Shown here piece after piece: positions 1-49,780 of a stretch of 49,780 nucleotides of DNA; the stretch's first letter is position 1, and each line of letters starts with the position of its first letter. Location of the stretch: positions 1-49,780 of the IMG/VR virus record IMGVR_UViG_3300018429_000005, one strand, 5' to 3'. This stretch comes from a virus. The notes beneath the pieces are model-generated. The model was not told the DNA's origin. It saw nothing but the letters and a program-made list of their open reading frames with translations, and did not search any database. The position numbers were made by a program, and so were the translations under genes.

Positions 1-123
1 CCGGCCTGCGGGCGGCGCGATCCGATGCGGTGCTTAGCCGAGCCCTTGCCCTGATGTCAAGATCCTCGGTCGCTCGGCTCATCGGCGAGAGCGGCGCGGG
101 CGACACCACGGCACCATGCGGCC
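1..123. repeat. Terminal direct repeat, left copy
   Basis: These 123 bases are identical to 49658-49780. The repeat runs into the 3' part of the first minus-strand gene, so the right copy carries only a fragment of that gene. Such an overlap is what an assembler leaves when it closes a circular or circularly permuted genome; a true short terminal repeat would look the same in one sequence. The genome is complete either way. Confidence 0.95.
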
Positions 124-368
124 ATTTGGTCATCCTCCCGCACGATGGTTCGCAGCGCCCCCTCCAGCCTCTCTATCCTCTCCGCTTGTTCGAGGATCAT
201 GACGGCGGCTCCATCAAGCTCATCGGCTTGGACGGTTAGGTAAACGTCGTCTCCCTCGGAGTCGTATACGGGGTTTTCACGAAAAGCTGCCGCGCTGGTT
301 TTTAGCCTCGCCAGCAATTCCTTGATCCTCGCGAGATCGTGGGCGTCCGCTTTGGTGGGGTTGGTCAT
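57..368 (-). CDS. Small hypothetical phage protein (103 aa)
   Basis: The family was not recognised. The protein is 103 aa, acidic and mostly helical, with a heptad-like stretch in its second half (ILEQAERIERLEGALRTIV) that could form a short coiled coil. Its ATG overlaps the stop of the upstream minus-strand gene in an ATGA junction, which points to translational coupling and supports the start. It is the last gene of the leftward operon, and its 3' end lies inside the terminal repeat. The convergent plus-strand operon ends at 49607, with a hairpin terminator between the two. Confidence 0.7.
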   Translation of the reverse strand: MTNPTKADAHDLARIKELLARLKTSAAAFRENPVYDSEGDDVYLTVQADELDGAAVMILEQAERIERLEGALRTIVREDDQMAAWCRGVARAALADEPSDRGS

Positions 369-655
369 AAGTGGTCCTTATTCTCAGGCGGTTCTCCGCA
401 GATGTCGCAGCTCTTGTCCCCGCAGTGATCTTGCCAGTCGTCGTCGAGTACATCGACGCGCTCTGCACAGGCCCGAACAGCTTTCGCCCAGCAAAGCAAG
501 CGATCAGCCTCGACATCATAGGTAAGCCTGTGAAGATGCTTCCTGTCAGGTGATACGATTAATGGAACGCTCTCTGCAACTGAGCGGGCCACGTTGCCAA
601 GTCGTTCTAACTCTCTTGCCGCTTCAATCGCGAGCTCCCTGTCTTTGCGCGTCAT
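365..655 (-). CDS. Small hypothetical protein with C-terminal Cys motifs (96 aa)
   Basis: The open frame extends upstream, but the part before MTRKDREL is low-quality shadow sequence, so the ATG at 655 is preferred. The protein is mainly helical, with an amphipathic segment (LAIEAARELERLGNVARSV), and ends in CGDKSCDICGEPP, a plausible metal-binding knuckle. The stop overlaps the start of the next gene by ATGA. The function is unknown. Confidence 0.65.
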   Translation of the reverse strand: MTRKDRELAIEAARELERLGNVARSVAESVPLIVSPDRKHLHRLTYDVEADRLLCWAKAVRACAERVDVLDDDWQDHCGDKSCDICGEPPENKDHL

Positions 656-659
656 GCGA

Positions 660-2030
660 TCAACTCCCTGTAGATGAGATTGGGGGCTTGGGCCGACACC
701 CTGGACACAGGCCATCAGACAGAGGCGAGTAGCGAGTGCATTTGTCACAGAAGCCCATCGGCTCGCCGTTGGATATCGCCTCTGCTCCTTCTTGATCCGG
801 GGGGAGAAGGGAGAGAACTTCCCCCGCGAGCTTTTTGGCGGTGTCGGCTTTGATGCGGCTCTTGGCAGCGTCCTGCCCGCCCTTCTCCGACAGGCGTCGG
901 AAGTGAGCGGCGTACGCGGCAATCCTTGTCGAACAGCTCCGTATTCCATCCTCGTAGGTCTTGGCTGGCGGGATTTGGTCGGGCTGAGACGAGAGGCGTT
1001 CGAGCGCGCGTTGTGCTATTGCATAGATTTGCCCGCCGGACTTCAGCGCGATCTCCCGCAAATCTGCTCGCAGCGCCTCCCGCACTTCCTCGGGCATCAC
1101 GGGCTGTTGGGCCGGGGCAGGCTGAGTGCGGCGCAATGCTGTTACTGCGCCTCGATAGGCTATCATATTCACCACATCGCGCTCGTACTGATCTTCGGAC
1201 GGCGCGACCGCATCCGCGATTTGGAATGCCAGGCGCTGCATTTCCGCATCGCTCATCACCTGTTGGGCTGCGGCCTCTTTGCGCCCAGCCTCACGACCAA
1301 CAGCGCAGCCATCTGCATAGGCTGCCAGTCTGGCCGCTCCCTCCGCTTGGGAAATCCGATCGCCGAGCCCGGAGCCTGCCACCCGTTCCACATCCTTCTC
1401 TGTTGGAACAGATCGTGCGGTTGCGGCGCGGCGGTGGCGGGCGAAGGTTTGGACAGCTTCGTCTTTATCTTCATAGCCGTCCTTGACCATAGCTGCATAA
1501 TGCTGCTTATGGCCAGTCGTGCGGCCCAAGCCAAGCCAATGGAGCAGTTTTGCGGCCTCATCACGATCAGCCTGCGTGACTTCCACATCCCCCTCTGTTG
1601 GGGCTGAGCTGCCGTCACTGCCCTTGGCAAACATCCTAGCCAAGTTAGGAGGCCACGCCTTGTCTTCCTCTGTTGGGGCTGGCGGGACATTGGGGATTAG
1701 GGCTGCTATAGCTGCCACTGCTGCGTCCCATCCAGCATCAAAACAATACTCCGGGCCACAGTTTTGCATGATGTCGGCAGTGAGCATCGCAGAATGTCTT
1801 TGGCCTTCGATTAGAGACCGTAGCTGCGTACCCTCTCCTGGCTCTGCGGGGGTTAGGGCTGCGATGATGGCGCGGATGGAGACCTGAACGATTTGCGACA
1901 GGTGTTCGAACGGGCATGTTCGGACGGTCGCAGGCATGGTTTCAAAGTCAGTCGCCTCGAAAGCCGTAGCCAAAATCTCACGTGCTCTTTCTTCCATATT
2001 GGTGTCTGAGTCTGTTATGAGGTCATCCAT
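660..2030 (-). CDS. 456-aa modular protein with C-terminal zinc ribbon
   Basis: No specific family was recognised. The protein is mostly helical and acidic, with three linker-like peptides of the form PTE-x-D (APTEEDKAW, APTEGDVEV, VPTEKDVERV) separating modules, and it ends in a CDKC...CPGC zinc-ribbon pair. The repeats are also visible in DNA, near 1396, 1593 and 1667. An ATG at 2036 is in frame but sits directly against the AGGGAGA ribosome site; the ATG at 2030 has normal spacing and is chosen. Either start overlaps the end of the upstream gene. It is the largest gene of the leftward arm, and its role is unknown. Confidence 0.7.
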   Translation of the reverse strand: MDDLITDSDTNMEERAREILATAFEATDFETMPATVRTCPFEHLSQIVQVSIRAIIAALTPAEPGEGTQLRSLIEGQRHSAMLTADIMQNCGPEYCFDAGWDAAVAAIAALIPNVPPAPTEEDKAWPPNLARMFAKGSDGSSAPTEGDVEVTQADRDEAAKLLHWLGLGRTTGHKQHYAAMVKDGYEDKDEAVQTFARHRRAATARSVPTEKDVERVAGSGLGDRISQAEGAARLAAYADGCAVGREAGRKEAAAQQVMSDAEMQRLAFQIADAVAPSEDQYERDVVNMIAYRGAVTALRRTQPAPAQQPVMPEEVREALRADLREIALKSGGQIYAIAQRALERLSSQPDQIPPAKTYEDGIRSCSTRIAAYAAHFRRLSEKGGQDAAKSRIKADTAKKLAGEVLSLLPPDQEGAEAISNGEPMGFCDKCTRYSPLSDGLCPGCRPKPPISSTGS

Positions 2031-2481
2031 CGTCATTCTCCCTTGCGGCGAGAGCGCGGAGGCAGGCGGCTGTGAGAGCGAGGGCTATAAGGCCTTGAGG
2101 GGCGACTGCCATATTGAGTACACCGCCACCGCCAGACCCACTCACTCCGGCGAAAGCGAGCGGCTTATCAGAGCCAGGTACTGCTCCGAAACCCACCGAC
2201 CAATGGCACCCTTCTGGCACCAGCAACATTGCCGAGTCAACGGAGGCGGTGTAGCGAGGAGCCGAGATTTCTGGCGGCTCCAACGTCTCATCCTCGGCCC
2301 ATTCGCGAAGATCGCTGAACGTGCCGTAGATCGGCTTCCGGGGGAAACGGCCCGGTTCATGGTCGATTATCCATGGCTTATCCGGGTGCACCGCGATCTC
2401 GACAAGAGTATCCAGTCGCCGATCAGGCCCGTTCGCAGCTTCGCACCGCTCGGCCAGCGTTTCCAACTCTGCTCGCGACAT
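2023..2481 (-). CDS. Conserved phage hypothetical protein (152 aa)
   Basis: The start MSRAELETLAERCEAA is chosen because the in-frame extension upstream is shadow sequence overlapping the 43-aa gene. The central YTASVDSAMLLVPEGCHWSV and the alanine-rich C-terminal helix (LALTAACLRALAAREN) match a small-protein type that recurs in phages of alpha- and gammaproteobacteria. That family has no assigned role. The gene starts 2 nt after the stop of the 43-aa gene and overlaps the start of the 456-aa gene, so it belongs to one tightly packed operon. Confidence 0.8.
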   Translation of the reverse strand: MSRAELETLAERCEAANGPDRRLDTLVEIAVHPDKPWIIDHEPGRFPRKPIYGTFSDLREWAEDETLEPPEISAPRYTASVDSAMLLVPEGCHWSVGFGAVPGSDKPLAFAGVSGSGGGGVLNMAVAPQGLIALALTAACLRALAARENDDG

Positions 2482-2483
2482 AG

Positions 2484-2615
2484 CTATTTCCCCTCCGAAC
2501 CGCGGACGATACCCCTGAGCCATTCCCGTGCTGTAATCGCATCGTGATCGGGCAGGATGGCAAGCGCCCAATGGATCAGCTTTGCGGAGATCAGGCGGCG
2601 GAGTTCGTCCATCAT
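2484..2615 (-). CDS. 43-aa small hypothetical protein
   Basis: The protein begins MMDELRRLISAKLIHWALAI and ends REWLRGIVRGSEGK. A GAGAGGACTGAAAAG leader, a variant of the leader shared by the left-arm genes, precedes tandem ATG codons. A sigma-70-like promoter lies just upstream at 2644-2672, making this the first gene of an internal transcription unit. Its amphipathic helical character is visible; its function is unknown. Confidence 0.65.
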   Translation of the reverse strand: MMDELRRLISAKLIHWALAILPDHDAITAREWLRGIVRGSEGK

Positions 2616-2643
2616 CTTTTCAGTCCTCTCGGTTCAATTCTGC

Positions 2644-2672
2644 TCTGTAAAGCAACAGGTTCACAGTGTCAA
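2644..2672 (-). promoter_or_regulatory. Sigma-70-type promoter, leftward
   Basis: Read on the minus strand, there is a perfect TTGACA, a 17-nt spacer and TACAGA. The first downstream ATG is at 2615, leaving a leader of about 20 nt with a ribosome site. The stretch 2616-2703 holds no gene. The pattern resembles the minus-strand promoters at 5509-5537 and 45805-45832. Confidence 0.6.
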
Positions 2673-2703
2673 TCGCCCCTTGCCTTGATAGGTTCGGATC
2701 GAT

Positions 2704-3000
2704 TCACTCGCAAAGACGAAGCGCTTCGGCGACAGTCAGCCCGTCGATCTCGGGGCGTTCTGGATGGTAAATTTTGCCCGTCATGACGCAGGCACTGAAA
2801 CCGGCGGCATAGAGCTTCTCGAATTTCTTTACCTGCGTAGGGCTAGCGACATAGCCGCTGCCCCGGTGGACCCAACGGCAGTTAAGGCCGTCGCCGATCA
2901 ATCGTGCCGCCCTGGTCTTGTAGCCGGTACCGTCCCGCGTCGGGCTCACAATCAGCTTCCCCTTCGCATAGCGCGCCAGTGAAATTGAGTAGTCTGACAT
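2704..3000 (-). CDS. Hypothetical protein (98 aa)
   Basis: A strong ribosome site (GGAGGA) 8 nt before the ATG fixes the start. The protein is basic and probably beta-rich in its first half (SLARYAKGKLIVSPTRDGTG). In size and context it is an early phage protein. No family was recognised, and nothing suggests lysozyme or peptidase activity. Confidence 0.75.
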   Translation of the reverse strand: MSDYSISLARYAKGKLIVSPTRDGTGYKTRAARLIGDGLNCRWVHRGSGYVASPTQVKKFEKLYAAGFSACVMTGKIYHPERPEIDGLTVAEALRLCE

Positions 3001-3003
3001 CGT

Positions 3004-3150
3004 TCATTCCTCCATTTCGAGTTCATTCAGCCGTGCGCGAAGCCGGGCCTGCAATGCCGCGGCCGCCGGCGCGATCAGCACGCCCAGCGCCTGCACCGCC
3101 AGCTCCAGATCCTCGCGGCTGAGCCTCACGGCGATTTCCGGTCGCGTCAT
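3004..3150 (-). CDS. 48-aa helical protein
   Basis: The start MTRPEIAVRLSREDLELAVQ is chosen because it overlaps the previous stop in an ATGA junction; the longer open frame upstream is shadow. The C-terminal part (QARLRARLNELEMEE) is a short amphipathic helix. The stop lies just inside the ribosome-site region of the next gene. The function is unknown. Confidence 0.6.
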   Translation of the reverse strand: MTRPEIAVRLSREDLELAVQALGVLIAPAAAALQARLRARLNELEMEE

Positions 3151-3491
3151 GGCTTTCTCCGATCGTGATGGTCGACCAGGATCGCAATCGCGGGATCGGC
3201 GAGGATCGCGTCGACGATTGCAGCGCCATGCGGTCTGTGTTCGTGATCGAGGCGCATGAGCGCCTTTATCGCCGCCCGGATCAATCGATTGCGCACCGCA
3301 GCGCGAACCTCGGCTGCGTGTGCTTCCTGCATCTTCCTGTTGCGCGCCGGCGTGATCGCCAGCGTGTGGCCTCGGGCGCGCAGCCGGTCTGTCAGGCGAT
3401 GGGCGATGCACCAGGTCTTGTGATGCTCCGACGGAAGCTCGCGATGGAGCCAGTCCGGGTAGAACGGGATATCCTGCGGCTCCTGGTTCAT
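3147..3491 (-). CDS. Hypothetical basic protein (114 aa)
   Basis: The start MNQEPQDIPFYPDWLHREL is chosen; it overlaps the upstream stop by 4 nt. The protein is rich in Arg, Ala and His, with a helical middle (RNRKMQEAHAAEVRAAVRNRLIRAAIKALM) that could bind nucleic acid or oligomerise. It is coupled at both ends by ATGA junctions. No family was recognised. Confidence 0.65.
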   Translation of the reverse strand: MNQEPQDIPFYPDWLHRELPSEHHKTWCIAHRLTDRLRARGHTLAITPARNRKMQEAHAAEVRAAVRNRLIRAAIKALMRLDHEHRPHGAAIVDAILADPAIAILVDHHDRRKP

Positions 3492-3868
3492 GACGTCGAC
3501 TCCTCGCGCTCGAAATACAGGCACTGCGCGACACTCGGATAATCGCTGTCGCTGATCGGCAAGGGCGCGGCCCGCACATAGATAGGCGCGCCGCGGCAAT
3601 CGCCTTGCAAATACAAAGAGAGGCCCATGCGCTCTGCCTCGATCAGGATGCCCTTTTCCAGGAGCGCGGTGCGCGAGCGATAGGCCGGAGAATTGCCCGC
3701 CCACGCATAGGAGCACTCATTCTCCCACCGCTGGCGAAGCTCCTCGCCTCTCTCGGCGAGCCAGCGCAAGCATTTCACGTCACCTTGCCAACCCTCCTCG
3801 GCCAGCTTAGCGACGATGGAGGACTCATATGCGAGCGGTTTGTTCGATACGTTCGCTGCGTTCAGCAT
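3488..3868 (-). CDS. Hypothetical protein (126 aa)
   Basis: The start MLNAANVSNKPLAYESS is fixed by the left-arm leader GAGGAGACTGGAA immediately before the ATG. The protein contains a Trp-rich helical part (LRWLAERGEELRQRWENE) and a beta-rich C-terminal part with IYVRAAPLPI. The family was not recognised. The stop overlaps the next start. Confidence 0.7.
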   Translation of the reverse strand: MLNAANVSNKPLAYESSIVAKLAEEGWQGDVKCLRWLAERGEELRQRWENECSYAWAGNSPAYRSRTALLEKGILIEAERMGLSLYLQGDCRGAPIYVRAAPLPISDSDYPSVAQCLYFEREESTS

Positions 3869-3938
3869 TTCCAGTCTCCTCGGTTTTCCGCTGATGCGGC
3901 TGTGCCGGCGCCTTGGGGCTGGCGCCGGCAAGGTCGAA

Positions 3939-4217
3939 TCAGTCAGGTTGCCAGTTAAAGTCACCGCGGTTCATCTCTCCGACCGTTGGGGAGCGTAGCT
4001 TCGCCCCATCCGGGCGCTTCCAGCCGTGATACCAGCCCGGATAGAAAGCGCCGAGCTTGCCCGGCACCGGTCGCGTCTTTGTGATCGTTTCGATCGCGCC
4101 GCAATCAGGGCATTCGTAACGGAGCGTTATTTCTGTATTTTCGATGATGGCGGCATGGCTTTCGCAAAACCCGCAAATGCGAGGCTTTCCGCTTTGTACC
4201 AAATCGCAAGTAGGCAT
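3939..4217 (-). CDS. Zinc-ribbon protein (92 aa)
   Basis: Two Cys pairs, CGFC near residue 15 and CPDC near residue 36, form an N-terminal zinc ribbon followed by a Trp- and Tyr-rich tail (AFYPGWYHGWKRPDG). Zinc ribbons of this kind usually bind nucleic acid or proteins; the target is unknown. The leader GGGAGACTGAGAA precedes the ATG. It is one of several small zinc proteins in this genome. Confidence 0.75.
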   Translation of the reverse strand: MPTCDLVQSGKPRICGFCESHAAIIENTEITLRYECPDCGAIETITKTRPVPGKLGAFYPGWYHGWKRPDGAKLRSPTVGEMNRGDFNWQPD

Positions 4218-4243
4218 TTCTCAGTCTCCCAGGGTTGAAAGTG

Positions 4244-4468
4244 TCAGCAACGCGCCGTGGCGTAGCCGTCCGGCACGCGCCGGACGCAAAGCCGTGGGCT
4301 CGGATGTTCGCGCCGCCAGCGCTCGGCCTCGGCCCTGTCCGGCCATATCCAGAGCTGCGCGGGATCAGGGGGCGTGCGATAGCCGGGCGCCGCGGCGCAA
4401 CCGGTCATGCTCAGATACGCGCCTTCGACGCTGAAGACGGCCGCGGCGATCAATACGAAATGTTTCAT
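4244..4468 (-). CDS. Small lipoprotein-like exported protein (74 aa)
   Basis: The N-terminus MKHFVLIAAAVFSV is a short basic plus hydrophobic signal, followed by YLSMTGC, a non-ideal lipobox, so signal peptidase II processing is possible but not certain. The mature part is Arg-, Trp- and Pro-rich. The leader AGGAGACTGAGACA precedes the ATG. A secreted or envelope-associated early protein could act in superinfection exclusion; that is inference only. Confidence 0.65.
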   Translation of the reverse strand: MKHFVLIAAAVFSVEGAYLSMTGCAAAPGYRTPPDPAQLWIWPDRAEAERWRREHPSPRLCVRRVPDGYATARC

Positions 4469-4488
4469 TGTCTCAGTCTCCTTTCCGA

Positions 4489-4644
4489 TCAGCGATGTGC
4501 GAGGCGCACGCTTTCCTTGCCCGTGCCTTCGCAGGAACAGCGATAGGCGTAACGCGGATCGCCGCGATGTGGTGGCGTGGTCCAGTCGACGCGGCCCGTG
4601 CCATGACAGCCCTGGCAGACGTCGTGCGGGTTGATGGTTTTCAT
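4489..4644 (-). CDS. DnaJ-type zinc-finger mini-protein (51 aa)
   Basis: The frame reads MKTINPHDVCQGCHGTGRVD and later YRCSCEGTGKESV. The CxGCHGTG and CSCEGTG motifs are the zinc-knuckle repeat of DnaJ cysteine-rich domains, here standing alone. The gene is preceded by GAGGAGACTGAGACA, the left-arm leader. It is probably a metal-binding protein that contacts another protein or nucleic acid. Confidence 0.75.
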   Translation of the reverse strand: MKTINPHDVCQGCHGTGRVDWTTPPHRGDPRYAYRCSCEGTGKESVRLAHR

Positions 4645-4663
4645 TGTCTCAGTCTCCTCGGGA

Positions 4664-4834
4664 TTATGCGGCCAAAGCGCCGCGGATCAAGTTCGCGTAT
4701 TTCAGCGGCAGCGGATCGCCGAGCTCGCCGGCCTCGAGCCGCTGCAACGTGCGAAAGCCGATGCCGAGAATGCGCGCGGCATGGCGCTGCGGGCCGATCG
4801 CCTGGCGGAGCGTGGTGAAGGTTGCGGGAGTCAC
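4664..4834 (-). CDS. Small helix-turn-helix regulator, Cro/XRE-like (56 aa)
   Basis: The gene starts with GTG, with GGGAGG at good spacing, in a GTGA overlap with the upstream gene. The sequence FTTLRQAIGPQRHAARILGI followed by GFRTLQRLEAGELGDPLPLK fits a helix-turn-helix with the second helix contacting DNA, as in small Xre-like proteins. It is the only clear DNA-binding regulator of the left arm and a candidate for one of the palindromes at 5518-5774. No direct proof of its target is visible. Confidence 0.7.
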   Translation of the reverse strand: MTPATFTTLRQAIGPQRHAARILGIGFRTLQRLEAGELGDPLPLKYANLIRGALAA

Positions 4835-5088
4835 GTAAGCCTCCCATGAAGCCGAGCGCGGCGCTTATACGGCCTCCCGATAGGATCGGTGCCATCGCTC
4901 GCCGGGCTCATAAGGGCGATTTCCTCACGAACCTCCCAAAGCGCCTTTTCCAGCCGCCGGCGCGCCCAGCGTATATCGCGCTCGCCTCGCCGCGTTGGGG
5001 AGCGTCCGTGTTCTATCACAGTGTTGTTGTAGGAATTCCGGGCGTAGAAGACTTCGTTGAGCCGTTGTTCAGCGCTAGTCGCGGTCAT
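4831..5088 (-). CDS. Hypothetical basic helical protein (85 aa)
   Basis: The ATG follows a GGAGGG site. The protein is rich in Arg and helical (RRGERDIRWARRRLEKALWE), which fits nucleic-acid binding or coiled-coil formation. The stop overlaps the GTG start of the helix-turn-helix gene, so the two are co-translated. The function is unknown. Confidence 0.7.
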   Translation of the reverse strand: MTATSAEQRLNEVFYARNSYNNTVIEHGRSPTRRGERDIRWARRRLEKALWEVREEIALMSPASDGTDPIGRPYKRRARLHGRLT

Positions 5089-5091
5089 CGC

Positions 5092-5307
5092 TTAGACCCT
5101 CCGCAGTTCGGAATTAGGGATGCGCAGATTGGTGTAGGTACCGCGATAGCGAAGGTTGACGTAAATCGGCGCTCGCTCACCATAGCTGACAAACTCCGCT
5201 CGCTCACCTTCGCCGTCGGTCACCCGCTCACCAGGGGTAAGATCGGTGAGTGCGCCATTCTGCTTAGCGATTACCAAGTCGCGCGGATCAAAGTCTTGAG
5301 TAAACAT
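5092..5307 (-). CDS. Small beta-rich hypothetical protein (71 aa)
   Basis: The leader AGAGGAGATTGGAAA precedes the ATG. The sequence alternates charged loops and short strands (ERAPIYVNLRYRGTYTNLRI), compatible with an SH3-like or OB-like mini-barrel. No family was identified. Confidence 0.7.
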   Translation of the reverse strand: MFTQDFDPRDLVIAKQNGALTDLTPGERVTDGEGERAEFVSYGERAPIYVNLRYRGTYTNLRIPNSELRRV

Positions 5308-5376
5308 TTTCCAATCTCCTCTGGCCTTATCCTGATCCGCGCGTCTGTGGTGACGCGCGGACAGGGAAGGTCAGTG

Positions 5377-5481
5377 TCACATTGCCGGAGCGAACATAAC
5401 TGGCGCGAAAAGAATCGGCGCCAGCATCAAAACTACGAGAGCATAAAACAGGAGTTTTTCGATGAGCGTGCTGCGTGGCAT
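5377..5481 (-). CDS. 34-aa single-pass membrane peptide
   Basis: The reading frame gives MPRSTLIEKLLFYALVVLML and continues hydrophobic to FAPAM. The left-arm leader CCGAGGAGACTGAAA is placed directly before the ATG, and the gene is first after the leftward promoter at 5509-5537, so it is probably made early and strongly. A basic N-terminus and about 25 hydrophobic residues indicate an inner-membrane peptide with a cytoplasmic N-terminus. The function is unknown. Confidence 0.7.
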   Translation of the reverse strand: MPRSTLIEKLLFYALVVLMLAPILFAPVMFAPAM

Positions 5482-5508
5482 TTTCAGTCTCCTCGGGTTA
5501 CGAATCAC

Positions 5509-5537
5509 TCTCTACAGTGACGCCACGCTGGCGTCAA
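5509..5537 (-). promoter_or_regulatory. Leftward early promoter
   Basis: Read on the minus strand, TTGACG and TAGAGA are separated by 17 nt, and the first ATG lies 28 nt further down at 5481. The spacer is filled by a perfect palindrome, so binding there would block RNA polymerase. Confidence 0.55.
5518..5536. promoter_or_regulatory. Palindromic operator-like site
   Basis: TGACGCCA-CGC-TGGCGTCA is a perfect inverted repeat with 8-bp arms, lying between the -35 and -10 of the leftward promoter. A T-run follows at 5542-5547 on the plus strand, so a weak rightward terminator is the alternative reading, but no gene reads into it from that side. Confidence 0.55.
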
Positions 5538-5600
5538 GGACTTTTTTCGCGGCTTTTGATTCTCCGGCTGCGCCGCAGGTGTTTTGGTCTGCTATCTGAT

Positions 5601-5619
5601 TGAAAAACAACATTTGTTC
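5601..5619. repeat. Operator-like 19-mer, copy 1
   Basis: TGAAAAACAACATTTGTTC contains the palindrome AACAA-CAT-TTGTT. The identical 19-mer recurs at 5664, exactly 63 bp away, close to six helical turns, as expected for cooperative repressor sites. Confidence 0.7.
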
Positions 5620-5663
5620 AAAAAGCATCATGTGTAAAACGGTCCAGAACAGTTTTAAGTCTC

Positions 5664-5682
5664 TGAAAAACAACATTTGTTC
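5664..5682. repeat. Operator-like 19-mer, copy 2
   Basis: This copy is identical to 5601-5619 and overlaps the -35 region of the extended -10 promoter at 5687-5695. A protein bound here would repress, or activate from the edge of, the rightward promoter. Confidence 0.7.
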
Positions 5683-5686
5683 TCTT

Positions 5687-5695
5687 TGGTATAGT
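5687..5695 (+). promoter_or_regulatory. Rightward extended -10 promoter
   Basis: TGGTATAGT matches the TGn-TATAAT extended -10 form, which needs little or no -35; no good -35 hexamer is visible upstream. Transcription would start near 5702 and reach the terminator at 5797-5820 before the first gene. Confidence 0.5.
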
Positions 5696-5741
5696 TTAAT
5701 TTACATAAAGGCAGATAGGAAAAAGAGAAAGTGTGTTGTGA

Positions 5742-5754
5742 GTGTGATACACAC
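5742..5754. promoter_or_regulatory. Palindrome GTGTG-ATA-CACAC
   Basis: This is a perfect 5-bp-arm palindrome downstream of the putative rightward start site. A second palindrome, TATGT-AC-ACATA at 5763-5774, is centred about two helical turns away. They are possible operators, and a second regulator is needed to explain them. Confidence 0.4.
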
Positions 5755-5796
5755 ATGAATCGTATGTACACATAGGGAATCGAGGATTAAACCATC

Positions 5797-5820
5797 ACAA
5801 GGCGTACAAGCCTTGTTTTT
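5797..5820 (+). terminator. Intrinsic terminator ahead of the rightward operon
   Basis: ACAAGGC-GTACAA-GCCTTGT forms a 7-bp stem with a 6-nt loop followed directly by a T-tract. It lies after the rightward promoter and before the first rightward gene, so it can act as an attenuator of that operon. Confidence 0.65.
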
Positions 5821-5896
5821 CAAGGAGATGAGGGGTAGGAGAAAGTGTTCTGGTTCGATGCTGTTGGAACAAATGATTTGAATCAAGGAGATAGAC

Positions 5897-6364
5897 ATGG
5901 GCAGGTTGTTCAGGCATGTCGGCAGGCCGCGATTGAAGAAGCTGCCGAAGGCGTTGGCGCTTCCGCTGAACGGATCTGAGACGCCTCCACAACGGCGACG
6001 GCGCACGAAATGTCCTTATGTCGCGATGATCCCCGGCGATCGGTTTTTCTGGCCTCTGGCGCCGGACAGCGGCGGTATCGACGTGCAGCGGCGCCGGCTG
6101 ACGCAAAGCATGAGCCTGGCACGGCGCAACACGGGAAAGGATTTCAAGAAGGAGGAAGGTGATAACGGCTATGGTTGGTGGGTGATTTGCATCCCGGTGC
6201 GAAGCCGCAAGCGAGCTCGGCAGCGCAGCGCCGCGGTGAAGCGCATGGAGCGAAACGAATTTGGCTATGCAGTGCCGTCGCGGCATACAGCGCTGCAAGG
6301 GCTGAGCCGATTTGGCCTGGAGGCGCTGCGGCTCAAAGAGGGTGAGCGCCTGCTCGAGGATTGA
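5897..6364 (+). CDS. Hypothetical basic protein, first gene of rightward operon (155 aa)
   Basis: AAGGAGATAGAC precedes the ATG. The protein is strongly basic (PPQRRRRTKCP; SRKRARQRSAAVKRMER), suggesting RNA or DNA binding. No domain was recognised. As the first gene after the attenuator-like terminator and just upstream of terS, it could be a late regulator or antiterminator, but this is inferred from position and charge only. Confidence 0.6.
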   Translation: MGRLFRHVGRPRLKKLPKALALPLNGSETPPQRRRRTKCPYVAMIPGDRFFWPLAPDSGGIDVQRRRLTQSMSLARRNTGKDFKKEEGDNGYGWWVICIPVRSRKRARQRSAAVKRMERNEFGYAVPSRHTALQGLSRFGLEALRLKEGERLLED

Positions 6365-6367
6365 TAT

Positions 6368-6396
6368 TTGACAGGCCGCGTGCGCACGCCTATTTT
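6368..6396 (+). promoter_or_regulatory. Promoter for terS
   Basis: TTGACA, a 17-nt spacer and TATTTT form a near-consensus sigma-70 promoter. The expected start site, near 6403, is almost at the terS ATG (6405), so the message would be leaderless or nearly so. Confidence 0.55.
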
Positions 6397-6404
6397 TTCG
6401 GCCT

Positions 6405-6929
6405 ATGGTTACTCGGCACAGCTCGGCGCACAGTTATAGTAGCGAAGAGGTTGAAAACATTATCGAATATGTTTGCGGCCAAATTGCTGCGGGCCGCGCG
6501 TTGTCGCGTGTGCTGTCGGAAGATAAGGGAATGCCGACGGGAGACACCTTCTGGAAATGGGTCCAGAAACAAAGCACTCTGGCAGACAGAGTTACTCAGG
6601 CGCGCGAAGCCGGTGTCGAGGCCCTTCTCAGCGAGGTGATCGAGATTGCCGACACCGCCAACGGCGATGCGTACATCGATCACGACAAGGCCGGCAAGCC
6701 GATTGCCCGTATCGACGGAGAGGCCATCCAGCGCTCCAAGCTGCGCGTGGAGTCGCGCTTCAAATACGCACAAATGATCGCGCCGCGTAAGTATGGCGAC
6801 AAGCTGGACGTCACCTCGGGCGGCGAACCGCTGCCGCCACCCTCGCCCCTCGTTATAGACGCCAGGGTGCAGACCATCATGCTCGCGGCGCAGCGCCGGC
6901 GCGACGGGGAGGGATTGCTGGAAGATTGA
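6405..6929 (+). CDS. terS: Terminase small subunit
   Basis: The sequence (DTFWKWVQKQ, then VTQAREAGVEALLSEVIEIA and RFKYAQMIAPRKYGDKLDV) follows the Sf6-type small terminase layout: an N-terminal helix-turn-helix, a central helical oligomerisation part and a C-terminal tail that meets the large subunit. TerS recognises the packaging site and controls cutting by TerL. There is no ribosome site before the ATG and no other good ATG before residue 43, which fits leaderless translation from the promoter at 6368-6396. It is separated from terL by a non-coding unit and one small gene. Confidence 0.85.
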   Translation: MVTRHSSAHSYSSEEVENIIEYVCGQIAAGRALSRVLSEDKGMPTGDTFWKWVQKQSTLADRVTQAREAGVEALLSEVIEIADTANGDAYIDHDKAGKPIARIDGEAIQRSKLRVESRFKYAQMIAPRKYGDKLDVTSGGEPLPPPSPLVIDARVQTIMLAAQRRRDGEGLLED

Positions 6930-7017
6930 GGCATGGGGGTCGCCGTGAGGCGACTTCGGGGGTCCCCCTCCCCGGTGGTTTGTGGGGAAACAGCACGTCT
7001 ACAAATTTCGATTTCAG

Positions 7018-7046
7018 TTGACACGAAAACCCAAGAATTCTAGACT
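7018..7046 (+). promoter_or_regulatory. Promoter of the non-coding unit
   Basis: TTGACA (perfect), a 17-nt spacer and TAGACT. The expected start is near 7053. The 5' strand of the inverted repeat CTCCCT...AGGGAG overlaps the -10, so that repeat may be an operator rather than RNA structure. Confidence 0.6.
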
Positions 7047-7076
7047 CCCTGCAACCCTGCTCTCAGGGAGAGTTGC
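7045..7076 (+). repeat. Interlocked inverted repeats (pseudoknot-like)
   Basis: CTCCCT (7045-7050) pairs with AGGGAG (7065-7070), and GCAAC (7051-7055) pairs with GTTGC (7072-7076). The order gives an H-type pseudoknot if transcribed from an upstream start. If the promoter at 7018-7046 is used, only the second pairing would be in the RNA. Confidence 0.4.
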
Positions 7077-7392
7077 GTGTCATTCCCAAGAACCCCCTCC
7101 CCGGTCTTTCAACCTGAAACGAGTCTCTAGAAAATCCGTCTTGCATATCGTCGCCGAAACAAGTAAGCACTTCACTATCTGGTTACGGCGGCGCGGAAAG
7201 CAGACGCGCAATTCGACGGAATAAGGCGGCATGAGTCGTGGGTATCGACGCCGCTGGCGATAGGTTCAGGCGGGCATTGCTGACGCAGGACTGCCACACG
7301 AAACTGCTGGTTCGAATCCAGCCGTGCTTCGCCGGAGCAGCGCCCGGCCCGCAACTGGTAGAAGGCGGTCCACCCTCCCGGATCGCACGGAG

Positions 7393-7435
7393 AGAGGACG
7401 CGAAAGGCTTCCCCCTGCCCGTCGCGTCCTCTTTT
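7393..7435 (+). terminator. Intrinsic terminator upstream of terL operon
   Basis: AGAGGACGCGA (7393-7403) pairs perfectly with TCGCGTCCTCT (7422-7432), an 11-bp stem with an 18-nt loop, followed by TTT. It ends the non-coding unit and would stop transcription from terS into terL unless read through. Confidence 0.7.
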
Positions 7436-7468
7436 CACGAGAAGCAAAGCGCGCTACACCGAGCATCG

Positions 7469-7693
7469 ATGAAACAAGATCAACCGCCGCTTTGGGAGAG
7501 GATGCGAGCTGTCGCTGCCTCTCCGAAAGGACAATCCCGCAGAGACGAACTACGCGACAAGGCGGATGAATTGGAGGCAAAGACCGCCGGCTTTTATGCC
7601 AAACCACAGACCGTATCGGTCAAAAGTTTCGTAGGAGCGTGGGCGCGCGCTCGTCGGGCGTATTGCGAAATAACCGGCGAGCCGTTGGTTTAG
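7469..7693 (+). CDS. Small hypothetical protein before terL (74 aa)
   Basis: The start MKQDQPPLWERMRAVAASPK is chosen because the upstream open frame crosses the terminator and the T-arm. The protein is basic and helical. Its stop is 2 nt before the terL ATG, so the two are probably co-translated. The ribosome site is weak. The function is unknown; small genes at this place can be packaging accessories, which is inference. Confidence 0.55.
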   Translation: MKQDQPPLWERMRAVAASPKGQSRRDELRDKADELEAKTAGFYAKPQTVSVKSFVGAWARARRAYCEITGEPLV

Positions 7694-7695
7694 CG

Positions 7696-9360
7696 ATGAC
7701 CAAAGCCGCCCAGGCCCTCTCCTACGAGGCACTCGCCCCGTACATGACCGAGGCAGAGCGCGCCGAGCTCGTCGATCTGCTTGCCCGCGACAAGCGACTC
7801 TTCTATCCGACCCCCGGCCCTCAATATGTCGCGGCGACCTCCGAAGCCGACATCATCGGCTATGGCGGCGCCGCCGGCGGAGGCAAGAGCTGGTTGATCA
7901 CCGGATTGGCGTTGACCGAGCATATGCGCAGCGTGATCTTCCGCCAGCACAAGAACCAGACCCGCAAGTTCGTGCAGGATTTCGCCAAGATCCTCGGCAA
8001 TTCGGACGGTTATTCGAGCCAGAACAGCGAGTGGAAACATGAAGGCCGGCTGATTGAGTTCGGCGGACTAGAGGACCCGTCGGACCACGAGAAGTGGCAG
8101 GGACGCGACCACTCGCTGAAAGCCTATGACGAAGCGACGCAGATGCGCGAATCGGACGTGCGCTACACGATGGGCTGGTGCCGTAGCGACGACCCTGACG
8201 AGCGCTGTCGCGTGCTGCTGACCTTCAACCCGCCGACCACGGCGGAAGGGCGCTGGGTGATCCGCTTTTTCGCGCCATGGCTCGACAAGACCCATCCGCG
8301 TCCGGCCAGCGAGGGCGAATTGCGCTGGTTCACCACGATCGGCGACGATCCCGATTTCGAGGTGCCCGACGGCCGTCGCTTCGTCGTGCGCGAGGACGGT
8401 AGCTTCGACTACGACTTCGATCCAGGGGCTTATACCGGCGCTCGGCTGACCCTGATCAAACGGCCCAAGAGCCGGACCTTCATCACCGCCAAGGTGACGG
8501 ACAATCCCTATTACGTGGCGACCGGCTATATCGGCATCCTCCAGAACATGCCCGAGCCGCTGCGCAGCCAGATGCTCGAGGGCGACTTCCTCGCCGGCGT
8601 CGAGGATGACGAGTGGCAGGTGATCCCGACCGCCTGGGTCGAGGCGGCACAGGCGCGCTGGGTCGAGCGCACGTCGAAGGCCGATTTCGTCAAGGGGCCG
8701 ATGGACGCGCTCGGCGTCGACGCGGCCCGCGGCGGCAACATGGGCGGCACCACGGGGATGATCGGCAAGGACAAGATGGTGATCTCGCCGCGCCACGGCA
8801 CCTTCTTCGACACCCAGATCGCGCTGCCGGGCGTCGACGTCAACACCGGCAACCTCGCCGCCGGGCAGGTCATCATCCATCGCCGCGACGGCGCTCCGGT
8901 ACAGCTCGACGTCGCCGCGATCGGCGCCAGCGTGCTCGACTTCCTGCAAGAAAACCACGTCCACGTCGTCTCGCTGAACGGCACTGCTGCGGCATTCGGG
9001 CTGACAAAGACGACAATGATGCGCTTCGTCAATTTGCGTGCGAAATTGCACTGGCGAATGATGGAGGCGCTCGATCCGATGCTGCCCGACGATCAGGCGC
9101 TTGCCCTGCCTCCGGATCCGGAACTGCTTGCCGACTTGACCGCGACGCGATGGAAGCTGGGCTCGAACGGCATTCAGATCGAGGACAAGCGAGACATCAA
9201 GAAGCGGATCGGGCGCAGCCCCGACAAGGGCGAGGCGTGCATCTACGCCAACGTGAACACCCCGAAACGCGTCGTGACAATCGGCGGGATAGCGGGTATG
9301 CCCGCGCGAACGTCGAGCTACGAGGACGATCGGCTTCGCGAATTGGAGGAGCAGCGGTGA
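7696..9360 (+). CDS. terL: Terminase large subunit
   Basis: The packaging motor and nuclease, 554 aa. The ATPase Walker A is GGAAGGGKS at residues 57-65, and Walker B with the catalytic Glu is LKAYDEA at 141-147. A C-terminal RNase H-like nuclease follows, with a candidate metal-binding Asp at 342 (LGVDAARGG). The start MTKAAQALSYEALAPYM is chosen because the gene directly follows the stop at 7693. The length and order are typical of podoviral terminases of the BPP-1/epsilon15 kind. The stop overlaps the next ATG by 1 nt. Confidence 0.95.
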   Translation: MTKAAQALSYEALAPYMTEAERAELVDLLARDKRLFYPTPGPQYVAATSEADIIGYGGAAGGGKSWLITGLALTEHMRSVIFRQHKNQTRKFVQDFAKILGNSDGYSSQNSEWKHEGRLIEFGGLEDPSDHEKWQGRDHSLKAYDEATQMRESDVRYTMGWCRSDDPDERCRVLLTFNPPTTAEGRWVIRFFAPWLDKTHPRPASEGELRWFTTIGDDPDFEVPDGRRFVVREDGSFDYDFDPGAYTGARLTLIKRPKSRTFITAKVTDNPYYVATGYIGILQNMPEPLRSQMLEGDFLAGVEDDEWQVIPTAWVEAAQARWVERTSKADFVKGPMDALGVDAARGGNMGGTTGMIGKDKMVISPRHGTFFDTQIALPGVDVNTGNLAAGQVIIHRRDGAPVQLDVAAIGASVLDFLQENHVHVVSLNGTAAAFGLTKTTMMRFVNLRAKLHWRMMEALDPMLPDDQALALPPDPELLADLTATRWKLGSNGIQIEDKRDIKKRIGRSPDKGEACIYANVNTPKRVVTIGGIAGMPARTSSYEDDRLRELEEQR

Positions 9361-9686
9361 TGCGCACAGATTACGACATTCCGAAAATCGAGTCGCCGCT
9401 GGAGGGGTCGACCGTTTTTCCGAAACAGGATGACGAACCGCCGCCTTTCACTCCGGAATTCGCGGCGCGGCAGAAAGAGCTTTTACGGCGCCGCCACACG
9501 AATGTCACCCGTGGCGAATATGAGGATTTGCAGGCCGAGGTCGAACGGCTCGCCAAGCTGCTCAAGCGCTTTGGAGAACTCGCTGCGGGCACGCAAAAGC
9601 GGCAGGCTGAGATGCGCGCCGACCTGCTCGCGGCCGGCGCGTTCGAGAAGAAGGGCAAGATCCTTCTGCCACGGGACCTGAACTGA
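9360..9686 (+). CDS. Coiled-coil protein between terL and portal (108 aa)
   Basis: The ATG overlaps the terL stop (TGATG). Residues 40-85 form a clear coiled coil (EYEDLQAEVERLAKLLKRFG). The N-terminus is acidic and Pro-rich. No family was recognised. It may be a small head-assembly or packaging accessory judging by place only. Confidence 0.7.
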   Translation: MRTDYDIPKIESPLEGSTVFPKQDDEPPPFTPEFAARQKELLRRRHTNVTRGEYEDLQAEVERLAKLLKRFGELAAGTQKRQAEMRADLLAAGAFEKKGKILLPRDLN

Positions 9687-9688
9687 CA

Positions 9689-9880
9689 GTGTGCGTCTCC
9701 GCGCCCAAGGTTCCCAAGATTGAGTCGGTGCCCGAGCGCCAGGCCGCGCGCCTGCCCGATAACGGCGATCCGACGGTTCGCGCCGCCCAGCGTCGGCGCC
9801 GGATGGTGACGCAGGCCATGACGCTGCCGAACCTCGGTCTGCCTTCGGTGTCCGGACCTTCGACCTTGGGTGTCGGTTGA
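9689..9880 (+). CDS. Conserved small protein upstream of portal (63 aa)
   Basis: The gene starts with GTG 2 nt after the previous stop. The sequence MCVSAPKVPKIESVPERQAA, with a later AAQRRRRM, matches a small conserved phage protein that commonly sits just before the portal gene. Its role is unknown; it may be a minor structural component. The stop overlaps the portal ATG (TGATG). Confidence 0.8.
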   Translation: MCVSAPKVPKIESVPERQAARLPDNGDPTVRAAQRRRRMVTQAMTLPNLGLPSVSGPSTLGVG

Positions 9881-11577
9881 TGCCTCGCGATTTCGAGCCT
9901 CCCCGCGACTTCACGATTCGCGAGCGCTGCGAGCATCGGCTGACCAGCATGAAGGCGCTGAGGAAGCCGAGCGAACCGGATTTCAAGGAAATCGCCCGGC
10001 TCGCTCTGCCGAGCCGCTCCGAATACATGACCACCGGCAGCCTTACCCGGCGCGCCAACACTTCGAAGCAGGACACCGCCGGGCGCGTCGCCGGGCGGAC
10101 ACTGGTCAACGGCATGGCGACGGGTCTTTCATCGAACGCGCGGCCGTGGTTCGAGCTGACCACGCCCGACTCGGAGCTCGCGCAATACCGACCGGTCAAG
10201 GAGTGGCTCTATGCAGAGCAGCAGGGTATCTACGCCTTCCTCGCCCGGACCAATTATTACGACGCCAACAAGGTCGCCTACGCCCAGCTCGGCCATATGG
10301 GCCACGCCTGCAATTTCATGATCGAGCATTCGCGCTATCTGATGGTCGCTCATCCGATGGAGGCGCTCGAATTCTGGATCGCGCAGGATGACGGCCTGCG
10401 CGTCAACGCGGTCGCCCGGCGCGTGGCCAAGACCGTCGCTCAGATGGTCGAGACGTTCGAGTGGCGGAAACTCTCCGACCAGGTTCGCGCCGCCTATAAT
10501 CGCGGCGCCGTGCACATGCTGGTGCCGTGCATGCACCTGATCGAGTGGAACAAGGATCGCGACGGCGATTATTGGGACTATGGCAACAAGCCGTGGCGCT
10601 CGATCTGGTGGGACGAGGGCGTGTCGTCGAAGAAGGACGAGGATCTGCTGCGCGTTTCCGGGTACGACTCGAAGCCCTTCTCCTGCCCGCGCTGGGAAAC
10701 GACCGGTGCGCAGGTCTATTCCGACGCGAGCCCGGCTTACGACGCTTTGCCCGATCTGCGCGAGCTGGAGCTGATGGGCCGGGAATATGGACGAGCGAGA
10801 GGCAATCTCGTCAAGCCGGCGCTGAACGTGCCGGCAGGATTGCAGCAGACGCCGATCAGCGTCGATCCGGGCAGCCTCAACTTCGTCAACGAGATGCAGG
10901 GCAAAGTGGAGCCCACGCTTCGTCCCGATCCGAACGTGCTGGTTGCGATAGAGCGCGGCCGGGATGCCGTGACACGGAGGGTCAACCAGCTTTTCTACGC
11001 CGATCTGTGGATGGCGATCACCGACATGGAGGGCATCCAGCCGCGCAACCAGGAGGAACTCGCTTACCGCAATGAGGAGAAACTGACTCAGCTCGGCCCG
11101 GTCGTCGATCGCGTCCATATCGAGAAGCTCGAGGTCGACATCGACCGCGTCCACTCGATCCGCAAGAATCTCGGGCTGGTTGCGCCGGCCCCTCCGGAAT
11201 TGCGTGAGAGCGGCGTCGCCATCCAGTTCGTTTCGATCCTGGCGCAGGCGCAGAAGGCCGCGGCGAACAGCCAGATCGAGCGCATCGCCCGCTTCGTCGG
11301 TTTTCTCGTCGGAGCTTTTCCCGAAGCGGCCTTGAAGTTCGACGCGCAGCAGGCGATCGACGAGTTCGCCCAGAACACCGGCACCACGCCCAAGATCATT
11401 CGATCCGACGAGGTCGTCGCACGGCTGATGAAGGCCGCGCAGGAAGCGGCGCAGGCCAAGGCGACGCAGGAAGCGGCGCCGGCGCTGCGCGACGCGGCGC
11501 AGGGCGCTGAGCTGCTCAGTCGTACGCAGGTCGGGCCGGAAGATCGTTCGATGCTCGATCAGTTGATGAGGGTTTGA
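9880..11577 (+). CDS. Portal / head-to-tail connecting protein
   Basis: This 565-aa protein is of the podoviral head-tail connector family (Pfam Head-tail_con type), the dodecameric ring through which DNA enters and leaves. Typical features are the N-terminal RFxxLxSxRxPxxxxWxEIA-like region (CEHRLTSMKALRKPSEPDFK), the GRTLVNGMATGLSSNARPWF stretch, the clip and wing around residues 180-330, and an Ala/Gln-rich C-terminal helix for tunnel packing. ATG 9880 is used because it overlaps the upstream stop. Confidence 0.93.
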   Translation: MPRDFEPPRDFTIRERCEHRLTSMKALRKPSEPDFKEIARLALPSRSEYMTTGSLTRRANTSKQDTAGRVAGRTLVNGMATGLSSNARPWFELTTPDSELAQYRPVKEWLYAEQQGIYAFLARTNYYDANKVAYAQLGHMGHACNFMIEHSRYLMVAHPMEALEFWIAQDDGLRVNAVARRVAKTVAQMVETFEWRKLSDQVRAAYNRGAVHMLVPCMHLIEWNKDRDGDYWDYGNKPWRSIWWDEGVSSKKDEDLLRVSGYDSKPFSCPRWETTGAQVYSDASPAYDALPDLRELELMGREYGRARGNLVKPALNVPAGLQQTPISVDPGSLNFVNEMQGKVEPTLRPDPNVLVAIERGRDAVTRRVNQLFYADLWMAITDMEGIQPRNQEELAYRNEEKLTQLGPVVDRVHIEKLEVDIDRVHSIRKNLGLVAPAPPELRESGVAIQFVSILAQAQKAAANSQIERIARFVGFLVGAFPEAALKFDAQQAIDEFAQNTGTTPKIIRSDEVVARLMKAAQEAAQAKATQEAAPALRDAAQGAELLSRTQVGPEDRSMLDQLMRV

Positions 11578-11579
11578 GG

Positions 11580-11771
11580 ATGCCGAATTGTCTGGTTCTG
11601 GAAGACGAATATGCGTCGAGGTTCAAAAGCCTTGGGTTCGAGCTTTGCGTGTACCCTACAGGATTTTTTGCGCACAGAGACGATAAAAGACTGCTGATCG
11701 AGCATCACGAGCACATTCCGACGAGAACGGCTTTGGACTACGCTTTGGGCTTGGCGCAGGAGGCGGTATGA
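11580..11771 (+). CDS. Hypothetical protein (63 aa)
   Basis: The start MPNCLVLEDEYASRFKSLGF is preceded by TTTGAGG. It is a small alpha/beta protein, slightly lower in GC than its neighbours. The function is unknown. The stop overlaps the start of a membrane peptide gene. Confidence 0.6.
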   Translation: MPNCLVLEDEYASRFKSLGFELCVYPTGFFAHRDDKRLLIEHHEHIPTRTALDYALGLAQEAV

Positions 11772-11872
11772 TTGATCGTGAAATCGACACGCGCTTGATC
11801 GCCGCGATCATTTATCTGTGCGCGCTTTTCCTGATTTGCGGAATCGCCATCGGCTTGCGCCTGCATGGATGA
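11768..11872 (+). CDS. 34-aa single-pass membrane peptide
   Basis: MIDREIDTRLIAAIIYLCAL is followed by FLICGIAIGLRLHG. One transmembrane helix is evident. It overlaps the previous stop by 4 nt (ATGA) and the next ATG by 8 nt. This position is unusual for a membrane protein; it may be a minor virion or regulatory peptide. Confidence 0.55.
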   Translation: MIDREIDTRLIAAIIYLCALFLICGIAIGLRLHG

Positions 11873-12287
11873 TCGCGAAATCCTGAAACCGCGGCAACAG
11901 CGCGGCATCACTCGCATTCAGCGCGCGCAATTCGATCTCGAAAAGCTCTGGGCGATGCCAGAGTTCAAAAGATTTTTGTTTACAATCTTTGAAACCGCAC
12001 ATATGTTCTCGGGCATCTACGGCACCGACGGCCGTTACCTCCCCTACGGCGAGGGACGCAGGAGCCTGGGATACGACATTCTCCGCACGATCGAACAATT
12101 CGATCCGGTTGCCTTGGCGATCATTCTGGCGGAGGAGCAGAAATCCCGGAAAGAGGCTCCACATGCAAAACGCAAATACGATCGACAACGTGAACTCGGC
12201 ATCGACGACGATCCTCTTGGATTCAAGTCGGACAACCCACCCGGCACCGGCCTCTGGCTTTATGGGACTGATCCCGACGTCGAGTGA
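11865..12287 (+). CDS. Bbp19-like structural protein (140 aa)
   Basis: The segment FDLEKLWAMPEFKRFLFTIF with SGIYGTDGRYLPYGEGRRSLGYD matches the Bbp19 family named from Bordetella phage BPP-1, found beside capsid genes in related podoviruses. The exact role is not established. The position between portal and scaffold/capsid agrees with that family. Confidence 0.8.
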   Translation: MDDREILKPRQQRGITRIQRAQFDLEKLWAMPEFKRFLFTIFETAHMFSGIYGTDGRYLPYGEGRRSLGYDILRTIEQFDPVALAIILAEEQKSRKEAPHAKRKYDRQRELGIDDDPLGFKSDNPPGTGLWLYGTDPDVE

Positions 12288-12294
12288 GCGCGCG

Positions 12295-13026
12295 ATGGGT
12301 CGGCTGATGCGGGCCGAAGATCACGACGAGGCGACCATTCTCGGCACGGAGCCGACCCCGGAACCTGCACCCGAGCCGACCCCGGAACCTGCACCCGAGC
12401 CGACCCCGGAACCTGCGCCCGAACCGACTCCCGAACTCGAACCTGAACCGGAGCCCAACGCCTTGCTCGGCGCGCCCGAAGGCGATTACGAAATCGACGT
12501 CGCCGCGCTTCCCGAAGGCACGAAGATCGACACCGAGGCGCTCGCCGTGCTGACGCCGGTCGCCAAGGAAATCGACTTGTCGAATGCAGGCATGACCAAG
12601 CTCGCCGTGGTCTATGCGACGAAAATCCTGCCCGCGCTCGATGCGCGCGTCACCGAGAGCATCGAGACGCAGGCCGCGCAGCAGCGCAAGGATTGGGAAG
12701 CCGAGACCAGGCTCGCCATTTCCGGGGGCAAGGGCGCCGACGGCAAGGTCGTCGAGGCGCTCAAGGACGACAAGGGCGAACCGATTTACGGCGGCCTGCC
12801 CTACAAGGACGTCGTCGCGACCGCGGCGCGCGCGCTCGACCGCTTCGGCGGTCCTGGTTTGCGCGAAGCGCTTGATGCTTCAGGATATGGCAATCGCGAG
12901 TCGATGATGCGCTTCGCCTTCACCGTCGGCCGCGCGATCAAGGAAGACGATTTCGACCGCGGCAGCGGACCATCGGAAAAACCCAAATCACTCACCGAAG
13001 CCCTCTACGGCACGAAAGCCGAATAA
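12295..13026 (+). CDS. Scaffold-like capsid assembly protein (243 aa)
   Basis: Directly upstream of the major capsid gene, this acidic protein has an N-terminal run of EPTPEPAP repeats (about residues 18-50), a helical middle (VYATKILPALDARV; TQAAQQRKDWEAETRLAI) and a charged C-terminus. Position, acidity and helicity fit an internal scaffold; there is no clear sequence signature. ATG 12295 is chosen; ATG 12307 is possible. Confidence 0.65.
   Translation: MGRLMRAEDHDEATILGTEPTPEPAPEPTPEPAPEPTPEPAPEPTPELEPEPEPNALLGAPEGDYEIDVAALPEGTKIDTEALAVLTPVAKEIDLSNAGMTKLAVVYATKILPALDARVTESIETQAAQQRKDWEAETRLAISGGKGADGKVVEALKDDKGEPIYGGLPYKDVVATAARALDRFGGPGLREALDASGYGNRESMMRFAFTVGRAIKEDDFDRGSGPSEKPKSLTEALYGTKAE
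12349..12444 (+). repeat. 24-bp tandem repeat encoding EPTPEPAP
   Basis: Three near-identical 24-nt units (12349, 12373, 12397) and a degenerate fourth encode the Pro/Glu linker of the scaffold-like protein. The near identity of the DNA implies recent expansion by slippage. Confidence 0.85.
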
Positions 13027-13039
13027 GGAGATTTGAACC

Positions 13040-14065
13040 ATGGCTGTCCAGGGATCCGGCGTTCCCACGCTTCTCGATATCCTCAACACCATTGCTCCCG
13101 ACGGCAAGTCGTACAAGATCGCCGAGGTGCTGACCCAGGCCGAGGAGGTGCTGGAAGATTACGTTATGGTCGAGGGCAACACGACCGACGGCCACAAGGA
13201 CGCGGTGCGCACTTCGCTGCCGGAGCCCAGCTTCCGCGCCTTCAACGCCGGCGTGCCGCGCACCAAGGGAGGCTCGTCCACGATCGAGGAAACCTGCGCG
13301 CTGCTCGAGGACTTCAGCCAGGCCGATCGCGAGCTTGCGCTGCGCCACCCCGGCGGCAAGGATGCCTATCGCACGCAGGAAGCCATTCCGCACATGCAGG
13401 GCATGTCGAACAAGATGGCGCGCTCGCTCTTCTACGCCAACCAGACCACCAACCCGCTCGAATTCACCGGCTTCGCGCCGCGCTTCAACACGATGGACGA
13501 CACGCTCAGCCAGGCCGCCGGGCAGATCATCGACGCCGGCGGCACCGGCTCGGACCTGCGTTCGATCTGGCTGGTCGGCTGGTCGAAGCAGACGGTGTTC
13601 GGCATCTATCCGAAGGGCACGCAGGCCGGCCTCTCCCACGAGGATATGACCAATTCGGACAACGGCAAGACCCTCTACGATGCCGACGGCAATCCGTTCG
13701 TCGGCTTCGAGGATCACTGGCTGTGGCGTTGCGGCCTGATGGTCAAGGACTGGCGCTATGTCGTGCGCATCGCCAATATCGACCTGACCGAGCTGACGGT
13801 CGATGCCGCCACCGGTCCCGACATCCAGGATTTGATGATCCAGGCCGTCGAGCTGATCGAGAGCACCAACGGCGTGCGCGCCGCCTTCTACATCCCGCGT
13901 CCGCTGCGCACGTTCTTCCGCCGGCAGATTCAGGCCAAGGCCAACCTCAACCTGTCGTGGGGCGATCCGTCCAGCATCAGCGGCAAGAAGGTGATGATGT
14001 TCGACGAGATTCCGGTGCGCCGCACCGACGCGCTCAACACCTCGGAACAGCAGGTCACGGGATGA
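13040..14065 (+). CDS. Major capsid protein
   Basis: 341 aa with a strong ribosome site (AAGGAG). The sequence (LLDILNTIAPDGKSYKIAEV; LEDYVMVEGN; KGGSSTIEETCALLEDFSQAD; LVGWSKQTVFGIYPKG) is the major capsid type of BPP-1/epsilon15-like podoviruses, expected to adopt the HK97 fold with an N-terminal arm, E-loop, P- and A-domains. It would assemble with the cement protein encoded next. Confidence 0.9.
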   Translation: MAVQGSGVPTLLDILNTIAPDGKSYKIAEVLTQAEEVLEDYVMVEGNTTDGHKDAVRTSLPEPSFRAFNAGVPRTKGGSSTIEETCALLEDFSQADRELALRHPGGKDAYRTQEAIPHMQGMSNKMARSLFYANQTTNPLEFTGFAPRFNTMDDTLSQAAGQIIDAGGTGSDLRSIWLVGWSKQTVFGIYPKGTQAGLSHEDMTNSDNGKTLYDADGNPFVGFEDHWLWRCGLMVKDWRYVVRIANIDLTELTVDAATGPDIQDLMIQAVELIESTNGVRAAFYIPRPLRTFFRRQIQAKANLNLSWGDPSSISGKKVMMFDEIPVRRTDALNTSEQQVTG

Positions 14066-14093
14066 CGCATCGCGCAGACAAGGAGTTATCAGC

Positions 14094-14525
14094 ATGACCA
14101 TGGACGCACAGGCACGGCCCTCCCTCGCGCAGAGCGTGATCGCCAACGGCGCGACGGTCGTGTCGACCGATTCGATCGACTTGCTCACCGCCAACCGCAA
14201 CCCCGGCCGCGGCGGGCCGATGCGAATGGTGTCGAACGTCGTCACCAGCCTCGTCGGCGGCACGTCGATCCAGGCGCAGCTCATCGAGAGTGCGGCAGGC
14301 AATCTCGGCTCGCCGACGGTACTGGCCGAAGGGCCGGTCGTTGCGGTCGCCGATGCGGTCGCTGGTGCCGAGCTGTTCGATCAGCGTGTCCCGGACACGA
14401 GCAAGCTGTATCTCGGGATGCAGTATGTGATCGTCGGCAACGTCACGGCCGGCGCCGTCACCTCGGGCATCGTCGCCTCGACGCCGCGGCCGTCGACCGA
14501 GATCGAGATGAACACGGGCCTCTGA
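14094..14525 (+). CDS. Bbp16-like capsid cement protein (143 aa)
   Basis: The protein is beta-rich, with VVSTDSIDLLTANRNPGRGG, a central jellyroll-like part (VVTSLVGGTSIQAQLIES) and the end STPRPSTEIEMNTGL. This matches the Bbp16 cement family, which decorates and stabilises capsids in the BPP-1/epsilon15 group. It lies immediately after the major capsid gene. Confidence 0.85.
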   Translation: MTMDAQARPSLAQSVIANGATVVSTDSIDLLTANRNPGRGGPMRMVSNVVTSLVGGTSIQAQLIESAAGNLGSPTVLAEGPVVAVADAVAGAELFDQRVPDTSKLYLGMQYVIVGNVTAGAVTSGIVASTPRPSTEIEMNTGL

Positions 14526-14547
14526 CCCGGAACAAGGAGATTGCGTC

Positions 14548-15027
14548 ATGGCGCGCGTCCAGAAGATCACCACCAATCCCAGCTTCATCGACGGGCGGTG
14601 GGTCGCCAAGGGCTTTCCGGTCTGGGTCGATACCGACAAGCTTTCCGGTCGGGAACGCAATTTCGCCGACGTCGGTACGCTCGCCGGTTCGCCCGCCGTG
14701 GTCGAGATGGCGGCGGTGGCGCCAACCGGCCCCAATCCGAAGCAGCCGCAGCAGGTGCCGCCCGACGCGAAGCAGACGGTCGAAGGGCATGTCATCCCCG
14801 GCGCGGTGCTGGTCGGCGAGACCGTTGACGTTTTGCAGGCGGCGGAAACGCAGATGAAGGCGCGGCAGACCGCGGCGGCGCTGCTCGAGGACGAGGTCGA
14901 GGACGATCTCGACACGACCAAGGCCGGGCTGATCGAGATCGCCGAGCGCGAGGGCGTCGAGATCGACGCAGCCGATACCAAGGCCGAGATTTGTGCCGCC
15001 ATCGAGGCCAAGCGCGCGAGCGCTTGA
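14548..15027 (+). CDS. Virion protein with C-terminal HeH/LEM-like domain (159 aa)
   Basis: AAGGAG precedes the ATG. A beta-rich N-terminus (FIDGRWVAKGFPVWVDT) is followed by an acidic linker and a C-terminal helix-extension-helix motif (TTKAGLIEIAEREGVEIDAA) ending IEAKRASA. That small domain is common in head-completion and capsid-associated phage proteins. It is probably a head decoration or joining component. Confidence 0.7.
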   Translation: MARVQKITTNPSFIDGRWVAKGFPVWVDTDKLSGRERNFADVGTLAGSPAVVEMAAVAPTGPNPKQPQQVPPDAKQTVEGHVIPGAVLVGETVDVLQAAETQMKARQTAAALLEDEVEDDLDTTKAGLIEIAEREGVEIDAADTKAEICAAIEAKRASA

Positions 15028-15049
15028 ACGCAAAGGAAGGACGACGCCC

Positions 15050-15931
15050 ATGGTCGGCATGCTCCCGCTGCTCGGATCGAACCCCTCGGTCAACCTGGCG
15101 CTTCAGGGTCGGGTCTTCCGGTATATCGACACCGCGAATGGATCCGACGCCGCGCGACGTTCAGGCAATCGCGCCTATCGAACGCTACAGGCGGCGATCG
15201 ACGCGGGCTCGCCTGGCGACGCTTTCCTGGTCGCCCCCGGCCAGTATGACGAGACGGTGACGATTCCGCCCGCGCTCAACCAGATCGTTTTGATCGGTCT
15301 CGGCGGGCGCGGCGCCGCTTTCATCGAGCCGTCGGCCGAGGACGCCGGCGGAATGGTTGTCAACGCCGACGACGTCGCGCTACACAACCTCGGCGTGGCG
15401 GGGGAGGATGCGACCAGCGCCGTCGCGCTCACCGTCACCGGCGCGCGCTTTCGGGCGACGTCGTGCAAGTTCGAGGGCGGGCTGACCCAGCTTGCGCTCG
15501 GCCCCGGCACCGACGCCCAGATCACGGCCGGCACGCACGGCGACGCCGGCGACGCGCTGGTCGAGGATTGCGAGTTCACCTGGGGCACCAACGGCGTGAT
15601 CCTGAAGGCGTCCGATTACGGCGCGGTGACGCAGGCGCGGTTCCGCCGTAATCTGTTCCGCAATCTGAGCGCGGCTGCGTTCGAGGAAAGCGGCGGCTCG
15701 GTGGACATTCGCTTTCGCGACCTGCTGATCGAGGGCAACATCTTCGCCGAGAACGAAGGCGCGCCGCCGACCAAATATATTTCGCTGAACGACGACAACG
15801 GCAATGACGGTCTCGTCGTCGGAAACTTCTTCCAGACCGCGCTCAACGGAGGGCTCAACCTCGTCAGCACCGCCCTGATCTGGAGCGCGAACTTTCATCC
15901 CGCCGGCCTTTCGACCGGCCAGCCGTCCTGA
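15050..15931 (+). CDS. Right-handed beta-helix virion protein (293 aa)
   Basis: After an N-terminal segment (QGRVFRYIDTANGSDAARRS) the sequence shows YRTLQAAIDAGSPGDAFLVA and then repeating short strands with G and N turns (VNADDVALHNLGVAG; FRATSCKFEGG; NLFRNLSAAAF; IEGNIFAENEG). This is a pectin-lyase-like parallel beta-helix, probably a head fibre or decoration protein, given its place in the head module far from the tailspike. No catalytic signature was recognised. AAAGGAAGG precedes the ATG. Confidence 0.7.
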   Translation: MVGMLPLLGSNPSVNLALQGRVFRYIDTANGSDAARRSGNRAYRTLQAAIDAGSPGDAFLVAPGQYDETVTIPPALNQIVLIGLGGRGAAFIEPSAEDAGGMVVNADDVALHNLGVAGEDATSAVALTVTGARFRATSCKFEGGLTQLALGPGTDAQITAGTHGDAGDALVEDCEFTWGTNGVILKASDYGAVTQARFRRNLFRNLSAAAFEESGGSVDIRFRDLLIEGNIFAENEGAPPTKYISLNDDNGNDGLVVGNFFQTALNGGLNLVSTALIWSANFHPAGLSTGQPS

Positions 15932-16071
15932 TGCGCGTCGACCCCGGCCTTCTCCTCCTGATCGCGGCGTTCGTGCTGTTTTGCGTCGCCGTGTGGAAGG
16001 AGAAGACGTTCACGGCCGCGGGCCTGGCTTGCGCCGCGGCGGCGTTCCTGCTCTCGGGCGCTTCGCTCTAG
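15931..16071 (+). CDS. 46-aa two-helix membrane protein
   Basis: MRVDPGLLLLIAAFVLFCVA, a short WKEKTF turn, and a second hydrophobic helix give a hairpin membrane topology. The ATG overlaps the previous stop. Conserved tiny membrane proteins at this site are known from other phages but have no established role; holin activity is possible but unsupported. Confidence 0.6.
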   Translation: MRVDPGLLLLIAAFVLFCVAVWKEKTFTAAGLACAAAAFLLSGASL

Positions 16072-16075
16072 GACG

Positions 16076-16414
16076 ATGCTCCGGCAACAGGAAGATTTTC
16101 GCATCGCCGAGCAGAGGCAGGTGCAGCAGGACATGCCGCGCCGCGCGACGGCGGTCGCGGAGGGAGGCGACACCGACACGCTGGAAGGACAGAACAGCGC
16201 CTATCATCTGGCGCGCGTCAACCATAGCGGCACGCAGGCGATCTCGACGGTCTCGGGGTTGCAGGCCGCGCTCGACGGCAGACTGGTCATCGTCGCCGCG
16301 CCGGCCACGGCAAGCTCGACGGGCGTGGCGGGGACCGTAGCATATGACAGCGATTTCTTCTATGTCTGCATCGCCACCGATACATGGAAGCGCGGCGCGC
16401 TGACGACTTGGTAG
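16076..16414 (+). CDS. Small virion fibre-like protein (112 aa)
   Basis: Features include YHLARVNHSGTQAISTVSGLQAALDG, a repeat common in tail and head fibre stalks, then a C-terminal GVAGTVAYDSDFFYVCIATD ending in KRGALTTW, a compact beta module seen in many phage fibre proteins. It is probably a minor decoration or fibre subunit. Confidence 0.65.
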   Translation: MLRQQEDFRIAEQRQVQQDMPRRATAVAEGGDTDTLEGQNSAYHLARVNHSGTQAISTVSGLQAALDGRLVIVAAPATASSTGVAGTVAYDSDFFYVCIATDTWKRGALTTW

Positions 16415-16430
16415 GGATGAGGAAAAGACC

Positions 16431-16748
16431 ATGGCGATCGAGCTTGAGATTCTTGAATGCGCGGATATGGGCGCGTCCGGCGGCGACCGGCTGCCGATCC
16501 TGCGGGATCCGATCACGCGCCAGCGGATCGCCGCCGCCGGGCTGAGCGAGGCGTTCGGCGCCGACACCAAGTTCATCCTGGTCCGCAATTTCGGCGATGC
16601 CGTGCACATCCGGCTGAACGATACCGACGTTGAGACCGAGGCCGCGACGACCGATCCGAACAGCATGAAGCTGCGCGCGACGTCGGACCAGCTTCCGATC
16701 AAGCTCGACCGCACACTCTCGCAGAAGCTCGACGTGCGCGCGGCCTGA
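16431..16748 (+). CDS. Hypothetical virion-region protein (105 aa)
   Basis: A beta-rich protein containing DTKFILVRNFGDAVHIRLND. The stop overlaps the next ATG by 1 nt. The position suggests a structural or assembly role; no family was recognised. Confidence 0.65.
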   Translation: MAIELEILECADMGASGGDRLPILRDPITRQRIAAAGLSEAFGADTKFILVRNFGDAVHIRLNDTDVETEAATTDPNSMKLRATSDQLPIKLDRTLSQKLDVRAA

Positions 16749-17785
16749 TGGACATCGGGATCGGCATCGATTTCGGCAGTCACGCGGGCGAGGGCGCGGC
16801 TGTCGATACCACGCCGACGGCGTTCAGCTTTACCGACCAGACCGACGTGCCGGTGTCCTCGGTCAGGACGTCGAACTCGATCACGGTGGAGGGCACGAAC
16901 GAGTCGACGACGGTCTCGATCACCGGCGGCACGTACAGCCGGAACGGCGGGGCCTATACCGCGACGGCGGGCAGGGCCTATCCGGGCGACAGCTTCACCG
17001 TCCGGCACACCTCCTCGGGCAGCGGCCAGACCGCGACGAACACCGTGCTGACCATCGGCGGGGTTTCGGATACGTTCACTTCGACGACCGCGGACGTCAC
17101 CGCGCCGACGATCACGTCCGCCGACTCCGGCAATTGCGAGGAAAATGCGACGCTCGCTTTCGCACTGACCGCGAACGAGAGCGTGACGTGGACGATCACC
17201 GGCGGCGCCGACGCGGCCCGGTTCGAGATCGACGGCTCGGCATTGCGCTGGGCCGGGGACGGGACCAAGGACTTCGAGACGCCGGACGACGCCGACACGA
17301 ACAACGCCTATATCGTGCAAGTGACGGCGACCGACGCGGCGCTGAACGCGACCAACCAGACAATTACGATCACCGTGACGGATGTGGTCGAGGGGCCGGT
17401 CGAGCTGCTGATCGACACGGACATGCCCGGCACGGCGAACTGGTTGCCGGGCCATACGGGCGGAACGGTCGATCCTCAGATCATCGGCGGGGAGGGCGTG
17501 TTTACGGCCGAGACGGAAGGCAATACCCAGCACCTGACGCAGACGCTTGCGGGCGGTTCCCTGCCCGCCGGGGACTATGTTGTCGGTGTGGACGTGAGCG
17601 CGAACAGCGACTGGCTGCAACTTCGCCTCCTCGGCGCTGCCAACGAAATACGCGGCTCGGCCTCGTTCGAGGGGACCGGCGCAGGTCTTACCGATACGAT
17701 CACGGCGACTGGCGAGGTCAGCAAGTTCCGCATCAACACCGCCAGCGACGTGACGATGAGCAACCCGACGATGCAAGCCGCATAG
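16748..17785 (+). CDS. Ig/cadherin-like surface protein (345 aa)
   Basis: Residues ~20-110 form an Ig-like module (TPTAFSFTDQTDVPVSSVRT; SDTFTSTTADVTAP). Residues ~110-215 show a cadherin-like repeat with ATDAALNATNQTITITVTDV and an acidic, calcium-type DDADTNN loop. The C-terminal part is a separate beta domain. Such modules decorate phage heads or tails and bind glycans or cells. The start overlaps the preceding stop. Confidence 0.75.
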   Translation: MDIGIGIDFGSHAGEGAAVDTTPTAFSFTDQTDVPVSSVRTSNSITVEGTNESTTVSITGGTYSRNGGAYTATAGRAYPGDSFTVRHTSSGSGQTATNTVLTIGGVSDTFTSTTADVTAPTITSADSGNCEENATLAFALTANESVTWTITGGADAARFEIDGSALRWAGDGTKDFETPDDADTNNAYIVQVTATDAALNATNQTITITVTDVVEGPVELLIDTDMPGTANWLPGHTGGTVDPQIIGGEGVFTAETEGNTQHLTQTLAGGSLPAGDYVVGVDVSANSDWLQLRLLGAANEIRGSASFEGTGAGLTDTITATGEVSKFRINTASDVTMSNPTMQAA

Positions 17786-17796
17786 GAGAGACTGAC

Positions 17797-18201
17797 ATGA
17801 TCGACGTATCGAGCCTCAATCTCGGCCAACCGCTCATTCGATACTGCATGTTCGACGACAATGCCGGATGGGCCGCCGAGGAGCTGATCAGCGGCTTCCA
17901 GAGCCAGTTCAACGGTAATCCCAACCAGTATCAGAGCCGCACGTCGCTGGAGGAAGTGCAGCCCGGCACGCGCGTTCTGGTCGAGATGAGTCTCGGCGAA
18001 GGCGGCACCTACGGTACATGCCGGCCATGCGTGTTCGGAGTCAACGGCACTCTTCAGAGCGAGCCGGGCACGCATTTCGAAATCATCACCGCCGCCAACG
18101 GGCAGCTTGTCGGCGTGCGCGACGGCCCGATCACGGTGACGGACGAAGGCAGCGACATTCCTGTGAAGATGATTCAGGCCTGGCCGATCCGCGAGGACTG
18201 A
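17797..18201 (+). CDS. Hypothetical virion protein (134 aa)
   Basis: The start MIDVSSLNLGQPLIRYCMFD follows AGGAGAGACTGAC. The protein is compact and beta-rich. No signature was recognised. Its place just before tail tubular A suggests a head-tail joining or decoration protein. Confidence 0.6.
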   Translation: MIDVSSLNLGQPLIRYCMFDDNAGWAAEELISGFQSQFNGNPNQYQSRTSLEEVQPGTRVLVEMSLGEGGTYGTCRPCVFGVNGTLQSEPGTHFEIITAANGQLVGVRDGPITVTDEGSDIPVKMIQAWPIRED

Positions 18202-18245
18202 GCCGGAGGATTGTCGCCCGCGACGATCTCGCGTAGAAGCAGGCC

Positions 18246-18950
18246 ATGACCTTCCGGCCCGACCCGTCCGACGTCAAGCTCTGCAATCGGGCACTGTCGC
18301 GGCTGAGACAGGGGCCGATCAGCAGCGTCGATCCGCCGCTTCCGGCGGGCGCGGCGTCGCGCGAATGCTATCGCTGGTACAAGCCGACGGTGGCGCGGCT
18401 GCTCGAGCTGCATCACTGGAACCTCGCCACGGCGCGTGCCACGCTGACCGAGGTCACGAACGACCGGGGGAATGAGTGGCTCTACGCTTACCAGCTTCCG
18501 GTCGATTGCGCGTTTCCGGTCAGTCTGGCGACGCTCAGCGGTTCGGGCAATATGAATTATTACCAGGGGCTTTCTGGACTGCTCGCCATGTGGAATGGCG
18601 CGCCCGCTTTCCTGAAGGCGGGGGACGTCCTTTACAGTCGCTGGGCGGGCAGTCTCGATTATGTCTCCTACGACATCACCGAGGCCGCGTTCAATGCGAC
18701 CTTCGAAAATATCGTCGAGCTGACGCTCGCCGCCGCGATGTGCTACGCAGTCACTCAAAAGGAAAGGCGCGAGGAGGCGCTGCGCCAACAGGCCACGACT
18801 GCGATCAACATCGCCATCACCCAGAACCTCAACAGCGGTTGGCCGCGCTATGGCGACACGCCGAGCGAGCGCGATTTCGTTCGCGGCGCCGATTATCCGA
18901 TGCCTTACGGCTGGAATTGGGACTGGACGCCGGGTCCGGTCGGTGCCTAA
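18246..18950 (+). CDS. Tail tubular protein A (head-tail adaptor)
   Basis: 234 aa of the T7 gp11 type: KLCNRALSRLRQGPISSVDP, then CYRWYKPTVARLLELHHWNL and the Trp/Tyr-rich WLYAYQLPVDC. This pattern is diagnostic for the adaptor ring between portal and nozzle. The stop lies 8 nt inside the next gene. Confidence 0.88.
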   Translation: MTFRPDPSDVKLCNRALSRLRQGPISSVDPPLPAGAASRECYRWYKPTVARLLELHHWNLATARATLTEVTNDRGNEWLYAYQLPVDCAFPVSLATLSGSGNMNYYQGLSGLLAMWNGAPAFLKAGDVLYSRWAGSLDYVSYDITEAAFNATFENIVELTLAAAMCYAVTQKERREEALRQQATTAINIAITQNLNSGWPRYGDTPSERDFVRGADYPMPYGWNWDWTPGPVGA

Positions 18951-19617
18951 GCAGGTCATATCGAATCTGAGCAAAGGCGAGCTCGGGCCGGAGCTTTACG
19001 GTCGGATCGACACGCCGCAATATCAGGCCGGCGTCAGGCGGGCGCGCAATTTCATCATCCAGAAATATGGCGGCATGGCCTTTCGTCCCGGCTTCAGGTT
19101 CGTCGGCGAGGCCGACGACGTCGAGACGCCGAACCGATACGTGCCGTTCCAGAACAGCATCGAATATGCCTACGTCCTCGCGATGATGGGCGTCAGCTTC
19201 CGGCCGCTGGCGCTTGGCGGCATGATGCTGGAAGAGGACGATCCCGCCTCGCCGCTGGGGCTTGAAATCCTCTCGATCAGCAGCGCGGCGCAGGCGGTGC
19301 TCGAGGTGTCCTTTCACGCGTGCAGCGTCGGCGACCGCTTCTATCTCGACGGCATTTCCGGCATGACCGAATTGAACGGGCGCTTCGGCACGGTGCTCGC
19401 GATCGTCGACGCCAGCCATCTTCGCACCGACATCGACACGCGGGGCCTGACCGCTTTCACCAGCTCCACCGGGATCGACCGCAGCGGCGCGCCTCCGCCT
19501 CCGGCGCCAGCGCCGCCCGCGCCTCCGCCTCCGCCCGCCCCCTCGCCGCCGCCTCCGATCGGCAGCGGAGGCGGCTCGGGAGGCGGCATCGGCGGTTATG
19601 TCGGCGAGACTCCCTGA
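18943..19617 (+). CDS. Tail tubular protein B, N-terminal half (split gene)
   Basis: 224 aa from a GTG that overlaps the adaptor gene. LSKGELGPELYGRIDTPQYQ, RNFIIQKYGGMAFRPGFRFV and RYVPFQNSIEYAYVLAM are the N-terminal signature of T7 gp12-like nozzle proteins, and GMTELNGRFGTV is from the inserted beta module of that family. The protein then ends in a long Pro-rich and Gly-rich tail (residues ~184-220) instead of continuing. Its TGA overlaps the ATG of the C-terminal half (TGATG). The family is normally one polypeptide of about 800 aa. Confidence 0.85.
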   Translation: MPKQVISNLSKGELGPELYGRIDTPQYQAGVRRARNFIIQKYGGMAFRPGFRFVGEADDVETPNRYVPFQNSIEYAYVLAMMGVSFRPLALGGMMLEEDDPASPLGLEILSISSAAQAVLEVSFHACSVGDRFYLDGISGMTELNGRFGTVLAIVDASHLRTDIDTRGLTAFTSSTGIDRSGAPPPPAPAPPAPPPPPAPSPPPPIGSGGGSGGGIGGYVGETP

Positions 19618-21392
19618 TGGGCTTCCACCGGCTGCATCTGGCCTACAGCCCCTATCGCGCGGCCGACCTCGCCGAGGTAGATTTCGTGCAGTCGACCAGC
19701 ATCGCCTATTTCGCGCATCTCGACTATCCGGTCCACAAGCTGACCTGGGCGGGGCATACCGACTGGACTTTCGCCGAGGTGACGTTCGGCCCGATCATCG
19801 CGGCGCCGGCGAACGTCGCGGGAACGGCGACCCAACCCAACGCGACCGGCGCCATTGCGACGGCCTATTCCTATTATGTCACCGCGACCGACGCGAACGG
19901 GCAGGAAAGTCGCGCATCGGCGGTCGATACCGAGACCAACGATCTCTCGCTGCAAGGCAATTACAACACGATCACATGGGATGCAGTCTCGGCTGCTGCC
20001 TTCTACACCGTGTACAAGGGCGACAACGCGGCGCCGGGCTATCTCGGCAGCACTGAGGCCGGGACGCTGAGCTTCAAGGACCGCAACCTTCAGGCGGTGC
20101 TGAGCGACACGCCGCCGAAAGCGACCAACCCGTTCGGCAGCACCGACAATTACCCCTCGGTCGTCGGCTTCCACCAGCAAAGGCTGATGCTCGGGAGGAC
20201 ACGAAATAAAGCCAACGCGGTTTGGGGAAGCGTGTCGGCCGATCCCGAGAATCAGGACGTCTCGCGCCCGGCCAAGCCCGACGACGCGCTTTCTTTCGCG
20301 CTCGTTTCGGAGAAGGTCAACTCGGTCAATCAGCTCGCCTCGGTCAAGCAAGATTTGATGGCGCTGACCACGAACGGAGTCTACTCGATCAAGGGCGGTG
20401 ACGGCGGCGCGATGACGCCGGCCGCGATCGTGCCGGAGAAGCAGACCGGCCGCGGCGCCTCGCGGCTCGACCCGATCCTGTTCGACAGCGTGCTCTTCTA
20501 CCAGCCGCGCAACACGGCGACGGTGCGGGCGCTGGGCTTCACTTTCGAGATCGAAGGGTATCGCAGCAACAACGTCTCGATCTTCAGCCCGCATTTTTTC
20601 AAGGCCCGGCGGATCGTGTCGTGGGCGGCGCAGGAGGAGCCCTATTCGTGCATCTGGGCGGCGCTCGACAACGGCGTGCTGCTTTGCTTCACCTGGGAAG
20701 AGGAGCAGCAGGTCTGGGGCTGGACGATGATGGAGATCGATGGCTCGGTTCAGCAGGTCGCGGTGATCGAGGAGCAGGGTAACGACCGGCTCTACGCGCT
20801 GATCGCGCGGACGATCGACGGTGTCGAGCGACGCTTTCACGAGCGGCTCGCTCTGCCGCATATCGACGACATCGCGACGGCGTGCCACCTCGACTGCTCG
20901 GTGACGCAGGTCTACGAAACCGCGACTGACGTCATCGGTGGGCTGTGGCATCTCGAAGGTGCGACGGTCTGGGCGACTTACGACGGCTATGTCGCTGAGG
21001 ATCTGGTCGTCTCGAACGGGCAGGTGACGATCCCGCACGAGGCGAATGTCGTCACCGCCGGCCTGCCCTATGAGGGCATTATCCAGACGCTGCCGTTCGT
21101 GCTGGGCGGCGGCAAGCATGTCGACCGGCAGAGCATCGGCGAGGTCGTGGTCCGCGCTCTGGAAACCAGAGGGCTCGAGATTTCAGTGGACGGTGTGCAG
21201 TTCGACCCGTTGCCCGAGCGCGAAGGCGACGATCCGTGGCTGCTGCCGGTCGAGGAGGCGTACGACTTCAGGGCGGTGCAGGAAGGGCATTGGAGCGACG
21301 GCGCGATGCTGACCATTCGCCAGCGCCAGCCGCTGCCTGCGCACGTCGTTGCGATCTTCGCCGACGTGGTAACTTCGGAAGAGGAGAGATGA
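19617..21392 (+). CDS. Tail tubular protein B, C-terminal half (split gene)
   Basis: 591 aa starting MGFHRLHLAYSPYRAADLAE, exactly where the usual gp12-like chain would go on. The following VDFVQSTSIAYFAHLDYPVH, KLTWAGHTDWTF, PSVVGFHQQRLMLGRTRNK and LMALTTNGVYSIKGGDGG are hallmark segments of nozzle proteins. An inserted fibronectin-like part (NATGAIATAYSYYVTATDAN) lies near residues 75-160. The frame is open upstream, but that sequence is an Arg-rich shadow, so restart at the TGATG overlap is the simplest reading. The two halves should form one nozzle. Confidence 0.85.
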   Translation: MGFHRLHLAYSPYRAADLAEVDFVQSTSIAYFAHLDYPVHKLTWAGHTDWTFAEVTFGPIIAAPANVAGTATQPNATGAIATAYSYYVTATDANGQESRASAVDTETNDLSLQGNYNTITWDAVSAAAFYTVYKGDNAAPGYLGSTEAGTLSFKDRNLQAVLSDTPPKATNPFGSTDNYPSVVGFHQQRLMLGRTRNKANAVWGSVSADPENQDVSRPAKPDDALSFALVSEKVNSVNQLASVKQDLMALTTNGVYSIKGGDGGAMTPAAIVPEKQTGRGASRLDPILFDSVLFYQPRNTATVRALGFTFEIEGYRSNNVSIFSPHFFKARRIVSWAAQEEPYSCIWAALDNGVLLCFTWEEEQQVWGWTMMEIDGSVQQVAVIEEQGNDRLYALIARTIDGVERRFHERLALPHIDDIATACHLDCSVTQVYETATDVIGGLWHLEGATVWATYDGYVAEDLVVSNGQVTIPHEANVVTAGLPYEGIIQTLPFVLGGGKHVDRQSIGEVVVRALETRGLEISVDGVQFDPLPEREGDDPWLLPVEEAYDFRAVQEGHWSDGAMLTIRQRQPLPAHVVAIFADVVTSEEER

Positions 21393-21475
21393 AAAAAGAC
21401 CCTCGCCGATGGCAATCGGCGAGGGTCAGTTTGGTATCGCCGATGGAGGTCAAGCGATGGAGGTTGTTTAGATGA
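21389..21475 (+). CDS. Possible 28-aa leader peptide
   Basis: MKKDPRRWQSARVSLVSPME continues to KRWRLFR. Its ATG overlaps the previous stop and its stop overlaps the next ATG (ATGA), and a GAGGAGAG ribosome site is present but very close. Codons 4-13 form the 13-bp hairpin at 21398-21427. It could be a coupling peptide between tail tubular B and gp13-like genes, or mere linker sequence. Confidence 0.35.
   Translation: MKKDPRRWQSARVSLVSPMEVKRWRLFR
21398..21427. terminator. Perfect 13-bp hairpin between virion genes
   Basis: GACCCTCGCCGAT-GGCA-ATCGGCGAGGGTC. An A-run lies on the 5' side, so the canonical stem plus T-run terminator reads on the minus strand. On the plus strand only a weak TTT follows. 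It may be a bidirectional or partial terminator, or an mRNA stabiliser. Confidence 0.6.
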
Positions 21476-21924
21476 TCGAGATCGTTCCCGCAAGACCTTT
21501 TCATGTTGGCACCATCGCCCGGCGGTTGCGGGCGATCGACCGGCTCGAATGTTTCGTGGCCGGGCACACGCCGAAGCAGGCGTTGCGGCTTGGGCTGACG
21601 GCAAGCTCGATCGTGTGGACGGCGACGGTCGACGGCCGGCCGGAGGCGATGTTCGGCGCTTGTCCGATCTCGACGCTGGAAGGCCGCGGTCGTGCCTGGT
21701 TGCTGATGACCGAGGAGGCGGAGCGGCATCAGAAGACGCTGGTCCGGCTCGGTTGGCGCTATACGCAGGCGCTGCACGGGCATTATCCGATCCTCGAAAA
21801 CCACGTCCATGCGCGAAATCATCGCGCGATTCGCTGGCTCGCAAGGCTGGGCTATGCGGTCGGCGCGGTCGATGTTATTGAAGGCGAGCCGATGCGTCCG
21901 TTCGTGCGCTACTCATTGTCGTGA
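21472..21924 (+). CDS. Gp13-like phage protein, GNAT-like fold (150 aa)
   Basis: The protein resembles the T7 gp13 / DUF2833 family: RPFHVGTIARRLRAIDRLEC, GMTAS-like LGLTASSIVWTATVDGRPEA, and NHRAIRWLARLGYAVGAVDV at the place of a GNAT C-terminal helix and strand. T7 gp13 affects assembly of internal core proteins; enzymatic activity is not established. It precedes the core-protein genes as in T7. Confidence 0.75.
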   Translation: MIEIVPARPFHVGTIARRLRAIDRLECFVAGHTPKQALRLGLTASSIVWTATVDGRPEAMFGACPISTLEGRGRAWLLMTEEAERHQKTLVRLGWRYTQALHGHYPILENHVHARNHRAIRWLARLGYAVGAVDVIEGEPMRPFVRYSLS

Positions 21925-21939
21925 AAGGAAGCTGAAACT

Positions 21940-22461
21940 TTGTGCGATCCAATCACGATGACTGCGTTGACTGCCGCATCGGCTTTGGTCGCCGCCGGGG
22001 GGCAGGTTTATAGCGGGCTCGCGGCCAGCGCGCAGGGCAAATATGAGCAGCGCGTCGCCGAGGTCAATCGCGGCATGGAGCTCCGGAGCCGCGACGATGC
22101 GCGTGAGCGCGGTGAGATCGAGCAGATGCGGCATTACCGACGGTTGTCGCAGCAGCTCGGTGAGCAGAGCGCGCGGCAGGCAGCGAGCGGCGTCGACGTC
22201 AATTTCGGCTCGGCGGCCGGGCTGATCGACGATGCGCTGATGATCGGCTACGAGGACAGTGCGATCATCGGCGAGAACACGATCCGCGAGATGCGTGGCT
22301 ACGAGATCAACGCCGCCAACTATGTGATGCAGGGCCGGGCGGCGCGTTCGCGCGGCCGGGGTGCGGTGATCGGCGGCTTTATCAACGCCGGCAGCACGAT
22401 CCTCGGCGCCGCGAGCCAGGTATCGAGGGCGTCCGGCGCGCGTAGCTCGGCCGGTATCTGA
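21940..22461 (+). CDS. Internal core / ejection protein, T7 gp14-like (173 aa)
   Basis: The gene starts at TTG, supported by AAGGAAG and by the N-terminus MCDPITMTALTAASAL, since MC-(D/E)-P is conserved in these short core proteins. A hydrophobic N-terminal helix, a long amphipathic middle (YEQRVAEVNRGMELRSRDDA) and a Gly-rich C-terminus (GAVIGGFINAGSTILGAAS) match outer-membrane-crossing ejection proteins. It is coupled to the next gene by a 1-nt overlap. Confidence 0.8.
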   Translation: MCDPITMTALTAASALVAAGGQVYSGLAASAQGKYEQRVAEVNRGMELRSRDDARERGEIEQMRHYRRLSQQLGEQSARQAASGVDVNFGSAAGLIDDALMIGYEDSAIIGENTIREMRGYEINAANYVMQGRAARSRGRGAVIGGFINAGSTILGAASQVSRASGARSSAGI

Positions 22462-24656
22462 TGGCCGTCGTCAATCCCGTCGTCGAGAACCGGCAGGAGC
22501 TTCGCCCGATGCCGGGGCAGCGGGCGCAGGCCGCAGAGTTTGACCTCGGCCAGACGGTCGGGCGCGCGGTCGCGGAACTTGGCCGGACGGGGCAGGATTT
22601 CGCCGAGCAGCAGAATGAGCTGAACATCCGCTACGCCCAGACCGCGGCGCAGCGGGCGCGCAGCGAGGCGCTGAGGCGTGTCGGCGAGATCAGGAGCCGT
22701 GTCGGACAGGCGCAACTTCTCGACGCAGAGACCGCGCGGCAGCAGGCCGAGGGCGAAATCCAGAGCGTGCGTGAGGATATCGGCGAGAGTTTGCAGGATC
22801 CGCTCGCCCGGCGCATGTTCCAGGACAGCTTCGAGACGGCGGTGGCGAACGACCGGCTGCGGATGCGCGAGCATTCGGACCAGCAGCTCAGGCTCGCCGA
22901 GAACGCCGAGGCCGAGGCGACGATCGATCTTTCGACCGAGCGCGCGGTCGATATGCGCGGTAATGCGGAAGCGGTACAGGCAGAGCGCGCGACGATCGAG
23001 ACCAACGTGCGCAGGCGGCTGCGCGGTGCGCCGGAGGCGGCAATTGAGATCGCGACGCGCACGGCAATCTCGAACATGCACCGGCAGACGGCGCTGGCGA
23101 TCCTCGGCGCCGACGAAGCGGGTGGCGGGCTCGAGGCCATGGCCTACGTCCGCGAGCATGCCGCCGAGATCGTGGCGGAGCAGGAGCTTCTGCTCTTCAA
23201 CGCGATCCAGCCGCAATACGATAACGACGTCGTCGAAGGCGTGGTTGGCGAGATCGAGGCGGCGGTGCGCGGGGGCGAAGGCGCGGAACCCGCGCCACCG
23301 GCGGAAGACCGGCCGCACAGCGTCTCCGGCACGCAATACGATCCGACGCGAGGCGTCGGGCGAGTCACCGACGGCAGCGCTGCGCACCGGCGTCGGTCGG
23401 GGCGACAGGCGGTCGACTATGCCGCGCCCGCAGGCACGCCGATCTATCCGCCGGTCGCGGGCGTCGTCGCCTCGGCGCCGCGCCAGCAGCAGGGCAATAA
23501 CGGCTATATGGTGCGGATCAGGCATCCGAACGGCCATGTGACGACCTACCTCCACCTGCGCGGGCCGAGCCCGCTGCGCGAAGGGCAGGAGGTGACGACC
23601 GGCACGGTGATCGGCACGGTCGGCTCGACCGGGCGCTCGACCGGAAACCACGTCGATTTCTCGGTGCGAGACGCACAGGGGCGGGCGCTCAATCCGGAGC
23701 AGGTCACATGGACCGGCGACGATCTTCCAGCGTACGAGCCACAGCGCAACGACCTGGCCGCGCAATATCGGGTCGCGCGTCGCGTGGCGACGACGCGAGG
23801 GCTCAACTCGCGTCAATATGCGGCGGTGTTGCAGCGCATCGACCAGCGCGCCGCGCGCGAGGAGAATCTGGTTCGCCGCGCGCAGGACGAAGTCGATCGC
23901 CAGATCATGATTCGGCTCGCCCAGCTTGACGACAATCTGACCGACATTTCGCAAATCCCAAGCTTCGGCAACGCCAGTCCGAACCTGCAACTCCAGATCA
24001 GGAACATGATTCGCGAGAATACGCGGGCGAGCGAGCCGCAGGCATGGAATGAAGCAGAGTTGGATGTCGACGATTTGGCCTACGGTACGCCGGAGGAGCA
24101 GCAGATTTTTCTCAATACCAATGTGCGGGCGCTGCCAATTCGTCGAGAAGCACAAGGACGGCTTCAACGTCAACAAAATGCGATTCGACGAGAGATGCGG
24201 AATGACGTCAGCGAGAGCAATGTCGCCGTGCAGCTCGGACGGGTCGAGAGCGCCATGCGGCGCGCGATCGGCGATCCGGACAGCGGCGCCGATATTCGAA
24301 CAGGGCGACGTGCTCGCGATGTGGATCGTCGTCGGTTCTCGCAGCTTCGCGAGTCGGTCAGCCGCGTCGTCGAGCGCGAGCAGCGCAGGCTCGGGCGCGA
24401 CCTGACCGACGTCGAGATGGACGGTGCGGTACGCTCTGAGCTGCTGCGCGTGAACGTCCATCGTAACGGCAGGACGACGGAAGCGCCCGCCTACGAGGCA
24501 CGGGAGGCGCGTGAGCAGGGCGCGCGAGTGACGATCACTGTGCCGATTGAGGCCGAACGGCGTATTCGCGAGGAGCTGGCGCGTCGCGGCGTTCCGAACC
24601 CGACACCTGACAGGATCACGTTCGAATATCGTCGTTCGTTGATTTACGCACGCTGA
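22461..24656 (+). CDS. Internal virion protein with degenerate M23 peptidase domain (731 aa)
   Basis: Long helical, Gln/Arg/Glu-rich flanks (1-280 and 410-731) surround a LytM/M23-like beta domain at about 290-405: VDYAAPAGTPIYPPVAGVVA, NGYMVRIRHPNGHVTTYLHL and TGRSTGNHVDFSVRD. In active M23 enzymes the motifs are HxxxD and HxH. Here the first His is Arg 315 (RQAVD, D319), and the last motif is H397-V-D399. It probably enters the periplasm during ejection; the domain may bind peptidoglycan without cutting it. Confidence 0.8.
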   Translation: MAVVNPVVENRQELRPMPGQRAQAAEFDLGQTVGRAVAELGRTGQDFAEQQNELNIRYAQTAAQRARSEALRRVGEIRSRVGQAQLLDAETARQQAEGEIQSVREDIGESLQDPLARRMFQDSFETAVANDRLRMREHSDQQLRLAENAEAEATIDLSTERAVDMRGNAEAVQAERATIETNVRRRLRGAPEAAIEIATRTAISNMHRQTALAILGADEAGGGLEAMAYVREHAAEIVAEQELLLFNAIQPQYDNDVVEGVVGEIEAAVRGGEGAEPAPPAEDRPHSVSGTQYDPTRGVGRVTDGSAAHRRRSGRQAVDYAAPAGTPIYPPVAGVVASAPRQQQGNNGYMVRIRHPNGHVTTYLHLRGPSPLREGQEVTTGTVIGTVGSTGRSTGNHVDFSVRDAQGRALNPEQVTWTGDDLPAYEPQRNDLAAQYRVARRVATTRGLNSRQYAAVLQRIDQRAAREENLVRRAQDEVDRQIMIRLAQLDDNLTDISQIPSFGNASPNLQLQIRNMIRENTRASEPQAWNEAELDVDDLAYGTPEEQQIFLNTNVRALPIRREAQGRLQRQQNAIRREMRNDVSESNVAVQLGRVESAMRRAIGDPDSGADIRTGRRARDVDRRRFSQLRESVSRVVEREQRRLGRDLTDVEMDGAVRSELLRVNVHRNGRTTEAPAYEAREAREQGARVTITVPIEAERRIREELARRGVPNPTPDRITFEYRRSLIYAR

Positions 24657-27600
24657 TGCAGGACGACATCTACTCCCGCATGTTCGAGGACAGCGACCGG
24701 GCGCAGGCGCGAATGAACGCGTTGCAGACCAGGCGGCCCGAGGATGTGGCGCGTGGGCTCAGGCTGTCGAAGATTACAGGCATCCCGGCGCCGGTCGCCG
24801 AAGCCGAGCCGGAGGTCGTCGAGACGCAGGCACGGCGCCAGCAGGTCGAGGCCGTCACCGCGCTCGATCTGCAGCTCGCGCGCTGGCTGAGTTCGCCCGA
24901 CAATGGGGCGCTGGCGCGCAACGACCTGCACCGTCTCTCGGCGGTCGGCAGCCTGCTCGATCCATGGACATCCGCCGAGCGGGCCGACTTCTCGCGGCGG
25001 ATTGGCACGCGTCCAGTCGACACGCAGGCTGATGTCGGCGCGGCTTTGGGAACGCGCTCTGCGCAGCCGGATCTGCTTTCAGGCAGGCCGTCTACGGAAC
25101 CACTCGCGCAGATCGCCGCGCGGATCAGGGCGCGCATCGTCGGGGAGGAATGGGCTGAGCGGCGAAAACAGGCAGGGGAAGGCCGCGAAACGCGGTTCGC
25201 GCGGGCCTATCTCGGCATGTTGGGGACAGGGCTCAATTATGCGGCTGGTGGTCTTCTCGGCGGCGCGCAATATGCGATGGATGCGATCGGCCGAGGTGAG
25301 GAAACTGCGGACTATTTCAGGCGTGAGCGCGAAACGCTCGACGAGTTCCAGGCGCGCATAACGCCGCGCAACATGAACACGTTCGGCCGCGGCATCTTCT
25401 CGGCGGGCGGCAGCCTGGCTTCGCTTGGCCTCGCCTTCGTGGCAGGGCCTGAAGCGGTGCTTCCGCTTCTCGCCGGCGGAAGCGGGCTCGACGCCTATTC
25501 GAGGTTCCGCGCGCGCGGCGCCACGCCCAATCAGGCGCTGGCAGGAGGCACCGCGACCGGTGCGATCGAATATGTGACCGAGCGCATTCCGATCGGCTGG
25601 CTCACCGGTCGTTTCGGCCGGCAGGGCGCTCGCGATTTTCTCACGCACTTCATCGGCGCGGAGCTGGTCGGCGAGCAGCTTGCCACGCACACGCAGGATC
25701 TGGTCGACGTGCTGGTGCCCGGCGGGATGAGCTGGGAAGAATACGCTGCGACGCGCGGGCAGGCAGCGGCGGAAACGGCGATTGCCACGGCCGCGATGAC
25801 GGGCGTGATCGGCGGCGCGCACGGCATCGCGCTGAGGCTGCGACAGCAGGATGAGGCGCTCGACGAAATGGTCGCGGGCGCGATGGGCGAGGATTTTCTC
25901 GACAGGTTGATGGAAGAGGCAGGACAAAGCCAGGTTCGCCAGCTCGATCCCGACAGCTTCAGCGCCTTCGTCAATGAGCGTGCCGACGGCACGCCGGTCC
26001 AGAACCTTTACATCCCGGCTGAGGCGGTCCGCACCTATTTGCAGAGCGAAGGCGCCGAGACGGAATTCTTCGAGCCTTATGTCGAGGAGCTTGTCGAGGC
26101 GGTCCGGTTGCAGGGCGATCTCGTGGTGCCGCTCGGCGAGGCGGCGGCCGGGCTCGCTGGCACGCAGGCATGGGCGGCGCTGCGCGAGGACGTGCGCGTG
26201 TCGCCGGGCGGCATGTCGGGCCGGGAAGCGCGCGAGCGGGCGAGGACGTTCTTCCAGGAGTTGGAGGGCCGCGGCGCCGAGATCGCGAAAGAGGCCGAGA
26301 GCATCGGCGAGGCGATGAAGCCGGCGGTCGAGGTCTATCAGCAAACGCGACAGGCGCTGTTGAAAATCGGACGAACCGAGCAGGAAGCCGACGCCATCGC
26401 TCAGATCGTCGCGGCGCGGCGCGAGACCGCCGGCGCGCGGCTGGGCGTTTCAGCGATGGACTACCACATCGCCAATCCAATTACGTTCAGAAAGGCGGCT
26501 CGGGGTGAATATTCTGACGAAGTGAAGACAACATTAATTGACGAGCCTCGATCAAATGAATTGATACCAATTCCAGCCGAAACAGAAGATGTGGTTTTAC
26601 CATTGGGGCACATTCCTGTTTTTGGCCCGGAGTGGGTTGCTGAACTAGATGAAATCGGGAAGAGACTCGGAGTACCCAAAGAAAGTGGTGAAACAAGTTT
26701 TAGATATGCTGCGCGCTTGATGAAAGCGTCTAAGCAAATTAATACTCCAGAAATAAAAATGCTTTCTGATCTTACTTTAAAACAGGAAGGTAAAAAAAAG
26801 GCAAGAGGACAAACTCAATTCTATGTTGAACACCCGGGTGCAATCATTACTTTGTTCGGTAGCGCCAACCATTCAACCCTGGTCCACGAGCTCGGGCATG
26901 TCTTTCTCGAGGAGATGTTCAGGGACGCGGCGAGCGCCAACGCGCCGGACGTGCTGAAGGAGGACGTCGCCAGAATAGAGAAGTGGTTTGCCGACAACGG
27001 CCAGCCGGTGACGAAGGGTAAAATCCCGACGGCCGCGCACGAATTGTTCGCGCGAGGCTATGAGCGCTACACGATGGAAGGCAGGGCGCCGAGCGCCGAA
27101 CTGCGCAACGTCTTCAGGCAGTTCGCGAAGTGGCTCAAGGATATCTATAACACGGTGCGCGCGTTGAAAGCGCCGATCACGCCGGAAATCCGGCAGGTGT
27201 TCGACCGGATGCTGGCGACCGACGCGGCGATCGAGGCGAGCCGCTCGACCGAGGCACATTTCACCGACCGCGCGCAGGTCCGGATGACCGATGCCGAGTG
27301 GGAAGCGTATCAGCGCTCGATCGACGATGCGAAAAACGTCGCGCATGACGAGCTTCTCGCGAAGACGATGGCGGCGATCCGCCGACGCGAGACCCAGCGC
27401 GGGCGGGAGGAGCGCGCGAACGTGCGCGGCGAGGTCGAGGCCAGGATCGACGCGCGGCCGGAGTTCGTCGCTTTGCACCTGCTCCGCACCGGCAAGCGCG
27501 TCGCCGATCCAGAGGGCGAGCGGGTCGACGTCAAGTTCAATACCGGTTGGCTGATCGATACGTACGGCGAGGATGTGCTGGATCGCCTGCCGCGCGGACT

Positions 27601-30600
27601 GCCGATCATCAAGGGCGATGGCGTCACCGGCGATGTCGTCGCCGAGATGACCGGCTTTCCGTCCGGAGATACGCTGGTCAAGGCGCTGCTTATGCTGCGC
27701 GAGGCCAAGGACGCGATGAAGGCTGAAGGCGAACTGCGCAGTGTGCGTGAGGTGATGGTCGAGGCCGAGGTCGACCGGATCATGGCCGGGCGCCACGGCG
27801 ACACGCTGACCGACGGCTCCATCGAGGAAGAGGCCATCGCCGCGATCAACTCGAACCGGCAGGGTGAAATTCTCTCGGGCGAGCTGCGCCAACTTCGCAG
27901 GCTGACGCCGCAGGCTGGAGGCCCTACGCCCTACCGGATCGCGCGGGAGTGGGCGCGGCGCACGATCAACGCCGGCCGGGTCGCCGACGTCGCCAGCCGC
28001 GCTCAAATCCAGCGTTACCTGCGCGCGACCAACAAGGCAGCGCGGGCGTTCGAGGAAGCATTGCTCGCCGAGAAGCATGATGAGGCGTTCAGGCAGAAGC
28101 AGGCGCAGCTCCTGAACCATGCTCTGCTCGCCGAAGCCAAGATCGCGGCGGATCAGGTCGACCGGATCGTGGGGAGGATGCAGCGCTACGCCAAGCGCAA
28201 GGCGATGGGCTCGGTCGACCAGGATTATTTCGACCGGATCCACGAACTGCTCGAACGATTCGATTTCCGGACGCGCTCGCAAAAGTCGATCGACGAGCAG
28301 GACAGCTTCGAGAAATGGGCCGTCCGGCGCCAGGCCGAGGGGTTCGAGGTGCTGGTGCCGCCGCGTCTTGTCGACCGCGGCGAGCATTACAGCCGGGTCG
28401 ACGTCGATACCCTGCTCGAACTGGATGACGCCGTCTCCTCGCTGGTCGCGCTCGGCCGGGTCAAGCAGAATATGAAGGACGGCAAAGAGGAGCGCGATTT
28501 CAACGAGTGGCGCGATCTCGCGGTCGCCAACATCCGCTCGCTGCCGGAACGCAGGCTCGGCGACAACCCGTCGGACGACAAGGAACGCGCGCTGGTCGCG
28601 CTCGGCGTCGGCGGGCTCAAGATCGAGGAGATCGCCGACGAACTCGATCTCGACGATCCGAACGGCCCGTTCAACAACCTGCTCGTCAAGCGCGCGACCG
28701 AGAACGCCAACACGCGTGACGCGCTCAAGGCCGAGATCCTCGAACCGATCGCGCAGATTTATTTCAGCCTGCCGCCGGAGATGCGGCGCTGGCTGGCGGA
28801 GAAGGCGACCAGCTCGCTGACATGGAACGTGGTCAACGAATTGGACACGCCGGAGGACTCGCCGATTTGGGGGCGTCGAGGCAAGCCGGTGACGATGACC
28901 CGTATGGAGTGGATCGCGGTTGCACTCAATACCGGCAATATCTCCAGCCTGGAGAAAATGACGAAGGGCGAGCGCTGGCCAGCGCCGGTCGTCCAGTCCG
29001 AGCTGGTCCGAATCCTTAATCGCAAAGAGGCGTGGGACTTCGCACAGGCGCTGTGGGACCAGGCCGCGAAGCTCTGGCCGCACACGGTCGAGGGCGAACG
29101 TCAGATGTCGGGCGTCGTTCCGGAAGCGGTCGAGGCGCTGGAAATCGAGATTCCGTTCGGCACCTACAAGGGCGGCTACTGGCCGGCCGTCTACGATGTC
29201 GACCGTTCGCAACGTGCCGCGAACAACGAGGCCGACGCCGCCAATGACCTGTTCGGCTACAAGTCCGGCATCGGCACGCCCAAGGGCCACACCATCGCGC
29301 GCACCAACGCGATCGGTCCGATGAGCTACAGGCTGGAGGAAATCCTGTTCACTCATGTCGACCGGGTGACGACGCGGATCGCTTATGCCGCATGGGCGCG
29401 CGACGTGCTGAGGGCGATCGACAACCAGACCGTCGCGGGCGCGATCAAGACGCGGCTGGGGCCGGAATATCTCGCGCAGGTCAAGCCGTGGCTGCGCCGG
29501 CAGATCAACGGCAACATCATCGATAAGCGCGGCTCGGCGGCGATCGATCGCTGGATGCGCGGTTTCAGGGTCAACATGTCCATCGCGGTGATGGGCCTTT
29601 CCTACTCGACGATGCAGGCGCAGGCGCTCGGCCTCGGCCAGTCGATGAGCCGGATCGGTCCCAAATGGGTTGGTTTCGGACTGCTGGAACTGGTCAGGAA
29701 TCCGAAGGGGATGCAGGATTTCGTCTACCAGCGCAGCCCGGAAATGCAGCGCCGGGGGCGCGAGGTCAATCGCGAGATGGTCGAGTTCTTCAAGACGCTC
29801 AACCTCGAACGCGGCAAGGCTGGAAAGGCGAAGCGCTGGTACAGGAACGCGCAGGCGGCGGCGTTCTGGCATATCGCGTGGATGGACCGTTGGTCGGTGG
29901 CGCTGCCGACCTGGCTCGGCGCCTATCACAAGGGGCTGGGCGAGGACATGACCGACGAGGAGGCGTCGGCTTATGGCGACAAGATGGTGAGGCAGTCGCA
30001 GGGTTCCGGCCGGGAGAAGGATTTGTCGGCGTGGCAGTCGCCGAACAACGAGACGCAGCGCTTCTGGACGATGTTCTACACGCCGTTCAACGTCATGCTC
30101 AACATGCAGTGGAAGAGCGTGCGACTGGCGAAGCGGGGAAATTGGCGCGGGGCGATCCAGATGCAGGTCTGGATGATGCTCGCCATCGCGCTCGGCGACG
30201 CGTTGCAGAATGGCGACTGGCCGGAGGATGAGGAAGGCGAGACGACGCTGGAAAGCATCGCGCTCTGGTTCAGTCGCAATATGTTCTTTGCGCTGTGGCA
30301 GGGCGTGCCGGTCGCGCGCGACGCGGCCAGCGTCACCGAACGCCACCTGATCGGCCAATATGCCGAGATGCAGACGCCGGTCGAGGCGCTCTACAACGCC
30401 GTGGACCGGGCAGTGCGCGAAGGGCGGCAGGTCGCCGAGGGCGAGGAGGACATCACCAGCGAGACGATCCGGGCCGAGAGCAGCGCGGTCGGCTATGTGT
30501 TCGGCCTGCCGGGCAACCAGATCGGCAAGACCGGCGGGTTCCTGTGGGACGTTCGGACTGGCGATGCGGACCCGGATGGTGTACGCGATTGGTGGAGCGG

Positions 30601-30634
30601 GGTGACTCGCGGACGGCTGCCTGAGGAGGAATGA
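24656..30634 (+). CDS. Giant ejection-type virion protein with HELGH motif (1992 aa)
   Basis: The longest gene follows the gp14-like and 731-aa genes, the order of T7 gp14-gp15-gp16. Hydrophobic Gly/Ala segments occur near 185-420 (LGMLGTGLNYAAGGLLGGAQ; VAGPEAVLPLLAGGSG), and a zinc-protease-like motif VHELGHVFLEEM at residues ~743-754. The C-terminal third includes membrane-active stretches (FRVNMSIAVMGLSYST; WMMLAIALGDALQNG). A very A+T-rich block (26475-26880) encodes residues ~607-741, just before HELGH, and differs sharply from the rest. The protein probably forms the trans-envelope channel and digests or modifies a host target; the protease activity is inferred from the motif. Confidence 0.85.
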   Translation: MQDDIYSRMFEDSDRAQARMNALQTRRPEDVARGLRLSKITGIPAPVAEAEPEVVETQARRQQVEAVTALDLQLARWLSSPDNGALARNDLHRLSAVGSLLDPWTSAERADFSRRIGTRPVDTQADVGAALGTRSAQPDLLSGRPSTEPLAQIAARIRARIVGEEWAERRKQAGEGRETRFARAYLGMLGTGLNYAAGGLLGGAQYAMDAIGRGEETADYFRRERETLDEFQARITPRNMNTFGRGIFSAGGSLASLGLAFVAGPEAVLPLLAGGSGLDAYSRFRARGATPNQALAGGTATGAIEYVTERIPIGWLTGRFGRQGARDFLTHFIGAELVGEQLATHTQDLVDVLVPGGMSWEEYAATRGQAAAETAIATAAMTGVIGGAHGIALRLRQQDEALDEMVAGAMGEDFLDRLMEEAGQSQVRQLDPDSFSAFVNERADGTPVQNLYIPAEAVRTYLQSEGAETEFFEPYVEELVEAVRLQGDLVVPLGEAAAGLAGTQAWAALREDVRVSPGGMSGREARERARTFFQELEGRGAEIAKEAESIGEAMKPAVEVYQQTRQALLKIGRTEQEADAIAQIVAARRETAGARLGVSAMDYHIANPITFRKAARGEYSDEVKTTLIDEPRSNELIPIPAETEDVVLPLGHIPVFGPEWVAELDEIGKRLGVPKESGETSFRYAARLMKASKQINTPEIKMLSDLTLKQEGKKKARGQTQFYVEHPGAIITLFGSANHSTLVHELGHVFLEEMFRDAASANAPDVLKEDVARIEKWFADNGQPVTKGKIPTAAHELFARGYERYTMEGRAPSAELRNVFRQFAKWLKDIYNTVRALKAPITPEIRQVFDRMLATDAAIEASRSTEAHFTDRAQVRMTDAEWEAYQRSIDDAKNVAHDELLAKTMAAIRRRETQRGREERANVRGEVEARIDARPEFVALHLLRTGKRVADPEGERVDVKFNTGWLIDTYGEDVLDRLPRGLPIIKGDGVTGDVVAEMTGFPSGDTLVKALLMLREAKDAMKAEGELRSVREVMVEAEVDRIMAGRHGDTLTDGSIEEEAIAAINSNRQGEILSGELRQLRRLTPQAGGPTPYRIAREWARRTINAGRVADVASRAQIQRYLRATNKAARAFEEALLAEKHDEAFRQKQAQLLNHALLAEAKIAADQVDRIVGRMQRYAKRKAMGSVDQDYFDRIHELLERFDFRTRSQKSIDEQDSFEKWAVRRQAEGFEVLVPPRLVDRGEHYSRVDVDTLLELDDAVSSLVALGRVKQNMKDGKEERDFNEWRDLAVANIRSLPERRLGDNPSDDKERALVALGVGGLKIEEIADELDLDDPNGPFNNLLVKRATENANTRDALKAEILEPIAQIYFSLPPEMRRWLAEKATSSLTWNVVNELDTPEDSPIWGRRGKPVTMTRMEWIAVALNTGNISSLEKMTKGERWPAPVVQSELVRILNRKEAWDFAQALWDQAAKLWPHTVEGERQMSGVVPEAVEALEIEIPFGTYKGGYWPAVYDVDRSQRAANNEADAANDLFGYKSGIGTPKGHTIARTNAIGPMSYRLEEILFTHVDRVTTRIAYAAWARDVLRAIDNQTVAGAIKTRLGPEYLAQVKPWLRRQINGNIIDKRGSAAIDRWMRGFRVNMSIAVMGLSYSTMQAQALGLGQSMSRIGPKWVGFGLLELVRNPKGMQDFVYQRSPEMQRRGREVNREMVEFFKTLNLERGKAGKAKRWYRNAQAAAFWHIAWMDRWSVALPTWLGAYHKGLGEDMTDEEASAYGDKMVRQSQGSGREKDLSAWQSPNNETQRFWTMFYTPFNVMLNMQWKSVRLAKRGNWRGAIQMQVWMMLAIALGDALQNGDWPEDEEGETTLESIALWFSRNMFFALWQGVPVARDAASVTERHLIGQYAEMQTPVEALYNAVDRAVREGRQVAEGEEDITSETIRAESSAVGYVFGLPGNQIGKTGGFLWDVRTGDADPDGVRDWWSGVTRGRLPEEE
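26475..26880 (+). other. A+T-rich cassette inside the ejection protein gene
   Basis: Codon use switches abruptly to A/T endings (for example gaaataaaaatgctttctg) and returns to G/C-rich use at the HELGH motif. The frame is preserved. This is the signature of a recently acquired domain exchanged by recombination. The encoded segment (EYSDEVKTTLIDEPRSNELI... QTQFYVEHPGAIITLFGSAN) was not recognised, except that its last strand is the usual lead-in to the HExGH protease fold. Confidence 0.8.
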
Positions 30635-30635
30635 G

Positions 30636-30752
30636 ATGGACCTTCCAGAAGAGCAAAGCGAACCAGTCATTTGGATCGTCGCTTGGGGCGAGGTAACGGT
30701 TTTTTCTTGCTATTTTTTAGACCTCGAAAAGTTGGCTGAACCAGACGCATGA
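30636..30752 (+). CDS. 38-aa small protein before tailspike
   Basis: MDLPEEQSEPVIWIVAWGEV is followed by TVFSCYFLDLEKLAEPDA. The gene has an excellent ribosome site (GAGGAGG) and an ATGA overlap with the tailspike start. It is acidic with a hydrophobic core. Its function is unknown. Confidence 0.65.
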   Translation: MDLPEEQSEPVIWIVAWGEVTVFSCYFLDLEKLAEPDA

Positions 30753-33130
30753 CCACCGAGACCCTCAACACCTCTTCCGGCCCCTATCCCGGCACCGGCG
30801 CGGTCGACCAGGAATTCGCGGTCACGTTCCAGTCGGCGGGCGCCGACCAGATTATTGTCTATCTCGACGGCGTGGTCGTCGATACCGACGACTGGTCGTT
30901 CGCGCGCGATGCCGACGGGCGCGGCACCGTCACCGCGACGCTGACCGGCGAGGTCTACATCGTCTCGGATCCGAGCTTCGCGCAGGAGGGCGACTTCCAG
31001 CGCTTCGGTCCCTATTTCCCCGATGACGTCAATCCGCATCTCGATCTCGCCGCGCGCCGCGACCAGTATCTGAAGGCGAAGGTCGATACGGTCGTGCCGG
31101 ACGGCGGCGAGGTGCCGGGCGCGGGCGCGGGCAAGTTCCTCGCGCGCGACGCCGAGGGCGTGCCGGTCTTCGCCTCGGGCACCGGCGCCGACGCGGGCCT
31201 GCGCATCGATCTCGCGGCGACCTCCGGCCCCGGCCTGATCGGCTGGCTGAACATTCTCGCCGGCGCCGTCGCCCGCACGCTCCAGTCCAAGCTCATGGGC
31301 TTCTTTCCGCTCGACGCGGCGGATTTCGGCGTGGTCGCCGACTCGCCTTTGGGTATCGGCGGCACCGACAACAAGCTGACGTTGCAAAAAGTGTTCGATG
31401 CAGCAGCCGCGAGCGGTCGGCCGATTCATTTGCAAGCCGGCGGCATCCGTTCCACCGAATATCCGATCTACCACACCGTCGGCAACAAGCCCGGCCTCAA
31501 CCTGCGCGGCGCCGGGCGCGATGTAACGACGCTCTGGTGTGATTTCGACGACGCGCGCGGCATTTATATCGACGGCTCGTCGGAGCAAGCCTATCGCTTC
31601 CAGTTCGGTGGAGGCATCCGCGACCTCTCGATCAAGCCCGTGCCGGGTCGCACTGTCACGGCAGGCATCGAGATGATGGGCTGGTGGTTCCCGAAGTTCA
31701 AGAACCTCTTCATCGGGCATGACGACGGGACGACCTACGGGATCACGCACGGCATCTACATGCAGACGCACCCGGCGACGCACGACAATCCCGACGGCTA
31801 TGCCGTCGTCTATGTCGATGTGAAGCACCTCGAAATTCGGCAATGCGCAGGCGACGGCATCCGCAATCGCATGGGGCTCGGCGCGTCGAACTGGAAGGTC
31901 GAGCAGAACCGGATCGAGAAGAATTACGGCAGCGGCATCGACAATCTCGGTGGCGAGGGCTGGACCGTCGTCAAGAATTCGCTCAGCTACAATGGCTGGG
32001 ATCCGGCCACGCCCGCAGGCCATGGCGTCAAGATTTACGGCACCAGCTCGATCAGCCGCTGCACGGTCGACGACAACGAGCTGGACAGCAACCATACCGG
32101 CGGCACTTTCTTCAGCTACGTGCTCTGGGTCGAGTGCAATCGCAACCGCTATATCTCCTCGCGGCGCGAGGAAGACAATCTCGAGGACCGCAACACCGCG
32201 CACTTCACGATCGACATCGCGAACCCGTGCCGCGGCGGCAACGTCGAAGGAAATTTCCACCGCGTCGATCTCCAGACCAACGATCAGGTCATCGAGGGCT
32301 TTTCCTCGGCCGTCACCTTCTACAATGTCGGCACCGGGCTGACAGCAAACCTGCGCGGGCTCAGGGTGAAGGGGTGGAGCTCCAGCACGACGATCCTTTT
32401 CCAGGGCATCACCGAAAGCGGCTCGGACGTGATCACCGACGCGGAGGGCGTCGGCGGCTCGACACCGGGCTTCGCCGTGGGGCAGACCGTCACGCACGCC
32501 AATTTCCCGGGCGTGGTGACGATCACCGGCGTCAGCGGAACCGGCCCGTACGAATTGACCGTGGACGACGACGCGACGGCCGACTCGACGGTCCAGGTCT
32601 CGATGACGCTTTCGGTCGTCGTCACTCCCGCGACCTCGGCGCTGACCAACCCGGCCAACTTGAACGAGTTCATGCAGCTCGGTCGCCGTGCGATCCCGGA
32701 TCGTACCGACTTCTACGCGGCGGGCATCCTCGTTCAGGACTGGACCAACGTGGAGAGCCCGCTGATCGGCAACATCACCGGCACCGGCTGGAACGACATC
32801 AACTATTACGATCCGGCCACGGGCATCTACACGATGCCGTTCACCGGGCACCTCCAATTCTCCTGCTTCGCCTGTATCACCGCGACCGCCACGACGGACA
32901 AATTCTACCTCAGCGCCTATAAGGACACTGGCTCGGGTTTCGGCGCCGCGTCGTTCACGCCGCAGCGCCTCGCCTCGCTCGGCGTGCGCGAGACGCATTC
33001 ATGGGGACCGGCGTTCCTGCCCGTCAACCAGGGCGATCTCGTCAAGTTCACGGTACGGAGCGAGACCGTTGACGGGCTCGACCGCGCGGTCCATGGCGGC
33101 GGGACGTACCTGATGTTGGAGGCTAGGTAG
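30749..33130 (+). CDS. Tailspike / tail fibre (793 aa)
   Basis: The N-terminal ~140 residues (TSSGPYPGTGAVDQEFAVTF; QYLKAKVDTVVPDGG) match the virion-binding domain of T7-like tail fibres. Residues ~200-530 form a right-handed beta-helix (LTLQKVFDAAAASGRPIHLQ; LEIRQCAGDGIRNRM; RIEKNYGSGIDNLGG), typical of tailspikes that bind or cleave surface polysaccharide. The C-terminal ~130 residues are a C1q/TNF-like trimerisation domain (IYTMPFTGHLQFSCFA; GGGTYLMLEAR). This is the probable host-range determinant. Confidence 0.88.
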   Translation: MTTETLNTSSGPYPGTGAVDQEFAVTFQSAGADQIIVYLDGVVVDTDDWSFARDADGRGTVTATLTGEVYIVSDPSFAQEGDFQRFGPYFPDDVNPHLDLAARRDQYLKAKVDTVVPDGGEVPGAGAGKFLARDAEGVPVFASGTGADAGLRIDLAATSGPGLIGWLNILAGAVARTLQSKLMGFFPLDAADFGVVADSPLGIGGTDNKLTLQKVFDAAAASGRPIHLQAGGIRSTEYPIYHTVGNKPGLNLRGAGRDVTTLWCDFDDARGIYIDGSSEQAYRFQFGGGIRDLSIKPVPGRTVTAGIEMMGWWFPKFKNLFIGHDDGTTYGITHGIYMQTHPATHDNPDGYAVVYVDVKHLEIRQCAGDGIRNRMGLGASNWKVEQNRIEKNYGSGIDNLGGEGWTVVKNSLSYNGWDPATPAGHGVKIYGTSSISRCTVDDNELDSNHTGGTFFSYVLWVECNRNRYISSRREEDNLEDRNTAHFTIDIANPCRGGNVEGNFHRVDLQTNDQVIEGFSSAVTFYNVGTGLTANLRGLRVKGWSSSTTILFQGITESGSDVITDAEGVGGSTPGFAVGQTVTHANFPGVVTITGVSGTGPYELTVDDDATADSTVQVSMTLSVVVTPATSALTNPANLNEFMQLGRRAIPDRTDFYAAGILVQDWTNVESPLIGNITGTGWNDINYYDPATGIYTMPFTGHLQFSCFACITATATTDKFYLSAYKDTGSGFGAASFTPQRLASLGVRETHSWGPAFLPVNQGDLVKFTVRSETVDGLDRAVHGGGTYLMLEAR

Positions 33131-33533
33131 TGATCCAGACTTCCATCTCGCCACCTTCGTGCAGCGCGAACCCGGCGGCTTCGGCGATGCGGCGCGACGC
33201 CTGGTTCTCGGCGCGGATGTGGGCGACGATCTCCTTCTCGCCGTCGACGGCGAGGCGGACCATTTCCTTGCCGACGCCCTGCCCGCGAAAGTCGGGCGCC
33301 ACGGTCCAGTTGGCGAGCTTGCCGTCGAACCGGACGGTCCCGGTCGGCATGCCGTCCTGCTCGGCGATCAGGAACCGGCAGTCGGGATCGGCGAGCTTGC
33401 CGGTCAGCCATTCGACATGCGTCTCCCAAGGCACTTCGTCGGGAGTGGTCGACATCGCGCGGGTGTCGGGATCGTTCCGCCATTGGTGGAGAATCTCGGC
33501 ATCTTCGAATCGGGCTGGGCGCAGCGTGAACAT
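33123..33533 (-). CDS. GNAT family N-acetyltransferase (136 aa)
   Basis: The start MFTLRPARFEDAEILHQWRN follows the usual GNAT N-terminus. The acetyl-CoA loop is VAPDFRGQGVGKEMVRLAVD (Q/RxxGxG/A), and the C-terminus HIRAENQASRRIAEAAGFAL is the classic motif B. The fold is closest to small-molecule or sugar-amine acetyltransferases. It is the only minus-strand gene in this region and overlaps the tailspike 3' end by 8 bp. A target on the host surface polysaccharide, in balance with the tailspike, is possible but unproven. Confidence 0.85.
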   Translation of the reverse strand: MFTLRPARFEDAEILHQWRNDPDTRAMSTTPDEVPWETHVEWLTGKLADPDCRFLIAEQDGMPTGTVRFDGKLANWTVAPDFRGQGVGKEMVRLAVDGEKEIVAHIRAENQASRRIAEAAGFALHEGGEMEVWITT

Positions 33534-33593
33534 GGGTTCGAGACTAAGGGAAAACTTCGCTTTCGGCAAGCAATTCATGCAAGGAGAAAGACC

Positions 33594-33740
33594 ATGATCG
33601 ACCACAATCGCGACGAGAAAGAGCATCCCGAAGTCGAGCGCGTTCCGCCGAAGCCGGGGACGCGCGATGCGCCGCCGGGCGGCCCTCCGCCTCCCGCGCC
33701 TCCGTCCCCACCACCATCGCCGCCCAAGGTCGACGAGTGA
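33594..33740 (+). CDS. 48-aa proline-rich protein
   Basis: MIDHNRDEKEHPEVERVPPK leads to GGPPPPAPPSPPPSPPKVDE. AAGGAGAAAGACC precedes the ATG. The stop overlaps the GTG of the membrane protein gene (GTGA), so the polyproline run sits just before a coupled restart. The function is unknown. Confidence 0.65.
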   Translation: MIDHNRDEKEHPEVERVPPKPGTRDAPPGGPPPPAPPSPPPSPPKVDE

Positions 33741-34264
33741 GCTTTGCCGAGATACTGCTTCTGCTCATAGGGTTGGCTGCCGCGTTTCGCGTATCGTGGC
33801 GATTGCCTTGTGTGAGCGTAAGAAACTGGACTGCCGTCGCGTTGACGGCTTCCTATCTTGTCGTTCAGGGAACATGGCTCTTTACTGGCCTCGCATTTCC
33901 CATCATAGTGATGGTCATGCTGGACGCGACGGTGATTGCAGTAATCTACGCAAAGCCTCCGGCTTTCGATTGCTGGCCCTATCAGGATCGGTGGCATCAG
34001 CTTCGCGCATTTCTGCTCGAATTATCATTGTGGGATCGTGCCGTTCTGTTCGCTTTTCCGGCTGCATGGATCGGCTATGCGATACCCCTCTCCGATCATC
34101 GGCGATGGTGGCTGCTCTACTCGATCGCGCTGGCGCAATTCATTGCGGCCGGCATCGAAGCTTTCCAATCCTCTCGTGCCTCCCGCCCGGCCAAGGCGGG
34201 TCTTCCTGCGCCGGGTGATTCGCCGCCCAGCCTTCGATTCGCTGGCGGTTGGGGCTATGGATGA
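33737..34264 (+). CDS. Multi-pass membrane protein (175 aa)
   Basis: GTG start in overlap with the previous stop. About five hydrophobic segments are visible (FAEILLLLIGLAAAF; ALTASYLVVQGTWLFTGLAF; IIVMVMLDATVIAVI; AVLFAFPAAWIGYAI; LLYSIALAQFIAAGI), with a Ser/Pro/Ala-rich tail. GC is clearly lower than in the virion genes. Its place at the start of the late accessory genes makes it a holin candidate, but it is longer and has more segments than most holins. Confidence 0.6.
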   Translation: MSFAEILLLLIGLAAAFRVSWRLPCVSVRNWTAVALTASYLVVQGTWLFTGLAFPIIVMVMLDATVIAVIYAKPPAFDCWPYQDRWHQLRAFLLELSLWDRAVLFAFPAAWIGYAIPLSDHRRWWLLYSIALAQFIAAGIEAFQSSRASRPAKAGLPAPGDSPPSLRFAGGWGYG

Positions 34265-34613
34265 CGCGGCGCTGTGGTCCTACCTAGGTTGGGCGCTGCC
34301 TCCTTTATGGGCGTGGGTGCTCATCTACGCGCTGCGGACTTTCAAAGAATGGCCGGCGATCATGGCTCGCCGGAACGAAGCGCGGCGCGACACGGCCAGC
34401 GCGGCGGACGCCCTGCTCGCTCGCTATGAGAATCGAGTTGCATCTTTGGAAGCGGCCGAGGAGAAATGTCGCTTCGATCTCACCGAAGCTCTTCGGCGCC
34501 TCGGTGAGATCGAAGGATATATGATGGGACGGGGGAAGGCGTCTCAGGATGCACAACTCATTGTTTCGGCAGAGCGAGAAATCGAAGCAGCGAAAAGGGA
34601 TAATGGAAAATGA
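34257..34613 (+). CDS. Membrane-anchored coiled-coil protein, spanin-like (118 aa)
   Basis: One N-terminal membrane segment (LGWALPPLWAWVLIYAL) is followed by a charged helix with heptads (YENRVASLEAAEEKCRFDLT). This is the layout of an inner-membrane Rz-type spanin, and a small lipoprotein is encoded 0.9 kb downstream. The family was not proven by sequence. The start is ATG 34257, overlapping the previous gene. Confidence 0.55.
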   Translation: MDDAALWSYLGWALPPLWAWVLIYALRTFKEWPAIMARRNEARRDTASAADALLARYENRVASLEAAEEKCRFDLTEALRRLGEIEGYMMGRGKASQDAQLIVSAEREIEAAKRDNGK

Positions 34614-35296
34614 CCGACAAACCGGCTTCTGAGACCGGCCTCGGAACTGACGCTCAAGGCAATCCGGTGGTCGATCCTACCAGGAACGTCATCGATCTGG
34701 TCGATGCGGCCATCTTGCGGCAGGACGATCTGCGCAGGGCCTCGGAACGACGCCTCGACGATCTGAGAACAGCGGCGGAGCACTTGAGCAATGTCAAACA
34801 CGCCCACATAAAGGAAGTGGCGCAGCTTCGCGCCGACCACGCTCGCGAGATCGCCGGAGCGGAAACCAAGCGCATCGACGCAATCCGCGCCGTCGATGTA
34901 GCCGCTGTCGGCATTGCTACGGAACGCGCCGCTGCGGCAGCGAACGTACTTGCGACACAAGTTTCGCAGTCCGCTGAAACGCTGCGGGCGCTCGTCGCCA
35001 CGACCGCGACGGCATCCCAGCAACAGGCGACCGCATCGTTCGGCCAGCTTGCCGACCGGATCACCTTGCTGGAGCGCACGAGCTACGAAGGCAGCGGCAA
35101 GAGCGCGGTCTCCGACCCGCTGGCGGCTAAGATGGCCGAGACAATCGAGTTGCTGAGCCGGAACATGGCCGAGCGGCAAGGAGGCAAAGAGAGTCGCACC
35201 GACACCCGGCTGAATGTCGGGATGATCGTCGGCATTCTCGGCTCCATTTTCGGCTTCGTCGCGCTTGCGGCAGCCTTCACAGGGACCGTCTCGTGA
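34610..35296 (+). CDS. Coiled-coil protein with C-terminal membrane anchor (228 aa)
   Basis: TDAQGNPVVDPTRNVIDLVD and ILRQDDLRRASERRLDDLRT open a long coiled coil (residues ~25-150), and LNVGMIVGILGSIFGFVALA is a C-terminal membrane segment. Proteins of this plan recur in phage lysis regions but have no agreed function. The start overlaps the previous stop (ATGA). Confidence 0.7.
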   Translation: MTDKPASETGLGTDAQGNPVVDPTRNVIDLVDAAILRQDDLRRASERRLDDLRTAAEHLSNVKHAHIKEVAQLRADHAREIAGAETKRIDAIRAVDVAAVGIATERAAAAANVLATQVSQSAETLRALVATTATASQQQATASFGQLADRITLLERTSYEGSGKSAVSDPLAAKMAETIELLSRNMAERQGGKESRTDTRLNVGMIVGILGSIFGFVALAAAFTGTVS

Positions 35297-35335
35297 CTGG
35301 CGCCATAATCCGTATCGGCGTATAGGAGGCATTCA

Positions 35336-35470
35336 ATGATCGAGATCACCGTCAAATCCGTAGCGCAAGGCATGGCCGCCCGCTTCGTCAACGCGCCCAA
35401 GCGCTGGCAGGAATTTCGCGAAGCGGCGGCCGAATATATTCGAGCCGAAAAGCAAGGAGACCGGAAATGA
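35336..35470 (+). CDS. 44-aa small protein
   Basis: MIEITVKSVAQGMAARFVNA, then a helical PKRWQEFREAAAEYIRAEKQ. The ribosome site is TAGGAGG. The stop overlaps the next ATG (ATGA). The function is unknown. Confidence 0.6.
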   Translation: MIEITVKSVAQGMAARFVNAPKRWQEFREAAAEYIRAEKQGDRK

Positions 35471-35763
35471 AAAAGCTGTTCATCACAGCCGCGCTGCTCG
35501 GCGCCGCGGCCTGCACGCCTCAGGATCGGATCGCGAGCTTCGCCATCGCCGGCGAGGCGGCCTCACAAAGAATCTGTGTCGAACGCGGGACGCAAGACAG
35601 CCTGCTGGTCCGCACCGTTCGTCGCGATCTGCGCGCCCGGTTCGACATCGAGAATGACGACATCAGGCCGGAGCTGGCCGACCTGCTGAGTCGTGCCCGG
35701 CTCGCCGCCGACGCCGCCTGCGGGCCGGTGCCGTCGATCGTCATGCCGCATCCGATGCAGTAG
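35467..35763 (+). CDS. Small lipoprotein, outer-spanin candidate (98 aa)
   Basis: MKKLFITAALLGAAACTPQD is a signal sequence with a lipid-attachment Cys at residue 16. The mature part is charged and helical with two more Cys. Size, lipobox and place after a membrane coiled-coil gene fit an Rz1-like outer-membrane spanin, though it lacks the usual Pro-rich content. The 3' end overlaps a convergent minus-strand gene by 23 bp. Confidence 0.6.
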   Translation: MKKLFITAALLGAAACTPQDRIASFAIAGEAASQRICVERGTQDSLLVRTVRRDLRARFDIENDDIRPELADLLSRARLAADAACGPVPSIVMPHPMQ

Positions 35764-35953
35764 GTACCCGGTCCGTCACCTCCAGCAGCCTGCGGATGAT
35801 GTTGACCGCGGCGAGCGTGCGCGGGTTGTGGTCGAACCCGCACTCGATCTTGCGCGCCAGACCGGGGCAGGTCGCGCCGCACTGAGCCTTGATCGCGGTG
35901 CCGACCAGCTCCTCGGCGAGCATTCGGCGGATCGCCTGTTCGAGGTCAGTCAT
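35741..35953 (-). CDS. Hypothetical helical protein with Cys pair (70 aa)
   Basis: The start MTDLEQAIRRMLAEELVGTA overlaps the upstream GapR-like gene by 8 nt. CGATCPGLARKIECG may hold a metal or a disulfide. It is the last gene of the leftward replication operon. No family was recognised. Confidence 0.65.
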   Translation of the reverse strand: MTDLEQAIRRMLAEELVGTAIKAQCGATCPGLARKIECGFDHNPRTLAAVNIIRRLLEVTDRVPTASDAA

Positions 35954-36194
35954 CGAGCAATCCCATCGCGATCTTGTAGGTCGAGCGCAGTGCCTCGCGC
36001 TCCCTGCGCACAACTGCATCCAGCTTTCGAAGCCTGACGATTTCGCGCATCTGCCGAGGATCGAAGCCGCGGGCCTTGGCCTCCTGGTAGACCTCGCGCT
36101 TGTCGGTCGCCAGCTCCTTCTGCTCGGTCTCGATGCGCTCGACCCGCTCGATGAGCGTGCCTAGCTCGTCGGACGCGATGGTGTTGCTACTCAT
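35946..36194 (-). CDS. GapR-like DNA-binding protein (DUF2312), 82 aa
   Basis: LGTLIERVERIETEQKELAT, KREVYQEAKARGFDPRQMRE and IVRLRKLDAVVRREREALRS match the GapR/DUF2312 domain. In Caulobacter GapR clamps overtwisted DNA ahead of replication and transcription forks and helps topoisomerases. A phage copy beside helicase and polymerase genes may assist phage replication or compete with host GapR. The ATG overlaps the SNF2 gene stop. Confidence 0.88.
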   Translation of the reverse strand: MSSNTIASDELGTLIERVERIETEQKELATDKREVYQEAKARGFDPRQMREIVRLRKLDAVVRREREALRSTYKIAMGLLDD

Positions 36195-37570
36195 AATAGG
36201 TTCCTCCGCTTCATGCTCTCAAGTAGAATGGCTTGAACCGACCGCTTCGACGAGCGCCGCTCAGCGACAAGGGAATCCACGGTATCTCTAGCCATGACCC
36301 GATACCTGTAGACCGGCCGCTCGAGCCCGGCCTGGAACTGGCGCATCGGACCGATCCGCTCGATCGCCTGGTCGTCATGCTCGAGGTTCCAGCCCGAGGA
36401 GAAGTCGATCCATATGTTGGTGCCGTATTGCAGACCGTCGATGCCATGGCCGGCGCTGGCGGGATGGACGACCAGCATCGGATAATGGCCCTTGCCCCAG
36501 CCGGCCATGTCGATCTCGTCGATGCCGAGCGCCTTGGGAAAATGCTTCCTGATCCGCTCGAAGTCGCTGACGAACTGGTAGCAGACCACGACCGGCATGC
36601 CGTTCGCCTCCTCGACGATGCTCTCCAGCGCCTCGATCTTGGCGTTGTGCACCTCGGTCCAGTTACGCTCGCGATCGTGGTACACCGCGCCGTTGGCGAG
36701 CTGTAAACATTTATTGGTCCGGCCGGCCGCGTTGACCGCTTCGACCTCGTGCGTGCCGAGATCGTGCTTGAGCTCGATGAACATCCTCTTCTCCATCTCA
36801 CGATAGAGGTCGCGTGCCTTGTCGGGCAGGTCGACGAAGATGTCGGTTTCGATCGGCTGGTCGATCTTGATGTAGTCGCGCGGGTCGATGGTGATGCACA
36901 AGTCGGCGATCAGCGCCTGGATCTGGTCCTGTGCGAAGGGCAAGGGCTCGATGCCGAAGCCGTCCCACGCGCGCTGGAACCAGCGTTGGCTGAACGCTGA
37001 ATAAGTGCGCCCGAGCCGTGCGCCGTGGTCGAGATACCAGAGCTGCCCCCACAGGTCTTTCATCCCGTTCGGCGCCGGCGTACCGGTCAGTTCGATGAAG
37101 CGCTCGACCTGCGGCAGCCAGGCGACCTTGGCGAGCGCCTGCGTGCGCTTGCCCCCTTGCAGCGAACGCATCCCCTTGAGCCGCGTCGACTCGTCAGCGA
37201 CGATCGTCCGGTACGGCCAGTTGCGGCCGTGATGTTGGACGAGCCAGGGGATTTGCTCGTAATTGATCGAGTAGAAATTCGACTTCCGACCCATCGCTTG
37301 GAAGCGCTGGGTCTGGCTTCCCATGATCGGCACGATCGTTTCGTCGAACGTGTCCCATTTCCCGGCTTCGCCGGGCCATGTGTCACGTGCCACGCGCTTC
37401 GGGGCGACGATCAGCGCCGGTGCCTGCTCCAGCAGCCCGATCCCGCGCAGCGCGTGCAGCACGGCGGCAGATTTTCCCATCCCCATCGCGGCCCATACTG
37501 CGCAGCGATTATGCTCGGAGATATGCTGCATGATCGGAGGCTGCCAAGTTCTTGGTGAAAACTTAGGCAT
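36191..37570 (-). CDS. SNF2-family DEAD-like helicase (459 aa)
   Basis: Walker A is AMGMGKS at residues 28-34; motif II is VADES at 124-128; motif III is LTGTPAPNG. The C-terminal RecA-like domain has MLVVHPASAGHGIDGLQYGT and QAIERIGPMRQ, the motif V and VI counterparts. Phage SNF2 proteins of this size usually accompany PolA, VRR-NUC and DUF2800 genes and are thought to remodel or translocate DNA in replication. No ribosome site is visible; its ATG lies inside the end of the HNH gene. Confidence 0.88.
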   Translation of the reverse strand: MPKFSPRTWQPPIMQHISEHNRCAVWAAMGMGKSAAVLHALRGIGLLEQAPALIVAPKRVARDTWPGEAGKWDTFDETIVPIMGSQTQRFQAMGRKSNFYSINYEQIPWLVQHHGRNWPYRTIVADESTRLKGMRSLQGGKRTQALAKVAWLPQVERFIELTGTPAPNGMKDLWGQLWYLDHGARLGRTYSAFSQRWFQRAWDGFGIEPLPFAQDQIQALIADLCITIDPRDYIKIDQPIETDIFVDLPDKARDLYREMEKRMFIELKHDLGTHEVEAVNAAGRTNKCLQLANGAVYHDRERNWTEVHNAKIEALESIVEEANGMPVVVCYQFVSDFERIRKHFPKALGIDEIDMAGWGKGHYPMLVVHPASAGHGIDGLQYGTNIWIDFSSGWNLEHDDQAIERIGPMRQFQAGLERPVYRYRVMARDTVDSLVAERRSSKRSVQAILLESMKRRNLL

Positions 37571-38108
37571 GAGAATATTGCGTTTCGCGATAGGCTCGAT
37601 ACGCTGCGCCTGCGGCTTCAGCCGTCGAGTGCATTCCTAGAAAGACTTTCTTTCCGTTACGGTCGCGAGCTGCCGCCCAATAGGAGTTCGGTCCTCCTTT
37701 CGGATTTTCAGACACACCAATAAAACCGGTTCGATTTCGTATGTGGTGTCTGTTTCTTCCTTGATCCCGAGGAATGGCCCATCGTAGATTTGATAAGCGA
37801 TTGTCTGCACGTCGACCATTTTTATGATCTGCTTGTTCACAAGGAAGGCGTTCGCGACCAAATGCGCCTAGTACCAAATGATGCACAAGATAATTTCTCT
37901 GACCGCGAGAACCCCTACTTAGTGTAACTTCACGATAACCGTAACTGTCCAGTCCACCTTTAAGAATTTTCCCTGTGAGAAAGCGACGACCAGACCCTCC
38001 TCGACATCCAGTATATTCAATCCAGCGATCCAAAGAGCGCACGTGACCGAGATCACTGACTTCATAAAGCCCCTCCCAGCCAACAACCGCGCGCCACTCT
38101 TCGACCAT
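37563..38108 (-). CDS. Homing endonuclease: NUMOD4-HNH-AP2 (181 aa)
   Basis: Residues 4-50 are a NUMOD4 module (EEWRAVVGWEGLYEVSDLGH), 75-115 an HNH nuclease (LVHHLVLGAFG; CEQADHKNGRRADNRLSNLR) and 128-175 an AP2 DNA-binding domain (TGFIGVSENP...YWAAAR). Free-standing genes of this kind are mobile and cut intron-less or insertion-less alleles. Its GC is visibly lower than its neighbours, and it overlaps the stop of the 55-aa gene (TGATG) and the start of SNF2, so it inserted without breaking the operon. Confidence 0.92.
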   Translation of the reverse strand: MVEEWRAVVGWEGLYEVSDLGHVRSLDRWIEYTGCRGGSGRRFLTGKILKGGLDSYGYREVTLSRGSRGQRNYLVHHLVLGAFGRERLPCEQADHKNGRRADNRLSNLRWAIPRDQGRNRHHIRNRTGFIGVSENPKGGPNSYWAAARDRNGKKVFLGMHSTAEAAGAAYRAYRETQYSHA

Positions 38109-38275
38109 CAGGGCTTTCGCACCTCCCTGCTCAAAGCATCGTGCAGCAACTTCGCGGCGCCTGCGGTCGGTGTCGTCCGCTCGATCCGTGCCAGCAATTG
38201 TTGGCGCATGACGTCGTTCGGTACGAGTCCGGGTGGAGGCCCGCGTCGCCGCAATTTGGCGCTGCTGGAACTCAT
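38108..38275 (-). CDS. Hypothetical 55-aa protein
   Basis: MSSSSAKLRRRGPPPGLVPN leads to DVMRQQLLARIERTTPTAGA. The start overlaps the VRR-NUC stop (TGATG). The protein is basic and probably helical in its second half. It lies where a small SNF2/nuclease partner could be encoded, but its function is unknown. Confidence 0.6.
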   Translation of the reverse strand: MSSSSAKLRRRGPPPGLVPNDVMRQQLLARIERTTPTAGAAKLLHDALSREVRKP

Positions 38276-38577
38276 CACGTCATGCTCTCGATGAAAGCGT
38301 CGACCTTCTCGATCGTGTCGAGCACCTCGACTCGAAAGCCGATCGCGCGCAGCCGCTCGTGCTCGCGTTCCTGATCGGCGCGGGCCTTGCCCTTCGGTCG
38401 CTTCGTTTCGACGAGGACGTGTCGAGCGGGCTGCGTATACTTTCGCTCGGGATTGCGAGGCCACCCGACCAGCCGATCGGGGCATGACCGTCGGCCGACA
38501 TAGACGAGCTTGCGAATGAAGCCGCCGGTCGCTTCGACGCGCTCGACGAGATAGGCTTCGACTTGGGATTCACGCAT
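38275..38577 (-). CDS. VRR-NUC domain nuclease (100 aa)
   Basis: MRESQVEAYLVERVEATGGF, then CPDRLV and HVLVETKRPKGKARADQERE. This is the stand-alone VRR-NUC form (PD-(D/E)XK fold) with D in PDR and the ExK pair as catalytic residues, and a downstream QxxxxxxL helix. Phage VRR-NUC enzymes act as structure-specific nucleases on branched DNA, in step with SNF2 helicase and polymerase. Confidence 0.9.
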   Translation of the reverse strand: MRESQVEAYLVERVEATGGFIRKLVYVGRRSCPDRLVGWPRNPERKYTQPARHVLVETKRPKGKARADQEREHERLRAIGFRVEVLDTIEKVDAFIESMT

Positions 38578-38668
38578 CGCGTTCCCCTCTTCTTACAAGA
38601 GCTTGCAATGAATTGCTCTCTTCGATTTGCACAGACATCAGCCCTTCCACAGGACGATGCGGCGCAGG

Positions 38669-38782
38669 TTACTGAAAATGTTCGACAACGTAGCCAACAT
38701 CTTCGAGTGCTTTTGCTACGATCCTGCCTACAGTGGTCTTACCAACAGCGACAGGCCCTGTAATCGTTATGCGAACAGCCAT
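38669..38782 (-). CDS. 37-aa P-loop mini-protein
   Basis: MAVRITITGPVAVGKTTVGR continues to VAKALEDVGYVVEHFQ. GPVAVGKTT (residues 9-17) is a complete Walker A motif within a beta-strand, P-loop, helix, strand unit, then a stop. The ribosome site AAGGAG serves the ATG at 38782 (an in-frame ATG at 38788 overlaps the polymerase stop). It resembles the first quarter of a small kinase or ATPase. Either a minimal nucleotide-binding peptide or a truncated gene; downstream frames show no continuation. Confidence 0.65.
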   Translation of the reverse strand: MAVRITITGPVAVGKTTVGRIVAKALEDVGYVVEHFQ

Positions 38783-38784
38783 CT

Positions 38785-40806
38785 TCATTCTCCTTTGCGA
38801 TAGCGATAACTCTCGAACCCACCAGCCGCGAGCGGCAGGCCCTTAGCCCATGGCGGATTCGCCGCGAGCAGGGCGTTCAGACCTTCGACCGAATAAACGG
38901 GATCGTCGGGCGGTTCGGTGATGAACTCGTCGTGGACGGTGAGCAGCGGCCGGTAGCCTGCTTCCTCGATCTTCGGCCACGCCTCGGCCATGATCTCGCG
39001 GGCCGTCGATTGCGTCGCGTCGGCGGCGAGCTTCCCGCCGAACGTGTATATGCGCTCCCAGCGCTTCGTGTAGTTGTTGATCCCCATGAACGAGACGGAG
39101 CGACTGCCGGGGCGTCGCGGGTCTTCGACGATGGCCGGCGCCGCATAGCTAAGGAAGCCGCCAGACGGCAGCTCCATCTTGAGCCACTCGCGCCAGCGCT
39201 CGAACCGGATATGCTCACCCGCCGAGAACGTCCGCTCTGGCGCCATGATCGCCTGCCGCGCGGCGTCGTCGAGCTGCTTCCAGAAGCCGGTGTCCCAATC
39301 GGCGATCTTCGGATGGATCGAGCGCCACAGCCTGACCAGATCCATCGCCTCGTCTTCATCGATAATGTAGTTGAACAGCAAGGCGACCGCGAACAGCGCG
39401 GCTTTCGATCCACCGTAGGAACAGGCATATTCGGGGTGCTTCCCGTGCGATTGTCGTTCGGCGTCACTGACTTGATCGGGCCGCTTGTGCAGCATTCTGG
39501 CAGCAGTCTGTCGATGCACGTCCTCTCCGATGCCCGCATCATAGTCGCGAAACGATTGCAGCTTCCACTCTTCACCAGCGAGCCAGGCGATCACCCTCGC
39601 CTCGATTCCCTGAAGGTCGCTGACGACCAGCTTCTTCCCCTTATCGGCGACGATGAACCCGCGCAGCGCGTTCGAGGCGAGCTTGATCGGATTGTCGTAG
39701 AGCAGATGCGCGCCGCGCGCCTTCATCGCCTCGATGCCGATCTCGATATCCCATGCCTCCATGTCCGGCCGCGGCAGGTTCTGGAGCTGGACGACACGAC
39801 CGGCCCAGCGCTTGGTACGCGCAGCACCGGAAAATTGCAGCATCCCGCGTAACCGGCCGTCGCTAGACACCGCTTTCAACAGCTTGTTGTACTTGCTGTT
39901 CGACGTCGTCGAGGTCTGCAAGCGCATCGCCAGCAGCTCTTTCACCATCCACGGGAGCTGCGGATCCTCGATCCGGCGCTCGAGCGTCGTCGCCTGCATG
40001 TCGGGCAGTTCGACATCATGCTGCTCGAGCACATATTTGAGCAGCTTGTCGCGCTGGGTCGTCGAGCGCAGCGCCTCGCCGGTCAGCTCGGCGGTGCGCT
40101 TGTCCATGCCCTTCTTCGTGACGTTCACCGTGTCGATCGCCGCGCGCGCCAGGTCGAGATCGACCTTGACGCCGCGATCGTTGGCCTTCTGATCAAGGCA
40201 CCAGAGCGCATGTTCGCGCGGCGCCGGATAGTTCCAGCGCGGCAGCTTTTTATAGATTTCGCGCATCGAGACAACGTCCGACGGCGCATATTCCTCGACG
40301 AAAATCTCCCACTCGACCGGATGCGTGTGCTTGGTCGCGCGCCTGATCTTCGAATTGGCCGGGCGCGGTTTGCAGAAGAGCTGGACGAGCTGCTTTCCCC
40401 TCTTATCCTTAGCCTTGTCGACCGGCAGCTTGAAAATCTCGCAAAGCCTGTCGAGACCGCCCGGCAGGCCGTGGCTCAATGCTTGGACCATCGTGTCATG
40501 GATGCGCTCGGGCAGGATGATCAGCGGCACCCTGCGGCCATTGATCCGGATCCCGGCGTGGCGCGCGACAGTGCGGTCGAAGAAACTGTTCTGAATGACG
40601 ATGATGTCGGCATGCTGGAACATCCAGACCAGCTCGTCGGGCGCATCGCCGCCGTCGGTCGCGTCCCACACCTCGACCGGCCCGTCGCCGATCGCCCATT
40701 GGTGAAGCATAATCTCAGCGTCTTCGGCATAAGCAGCAGTGCCGTTGCGAAGCGGAGTTTCGCAGTAGGTTTCCGTGTCCCAATAACCGATGATCGGATC
40801 AGGCAT
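38785..40806 (-). CDS. Family A DNA polymerase (673 aa)
   Basis: The 3'-5' exonuclease motif I is D10-T-E12 (YWDTETY). The polymerase palm motif A is VVSDLQGIEARVIAWLAG with D397 (DxxxIExR type), and motif C is VHDE at residues 624-627. The fingers motif is near HPEYACSYGGSKAALF, with the usual K and Y replaced by phage-type residues. It is the replicative polymerase of this phage. The stop overlaps the P-loop gene's first ATG. Confidence 0.93.
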   Translation of the reverse strand: MPDPIIGYWDTETYCETPLRNGTAAYAEDAEIMLHQWAIGDGPVEVWDATDGGDAPDELVWMFQHADIIVIQNSFFDRTVARHAGIRINGRRVPLIILPERIHDTMVQALSHGLPGGLDRLCEIFKLPVDKAKDKRGKQLVQLFCKPRPANSKIRRATKHTHPVEWEIFVEEYAPSDVVSMREIYKKLPRWNYPAPREHALWCLDQKANDRGVKVDLDLARAAIDTVNVTKKGMDKRTAELTGEALRSTTQRDKLLKYVLEQHDVELPDMQATTLERRIEDPQLPWMVKELLAMRLQTSTTSNSKYNKLLKAVSSDGRLRGMLQFSGAARTKRWAGRVVQLQNLPRPDMEAWDIEIGIEAMKARGAHLLYDNPIKLASNALRGFIVADKGKKLVVSDLQGIEARVIAWLAGEEWKLQSFRDYDAGIGEDVHRQTAARMLHKRPDQVSDAERQSHGKHPEYACSYGGSKAALFAVALLFNYIIDEDEAMDLVRLWRSIHPKIADWDTGFWKQLDDAARQAIMAPERTFSAGEHIRFERWREWLKMELPSGGFLSYAAPAIVEDPRRPGSRSVSFMGINNYTKRWERIYTFGGKLAADATQSTAREIMAEAWPKIEEAGYRPLLTVHDEFITEPPDDPVYSVEGLNALLAANPPWAKGLPLAAGGFESYRYRKGE

Positions 40807-41002
40807 TGCGACGCCGTTCGATTCGACGCGAGAGCCTGTAAAGGTCGCGCGCCAAGCCTCGCGCTCGGCCGGTTGAAATATCAGCGCTGCTGGCGCCTAT
40901 TACGACTCGAAGATCGGCGGGGCCTTCGATTACGATAATCGATGCTGTGCATCCATCTTTGCCTGCCACACCGCCCACTGCACGATTTCCGTCGTCGATC
41001 AT
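40799..41002 (-). CDS. Hypothetical protein (67 aa)
   Basis: The start MIDDGNRAVGGVAGKDGCTA overlaps the upstream zinc-protein stop (ATGA). It contains ASIIVIEGPADLRVVIGA, a possible beta-alpha-beta unit, and an Arg-rich C-terminus. It overlaps the polymerase start by 8 nt. The function is unknown. Confidence 0.6.
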   Translation of the reverse strand: MIDDGNRAVGGVAGKDGCTASIIVIEGPADLRVVIGASSADISTGRARGLARDLYRLSRRIERRRNA

Positions 41003-41181
41003 TTCGAATCCTCCCGCTGCACGTGCGCCGGACACAGATGCGTCCCGCCGTGACATTCCCAGCCCATGCGATTGAGCCCGCCGCCTTTCAGGATTTCCGC
41101 GCCGGACGGCTGCTTCACGTTGCAGCCAGGCCCGTCGCATATTATCGTCGGGTTCTCGCCCTTCTCATCGCGCACGACCAT
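40999..41181 (-). CDS. Small zinc-binding protein (60 aa)
   Basis: MVVRDEKGENPTIICDGPGC followed by CHGGTHLCPAH gives a CxxxxC...CxxxxxxCxxH metal site. GAGGAGG precedes the ATG at normal spacing. That ribosome site overlaps the right arm of the long inverted repeat at 41195-41361, so its translation could be controlled by RNA folding. Confidence 0.7.
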   Translation of the reverse strand: MVVRDEKGENPTIICDGPGCNVKQPSGAEILKGGGLNRMGWECHGGTHLCPAHVQREDSK

Positions 41182-41194
41182 GATCGCCGATCCT

Positions 41195-41361
41195 CCTCGG
41201 TCCTTGGTGGGATGCTGGACAAGCGCGTGAAGGGATCGAACCCGCACACCCGTCACTATCGGCCAACTAGATGCTCCCCGGCGTTGTCGGATCAAAGCAC
41301 CAGCAGTTCAAGATACCTGCCCTAACCTAGTGGCTTGCCAGCACCCCACAAAAGACCGAGG
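41195..41361 (-). ncRNA. Structured RNA candidate closed by a 28-bp helix
   Basis: Arms 41333-41361 and 41195-41224 are inverted copies (about 26 of 30 identical). On minus-strand RNA two of the differences become G-U pairs, leaving one mismatch and one bulge. The 108-nt interior holds GGGTTCGATCCC (41232-41243), a tRNA T-loop motif, and a D-loop-like TAGTTGGCC. The inner stem ends in ACCA. No anticodon arm or 7-bp acceptor fits, so it is not a normal tRNA. The left arm shares bases with the terminator at 41354-41377, and the right arm with the ribosome site of the next gene. Confidence 0.5.
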
Positions 41362-41377
41362 GCCGAAGCCCTCGGTC
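41354..41377 (-). terminator. Intrinsic terminator after the DUF2815 gene
   Basis: GACCGAGGGC-(loop)-GCCCTCGGTC is a perfect 10-bp stem with a 4-nt loop, followed on the minus strand by TTTTGTGG. It lies 13 nt after the stop of the DUF2815 gene. Its 3' strand can pair instead with 41195-41202, so the two structures exclude each other. Confidence 0.8.
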
Positions 41378-41389
41378 AGGCTGGGGAGG

Positions 41390-42043
41390 TCAGTCGGCAA
41401 GCATCCCCGCATCCTCGGGTTCGGCCGAGAGATCGGGAAAGCTGTTCGGATCGCTCGGTGGCTCGGCCGCGCTGAATGCATCGCCGTCGCGGCTGAACTG
41501 CACGCCGAGGAGATCGGTGCAAATACGCCGCTTCACATTCGTCTTGTTCAGCGCCCAGACGTCGATCTCGACATTGCCGTAGCAGCCTGCGTACGGCCGA
41601 CCATCGTCGACGACCAGCGGCGTCTTGTCGCAGTCGACCACGGTCGGCCGAGTCTCGTTACGCGCCGCCACGTAGACCATGCCTTCGAAGCCGTCGTAGA
41701 TGGTGCCGCTGCGGGTTGTCTTCTTGTTACCGATCCGAAGACCGGACTGATCCTCGGCGAATCCGTCGAGCTCGGCCTGCCAGGCCGGCTTCTCGCCGGT
41801 CGTGTTGCCGCGCGCATCGCTGGTCTTGACCGGCTTGACGCCGTAACGCTCCTTGGCGACCGCTTCGATCGCAGCGCGCACCTTCGCGGCGTTGGCGCCG
41901 TCGGGTCGAAAAACCGGATTGACCTCATATTTGTCCGGCGACTTCGAGCCGTCGGCATTCAGCATCCCTTCCCGCTTCCTGAACACGTGCACGAACGCGA
42001 GGCGTACGGGATCGCTCTGACTATCGGTCAACATCACTCTCAT
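41390..42043 (-). CDS. DUF2815 family protein, single-strand DNA-binding type (217 aa)
   Basis: LAFVHVFRKREGMLNADGSK, VNPVFRPDGANAAKVRAAIE, DGFEGMVYVAARNETRPTVV and YAGCYGNVEIDVWALNKTN match DUF2815, an OB-fold family related to T7 gp2.5-like proteins, with an acidic C-terminal tail (SDPNSFPDLSAEPEDAGMLAD in part). It should coat single-stranded DNA during replication, and it sits beside DUF2800 as usual. Confidence 0.9.
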   Translation of the reverse strand: MRVMLTDSQSDPVRLAFVHVFRKREGMLNADGSKSPDKYEVNPVFRPDGANAAKVRAAIEAVAKERYGVKPVKTSDARGNTTGEKPAWQAELDGFAEDQSGLRIGNKKTTRSGTIYDGFEGMVYVAARNETRPTVVDCDKTPLVVDDGRPYAGCYGNVEIDVWALNKTNVKRRICTDLLGVQFSRDGDAFSAAEPPSDPNSFPDLSAEPEDAGMLAD

Positions 42044-42059
42044 CGGGCTCTTCCTTCAC

Positions 42060-43445
42060 CTAATCGTCGAGAAGTCCGCTCGACACGGTTAGATCGGAAA
42101 AACTATCCGCCGACGGCAAGGCATAAGGCGGGTTCTTGTCCGCGCCTTCGCGGCAAACCTTGGCCTTGCCCTCGGGCTGAACGATGCCCGCTGTCTGGAC
42201 GATCTTCGCCCATATCTTCGGGCGGTCCTTGACCAGCTTCTCGGCCCTGGTCGGCGAGATCAGGGTCTTCTCGTACATCTCATCGACCTTGTAGCGCTTC
42301 CTGAGCTCGGCTTCCGCCGCTGCTGGATCGGCCCAGGCCCGGCGGCCGGCCTTGCCGACACCGAGATAAAGGCCGGGAATCTTCTGGCCGTCGTGCAGCC
42401 GCCGGTCGACCTCGGCGCCGATCGCGCTGACCCATTCCTCGATCAAAGGAATCGCGCGAAATGCTTCGGCGAGCTTCGCATTGTCGACGTCTTTCGGCGG
42501 AACCAGCGCCGCCGCTTTCTTCGGCAGCGTCAGATCCTCGAACCCGCTGGCGCCGACGGGACCGGAGAGCAAGGCCATCGACCCTTCGACCTCGGCTTGC
42601 AGCGCCGGGCAGATCGCCTTGGCGCGGCAGAATTTGCACGCTTTTTCGGAAGGGTAAAGATAGCTGGCATAATTGAGCGAGCCCGGCGTCAACCGAAGCG
42701 GCGGCTGCATCAATTCAGAAGGCTCGAATTGTCGCGCCAGCGCCACCTGACCGGCCGCCAGGCGCACCTCTTCGCCGAACTCACGCAGATACTCGACTGA
42801 AACCACGACCGAGTCGACATGGTCGAGCCTCGGCTGGATCACGACCAGCTCGACCTCGACGATCTCGTCGTAGACCATGCCGAACCGCTCCAGCGCGCCG
42901 AGCGCGTACATGCCGAGCTGGCCGTTGATCTGAAAGCGAAGACCTGGACGACCTTGAACAGGCGCATATGACTCTTCGCTCGATGCGAACACCTGCACGC
43001 CCTTGCCGTATTTCGCGTCGATCACGACGAGGCGCGTGCCGCCGTTCACGATCCCGACGACGTCGGCGGTGCCCGTGGCGCCGGTCTCTCCGGTCAGGTG
43101 GCCGATCGGCACCTCCTGCTCGATCATCCTGATCTCGTTGTCCGGCACGAACAGCCGGACCTGCGCGACATAGTCGTTGACCGCGTCGGCCATTTCCATG
43201 TCGACCGCGATCAGGTGCTTCTCTTCGCCGACGGTGAAGGTCCGCCCGACGAACTCCTCGGCATCGACGTCGTCGATTAAGCACTGCGCGCCGATCTCGT
43301 GCGCCACGGTGCCGTAGGCGGCATAGACCGACGTCGGATTGGGGCGGCCCTCCTCGAGCACGACGCTGCCGGGACAGATCGACCAGCGATCCCAGCCGGA
43401 CGGTCCGAGGACGGCGTGAGCCTTGTCGTCGATGATCGTGGTCAT
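42060..43445 (-). CDS. DUF2800 / Cas4-like PD-(D/E)XK nuclease (461 aa)
   Basis: A RecB-like nuclease with GTAD near 128 and IDAKYGKG at 142-149 as metal-binding Asp and ExK-type residues (D143, K145). Cys 24 together with C270, C273 and C279 (CKFCRAKAIC) would hold an iron-sulfur cluster as in Cas4/AddB. Phage DUF2800 proteins are thought to process DNA ends in recombination-dependent replication. The start MTTIIDDKAHAVLG is chosen over an upstream shadow extension. Confidence 0.88.
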   Translation of the reverse strand: MTTIIDDKAHAVLGPSGWDRWSICPGSVVLEEGRPNPTSVYAAYGTVAHEIGAQCLIDDVDAEEFVGRTFTVGEEKHLIAVDMEMADAVNDYVAQVRLFVPDNEIRMIEQEVPIGHLTGETGATGTADVVGIVNGGTRLVVIDAKYGKGVQVFASSEESYAPVQGRPGLRFQINGQLGMYALGALERFGMVYDEIVEVELVVIQPRLDHVDSVVVSVEYLREFGEEVRLAAGQVALARQFEPSELMQPPLRLTPGSLNYASYLYPSEKACKFCRAKAICPALQAEVEGSMALLSGPVGASGFEDLTLPKKAAALVPPKDVDNAKLAEAFRAIPLIEEWVSAIGAEVDRRLHDGQKIPGLYLGVGKAGRRAWADPAAAEAELRKRYKVDEMYEKTLISPTRAEKLVKDRPKIWAKIVQTAGIVQPEGKAKVCREGADKNPPYALPSADSFSDLTVSSGLLDD

Positions 43446-43558
43446 TCCTCGGGTTCCTTCGAAAATGCAGGAAAGGGCAACGATTTGGGATCGCTTATTT
43501 AAGCCATGTGTCCCCACAACAAGGCCCCTTTCCCTTCACCCACGCACGGCGCGGGATT

Positions 43559-44074
43559 TCAGTCCGCCAGCGCCAGCGCCGAGTCGATGTCGGCCTCGAA
43601 CGCAGAAAGCGCTTCGTCCGGCACCATGCCGAACTTGACCTCGCCCTCGGCGACGCCGCTGTGCCTGCGCAGCAGCTCGGTCAGCTTGTCGTTGCCGTCG
43701 GGCAGTGCGAGCAGCCTGCCAGCCTTCTGCTTCACCGCCTTGCGATCGATCGCGCCCGCGGCGGGCAGCTCGACCGGCTTGCCGGTGCCGGCATCAATGG
43801 CCGCAGGCGCCGCTGGTGCAGCCGCGTCGGCAGCGCTGGTGGAAGCGGGGGCAGGCGCATCCGTATCGGCGCTGGAGCTCGCTCCGGGGGCAGCCGCATC
43901 CGGGGAAGCGTCCACCTTCCTCGGCCGGCCGCGCCTGGGCGCCGGAGGGTCCGTGTCGGGCGCGCCGCCCGCGCCTCCGCTCTTGTCGGCGGCGACGGCC
44001 GCTTCCAGCACAGACGCGCCGCGGTTGATGGCGTCAGCCAAATTCTGGATCGCTGATTCGAGAGTCACGCTCAT
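43559..44074 (-). CDS. AT-hook protein with Ala/Pro-rich linker (171 aa)
   Basis: RRGRPRKVD near residue 50 is an AT-hook that binds the minor groove of A/T-rich DNA. It lies in a long low-complexity Ala/Pro/Ser region. The C-terminal part (KQKAGRLLALPDGNDKLTEL) is a conserved helical module. It probably tethers replication proteins to DNA. The ATG at 44074 overlaps the previous stop (ATGA); a GTG at 44068 has better ribosome-site spacing. Confidence 0.75.
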   Translation of the reverse strand: MSVTLESAIQNLADAINRGASVLEAAVAADKSGGAGGAPDTDPPAPRRGRPRKVDASPDAAAPGASSSADTDAPAPASTSAADAAAPAAPAAIDAGTGKPVELPAAGAIDRKAVKQKAGRLLALPDGNDKLTELLRRHSGVAEGEVKFGMVPDEALSAFEADIDSALALAD

Positions 44075-44307
44075 TCTCCTTCCATATTGAGTTCGTCGCA
44101 AATCAATTTCGCGCATTTGCTGGATACGGTCGAATCGCGCACCAATCGCTGGTAGACGCTGCCGTCGATCGTGTCGACCGTCGCGATCGGCGCTCTTGTC
44201 GATCTCGGCTTGCGCGGAGTTCGCGTCACTTGGCTGTAGGTGTAGACACCCAGCCCGTTCGCGAAGACGATCCAGTCGCCTTTCTGCATTTTCGGAATCT
44301 TGGTCAT
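44071..44307 (-). CDS. Hypothetical basic protein (78 aa)
   Basis: MTKIPKMQKGDWIVFANGLG, then a basic RTPRKPRSTRAPI strand region. The beginning resembles an SH3-like beta barrel (KGDWIVFANG). The start overlaps the upstream gene (ATGA). The function is unknown. Confidence 0.65.
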   Translation of the reverse strand: MTKIPKMQKGDWIVFANGLGVYTYSQVTRTPRKPRSTRAPIATVDTIDGSVYQRLVRDSTVSSKCAKLICDELNMEGE

Positions 44308-44468
44308 TCGTCGAGCGCCGAGCTGATGGCTTCGATCAGCTCATGAACTGAAAAACGCTTTATCTCCTTTTCAGCCTCCCATTCGCTTTCACCGCGGGAC
44401 ATGCGTGGGTTGCGCTTTCTAATATCAGCAGCACACTGCTCCCGAATCTTTGCGCTCAGCTTGGTCAT
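44304..44468 (-). CDS. Hypothetical helical protein (54 aa)
   Basis: The start MTKLSAKIREQCAADIRKRN has GGCGGGAA upstream; the longer open frame is not needed. The C-terminal helix KRFSVHELIEAISSALDE is amphipathic. The gene is coupled to the next by ATGA. The function is unknown. Confidence 0.6.
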   Translation of the reverse strand: MTKLSAKIREQCAADIRKRNPRMSRGESEWEAEKEIKRFSVHELIEAISSALDE

Positions 44469-44522
44469 TTTTCCCGCCTTCTCGTCTCGTTTCTGCCTGC
44501 TTAACAAAGCGATTGGTTGGTG

Positions 44523-45020
44523 TCAACGCCGATACCAGCGATCGACGAAAAATCCTGAAAGTTCGCTCTGCACACGAAGCCGCCACATCATTTCGCTTCC
44601 GAACGCAGCCAGCACGACCGGCGCGCCGCTGTTCGCGGGCTGCTCGCTTCCGTCCGGCCGGCAGAATTTGATTCGGTCGGCCAGGAAAAACAGCGCCGAG
44701 GCGCGATCCCAGATCGGCTCGAACCAGGCGGCTTCGGTACGCGCATGGAGCAGCGCGAGGCCGTTGCCGTGCCCGGCGAGCTTCGCGATCCACTTTCCGA
44801 CCTGGTATCGGTCGAACGGCGGATTGAGCCAGACCATGCCGTGCCACGACTTCGACAAGCCGTCGTCCGCTTCGGTATGGTTGAGCGCGCCGCAATCCCA
44901 CGGTCGCGGATCGGCGGCGCAGGGATCGAGATCGAACGGCCCGAGGATCCGGATGAAGTGATACGGGGTAATGTACACCTGCGACTCGCCGACACTGCGT
45001 TGATGGGAACCGATGGTCAT
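44523..45020 (-). CDS. Phage Dam-type adenine methyltransferase (165 aa)
   Basis: GPFDLDPCAADPRPWDC (residues 27-43) and WLNPPFDRYQVGKWIAKL, with the catalytic NPPF at 66-69, then WFEPIWDRASALFFLADRIK, match the phage DNA N-6-adenine methyltransferase family. No partner endonuclease is encoded, so it likely protects phage DNA or marks replication. It is the first of two DNA methylases. Confidence 0.9.
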   Translation of the reverse strand: MTIGSHQRSVGESQVYITPYHFIRILGPFDLDPCAADPRPWDCGALNHTEADDGLSKSWHGMVWLNPPFDRYQVGKWIAKLAGHGNGLALLHARTEAAWFEPIWDRASALFFLADRIKFCRPDGSEQPANSGAPVVLAAFGSEMMWRLRVQSELSGFFVDRWYRR

Positions 45021-45214
45021 GTCGGCCTTTCACATTTAAAGCAATAATGCATCCACTCGCCCGCGACCTTGGTGACGCCCCAGCCTTCGCGTCGCGCTTT
45101 TCGCAGCGCATCAGCGAACTCCGACTCGCCGGTCTCGATCTGCTCGTCGCAGCGCGGCGAGGTGCCAGAGTCGCAGATGAAGATGATCTTGCCGTACTGG
45201 CGCTCGATGGTCAC
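45017..45214 (-). CDS. Small Cys-rich phage protein (65 aa)
   Basis: IIFICDSGTSPRCDEQIETG and WMHYCFKCERPT form two Cys pairs, probably one zinc site. This small-protein type is widespread in phages next to early genes, with no assigned role. The start overlaps the methylase region by ATGA-like coupling. Confidence 0.7.
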   Translation of the reverse strand: MTIERQYGKIIFICDSGTSPRCDEQIETGESEFADALRKARREGWGVTKVAGEWMHYCFKCERPT

Positions 45215-45415
45215 TCAATCGACTCCTTCCACTGGAAAAAGCGACCGGTTCGGCCAACCGAAATGACACTGGAATCGCCGCAGTCGATCCAATCTCGCAA
45301 AAACAGCCGCTTCTGAGCGACCGGCCATTTGCTCAACCAGCTCGCGATATTGCTTGCGCAGCTTCTCCTCTTCCGTGAGAGTCCAAGGTGCTCCGCTGCT
45401 ATACTCGATGGTCAT
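45215..45415 (-). CDS. SANT/Myb-like small protein (66 aa)
   Basis: WTLTEEEKLRKQYRELVEQM followed by AGRSEAAVFARLDRLRR resembles the three-helix SANT/Myb or GcrA-like module (WT-E-E ... R-x-A-x-x-R-L). DNA binding is plausible; GcrA itself is a Caulobacter regulator, so host promoter targeting is possible but unproven. GGAGGA precedes the ATG. Confidence 0.6.
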   Translation of the reverse strand: MTIEYSSGAPWTLTEEEKLRKQYRELVEQMAGRSEAAVFARLDRLRRFQCHFGWPNRSLFPVEGVD

Positions 45416-45646
45416 TCAATCCTCCAATAATCTCTGACCGTCGCGCCGGCGGCGCCAGTCGTCGAAGCGCCTGCCTTCACGAGGCAATGCCGGCCGCGTC
45501 GGCTCGACGTGGCGATGCGCGACATAGCCGTGCCCGCGGCGCCAGCATATCTCGATCGAACCGGGCGCCTTGAGCGTATGCACTCGTCCCGGCGGCTTGC
45601 GGCCGATGGCGTCCAGGAAATTTCGATAGGAGCGAATGGGTTTCAC
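45416..45646 (-). CDS. Hypothetical basic protein (76 aa)
   Basis: The gene starts at GTG in an overlap with the upstream stop (GTGA). It contains SIEICWRRGHGYVAHRHVEP and an Arg-rich end. The function is unknown; it is early and co-expressed from the promoter at 45805-45832. Confidence 0.6.
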   Translation of the reverse strand: MKPIRSYRNFLDAIGRKPPGRVHTLKAPGSIEICWRRGHGYVAHRHVEPTRPALPREGRRFDDWRRRRDGQRLLED

Positions 45647-45780
45647 CGCTGCTTGCCCTTCCTGGCTGGCTCGATCTTGATTCCGATGGATATCCCGGCT
45701 TCCGGGGCGAGCGCGAGGATGCGGTTGACCAGCTCGCCGATTTTGGCTGCGGCCTTTGCTTGCGCTCTTTCATCCGTCAT
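45643..45780 (-). CDS. Small helical protein, first of leftward replication operon (45 aa)
   Basis: The start MTDERAQAKAAAKIGELVNR follows GAGGAGA and lies about 18 nt after the predicted start site of the leftward promoter. The C-terminus ISIGIKIEPARKGKQR is a basic strand. The function is unknown. Confidence 0.65.
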   Translation of the reverse strand: MTDERAQAKAAAKIGELVNRILALAPEAGISIGIKIEPARKGKQR

Positions 45781-45804
45781 GTTCGATCTCCTCGATTCGC
45801 AACC

Positions 45805-45832
45805 ACTGTAAAGCATCCGCTTCACACGTCAA
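45805..45832 (-). promoter_or_regulatory. Leftward promoter of the replication operon
   Basis: On the minus strand TTGACG, a 16-nt spacer and TACAGT. The first ATG is at 45780. It faces the divergent gene for the Cro-like protein, whose own promoter would lie in 45840-45875 (weak TTGCCA...TACACC). Confidence 0.6.
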
Positions 45833-45901
45833 GGGCCCTCTTGCCAACCCCCGACTTCATCGATACACCAGACCCCCAATCGTCGAGACGAGGAGACGCG
45901 C

Positions 45902-46144
45902 ATGGCGAAGATCAGCAACCCGGTCAAGCAGGTCATCGAGAAGGAGGGCTCGGTGCAGGCCCTGGCCGAGCGGTGGGGGATCAGCCGCGAGGCGATCTAC
46001 GGCTTCGAGCGCAACGGCTACTTCCCGCTCGACCGGGCGCGCGACGCGGCCGGCCGCCACGACATCCCGCTTCGCGAGCTCGTCCGGCCCGACATCCGGG
46101 CGGCGATGGACTCGGCCGTGCAGGATCACCTGCTCTCCGACTGA
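45902..46144 (+). CDS. Cro-like helix-turn-helix regulator (80 aa)
   Basis: VQALAERWGISREAIYGFER is a helix-turn-helix (ALAERWGIS / EAIYGFERNG), followed by LDRARDAAGRHDIPLRELV, the layout of small Cro/YdaS-type repressors. GAGGAG precedes the ATG. The gene lies divergently from the leftward replication operon and 122 bp from its start codon, so it probably controls both directions here, and possibly the 5.5-5.9 kb region. Confidence 0.78.
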   Translation: MAKISNPVKQVIEKEGSVQALAERWGISREAIYGFERNGYFPLDRARDAAGRHDIPLRELVRPDIRAAMDSAVQDHLLSD

Positions 46145-46172
46145 CACCTTCTCGAGAAGCGGGATTTGAACG

Positions 46173-46931
46173 ATGCGAATCGGCCGCGGGCAGTTTCTGC
46201 TCGGAGATTGTTTCGACCATATGCGGGACATGCCCGACGGCAGCGTCGACATGGTGCTGGCCGACCCTCCCTATGGCGACACCTCCCTTCAGTGGGACAA
46301 GATGCTTCACGAATGGGAGCGAGAATGCCTTCGCGTCTTGAAGCGAACCGGCTCTATGTGGATGTTTGGTTCGCTTCGATCCTTCGGCGCGATGTGGGAA
46401 TCCCTTTCCGTCGCAGGCTGGCGCTATGCTCAGGAAATCGTCTGGGAAAAGCACAATGGCTCCAGCTTCCATGCTGATCGCTTCAAGCGAGTCCATGAAT
46501 TGGCGGTGCAGTTCGTTCCGAAGAAAACACCTTGGGCCGATACATATAACGATGTTCAAAAGACAATGGATGCAACCGCGCGTGCTGTGCGACGAAAGAA
46601 ACGTCCACCGCACACCGGACACATAGAAGCCAGCTCTTATGTTTCCCGGGATGGTGGACCCCGCATCATGCGTTCGGTCATCTATATGCACTCCTGCCAT
46701 GGTACAGCCATTCATCCAACTCAAAAGCCGAGTGAGCTGATCGAGATATTGTTGCGCACATCCTGTCCTGAGGAGGGTGTCGTTCTCGATCCCTTCGCAG
46801 GCAGTGGCACGACCGCCGTCGCGGCCGAGAATGCCGGCCGGCGCTGGCTCTGCATCGAAAAAGATCTCGACTATTATAACCGCGCCGTGCAGCGCGTCGT
46901 CGGACATGTACTGCTGGACGACACGCCGTGA
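46173..46931 (+). CDS. DNA methyltransferase, N4/N6 class (252 aa)
   Basis: The catalytic motif DPPY lies at residues 31-34, before the SAM-binding motif LDPFAGSGTT at 205-214, the beta-class order of N6_N4_Mtase enzymes. The middle (~110-180) is the target-recognition part. GC is lower than in the flanking genes, a hint of transfer. No restriction partner is present. The stop overlaps the next start. Confidence 0.92.
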   Translation: MRIGRGQFLLGDCFDHMRDMPDGSVDMVLADPPYGDTSLQWDKMLHEWERECLRVLKRTGSMWMFGSLRSFGAMWESLSVAGWRYAQEIVWEKHNGSSFHADRFKRVHELAVQFVPKKTPWADTYNDVQKTMDATARAVRRKKRPPHTGHIEASSYVSRDGGPRIMRSVIYMHSCHGTAIHPTQKPSELIEILLRTSCPEEGVVLDPFAGSGTTAVAAENAGRRWLCIEKDLDYYNRAVQRVVGHVLLDDTP

Positions 46932-49168
46932 GATACGGCGCCGATCCGGCGGCATGGGCTCGCTACCAGGCTCTCGGCTTGACCGCCGACCTGCTGCCGG
47001 TCGTGTCGAATCCGAACGCAACCGTCTCGCCTCGCTCCACCCTCAAGGCTCTCGGCAAGACGCCGAGTCGCTACAACCAGGATCGCCACGCCGTCGGCAT
47101 CGCCGAGTGGACGCGGCACCGGACCAGCGCCGCGGAGATCGAGCGCTGGGCGAAGGAGCCGGACTTCGGCATCTGCGTCCAGACCCGCCGGCTGCGAGCG
47201 ATCGACGTGGACGTCGAAGACTCGAAGCACTCGAAAGCAGCGATGCTTGCTATGCGGGCCTTTCTCGGCGAAACGCCTATGGTGCGCGCTCGCAAGACCA
47301 GCGGCAAGTGTCTGATCCCGTTCTGGTTTATCGACGGGCCCCTTGCCAAGCATGTGCTCCCCGTCGAAGGGGGCATGATTGAGATACTCGCGGACGGTCA
47401 GCAGTTCATCGCCGAGGGGCGGCATCCGAAAGGCGAGCGCTACGAATGGCTGGGCGAGGAGATACCAGTCCTCGACGCCGACGACTTCGCGGCTTTGCTC
47501 GACGTGCTCAAGGCCATCGCGACCGGCCCGATCAGAGTCGCGCGCAGCCGGCGCGACCTCAACGGCGCCAAACCACTGCATCTGCAGGACGACGTCGCCG
47601 AATGGCTCGTCGACAATTGGGAGATTTACGATGTCGGACAAGAAGGACAGGTCTTCATCGCGTGCCCGTTCGCGGACGAGCACAGCGCCGAGTCGGGAGT
47701 CACCTCCTGCGCCTATTTCCCGGCCGGGACCGGAGGCTATGCCGAGGGAAACTTCGTCTGTCTCCACGCCCACTGCACCGGACGAGACCAGGCTGAATTC
47801 CTCAACGCCTGCGGATTCGTCGCTGGACAATTTGACATTGTACCAGCAAATGAAGCGTGCGTATACGATCGGACCAAAAGTAAGTCCTCCGGGGTGGGCC
47901 GCGCTGACGGAGCGACTGGCGAAGCAGTCGGCCAATCGATTCAGCAGCTTCAGATCATCGAAGAGCGTCGGCCCCGACTGAAGCGCGACAAGAACGGCAT
48001 CCTGCCGACGATGGACAATCTCGTCACCGCGCTGGCGGCGCCGGTGATGATCGAGCGCCACCTCGCGCTCGACATGTTCCGCGACGAGATCGTGTGGGCG
48101 CCGGCGAGAGAGGACCGCGGCGAGGCGCAGTGGCGGCCGTTCAGGGACAGCGACTATGCCCGCGTGCGACAGGCGCTTGAGCAACGCGGGTTCAAGCCGT
48201 TCGGTGCCGAGATGCTGCGCCTCGCCATCCTCACCGTCGCCGAGGACCAGGCGATCGACAGCGCGAAATCGTGGCTCGACCGATTGCGCTGGGACGGCGT
48301 CCAGCGGCTCGACGATTTCGCGATCCGCGCCTGGGACTGGGCCGACAATCCCTATTCGCGTGCCGTCGGGCGCTACGTATGGACCGCGCTTGCGGGCCGC
48401 GTGCTCGCGCCCGGCTGCCAGGCCGACATGGCGGTGGCGCTGATCGGCGAGCAGGGTATCCGCAAGACCACGGCGATCAAGGCGATGGCGCCGGATCCGG
48501 ATTTCTACCTCTCGGTCAAATTGAGCGCGCATGACGACGATACCAGCCGCAAGCTGCGCGGCAAGCTGATCGCCGAGCTCGAGGAGCTGCGCGGGCTCAA
48601 CAGCGTCGCGATCGAGGAGATCAAGGCGTGGATCACGCGCACGCATGAGGAGTGGATCCCGAAATGGCGGGAATTCGCGACGCGTTTCGCGCGGCGCAAC
48701 GTCTTCATCGCCTCGTCGAACGAAGTCGAGTTCCTTGCCGATCCGACCGGCGAAAGGCGCTGGCTGCCGGGCCTCTGCGGCGCCATCGACGTCGACTGGA
48801 TCGTCGCCAATCGCGACCAGCTCTGGGCCGAAGGCGCGGTGCTGTTCACGCTCGACGGCGTCGACTGGCAGGATGCAGAGCGCCTCGCGACAAGTCAGCA
48901 CAAGGATTTCAAGATATCGGACGCATGGGCGCCTTATGTCCAGCGCTGGCTCGAGGAAGACCAGGTCCGCGGGCCGCCGGTCGAGTGGCCGTGGGTTACG
49001 ACCGGCGACGCGCTGACCGGCGCGATCGGCCTGCCGGTCCATGCGATAGACCTCAGGCGCCAGCAGAAGATGGCGCGGGTGCTGGCCGGCCTCGGGTTCA
49101 AGGCGAAGCGCATCCGGGACGGCGAAGCGCTGGTCAACGCTTTCGTACGGGAGAAGGAAAATGGCTGA
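46928..49168 (+). CDS. Primase-polymerase / VirE-type helicase fusion (746 aa)
   Basis: The N-terminal bifunctional primase/polymerase domain has the metal motif IDVDVED at 92-98 and a basic strand RARKTSGKCLIPFW. A Cys/His cluster follows (FVCLHAHCTGRDQAEFL, near residue 280). The C-terminal VirE/D5-like ATPase has Walker A GEQGIRKTT at 507-515, with the usual Gly before Lys replaced by Arg as in part of the family, then SRKLRGKLIAELEELRGL. It unwinds and primes DNA for the family A polymerase. It starts at GTG. Confidence 0.9.
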   Translation: MRYGADPAAWARYQALGLTADLLPVVSNPNATVSPRSTLKALGKTPSRYNQDRHAVGIAEWTRHRTSAAEIERWAKEPDFGICVQTRRLRAIDVDVEDSKHSKAAMLAMRAFLGETPMVRARKTSGKCLIPFWFIDGPLAKHVLPVEGGMIEILADGQQFIAEGRHPKGERYEWLGEEIPVLDADDFAALLDVLKAIATGPIRVARSRRDLNGAKPLHLQDDVAEWLVDNWEIYDVGQEGQVFIACPFADEHSAESGVTSCAYFPAGTGGYAEGNFVCLHAHCTGRDQAEFLNACGFVAGQFDIVPANEACVYDRTKSKSSGVGRADGATGEAVGQSIQQLQIIEERRPRLKRDKNGILPTMDNLVTALAAPVMIERHLALDMFRDEIVWAPAREDRGEAQWRPFRDSDYARVRQALEQRGFKPFGAEMLRLAILTVAEDQAIDSAKSWLDRLRWDGVQRLDDFAIRAWDWADNPYSRAVGRYVWTALAGRVLAPGCQADMAVALIGEQGIRKTTAIKAMAPDPDFYLSVKLSAHDDDTSRKLRGKLIAELEELRGLNSVAIEEIKAWITRTHEEWIPKWREFATRFARRNVFIASSNEVEFLADPTGERRWLPGLCGAIDVDWIVANRDQLWAEGAVLFTLDGVDWQDAERLATSQHKDFKISDAWAPYVQRWLEEDQVRGPPVEWPWVTTGDALTGAIGLPVHAIDLRRQQKMARVLAGLGFKAKRIRDGEALVNAFVREKENG

Positions 49169-49607
49169 AGCATCAACACGCGGGCTGACGATCACAGTCT
49201 CACAAAAGCTGGTGACGGAAACATGCTGCAATTGTGGGATGTTGTTCGCCATGACGGCTGATTTTCAGGCGGAACTCTATAAAGGCAAGACCGAGCGTGA
49301 GCGATCTTTTTATTGTCCTGCCGGCCACTCCCAACATTATCTCGGAAAGAGTGAGGCGCAGGTGCTGAAGGAGCAGCTCGAAACTGAACGTCGTGCCCGC
49401 CAGCGTGCGGAGCAGCGAGTCGCCGAGGTTCGCGACGAAGTCGAACATGAACGGCATCGCGCCGACGGCTACAAGGGCTATGCAGTCCGCCTGCGCAAGC
49501 GGACCGCGGCCGGCGTTTGCCCCTGCTGCAACCGCTCGTTCGAGAACCTGCGCCGCCATATGTCGACAAAGCATCCGACGTTCGAACCGGCCCTGGTCGA
49601 AGCCTGA
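49161..49607 (+). CDS. Zinc-finger and coiled-coil protein (148 aa)
   Basis: The N-terminal Cys pair C22-x-x-C25 with CPAGH near 52 forms one zinc site. Residues 62-108 are a coiled coil (LKEQLETERRARQRAEQRVA). The C-terminal CPCCNRSFENLRRHMSTKHP is a C2H2-like finger. The type is common next to phage primase/helicase genes; its role is unknown, perhaps nucleic-acid tethering. It overlaps the helicase gene end by 8 nt. Confidence 0.8.
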   Translation: MAEASTRGLTITVSQKLVTETCCNCGMLFAMTADFQAELYKGKTERERSFYCPAGHSQHYLGKSEAQVLKEQLETERRARQRAEQRVAEVRDEVEHERHRADGYKGYAVRLRKRTAAGVCPCCNRSFENLRRHMSTKHPTFEPALVEA

Positions 49608-49615
49608 ATCGAAAA

Positions 49616-49646
49616 AGCCCCTCGCCGACGCTGCCGGCGAGGGGCT
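49616..49646. terminator. Terminator between convergent operons
   Basis: AGCCCCTCGCCG pairs with CGGCGAGGGGCT (12 bp, 7-nt loop), with an A-run before it. On the minus strand it reads stem plus TTTTT. It separates the primase operon end from the leftward early operon end that continues across the genome junction. Confidence 0.75.
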
Positions 49647-49657
49647 CCCCGAGAAGA

Positions 49658-49780
49658 CCGGCCTGCGGGCGGCGCGATCCGATGCGGTGCTTAGCCGAGC
49701 CCTTGCCCTGATGTCAAGATCCTCGGTCGCTCGGCTCATCGGCGAGAGCGGCGCGGGCGACACCACGGCACCATGCGGCC
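49658..49780. repeat. Terminal direct repeat, right copy
   Basis: Identical to 1-123. It contains the last codons of the minus-strand gene that is complete at 57-368, so 49714-49780 should not be annotated as a separate gene. Confidence 0.95.

Follow-up and report, generated by a model that had tools for sequence, protein, structure and literature searches.

A candidate packaging recognition site and expression signals between the terminase genes of an uncultured phage

The question raised by this locus is what occupies the non-coding bases between the terminase genes, terS and terL, of a virus known from a metagenomic contig. A preliminary description had predicted that they form an independent transcription unit for a structured RNA with a tRNA T-arm. 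The analysis presented here indicates that the interval, 6930–7468, most likely holds a packaging recognition site together with ordinary expression signals.

The interval between terS and terL and the proposed RNA

The window, meaning the whole stretch of DNA analysed, is a virus record from IMG/VR, 49,780 bases long and with a G+C content of 63 %. It encodes a phage DNA polymerase, a helicase, an exonuclease, a gp2.5-like protein and a methyltransferase, and its head module is BPP-1-like. A 1992-aa protein encoded at 24656–30634 matched phrog_9880 (unknown function) and is possibly an internal virion protein, judged by its genome position. All genes and elements of the locus described below are on the plus strand. 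The small-subunit gene terS was located at 6405–6929 (phrog_1482, E 4e-25) and the large-subunit gene terL at 7696–9360, with 49 % identity to Bordetella phage BPP-1; the nearest cultured TerL relatives were less than 50 % identical to the window TerL, too distant for a choice between cos and pac on the basis of terminase clade. Upstream of terL is a small phage gene of 74 aa (7469–7693, phrog_27185), a relative of which likewise immediately precedes terL in Xanthomonas phages, so that the non-coding part was taken as 6930–7468. The earlier statement that this interval contains no credible ORF was upheld, and there was no solid protein-family match within it. One candidate for a hidden gene, an 80-aa frame running across the repeats with a weak match to phrog_27901 (E 0.0027), was rejected because tblastn gave only matches with E > 1.

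The prediction of a dedicated structured RNA was not borne out. The folding energy of the interval was ordinary (minimum free energy −148.5, z −0.9; −144.7, z −1.1, against shuffles), and the hairpins noted previously at 7191–7209 and 7225–7255 are present but do not exceed chance. The ATTCGAC motif at 7211, also listed previously, was uninformative because TTCGA has 117 occurrences on one strand and 97 on the other. The covariance and tRNA searches that the preliminary description had proposed as a check found no family for the interval using Rfam and ARAGORN: at gathering level there was no Rfam match in the interval or in its relatives, and with E values up to 10 there were only chance microRNA and sRNA matches. 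DNA similarity in phages and plasmids was absent save for matches of the T-arm to tRNAs, and 399 genomes from the family of Sphingomonas laterariae gave only short matches, several of them to tRNA-Arg T-arms.

Conservation among relatives across 7140–7440 was not above that of shuffles. The pattern was one of random drift without paired changes, which the preliminary description had named as evidence against such an RNA, and paired changes were not countable since the relatives contain no homologous sequence. Three of the six nearest relatives have almost no space, or none, for the RNA; the terS stop and TerL are separated by about 120 bp in contig L024 and by 253 bp in L003, and a new reading frame opens within about 150–160 nt of the terS stop in both L068 and L069. 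A stand-alone structured non-coding RNA acting in packaging or translation would accommodate the perfect tRNA-like arm (including the G53–C61 pair, and with an exact loop expected by chance at about 1 %), the potential pairing of AAGCAC (near 7166) with GTGCTT (near 7324) beside that arm, and the framing by a promoter and a terminator. However, with a fold no more stable than shuffles, no DNA-level relatives, no T-arm in the related contigs, no Rfam or ARAGORN match and no CCA after the arm, such an RNA was judged very improbable.

The T-arm-like hairpin

The perfect 5-bp T-arm with loop TTCGAAT that had been reported is present as sequence at 7306–7322 (GCTGG-TTCGAAT-CCAGC), and no other perfect 5-bp T-arm was present in the window. 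The number expected by chance per window is 0.01 with the exact loop and 0.18 for the class TTCRANY, for a feature that was picked after the fact. The arm, its surroundings and the terminator downstream were absent from all six nearest relatives with both terminase genes. An identical 23 nt (7305–7327) was found in a tRNA-Asn of Streptomyces phage Shaeky, an identical 22 nt (7300–7321) in a tRNA-Gln on an inovirus record, and a 22-nt T-arm stretch was 95 % identical to tRNA-Arg(UCU) in several genomes from the family of Sphingomonas laterariae.

These matches to real tRNAs make a tRNA remnant as good a reading as chance, and the hairpin is probably one or the other. A decayed gene, whereby a phage or host tRNA left behind its 3′ end as the T-arm and part of the acceptor strand, would concern only 7300–7330 and was considered quite possible, if somewhat short of probable. 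Apart from the matches of 22–23 nt, it is favoured by an unrelated phage contig, L128, which has a tRNA-Trp 28 nt past its terS stop (L128:4463–4534). Short T-arm matches are, however, to be expected given the many conserved tRNAs, and neither an anticodon arm nor a D-arm is left in order.

The earlier judgement that the interval encodes neither a usual tRNA nor a tmRNA was supported, since ARAGORN found no tRNA or tmRNA and no Rfam tmRNA model, including alpha_tmRNA, matched. A T-arm with a TTCGAAT loop is shared with tRNAs and with the permuted two-piece tmRNA of alpha-proteobacteria, but the interval lacks their acceptor, D and anticodon arms, CCA and tag frame. A permuted tRNA or tmRNA using the D-arm-like GCAACTGGTAGAAGGC past the T-arm was also considered and rejected, as no consistent acceptor or anticodon pairing was seen by eye. 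A T-arm-like hairpin of this kind can thus mislead unless relatives are compared.

A conserved bipartite element downstream of terS

Seven contigs were compared, namely the window, L002, L003, L024, L066, L068 and L069, most of which are fragments and whose TerL proteins are 56–76 % identical to that of L003 or the window. In L024 the terL gene is split into two overlapping frames (L024:3752–5474) by a frameshift or an assembly error, and in L068 the reading frame directly after the element described below (L068:2700–2760) appears by eye to be HNH/recombination endonuclease-like.

It was found that a bipartite element begins 0–28 nt past the terS stop in all seven contigs. Part 1, which is CGACTTCGGGGGCCTCTCCCCCGG in L003 and CGACTTCGGGGGTCCCCCTCCCCGG in the window (6951–6975), is a G+C-rich imperfect dyad present in every contig. 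Part 2, TCTASAAATTT or a variant of this consensus, comes after it at an almost fixed distance and in the window is TCTACAAATTT at 6998–7008. Measured from the start of part 1, CTA(C/G) was found at +45 to +48 throughout (offsets of +45, 46, 46, 46, 47, 47 and 48). The tetramer CTAG is depleted in the genome, with 17 found against 65 expected.

The best 20-mer block among the seven contigs had 93 matches, compared with a mean of 73.7 (sd 1.6, maximum 78) in shuffles, corresponding to a z of about 12. Element sites scored 30.8–46.1 bits and all other positions in the loci examined scored at most 19.9, giving a single high-scoring site per contig. When each contig was scanned with a weight matrix built without it, the element ranked top in every contig; in L002 it was nominally second, as an adjacent register of this site was marginally ahead. 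For the window it was first of 99,420 positions, and the runner-up, at 7080, was a degenerate copy of the element 129 bp downstream. This second copy (7080–7136) has the same spacing as the first, with CCCCCTCCCCGGT at 7093–7105, an exact 13-bp direct repeat, followed by TCTAGAAAAT at 7126–7135, and it overlaps the start of the proposed RNA. Neither 6951–7008 nor the second copy had been included among the elements listed in the preliminary description.

A search of IMG/VR for the exact bipartite pattern gave matches limited to members of this clade. Looser dyad patterns also matched contigs without related terminases, and these matches were taken as chance. The element is not shared by the nearest cultured TerL relatives, the terminase genes of BPP-1 abut, and the block is absent from remoter relatives, most of which have directly adjoining terS and terL genes. 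As a possible mark of prophages it gave no pattern match in the 399 genomes from the family of Sphingomonas laterariae.

Weak T-rich tails follow the dyad only in the window and L066, and the absence of a T-run in the other five contigs indicates that the element is not simply a terminator. The near-constant spacing over several turns of DNA, together with a G+C-rich dyad lacking a consistent T-run, suggests a protein-bound DNA site, as does the occurrence of one primary site per contig beside terS. A combined terminator and promoter of the terminase genes was considered unlikely; the dyad does fold as a hairpin past the terS stop, and a T-rich tail follows it in L066 and, weakly, in the window, but the T-run is missing elsewhere, the near-fixed spacing of CTAS fits a protein bound to DNA, and promoter hexamers occur at no fixed place.

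Promoter, leader and terminator

The promoter and terminator of the predicted transcription unit were both confirmed as sequence features. The sigma-70-like promoter at 7018–7046 (TTGACA-17-TAGACT, 10/12) is one of the two best such sites in bases 1–20000, the other being at 6368, just before terS, and it has a copy of the element on either side. The terminator-like hairpin at 7393–7435 consists of an inverted repeat (7393–7432) with 11 perfect pairs and 16-nt arms of 88 % identity, followed by TTTT; the longest stems in shuffled DNA were about 7.7 bp. Promoter, leader and terminator form a lineage-specific part of the locus, which would act as a transcription unit before the small gene and terL and is perhaps a late-operon leader. 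A transcript from promoter to terminator is possible, and from these signals we infer that the unit, if transcribed, would yield a leader of about 385 nt.

Gaps in two other contigs contain comparable signals. After the element in L002 (L002:1374–1531) there are two perfect stems, 12 and 11 bp long, in a region with z −4.0, and past these a promoter-like site, TTGCCA-17-TATAAA. A long-range hairpin with 14 bp of perfect pairing lies in the gap past the element in L066 (L066:3354–3600; overall z −2.0), as do a promoter-like site with TTGACA and, ahead of the next gene, several other strong hairpins.

In phage lambda, pR′, the 6S RNA and tR′ form a late leader, in which a promoter, a non-coding leader and a terminator lie ahead of the late genes. 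The same layout is found here, where the leader would measure about 385 nt and the terL gene pair follows immediately, and such an RNA may act as a gate on the terL/head operon in the manner of pR′–tR′. By this account, which was considered plausible but less likely than not, the promoter at 7018 would give a short constitutive RNA stopping at 7435, and read-through into the small gene, terL and the head genes would occur only after antitermination. The flanking of terS by the region's two best promoters, the strong terminator ahead of the small gene and terL with no good promoter past it, and the promoter-like sites and strong stems in the gaps of L002 and L066 are consistent with a late leader. 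Against it, the order of stem and promoter varies among the relatives, with both stems ahead of the promoter in L002 and the long stem ahead of it in L066; family searches identified no antiterminator, and neither a Q-like factor nor a pause motif as in lambda was identified. A late-operon leader is compatible with a packaging site, as it concerns the downstream half only. A stronger version, in which the roughly 385-nt leader begins within the packaging site, carries a T-arm mimic and itself links terminase and head expression to packaging, was regarded as highly unlikely.

The element as a candidate packaging site

For a protein acting at the element, terminase is the obvious candidate, and a terminase recognition site of cos- or pac-like type is the reading of the conserved sequence after terS that we moderately favour. 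The suggestion that the position between the terminase genes indicates a role in packaging probably stands in this form, that is, as a conserved DNA site and not as an RNA. TerS proteins have an N-terminal helix–turn–helix DNA-binding domain, those of lambda and PaP3 bind cos, and pac is often located just upstream of terL or, in P22, within terS (PMC9611059, PMC5000459).

In the proposed mechanism, terminase would recognize the DNA element at about 6951–7008, with the copy at 7080–7136, to start packaging, and the same element may also serve to end it. We infer that TerS would bind the spaced TCTASAAAT motif or motifs and that TerL would cut within the G+C-rich dyad GGGGG(N)CCCCC or close to it, creating a genome end of the cos or the pac/terminal-repeat type. 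The related Caulobacter phage SR18 was deposited with 2,078-bp terminal repeats located elsewhere, so that cos is not to be assumed.

The cos sites of lambda, HK97 and PaP3 resemble the element in having a G+C-rich core next to terS/terL, additional recognition motifs and one site per genome; the lambda 12-base overhang and the PaP3 20-mer are G+C-rich, as is the dyad. The element differs in lying between terS and terL and has no demonstrated sequence kinship to these sites. It likewise shares with the pac sites of P22 and SPP1 and with terminal-repeat boundaries a short recognition sequence adjoining the terminase genes, although the P22 site is inside terS and the element is outside the gene.

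The element was found beside the terminase genes and once per genome, as judged from seven contigs that are mostly fragments, and no contig ends at it. It is also conserved among related terminases while its flanks drift, yet it is absent from L070, whose TerS is the closest to that of the window (50 %), and this is the main counter-evidence to a packaging site. A conserved site after terS could instead serve replication, recombination or regulation.

Neither a cultured member nor genome ends were found for the clade of phages with BPP-1-like terminases to which the window belongs. The element is a concrete candidate for the packaging signal of this uncultured clade and, if this is confirmed, genome ends would be callable directly from its metagenomic contigs.

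Follow-up and report, generated by a model that had tools for sequence, protein, structure and literature searches.

Phages have been reported to carry Y RNAs, among which YrlA (RF02553) holds a tRNA-like T-loop inside a longer RNA. Kink-turns, in which a 3-base bulge and tandem G-A pairs lie between two helices, are common in riboswitches and also occur in C/D RNAs. GOLLD and ROOL are phage structured non-coding RNAs without known function that lie near tRNA genes; the accessible part of PMC12286853 places both near tRNA islands, with one GOLLD downstream of a Met-tRNA. The manA and wcaG RNAs of cyanophages are tied to recurrent gene classes in the accessible part of a survey of 104 candidate structured RNAs (PMC2864571).

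Here we describe an RNA element from the window, meaning the whole 49,780-nt stretch of IMG/VR virus record IMGVR_UViG_3300018429_000005 that was analysed, and from 26 further virus records. Like GOLLD and ROOL it is a structured phage RNA without known function, and some members adjoin tRNA-Met, but those RNAs are several times larger and have other architectures. In most members it shares with YrlA a T-loop inside a longer RNA, and with the T-arm of tRNA and tmRNA a T-loop (UUCGAUC) on a stem running straight into the closing helix; unlike tRNA and tmRNA it has no anticodon arm or conserved CCA end, and it has extra nested helices and a T-arm of 9 positions. The sequence signature of a kink-turn, and that alone, is present in one internal loop (by our reading, NNNGA/GA in 9 of 21 distinct sequences and NNNGA/UA in 3 more), whereas the remaining 9 have other bulges and the element has no constant gene partner. 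As with manA and wcaG (PMC2864571), these are structured RNAs in phage genomes, in this case without an Rfam match. Phage RNAs of no known function are a known kind, and this one fits no known RNA family. The family is apparently undescribed, being absent from Rfam 15 and unannotated as RNA in the regions of three named genomes; no description of it was found in the literature covered, mostly that beyond subscription papers.

Using Rfam 15 at E values up to 10, no family, GOLLD and ROOL included, matched the element in six members (the window, L006, L161, L165, L190 and L210), and the only other match was a 16-bit SorX on the neighbouring terminator. ARAGORN and the Rfam tRNA and tmRNA models detected only neighbouring tRNAs, and a tRNA or tmRNA was rejected on this result and on the 3' CCA, which is not conserved. 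A Y RNA was likewise rejected: RF02553 gave nothing above cut-off in six records and nothing at the element, and a TROVE (Ro) protein was found in 0 of 15 records, which may be fragments and whose host may supply one (Deinobacterium control positive). Two YrlA hits of 35 and 24 bits at ~37.9 kb of Sulfitobacter phage vB_SupP_AX (AX; OQ722443.1, L150:1399-1723) are caused by a four-tRNA cluster. A retron ncRNA was rejected on finding reverse transcriptase in none of 15 records (controls positive in 3 genomes), and attC-like or transposon ends on the lack of a common sequence at the ends of the closing helix.

Inverted repeat and architecture of the element

The arms of the inverted repeat (41195-41218 and 41338-41361, 24 nt each) are 88% complementary without gaps, and 5 further pairs beyond a one-base bulge at T41219 bring the total to ~28, as in the long near-perfect repeat described by the first-pass annotation. 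The three copies of GACCGAGG that it listed, one of them inverted, were all located in the window (minus strand 41202-41195 and 41377-41370; inverted copy 41354-41361). It had also placed the arms on a terminator and on the GAGGAGG of a small gene; the terminator-like hairpin is indeed present (1 found, 0.4 expected), with a 3' arm that can alternatively lengthen the helix, and the GAGGAGG (41198-41192; gene start 41181) overlaps the other arm (Table 1). Elsewhere in the window, the gene for the ssDNA-binding protein (SSB) contains an 18-nt inverted repeat of 89% complementarity (41594-41611 and 41633-41650), and an open frame of 1992 aa among the virion genes (24656-30634) possibly encodes a very large internal virion protein.

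On comparative sequence evidence, the inverted repeat is the closing helix, P1, of a predicted ~135-nt structured RNA on the minus strand (41349-41207). From 5' to 3' it comprises P1, PA, hairpins P2 and P3, the second strand of PA, the T-arm and the second strand of P1, which abuts the T-arm without a gap. Model R1, whose seed includes the window, scores 126.9 bits on it (E 8e-25). Two-sided changes occur in all 12 modelled P1 pairs, with 90.5% of cells paired across 21 sequences; the uninterrupted run of P1 pairs varies among members between about 10 and more than 20, and with only ~11 in L006, L037 and L159, RNase III-type excision cannot be general. The P2 loop reads GUAUCNNUGAA in most type I members. 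The kink-turn-like internal loop of P3, UUUGA/GA, is formed by bases 41296-41292 and 41276-41275; the P3 inner stem is paired in 100% of cells, and its loop begins ACAAG in most members (7-base ACAAGNN), with AA in 21/21 and the next G in 20/21. The T-arm helix is paired in 94% of cells (21 sequences).

Table 1 Features of the element and its flanking genes in the window
Feature	Position	Strand	Remarks
Whole RNA element, P1 to P1'	41207..41349	-	Model match 41212-41344
P1, 5' strand	41333..41349	-	Inner GGC (AGC in the window) conserved, remaining sequence free
P1, 3' strand, with bulged base T41219	41207..41224	-	
PA helix, 5' strand, ACU-A-GGU	41325..41331	-	Pairs with 41263-41255
PA helix, 3' strand, GCC-GAU-AGU (AAC-AGU in many members)	41255..41263	-	
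P2 hairpin, loop GUAUCUUGAA	41302..41321	-	5/5 pairs with two-sided changes, 99% of cells paired
P3 hairpin	41270..41301	-	Outer stem, internal loop UUUGA/GA, inner stem UCCG/CGGG, 7-base loop ACAACGC
T-arm, hairpin of 9 positions with one mismatch	41225..41249	-	T-loop UUCGAUC (41240-41234)
Terminator-like hairpin of upstream gene	41354..41377	-	10 pairs, 4-base loop
GACCGAGGAGG, which may extend P1 and overlaps the downstream small gene's ribosome-binding site	41192..41202	-	
Upstream gene, ssDNA-binding protein (Enc34 type)	41390..42043	-	PF10991, E 5.5e-20
Downstream small Cys/His-rich gene, 60 aa	40999..41181	-	No Pfam match
Family A DNA polymerase gene, further downstream	38785..40806	-	PF00476, E 4.6e-17

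Within the interior, GGGTTCGATCCC was located at 41243-41232, and the T-loop motif recognised there earlier belongs to a real hairpin, with a consensus (UUYRAUY closed by G-C) that fits 15 of the 21 members and misses 6. The segment once likened to a D-loop is instead part of PA: GG 41327-41326 pairs with CC 41262-41261, and G-C is replaced by C-G and U-A (middle pair, second G, across 21 sequences: GC 15, CG 5, UA 1). The reported ACCA end is present at 41208-41205 but is not conserved, most members having other letters after P1; by inspection it occurs in the window and AX only, where it borders the AAGG of the ribosome-binding site (RBS).

The minus-strand RNA 41395-41170 folds with -104.4 kcal/mol (z -2.8; 1 of 200 shuffles equally good). 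Its energy is -103.5 kcal/mol with the terminator formed versus -101.7 kcal/mol with P1 extended through the terminator arm, and this difference of 1.8 kcal/mol makes a competition between terminator and P1 possible in the window phage, as modelled. The first-pass annotation had proposed a switch joining termination to translation; this is energetically possible, but the terminator folds first and an overlap of terminator or RBS with P1 was seen in the window and in none of the other members, so that the energies argue only weakly for a switch in the window. The element by itself has an ordinary folding energy (z -0.9; 37 of 200 shuffles as good), and proof therefore has to come from comparison.

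Family members and covariation

A blastn search of the region against 50,697 phage records returned one significant match, to AX (L006, a stretch of OQ722443.1; 73% identical, E 2e-10), which predates any model and lies in an unannotated gap of this N4-like phage, among quite different genes. Relatives of the window's SSB gene in viral contigs (L002-L004) carry the gene without the RNA, and were rejected as a source of it. A core motif derived from the window and AX matched 14 viral stretches, comprising 5 chance matches and 9 with the same layout (7 distinct: L007, L008, L009, L010, L012, L013 with its copies L018 and L019, and L020). The T-arm motif alone matched 13 stretches, all 13 of which show the remaining layout over ~110 bases beyond the motif. 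A wide motif pattern matched at least 120 stretches; among those flagged, L037 was the sole new member, L007 and L013 being known already. More scans and blastn added L209, L210, L190 (Xanthomonas phage vB_Xar_IVIA-DoCa5, ON932079.1) and L211 (MW202621.1, a siphovirus genome from Manatee Spring), the last a blastn find in neither model seed that scores 72.6 bits (E 2e-14). Taken together, these scans, blastn and the covariance models yielded 27 virus records with 21 distinct sequences, by our reading from roughly 15 lineages, and the RNA occurs once per record in 23 of the 23 records searched whole.

Other collections yielded no members. A polymerase-based locus search returned one distant locus and nothing useful, a plasmid collection gave one weak unrelated match only, and a motif scan of genome contigs gave 11 matches, all chance by eye and none recovered by R1. 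Searches of prokaryote genomes were weak negatives under strict filters, with R1 in 0 of 385 and R2 in 0 of 369, 0 of 296 and 0 of 390 (the first and last R2 groups share genomes, and between 8 and 11 candidates were scored for each genome listed); neither model had a positive control there.

In the model-guided alignment of the 21 sequences, standard pairs made up 91.7% of 809 paired cells (shuffled mean 67.0%; slid-partner controls 35-43%), 30 of 40 pairs had two-sided changes against a shuffled mean of 21.4, and 192 cells carried such changes against 60.1 (0 of 500 shuffles as good for each of the three); having been fitted to the model, this alignment leans towards structure. A MAFFT alignment of 12 sequences, made without a structure reference, gave 91.1% of 471 cells paired (slid controls 39-42%) and two-sided changes in 26 of 40 pairs (shuffled mean 17.4). 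Set A2 comprised 12 of the 23 records then known, leaving out duplicates (L018, L019, L162-L166) and the divergent L008, L009, L010 and L012; sets A3 and A4 comprised 20 of 26 and 21 of 27 records, with L018, L019 and L163-L166 omitted as identical or near-identical. The core, T-arm and type II loop motifs served to find members, and their conservation is therefore partly imposed; the pairing evidence lies mostly outside the motifs used.

P1 is free in sequence yet pairs in 21 distinct sequences; a conserved structure is supported, as is the long helix first proposed for the minus-strand RNA. At the level of aligned sequences, the comparison shows P1, PA, P2, P3, the T-arm and the loops to be conserved, on the minus strand and in one copy per record, in unrelated tailed phages. 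The folded strand is the window's minus strand, given that G-U cells outnumber A-C cells (48 versus 7 in the unfitted MAFFT alignment; 74 versus 22 in a fitted alignment of 20 sequences). A chance inverted repeat with a tRNA-like word and no function would accord with the ordinary folding energy of the element, but is contradicted by covariation, with 27 records in unrelated phages and compensatory changes, and can be virtually dismissed. It is also highly improbable that the element works as DNA, whether as a recombination, packaging or replication hairpin or as the end pair of a small mobile element. Many copies lie near replication or packaging genes and presence or absence is clean at one base-level site, but the excess of G-U over A-C pairs is relevant only to a one-strand RNA, P1 sequences are unrelated among members and hence provide no conserved terminal repeats, and the loops are more conserved than the stems.

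Type I members have a T-arm with a T-loop, and in type II (L008, L010, L012 and L190) and in L009 a different hairpin replaces the T-arm. A type II 5' half is joined to a type I T-arm in L210, and this hybrid makes the two types one family. P2 is apparently reduced in L209, and the outer P1 (~8 pairs) is strongly divergent between two related phages (L156:14-37 and the flanks of L157) while still mostly pairing.

Genomic context and the empty site

The RNA neighbours SSB and then PolA in the window, SSB in L210, and DNA primase with a Sak4-like ATPase in N4-like phages (L037 by PHROGs; L159, ATPase by PHROGs; L006/AX by annotation). It lies between GTP cyclohydrolase and TGT in L009 and beside terminase (TerL) and portal genes in L008 (PHROGs), a context that for L010 and L012 is judged only from translated starts like those of L008. 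A primosomal gene is present in L215 (region of L160), a primase-like gene in L213 (region of L161) and head genes in L214 (region of L157). tRNA-Met directly follows the RNA in L013 (copies L018 and L019) and directly precedes it in L190; tRNA-Asn, tRNA-Ser and ribonucleotide reductase are nearby in L007; and in L020 the RNA is antisense to the TerL-portal operon. Promoter scans at the family loci gave nothing useful, and the sequence ahead of the antisense copy in L020 showed no consensus promoter. These neighbourhoods show, on sequence comparison, a cassette sitting in many different intergenic places, and no same-strand downstream gene class is constant across the member loci compared, which argues against a riboswitch.

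The 'virion DNA-directed RNA polymerase' (WHM52961.1) of OQ722443.1 (62109-62843; L006:3146-3880) probably bears a wrong name; the corresponding genes of L037 and L159 fall in Sak4-like families of ssDNA annealing proteins, and its relatives go by the name N4 gp44. A hypothetical CDS annotated across the RNA in MW202621.1 (28374-28619; L211:2453-2698) is probably spurious or wrongly extended, and the tRNA-Met just before the RNA in ON932079.1 (L190:1656-1731) is missing from the record's features listed for that stretch. The minus strand of L009 (10465-14516) carries, one after another, GTP cyclohydrolase, the RNA, a TGT-like gene, a polymerase clamp and a DNA polymerase, an arrangement that may be a locus for 7-deazaguanine modification of DNA.

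In AX, 152 bases filled by the RNA separate the gp43-like primase and gp44-like ATPase genes, and in phages DS-1410Ws-06 and RD-1410Ws-07 (gp44 97.5% identical to AX) the same gap is 9 bases. The bases around the empty site, including the RBS for gp44, closely match AX in both phages. R1 found the RNA in none of nine whole records (these two and seven other N4-like phages, W03-W11), and five relatives of DoCa5 gave no convincing match, three weak 12-15-bit matches being taken as chance. The presence of the RNA in AX and the 9-base empty site in its sister phages indicate an accessory cassette that is acquired or lost whole.

These observations bear on a cis-acting regulator of the downstream gene, either riboswitch-like or a translational switch, which we consider unlikely. 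In its favour, the RNA lies directly ahead of an RBS in the window, L006, L159 and L009, an intrinsic terminator stands between the RNA and the next gene in L010 and L190, the two pairings in the window are close in energy, and kink-turn-like loops are common in riboswitches. The downstream gene is, however, not constant, L020 is antisense to its neighbours and L013, L018 and L019 lie just before tRNA-Met, the gp44 RBS in AX is the same as in its RNA-less relatives, and no shared expression platform was seen beside P1.

Proposed role

Based on the comparative sequence data, we suggest that the element is probably a stand-alone RNA gene of ~135 nt that is co-transcribed, released by P1 and active in trans on a host or phage protein to which it binds. 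The RNA would be co-transcribed with phage operons, or expressed from its own promoter in copies lying antisense; P1 would free it from the longer transcript, and the freed RNA may then act in trans as an accessory RNA on its host or phage protein partner. The properties of Y RNAs, kink-turns, T-loops and RNase III used in this argument are general knowledge.

That the protein target recognises the tRNA elbow or the translation machinery is a doubtful guess by analogy, made because most members carry the T-loop on a T-arm running into P1, and the stand-alone trans-acting reading is much firmer. A type I T-arm continuing into P1 would imitate half of a tRNA elbow; the T-loop consensus is missing in 6 of 21 sequences, and the tRNA-elbow idea therefore leaves part of the family unexplained. 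The patchy presence of the RNA would be in keeping with a role as a decoy or in counter-defence. By analogy, the element might be a new class of phage RNA, passed among unrelated phages as a ~140-base cassette, that uses its T-arm and kinked core to mimic the tRNA elbow and serves as a decoy blocking a tRNA-acting host protein, for instance a tRNA-targeting anti-phage nuclease, although we regard this as distinctly unlikely. A homo-oligomer or an RNA forming its own ribonucleoprotein in the manner of GOLLD and ROOL is quite improbable: the ecology is similar, a phage-borne structured RNA sometimes beside tRNA-Met (compare the accessible part of PMC12286853), but the element is much smaller, has no Rfam match to GOLLD or ROOL, and no palindromic loop was seen to be kept across the family.

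The intergenic gaps of phages are seldom examined for RNA. The trans-acting RNA proposed here is of a size that suits probing in vitro as well as structure determination, and the isolated phage vB_SupP_AX, which has the RNA, and its close relatives without it provide a natural with/without comparison. N4-like phages infecting marine bacteria, metagenomic phages and a siphovirus of Xanthomonas share a folded RNA that is cleanly present or absent as a cassette, a pattern that points to a function carried out by RNA and of use to phages of very different kinds.
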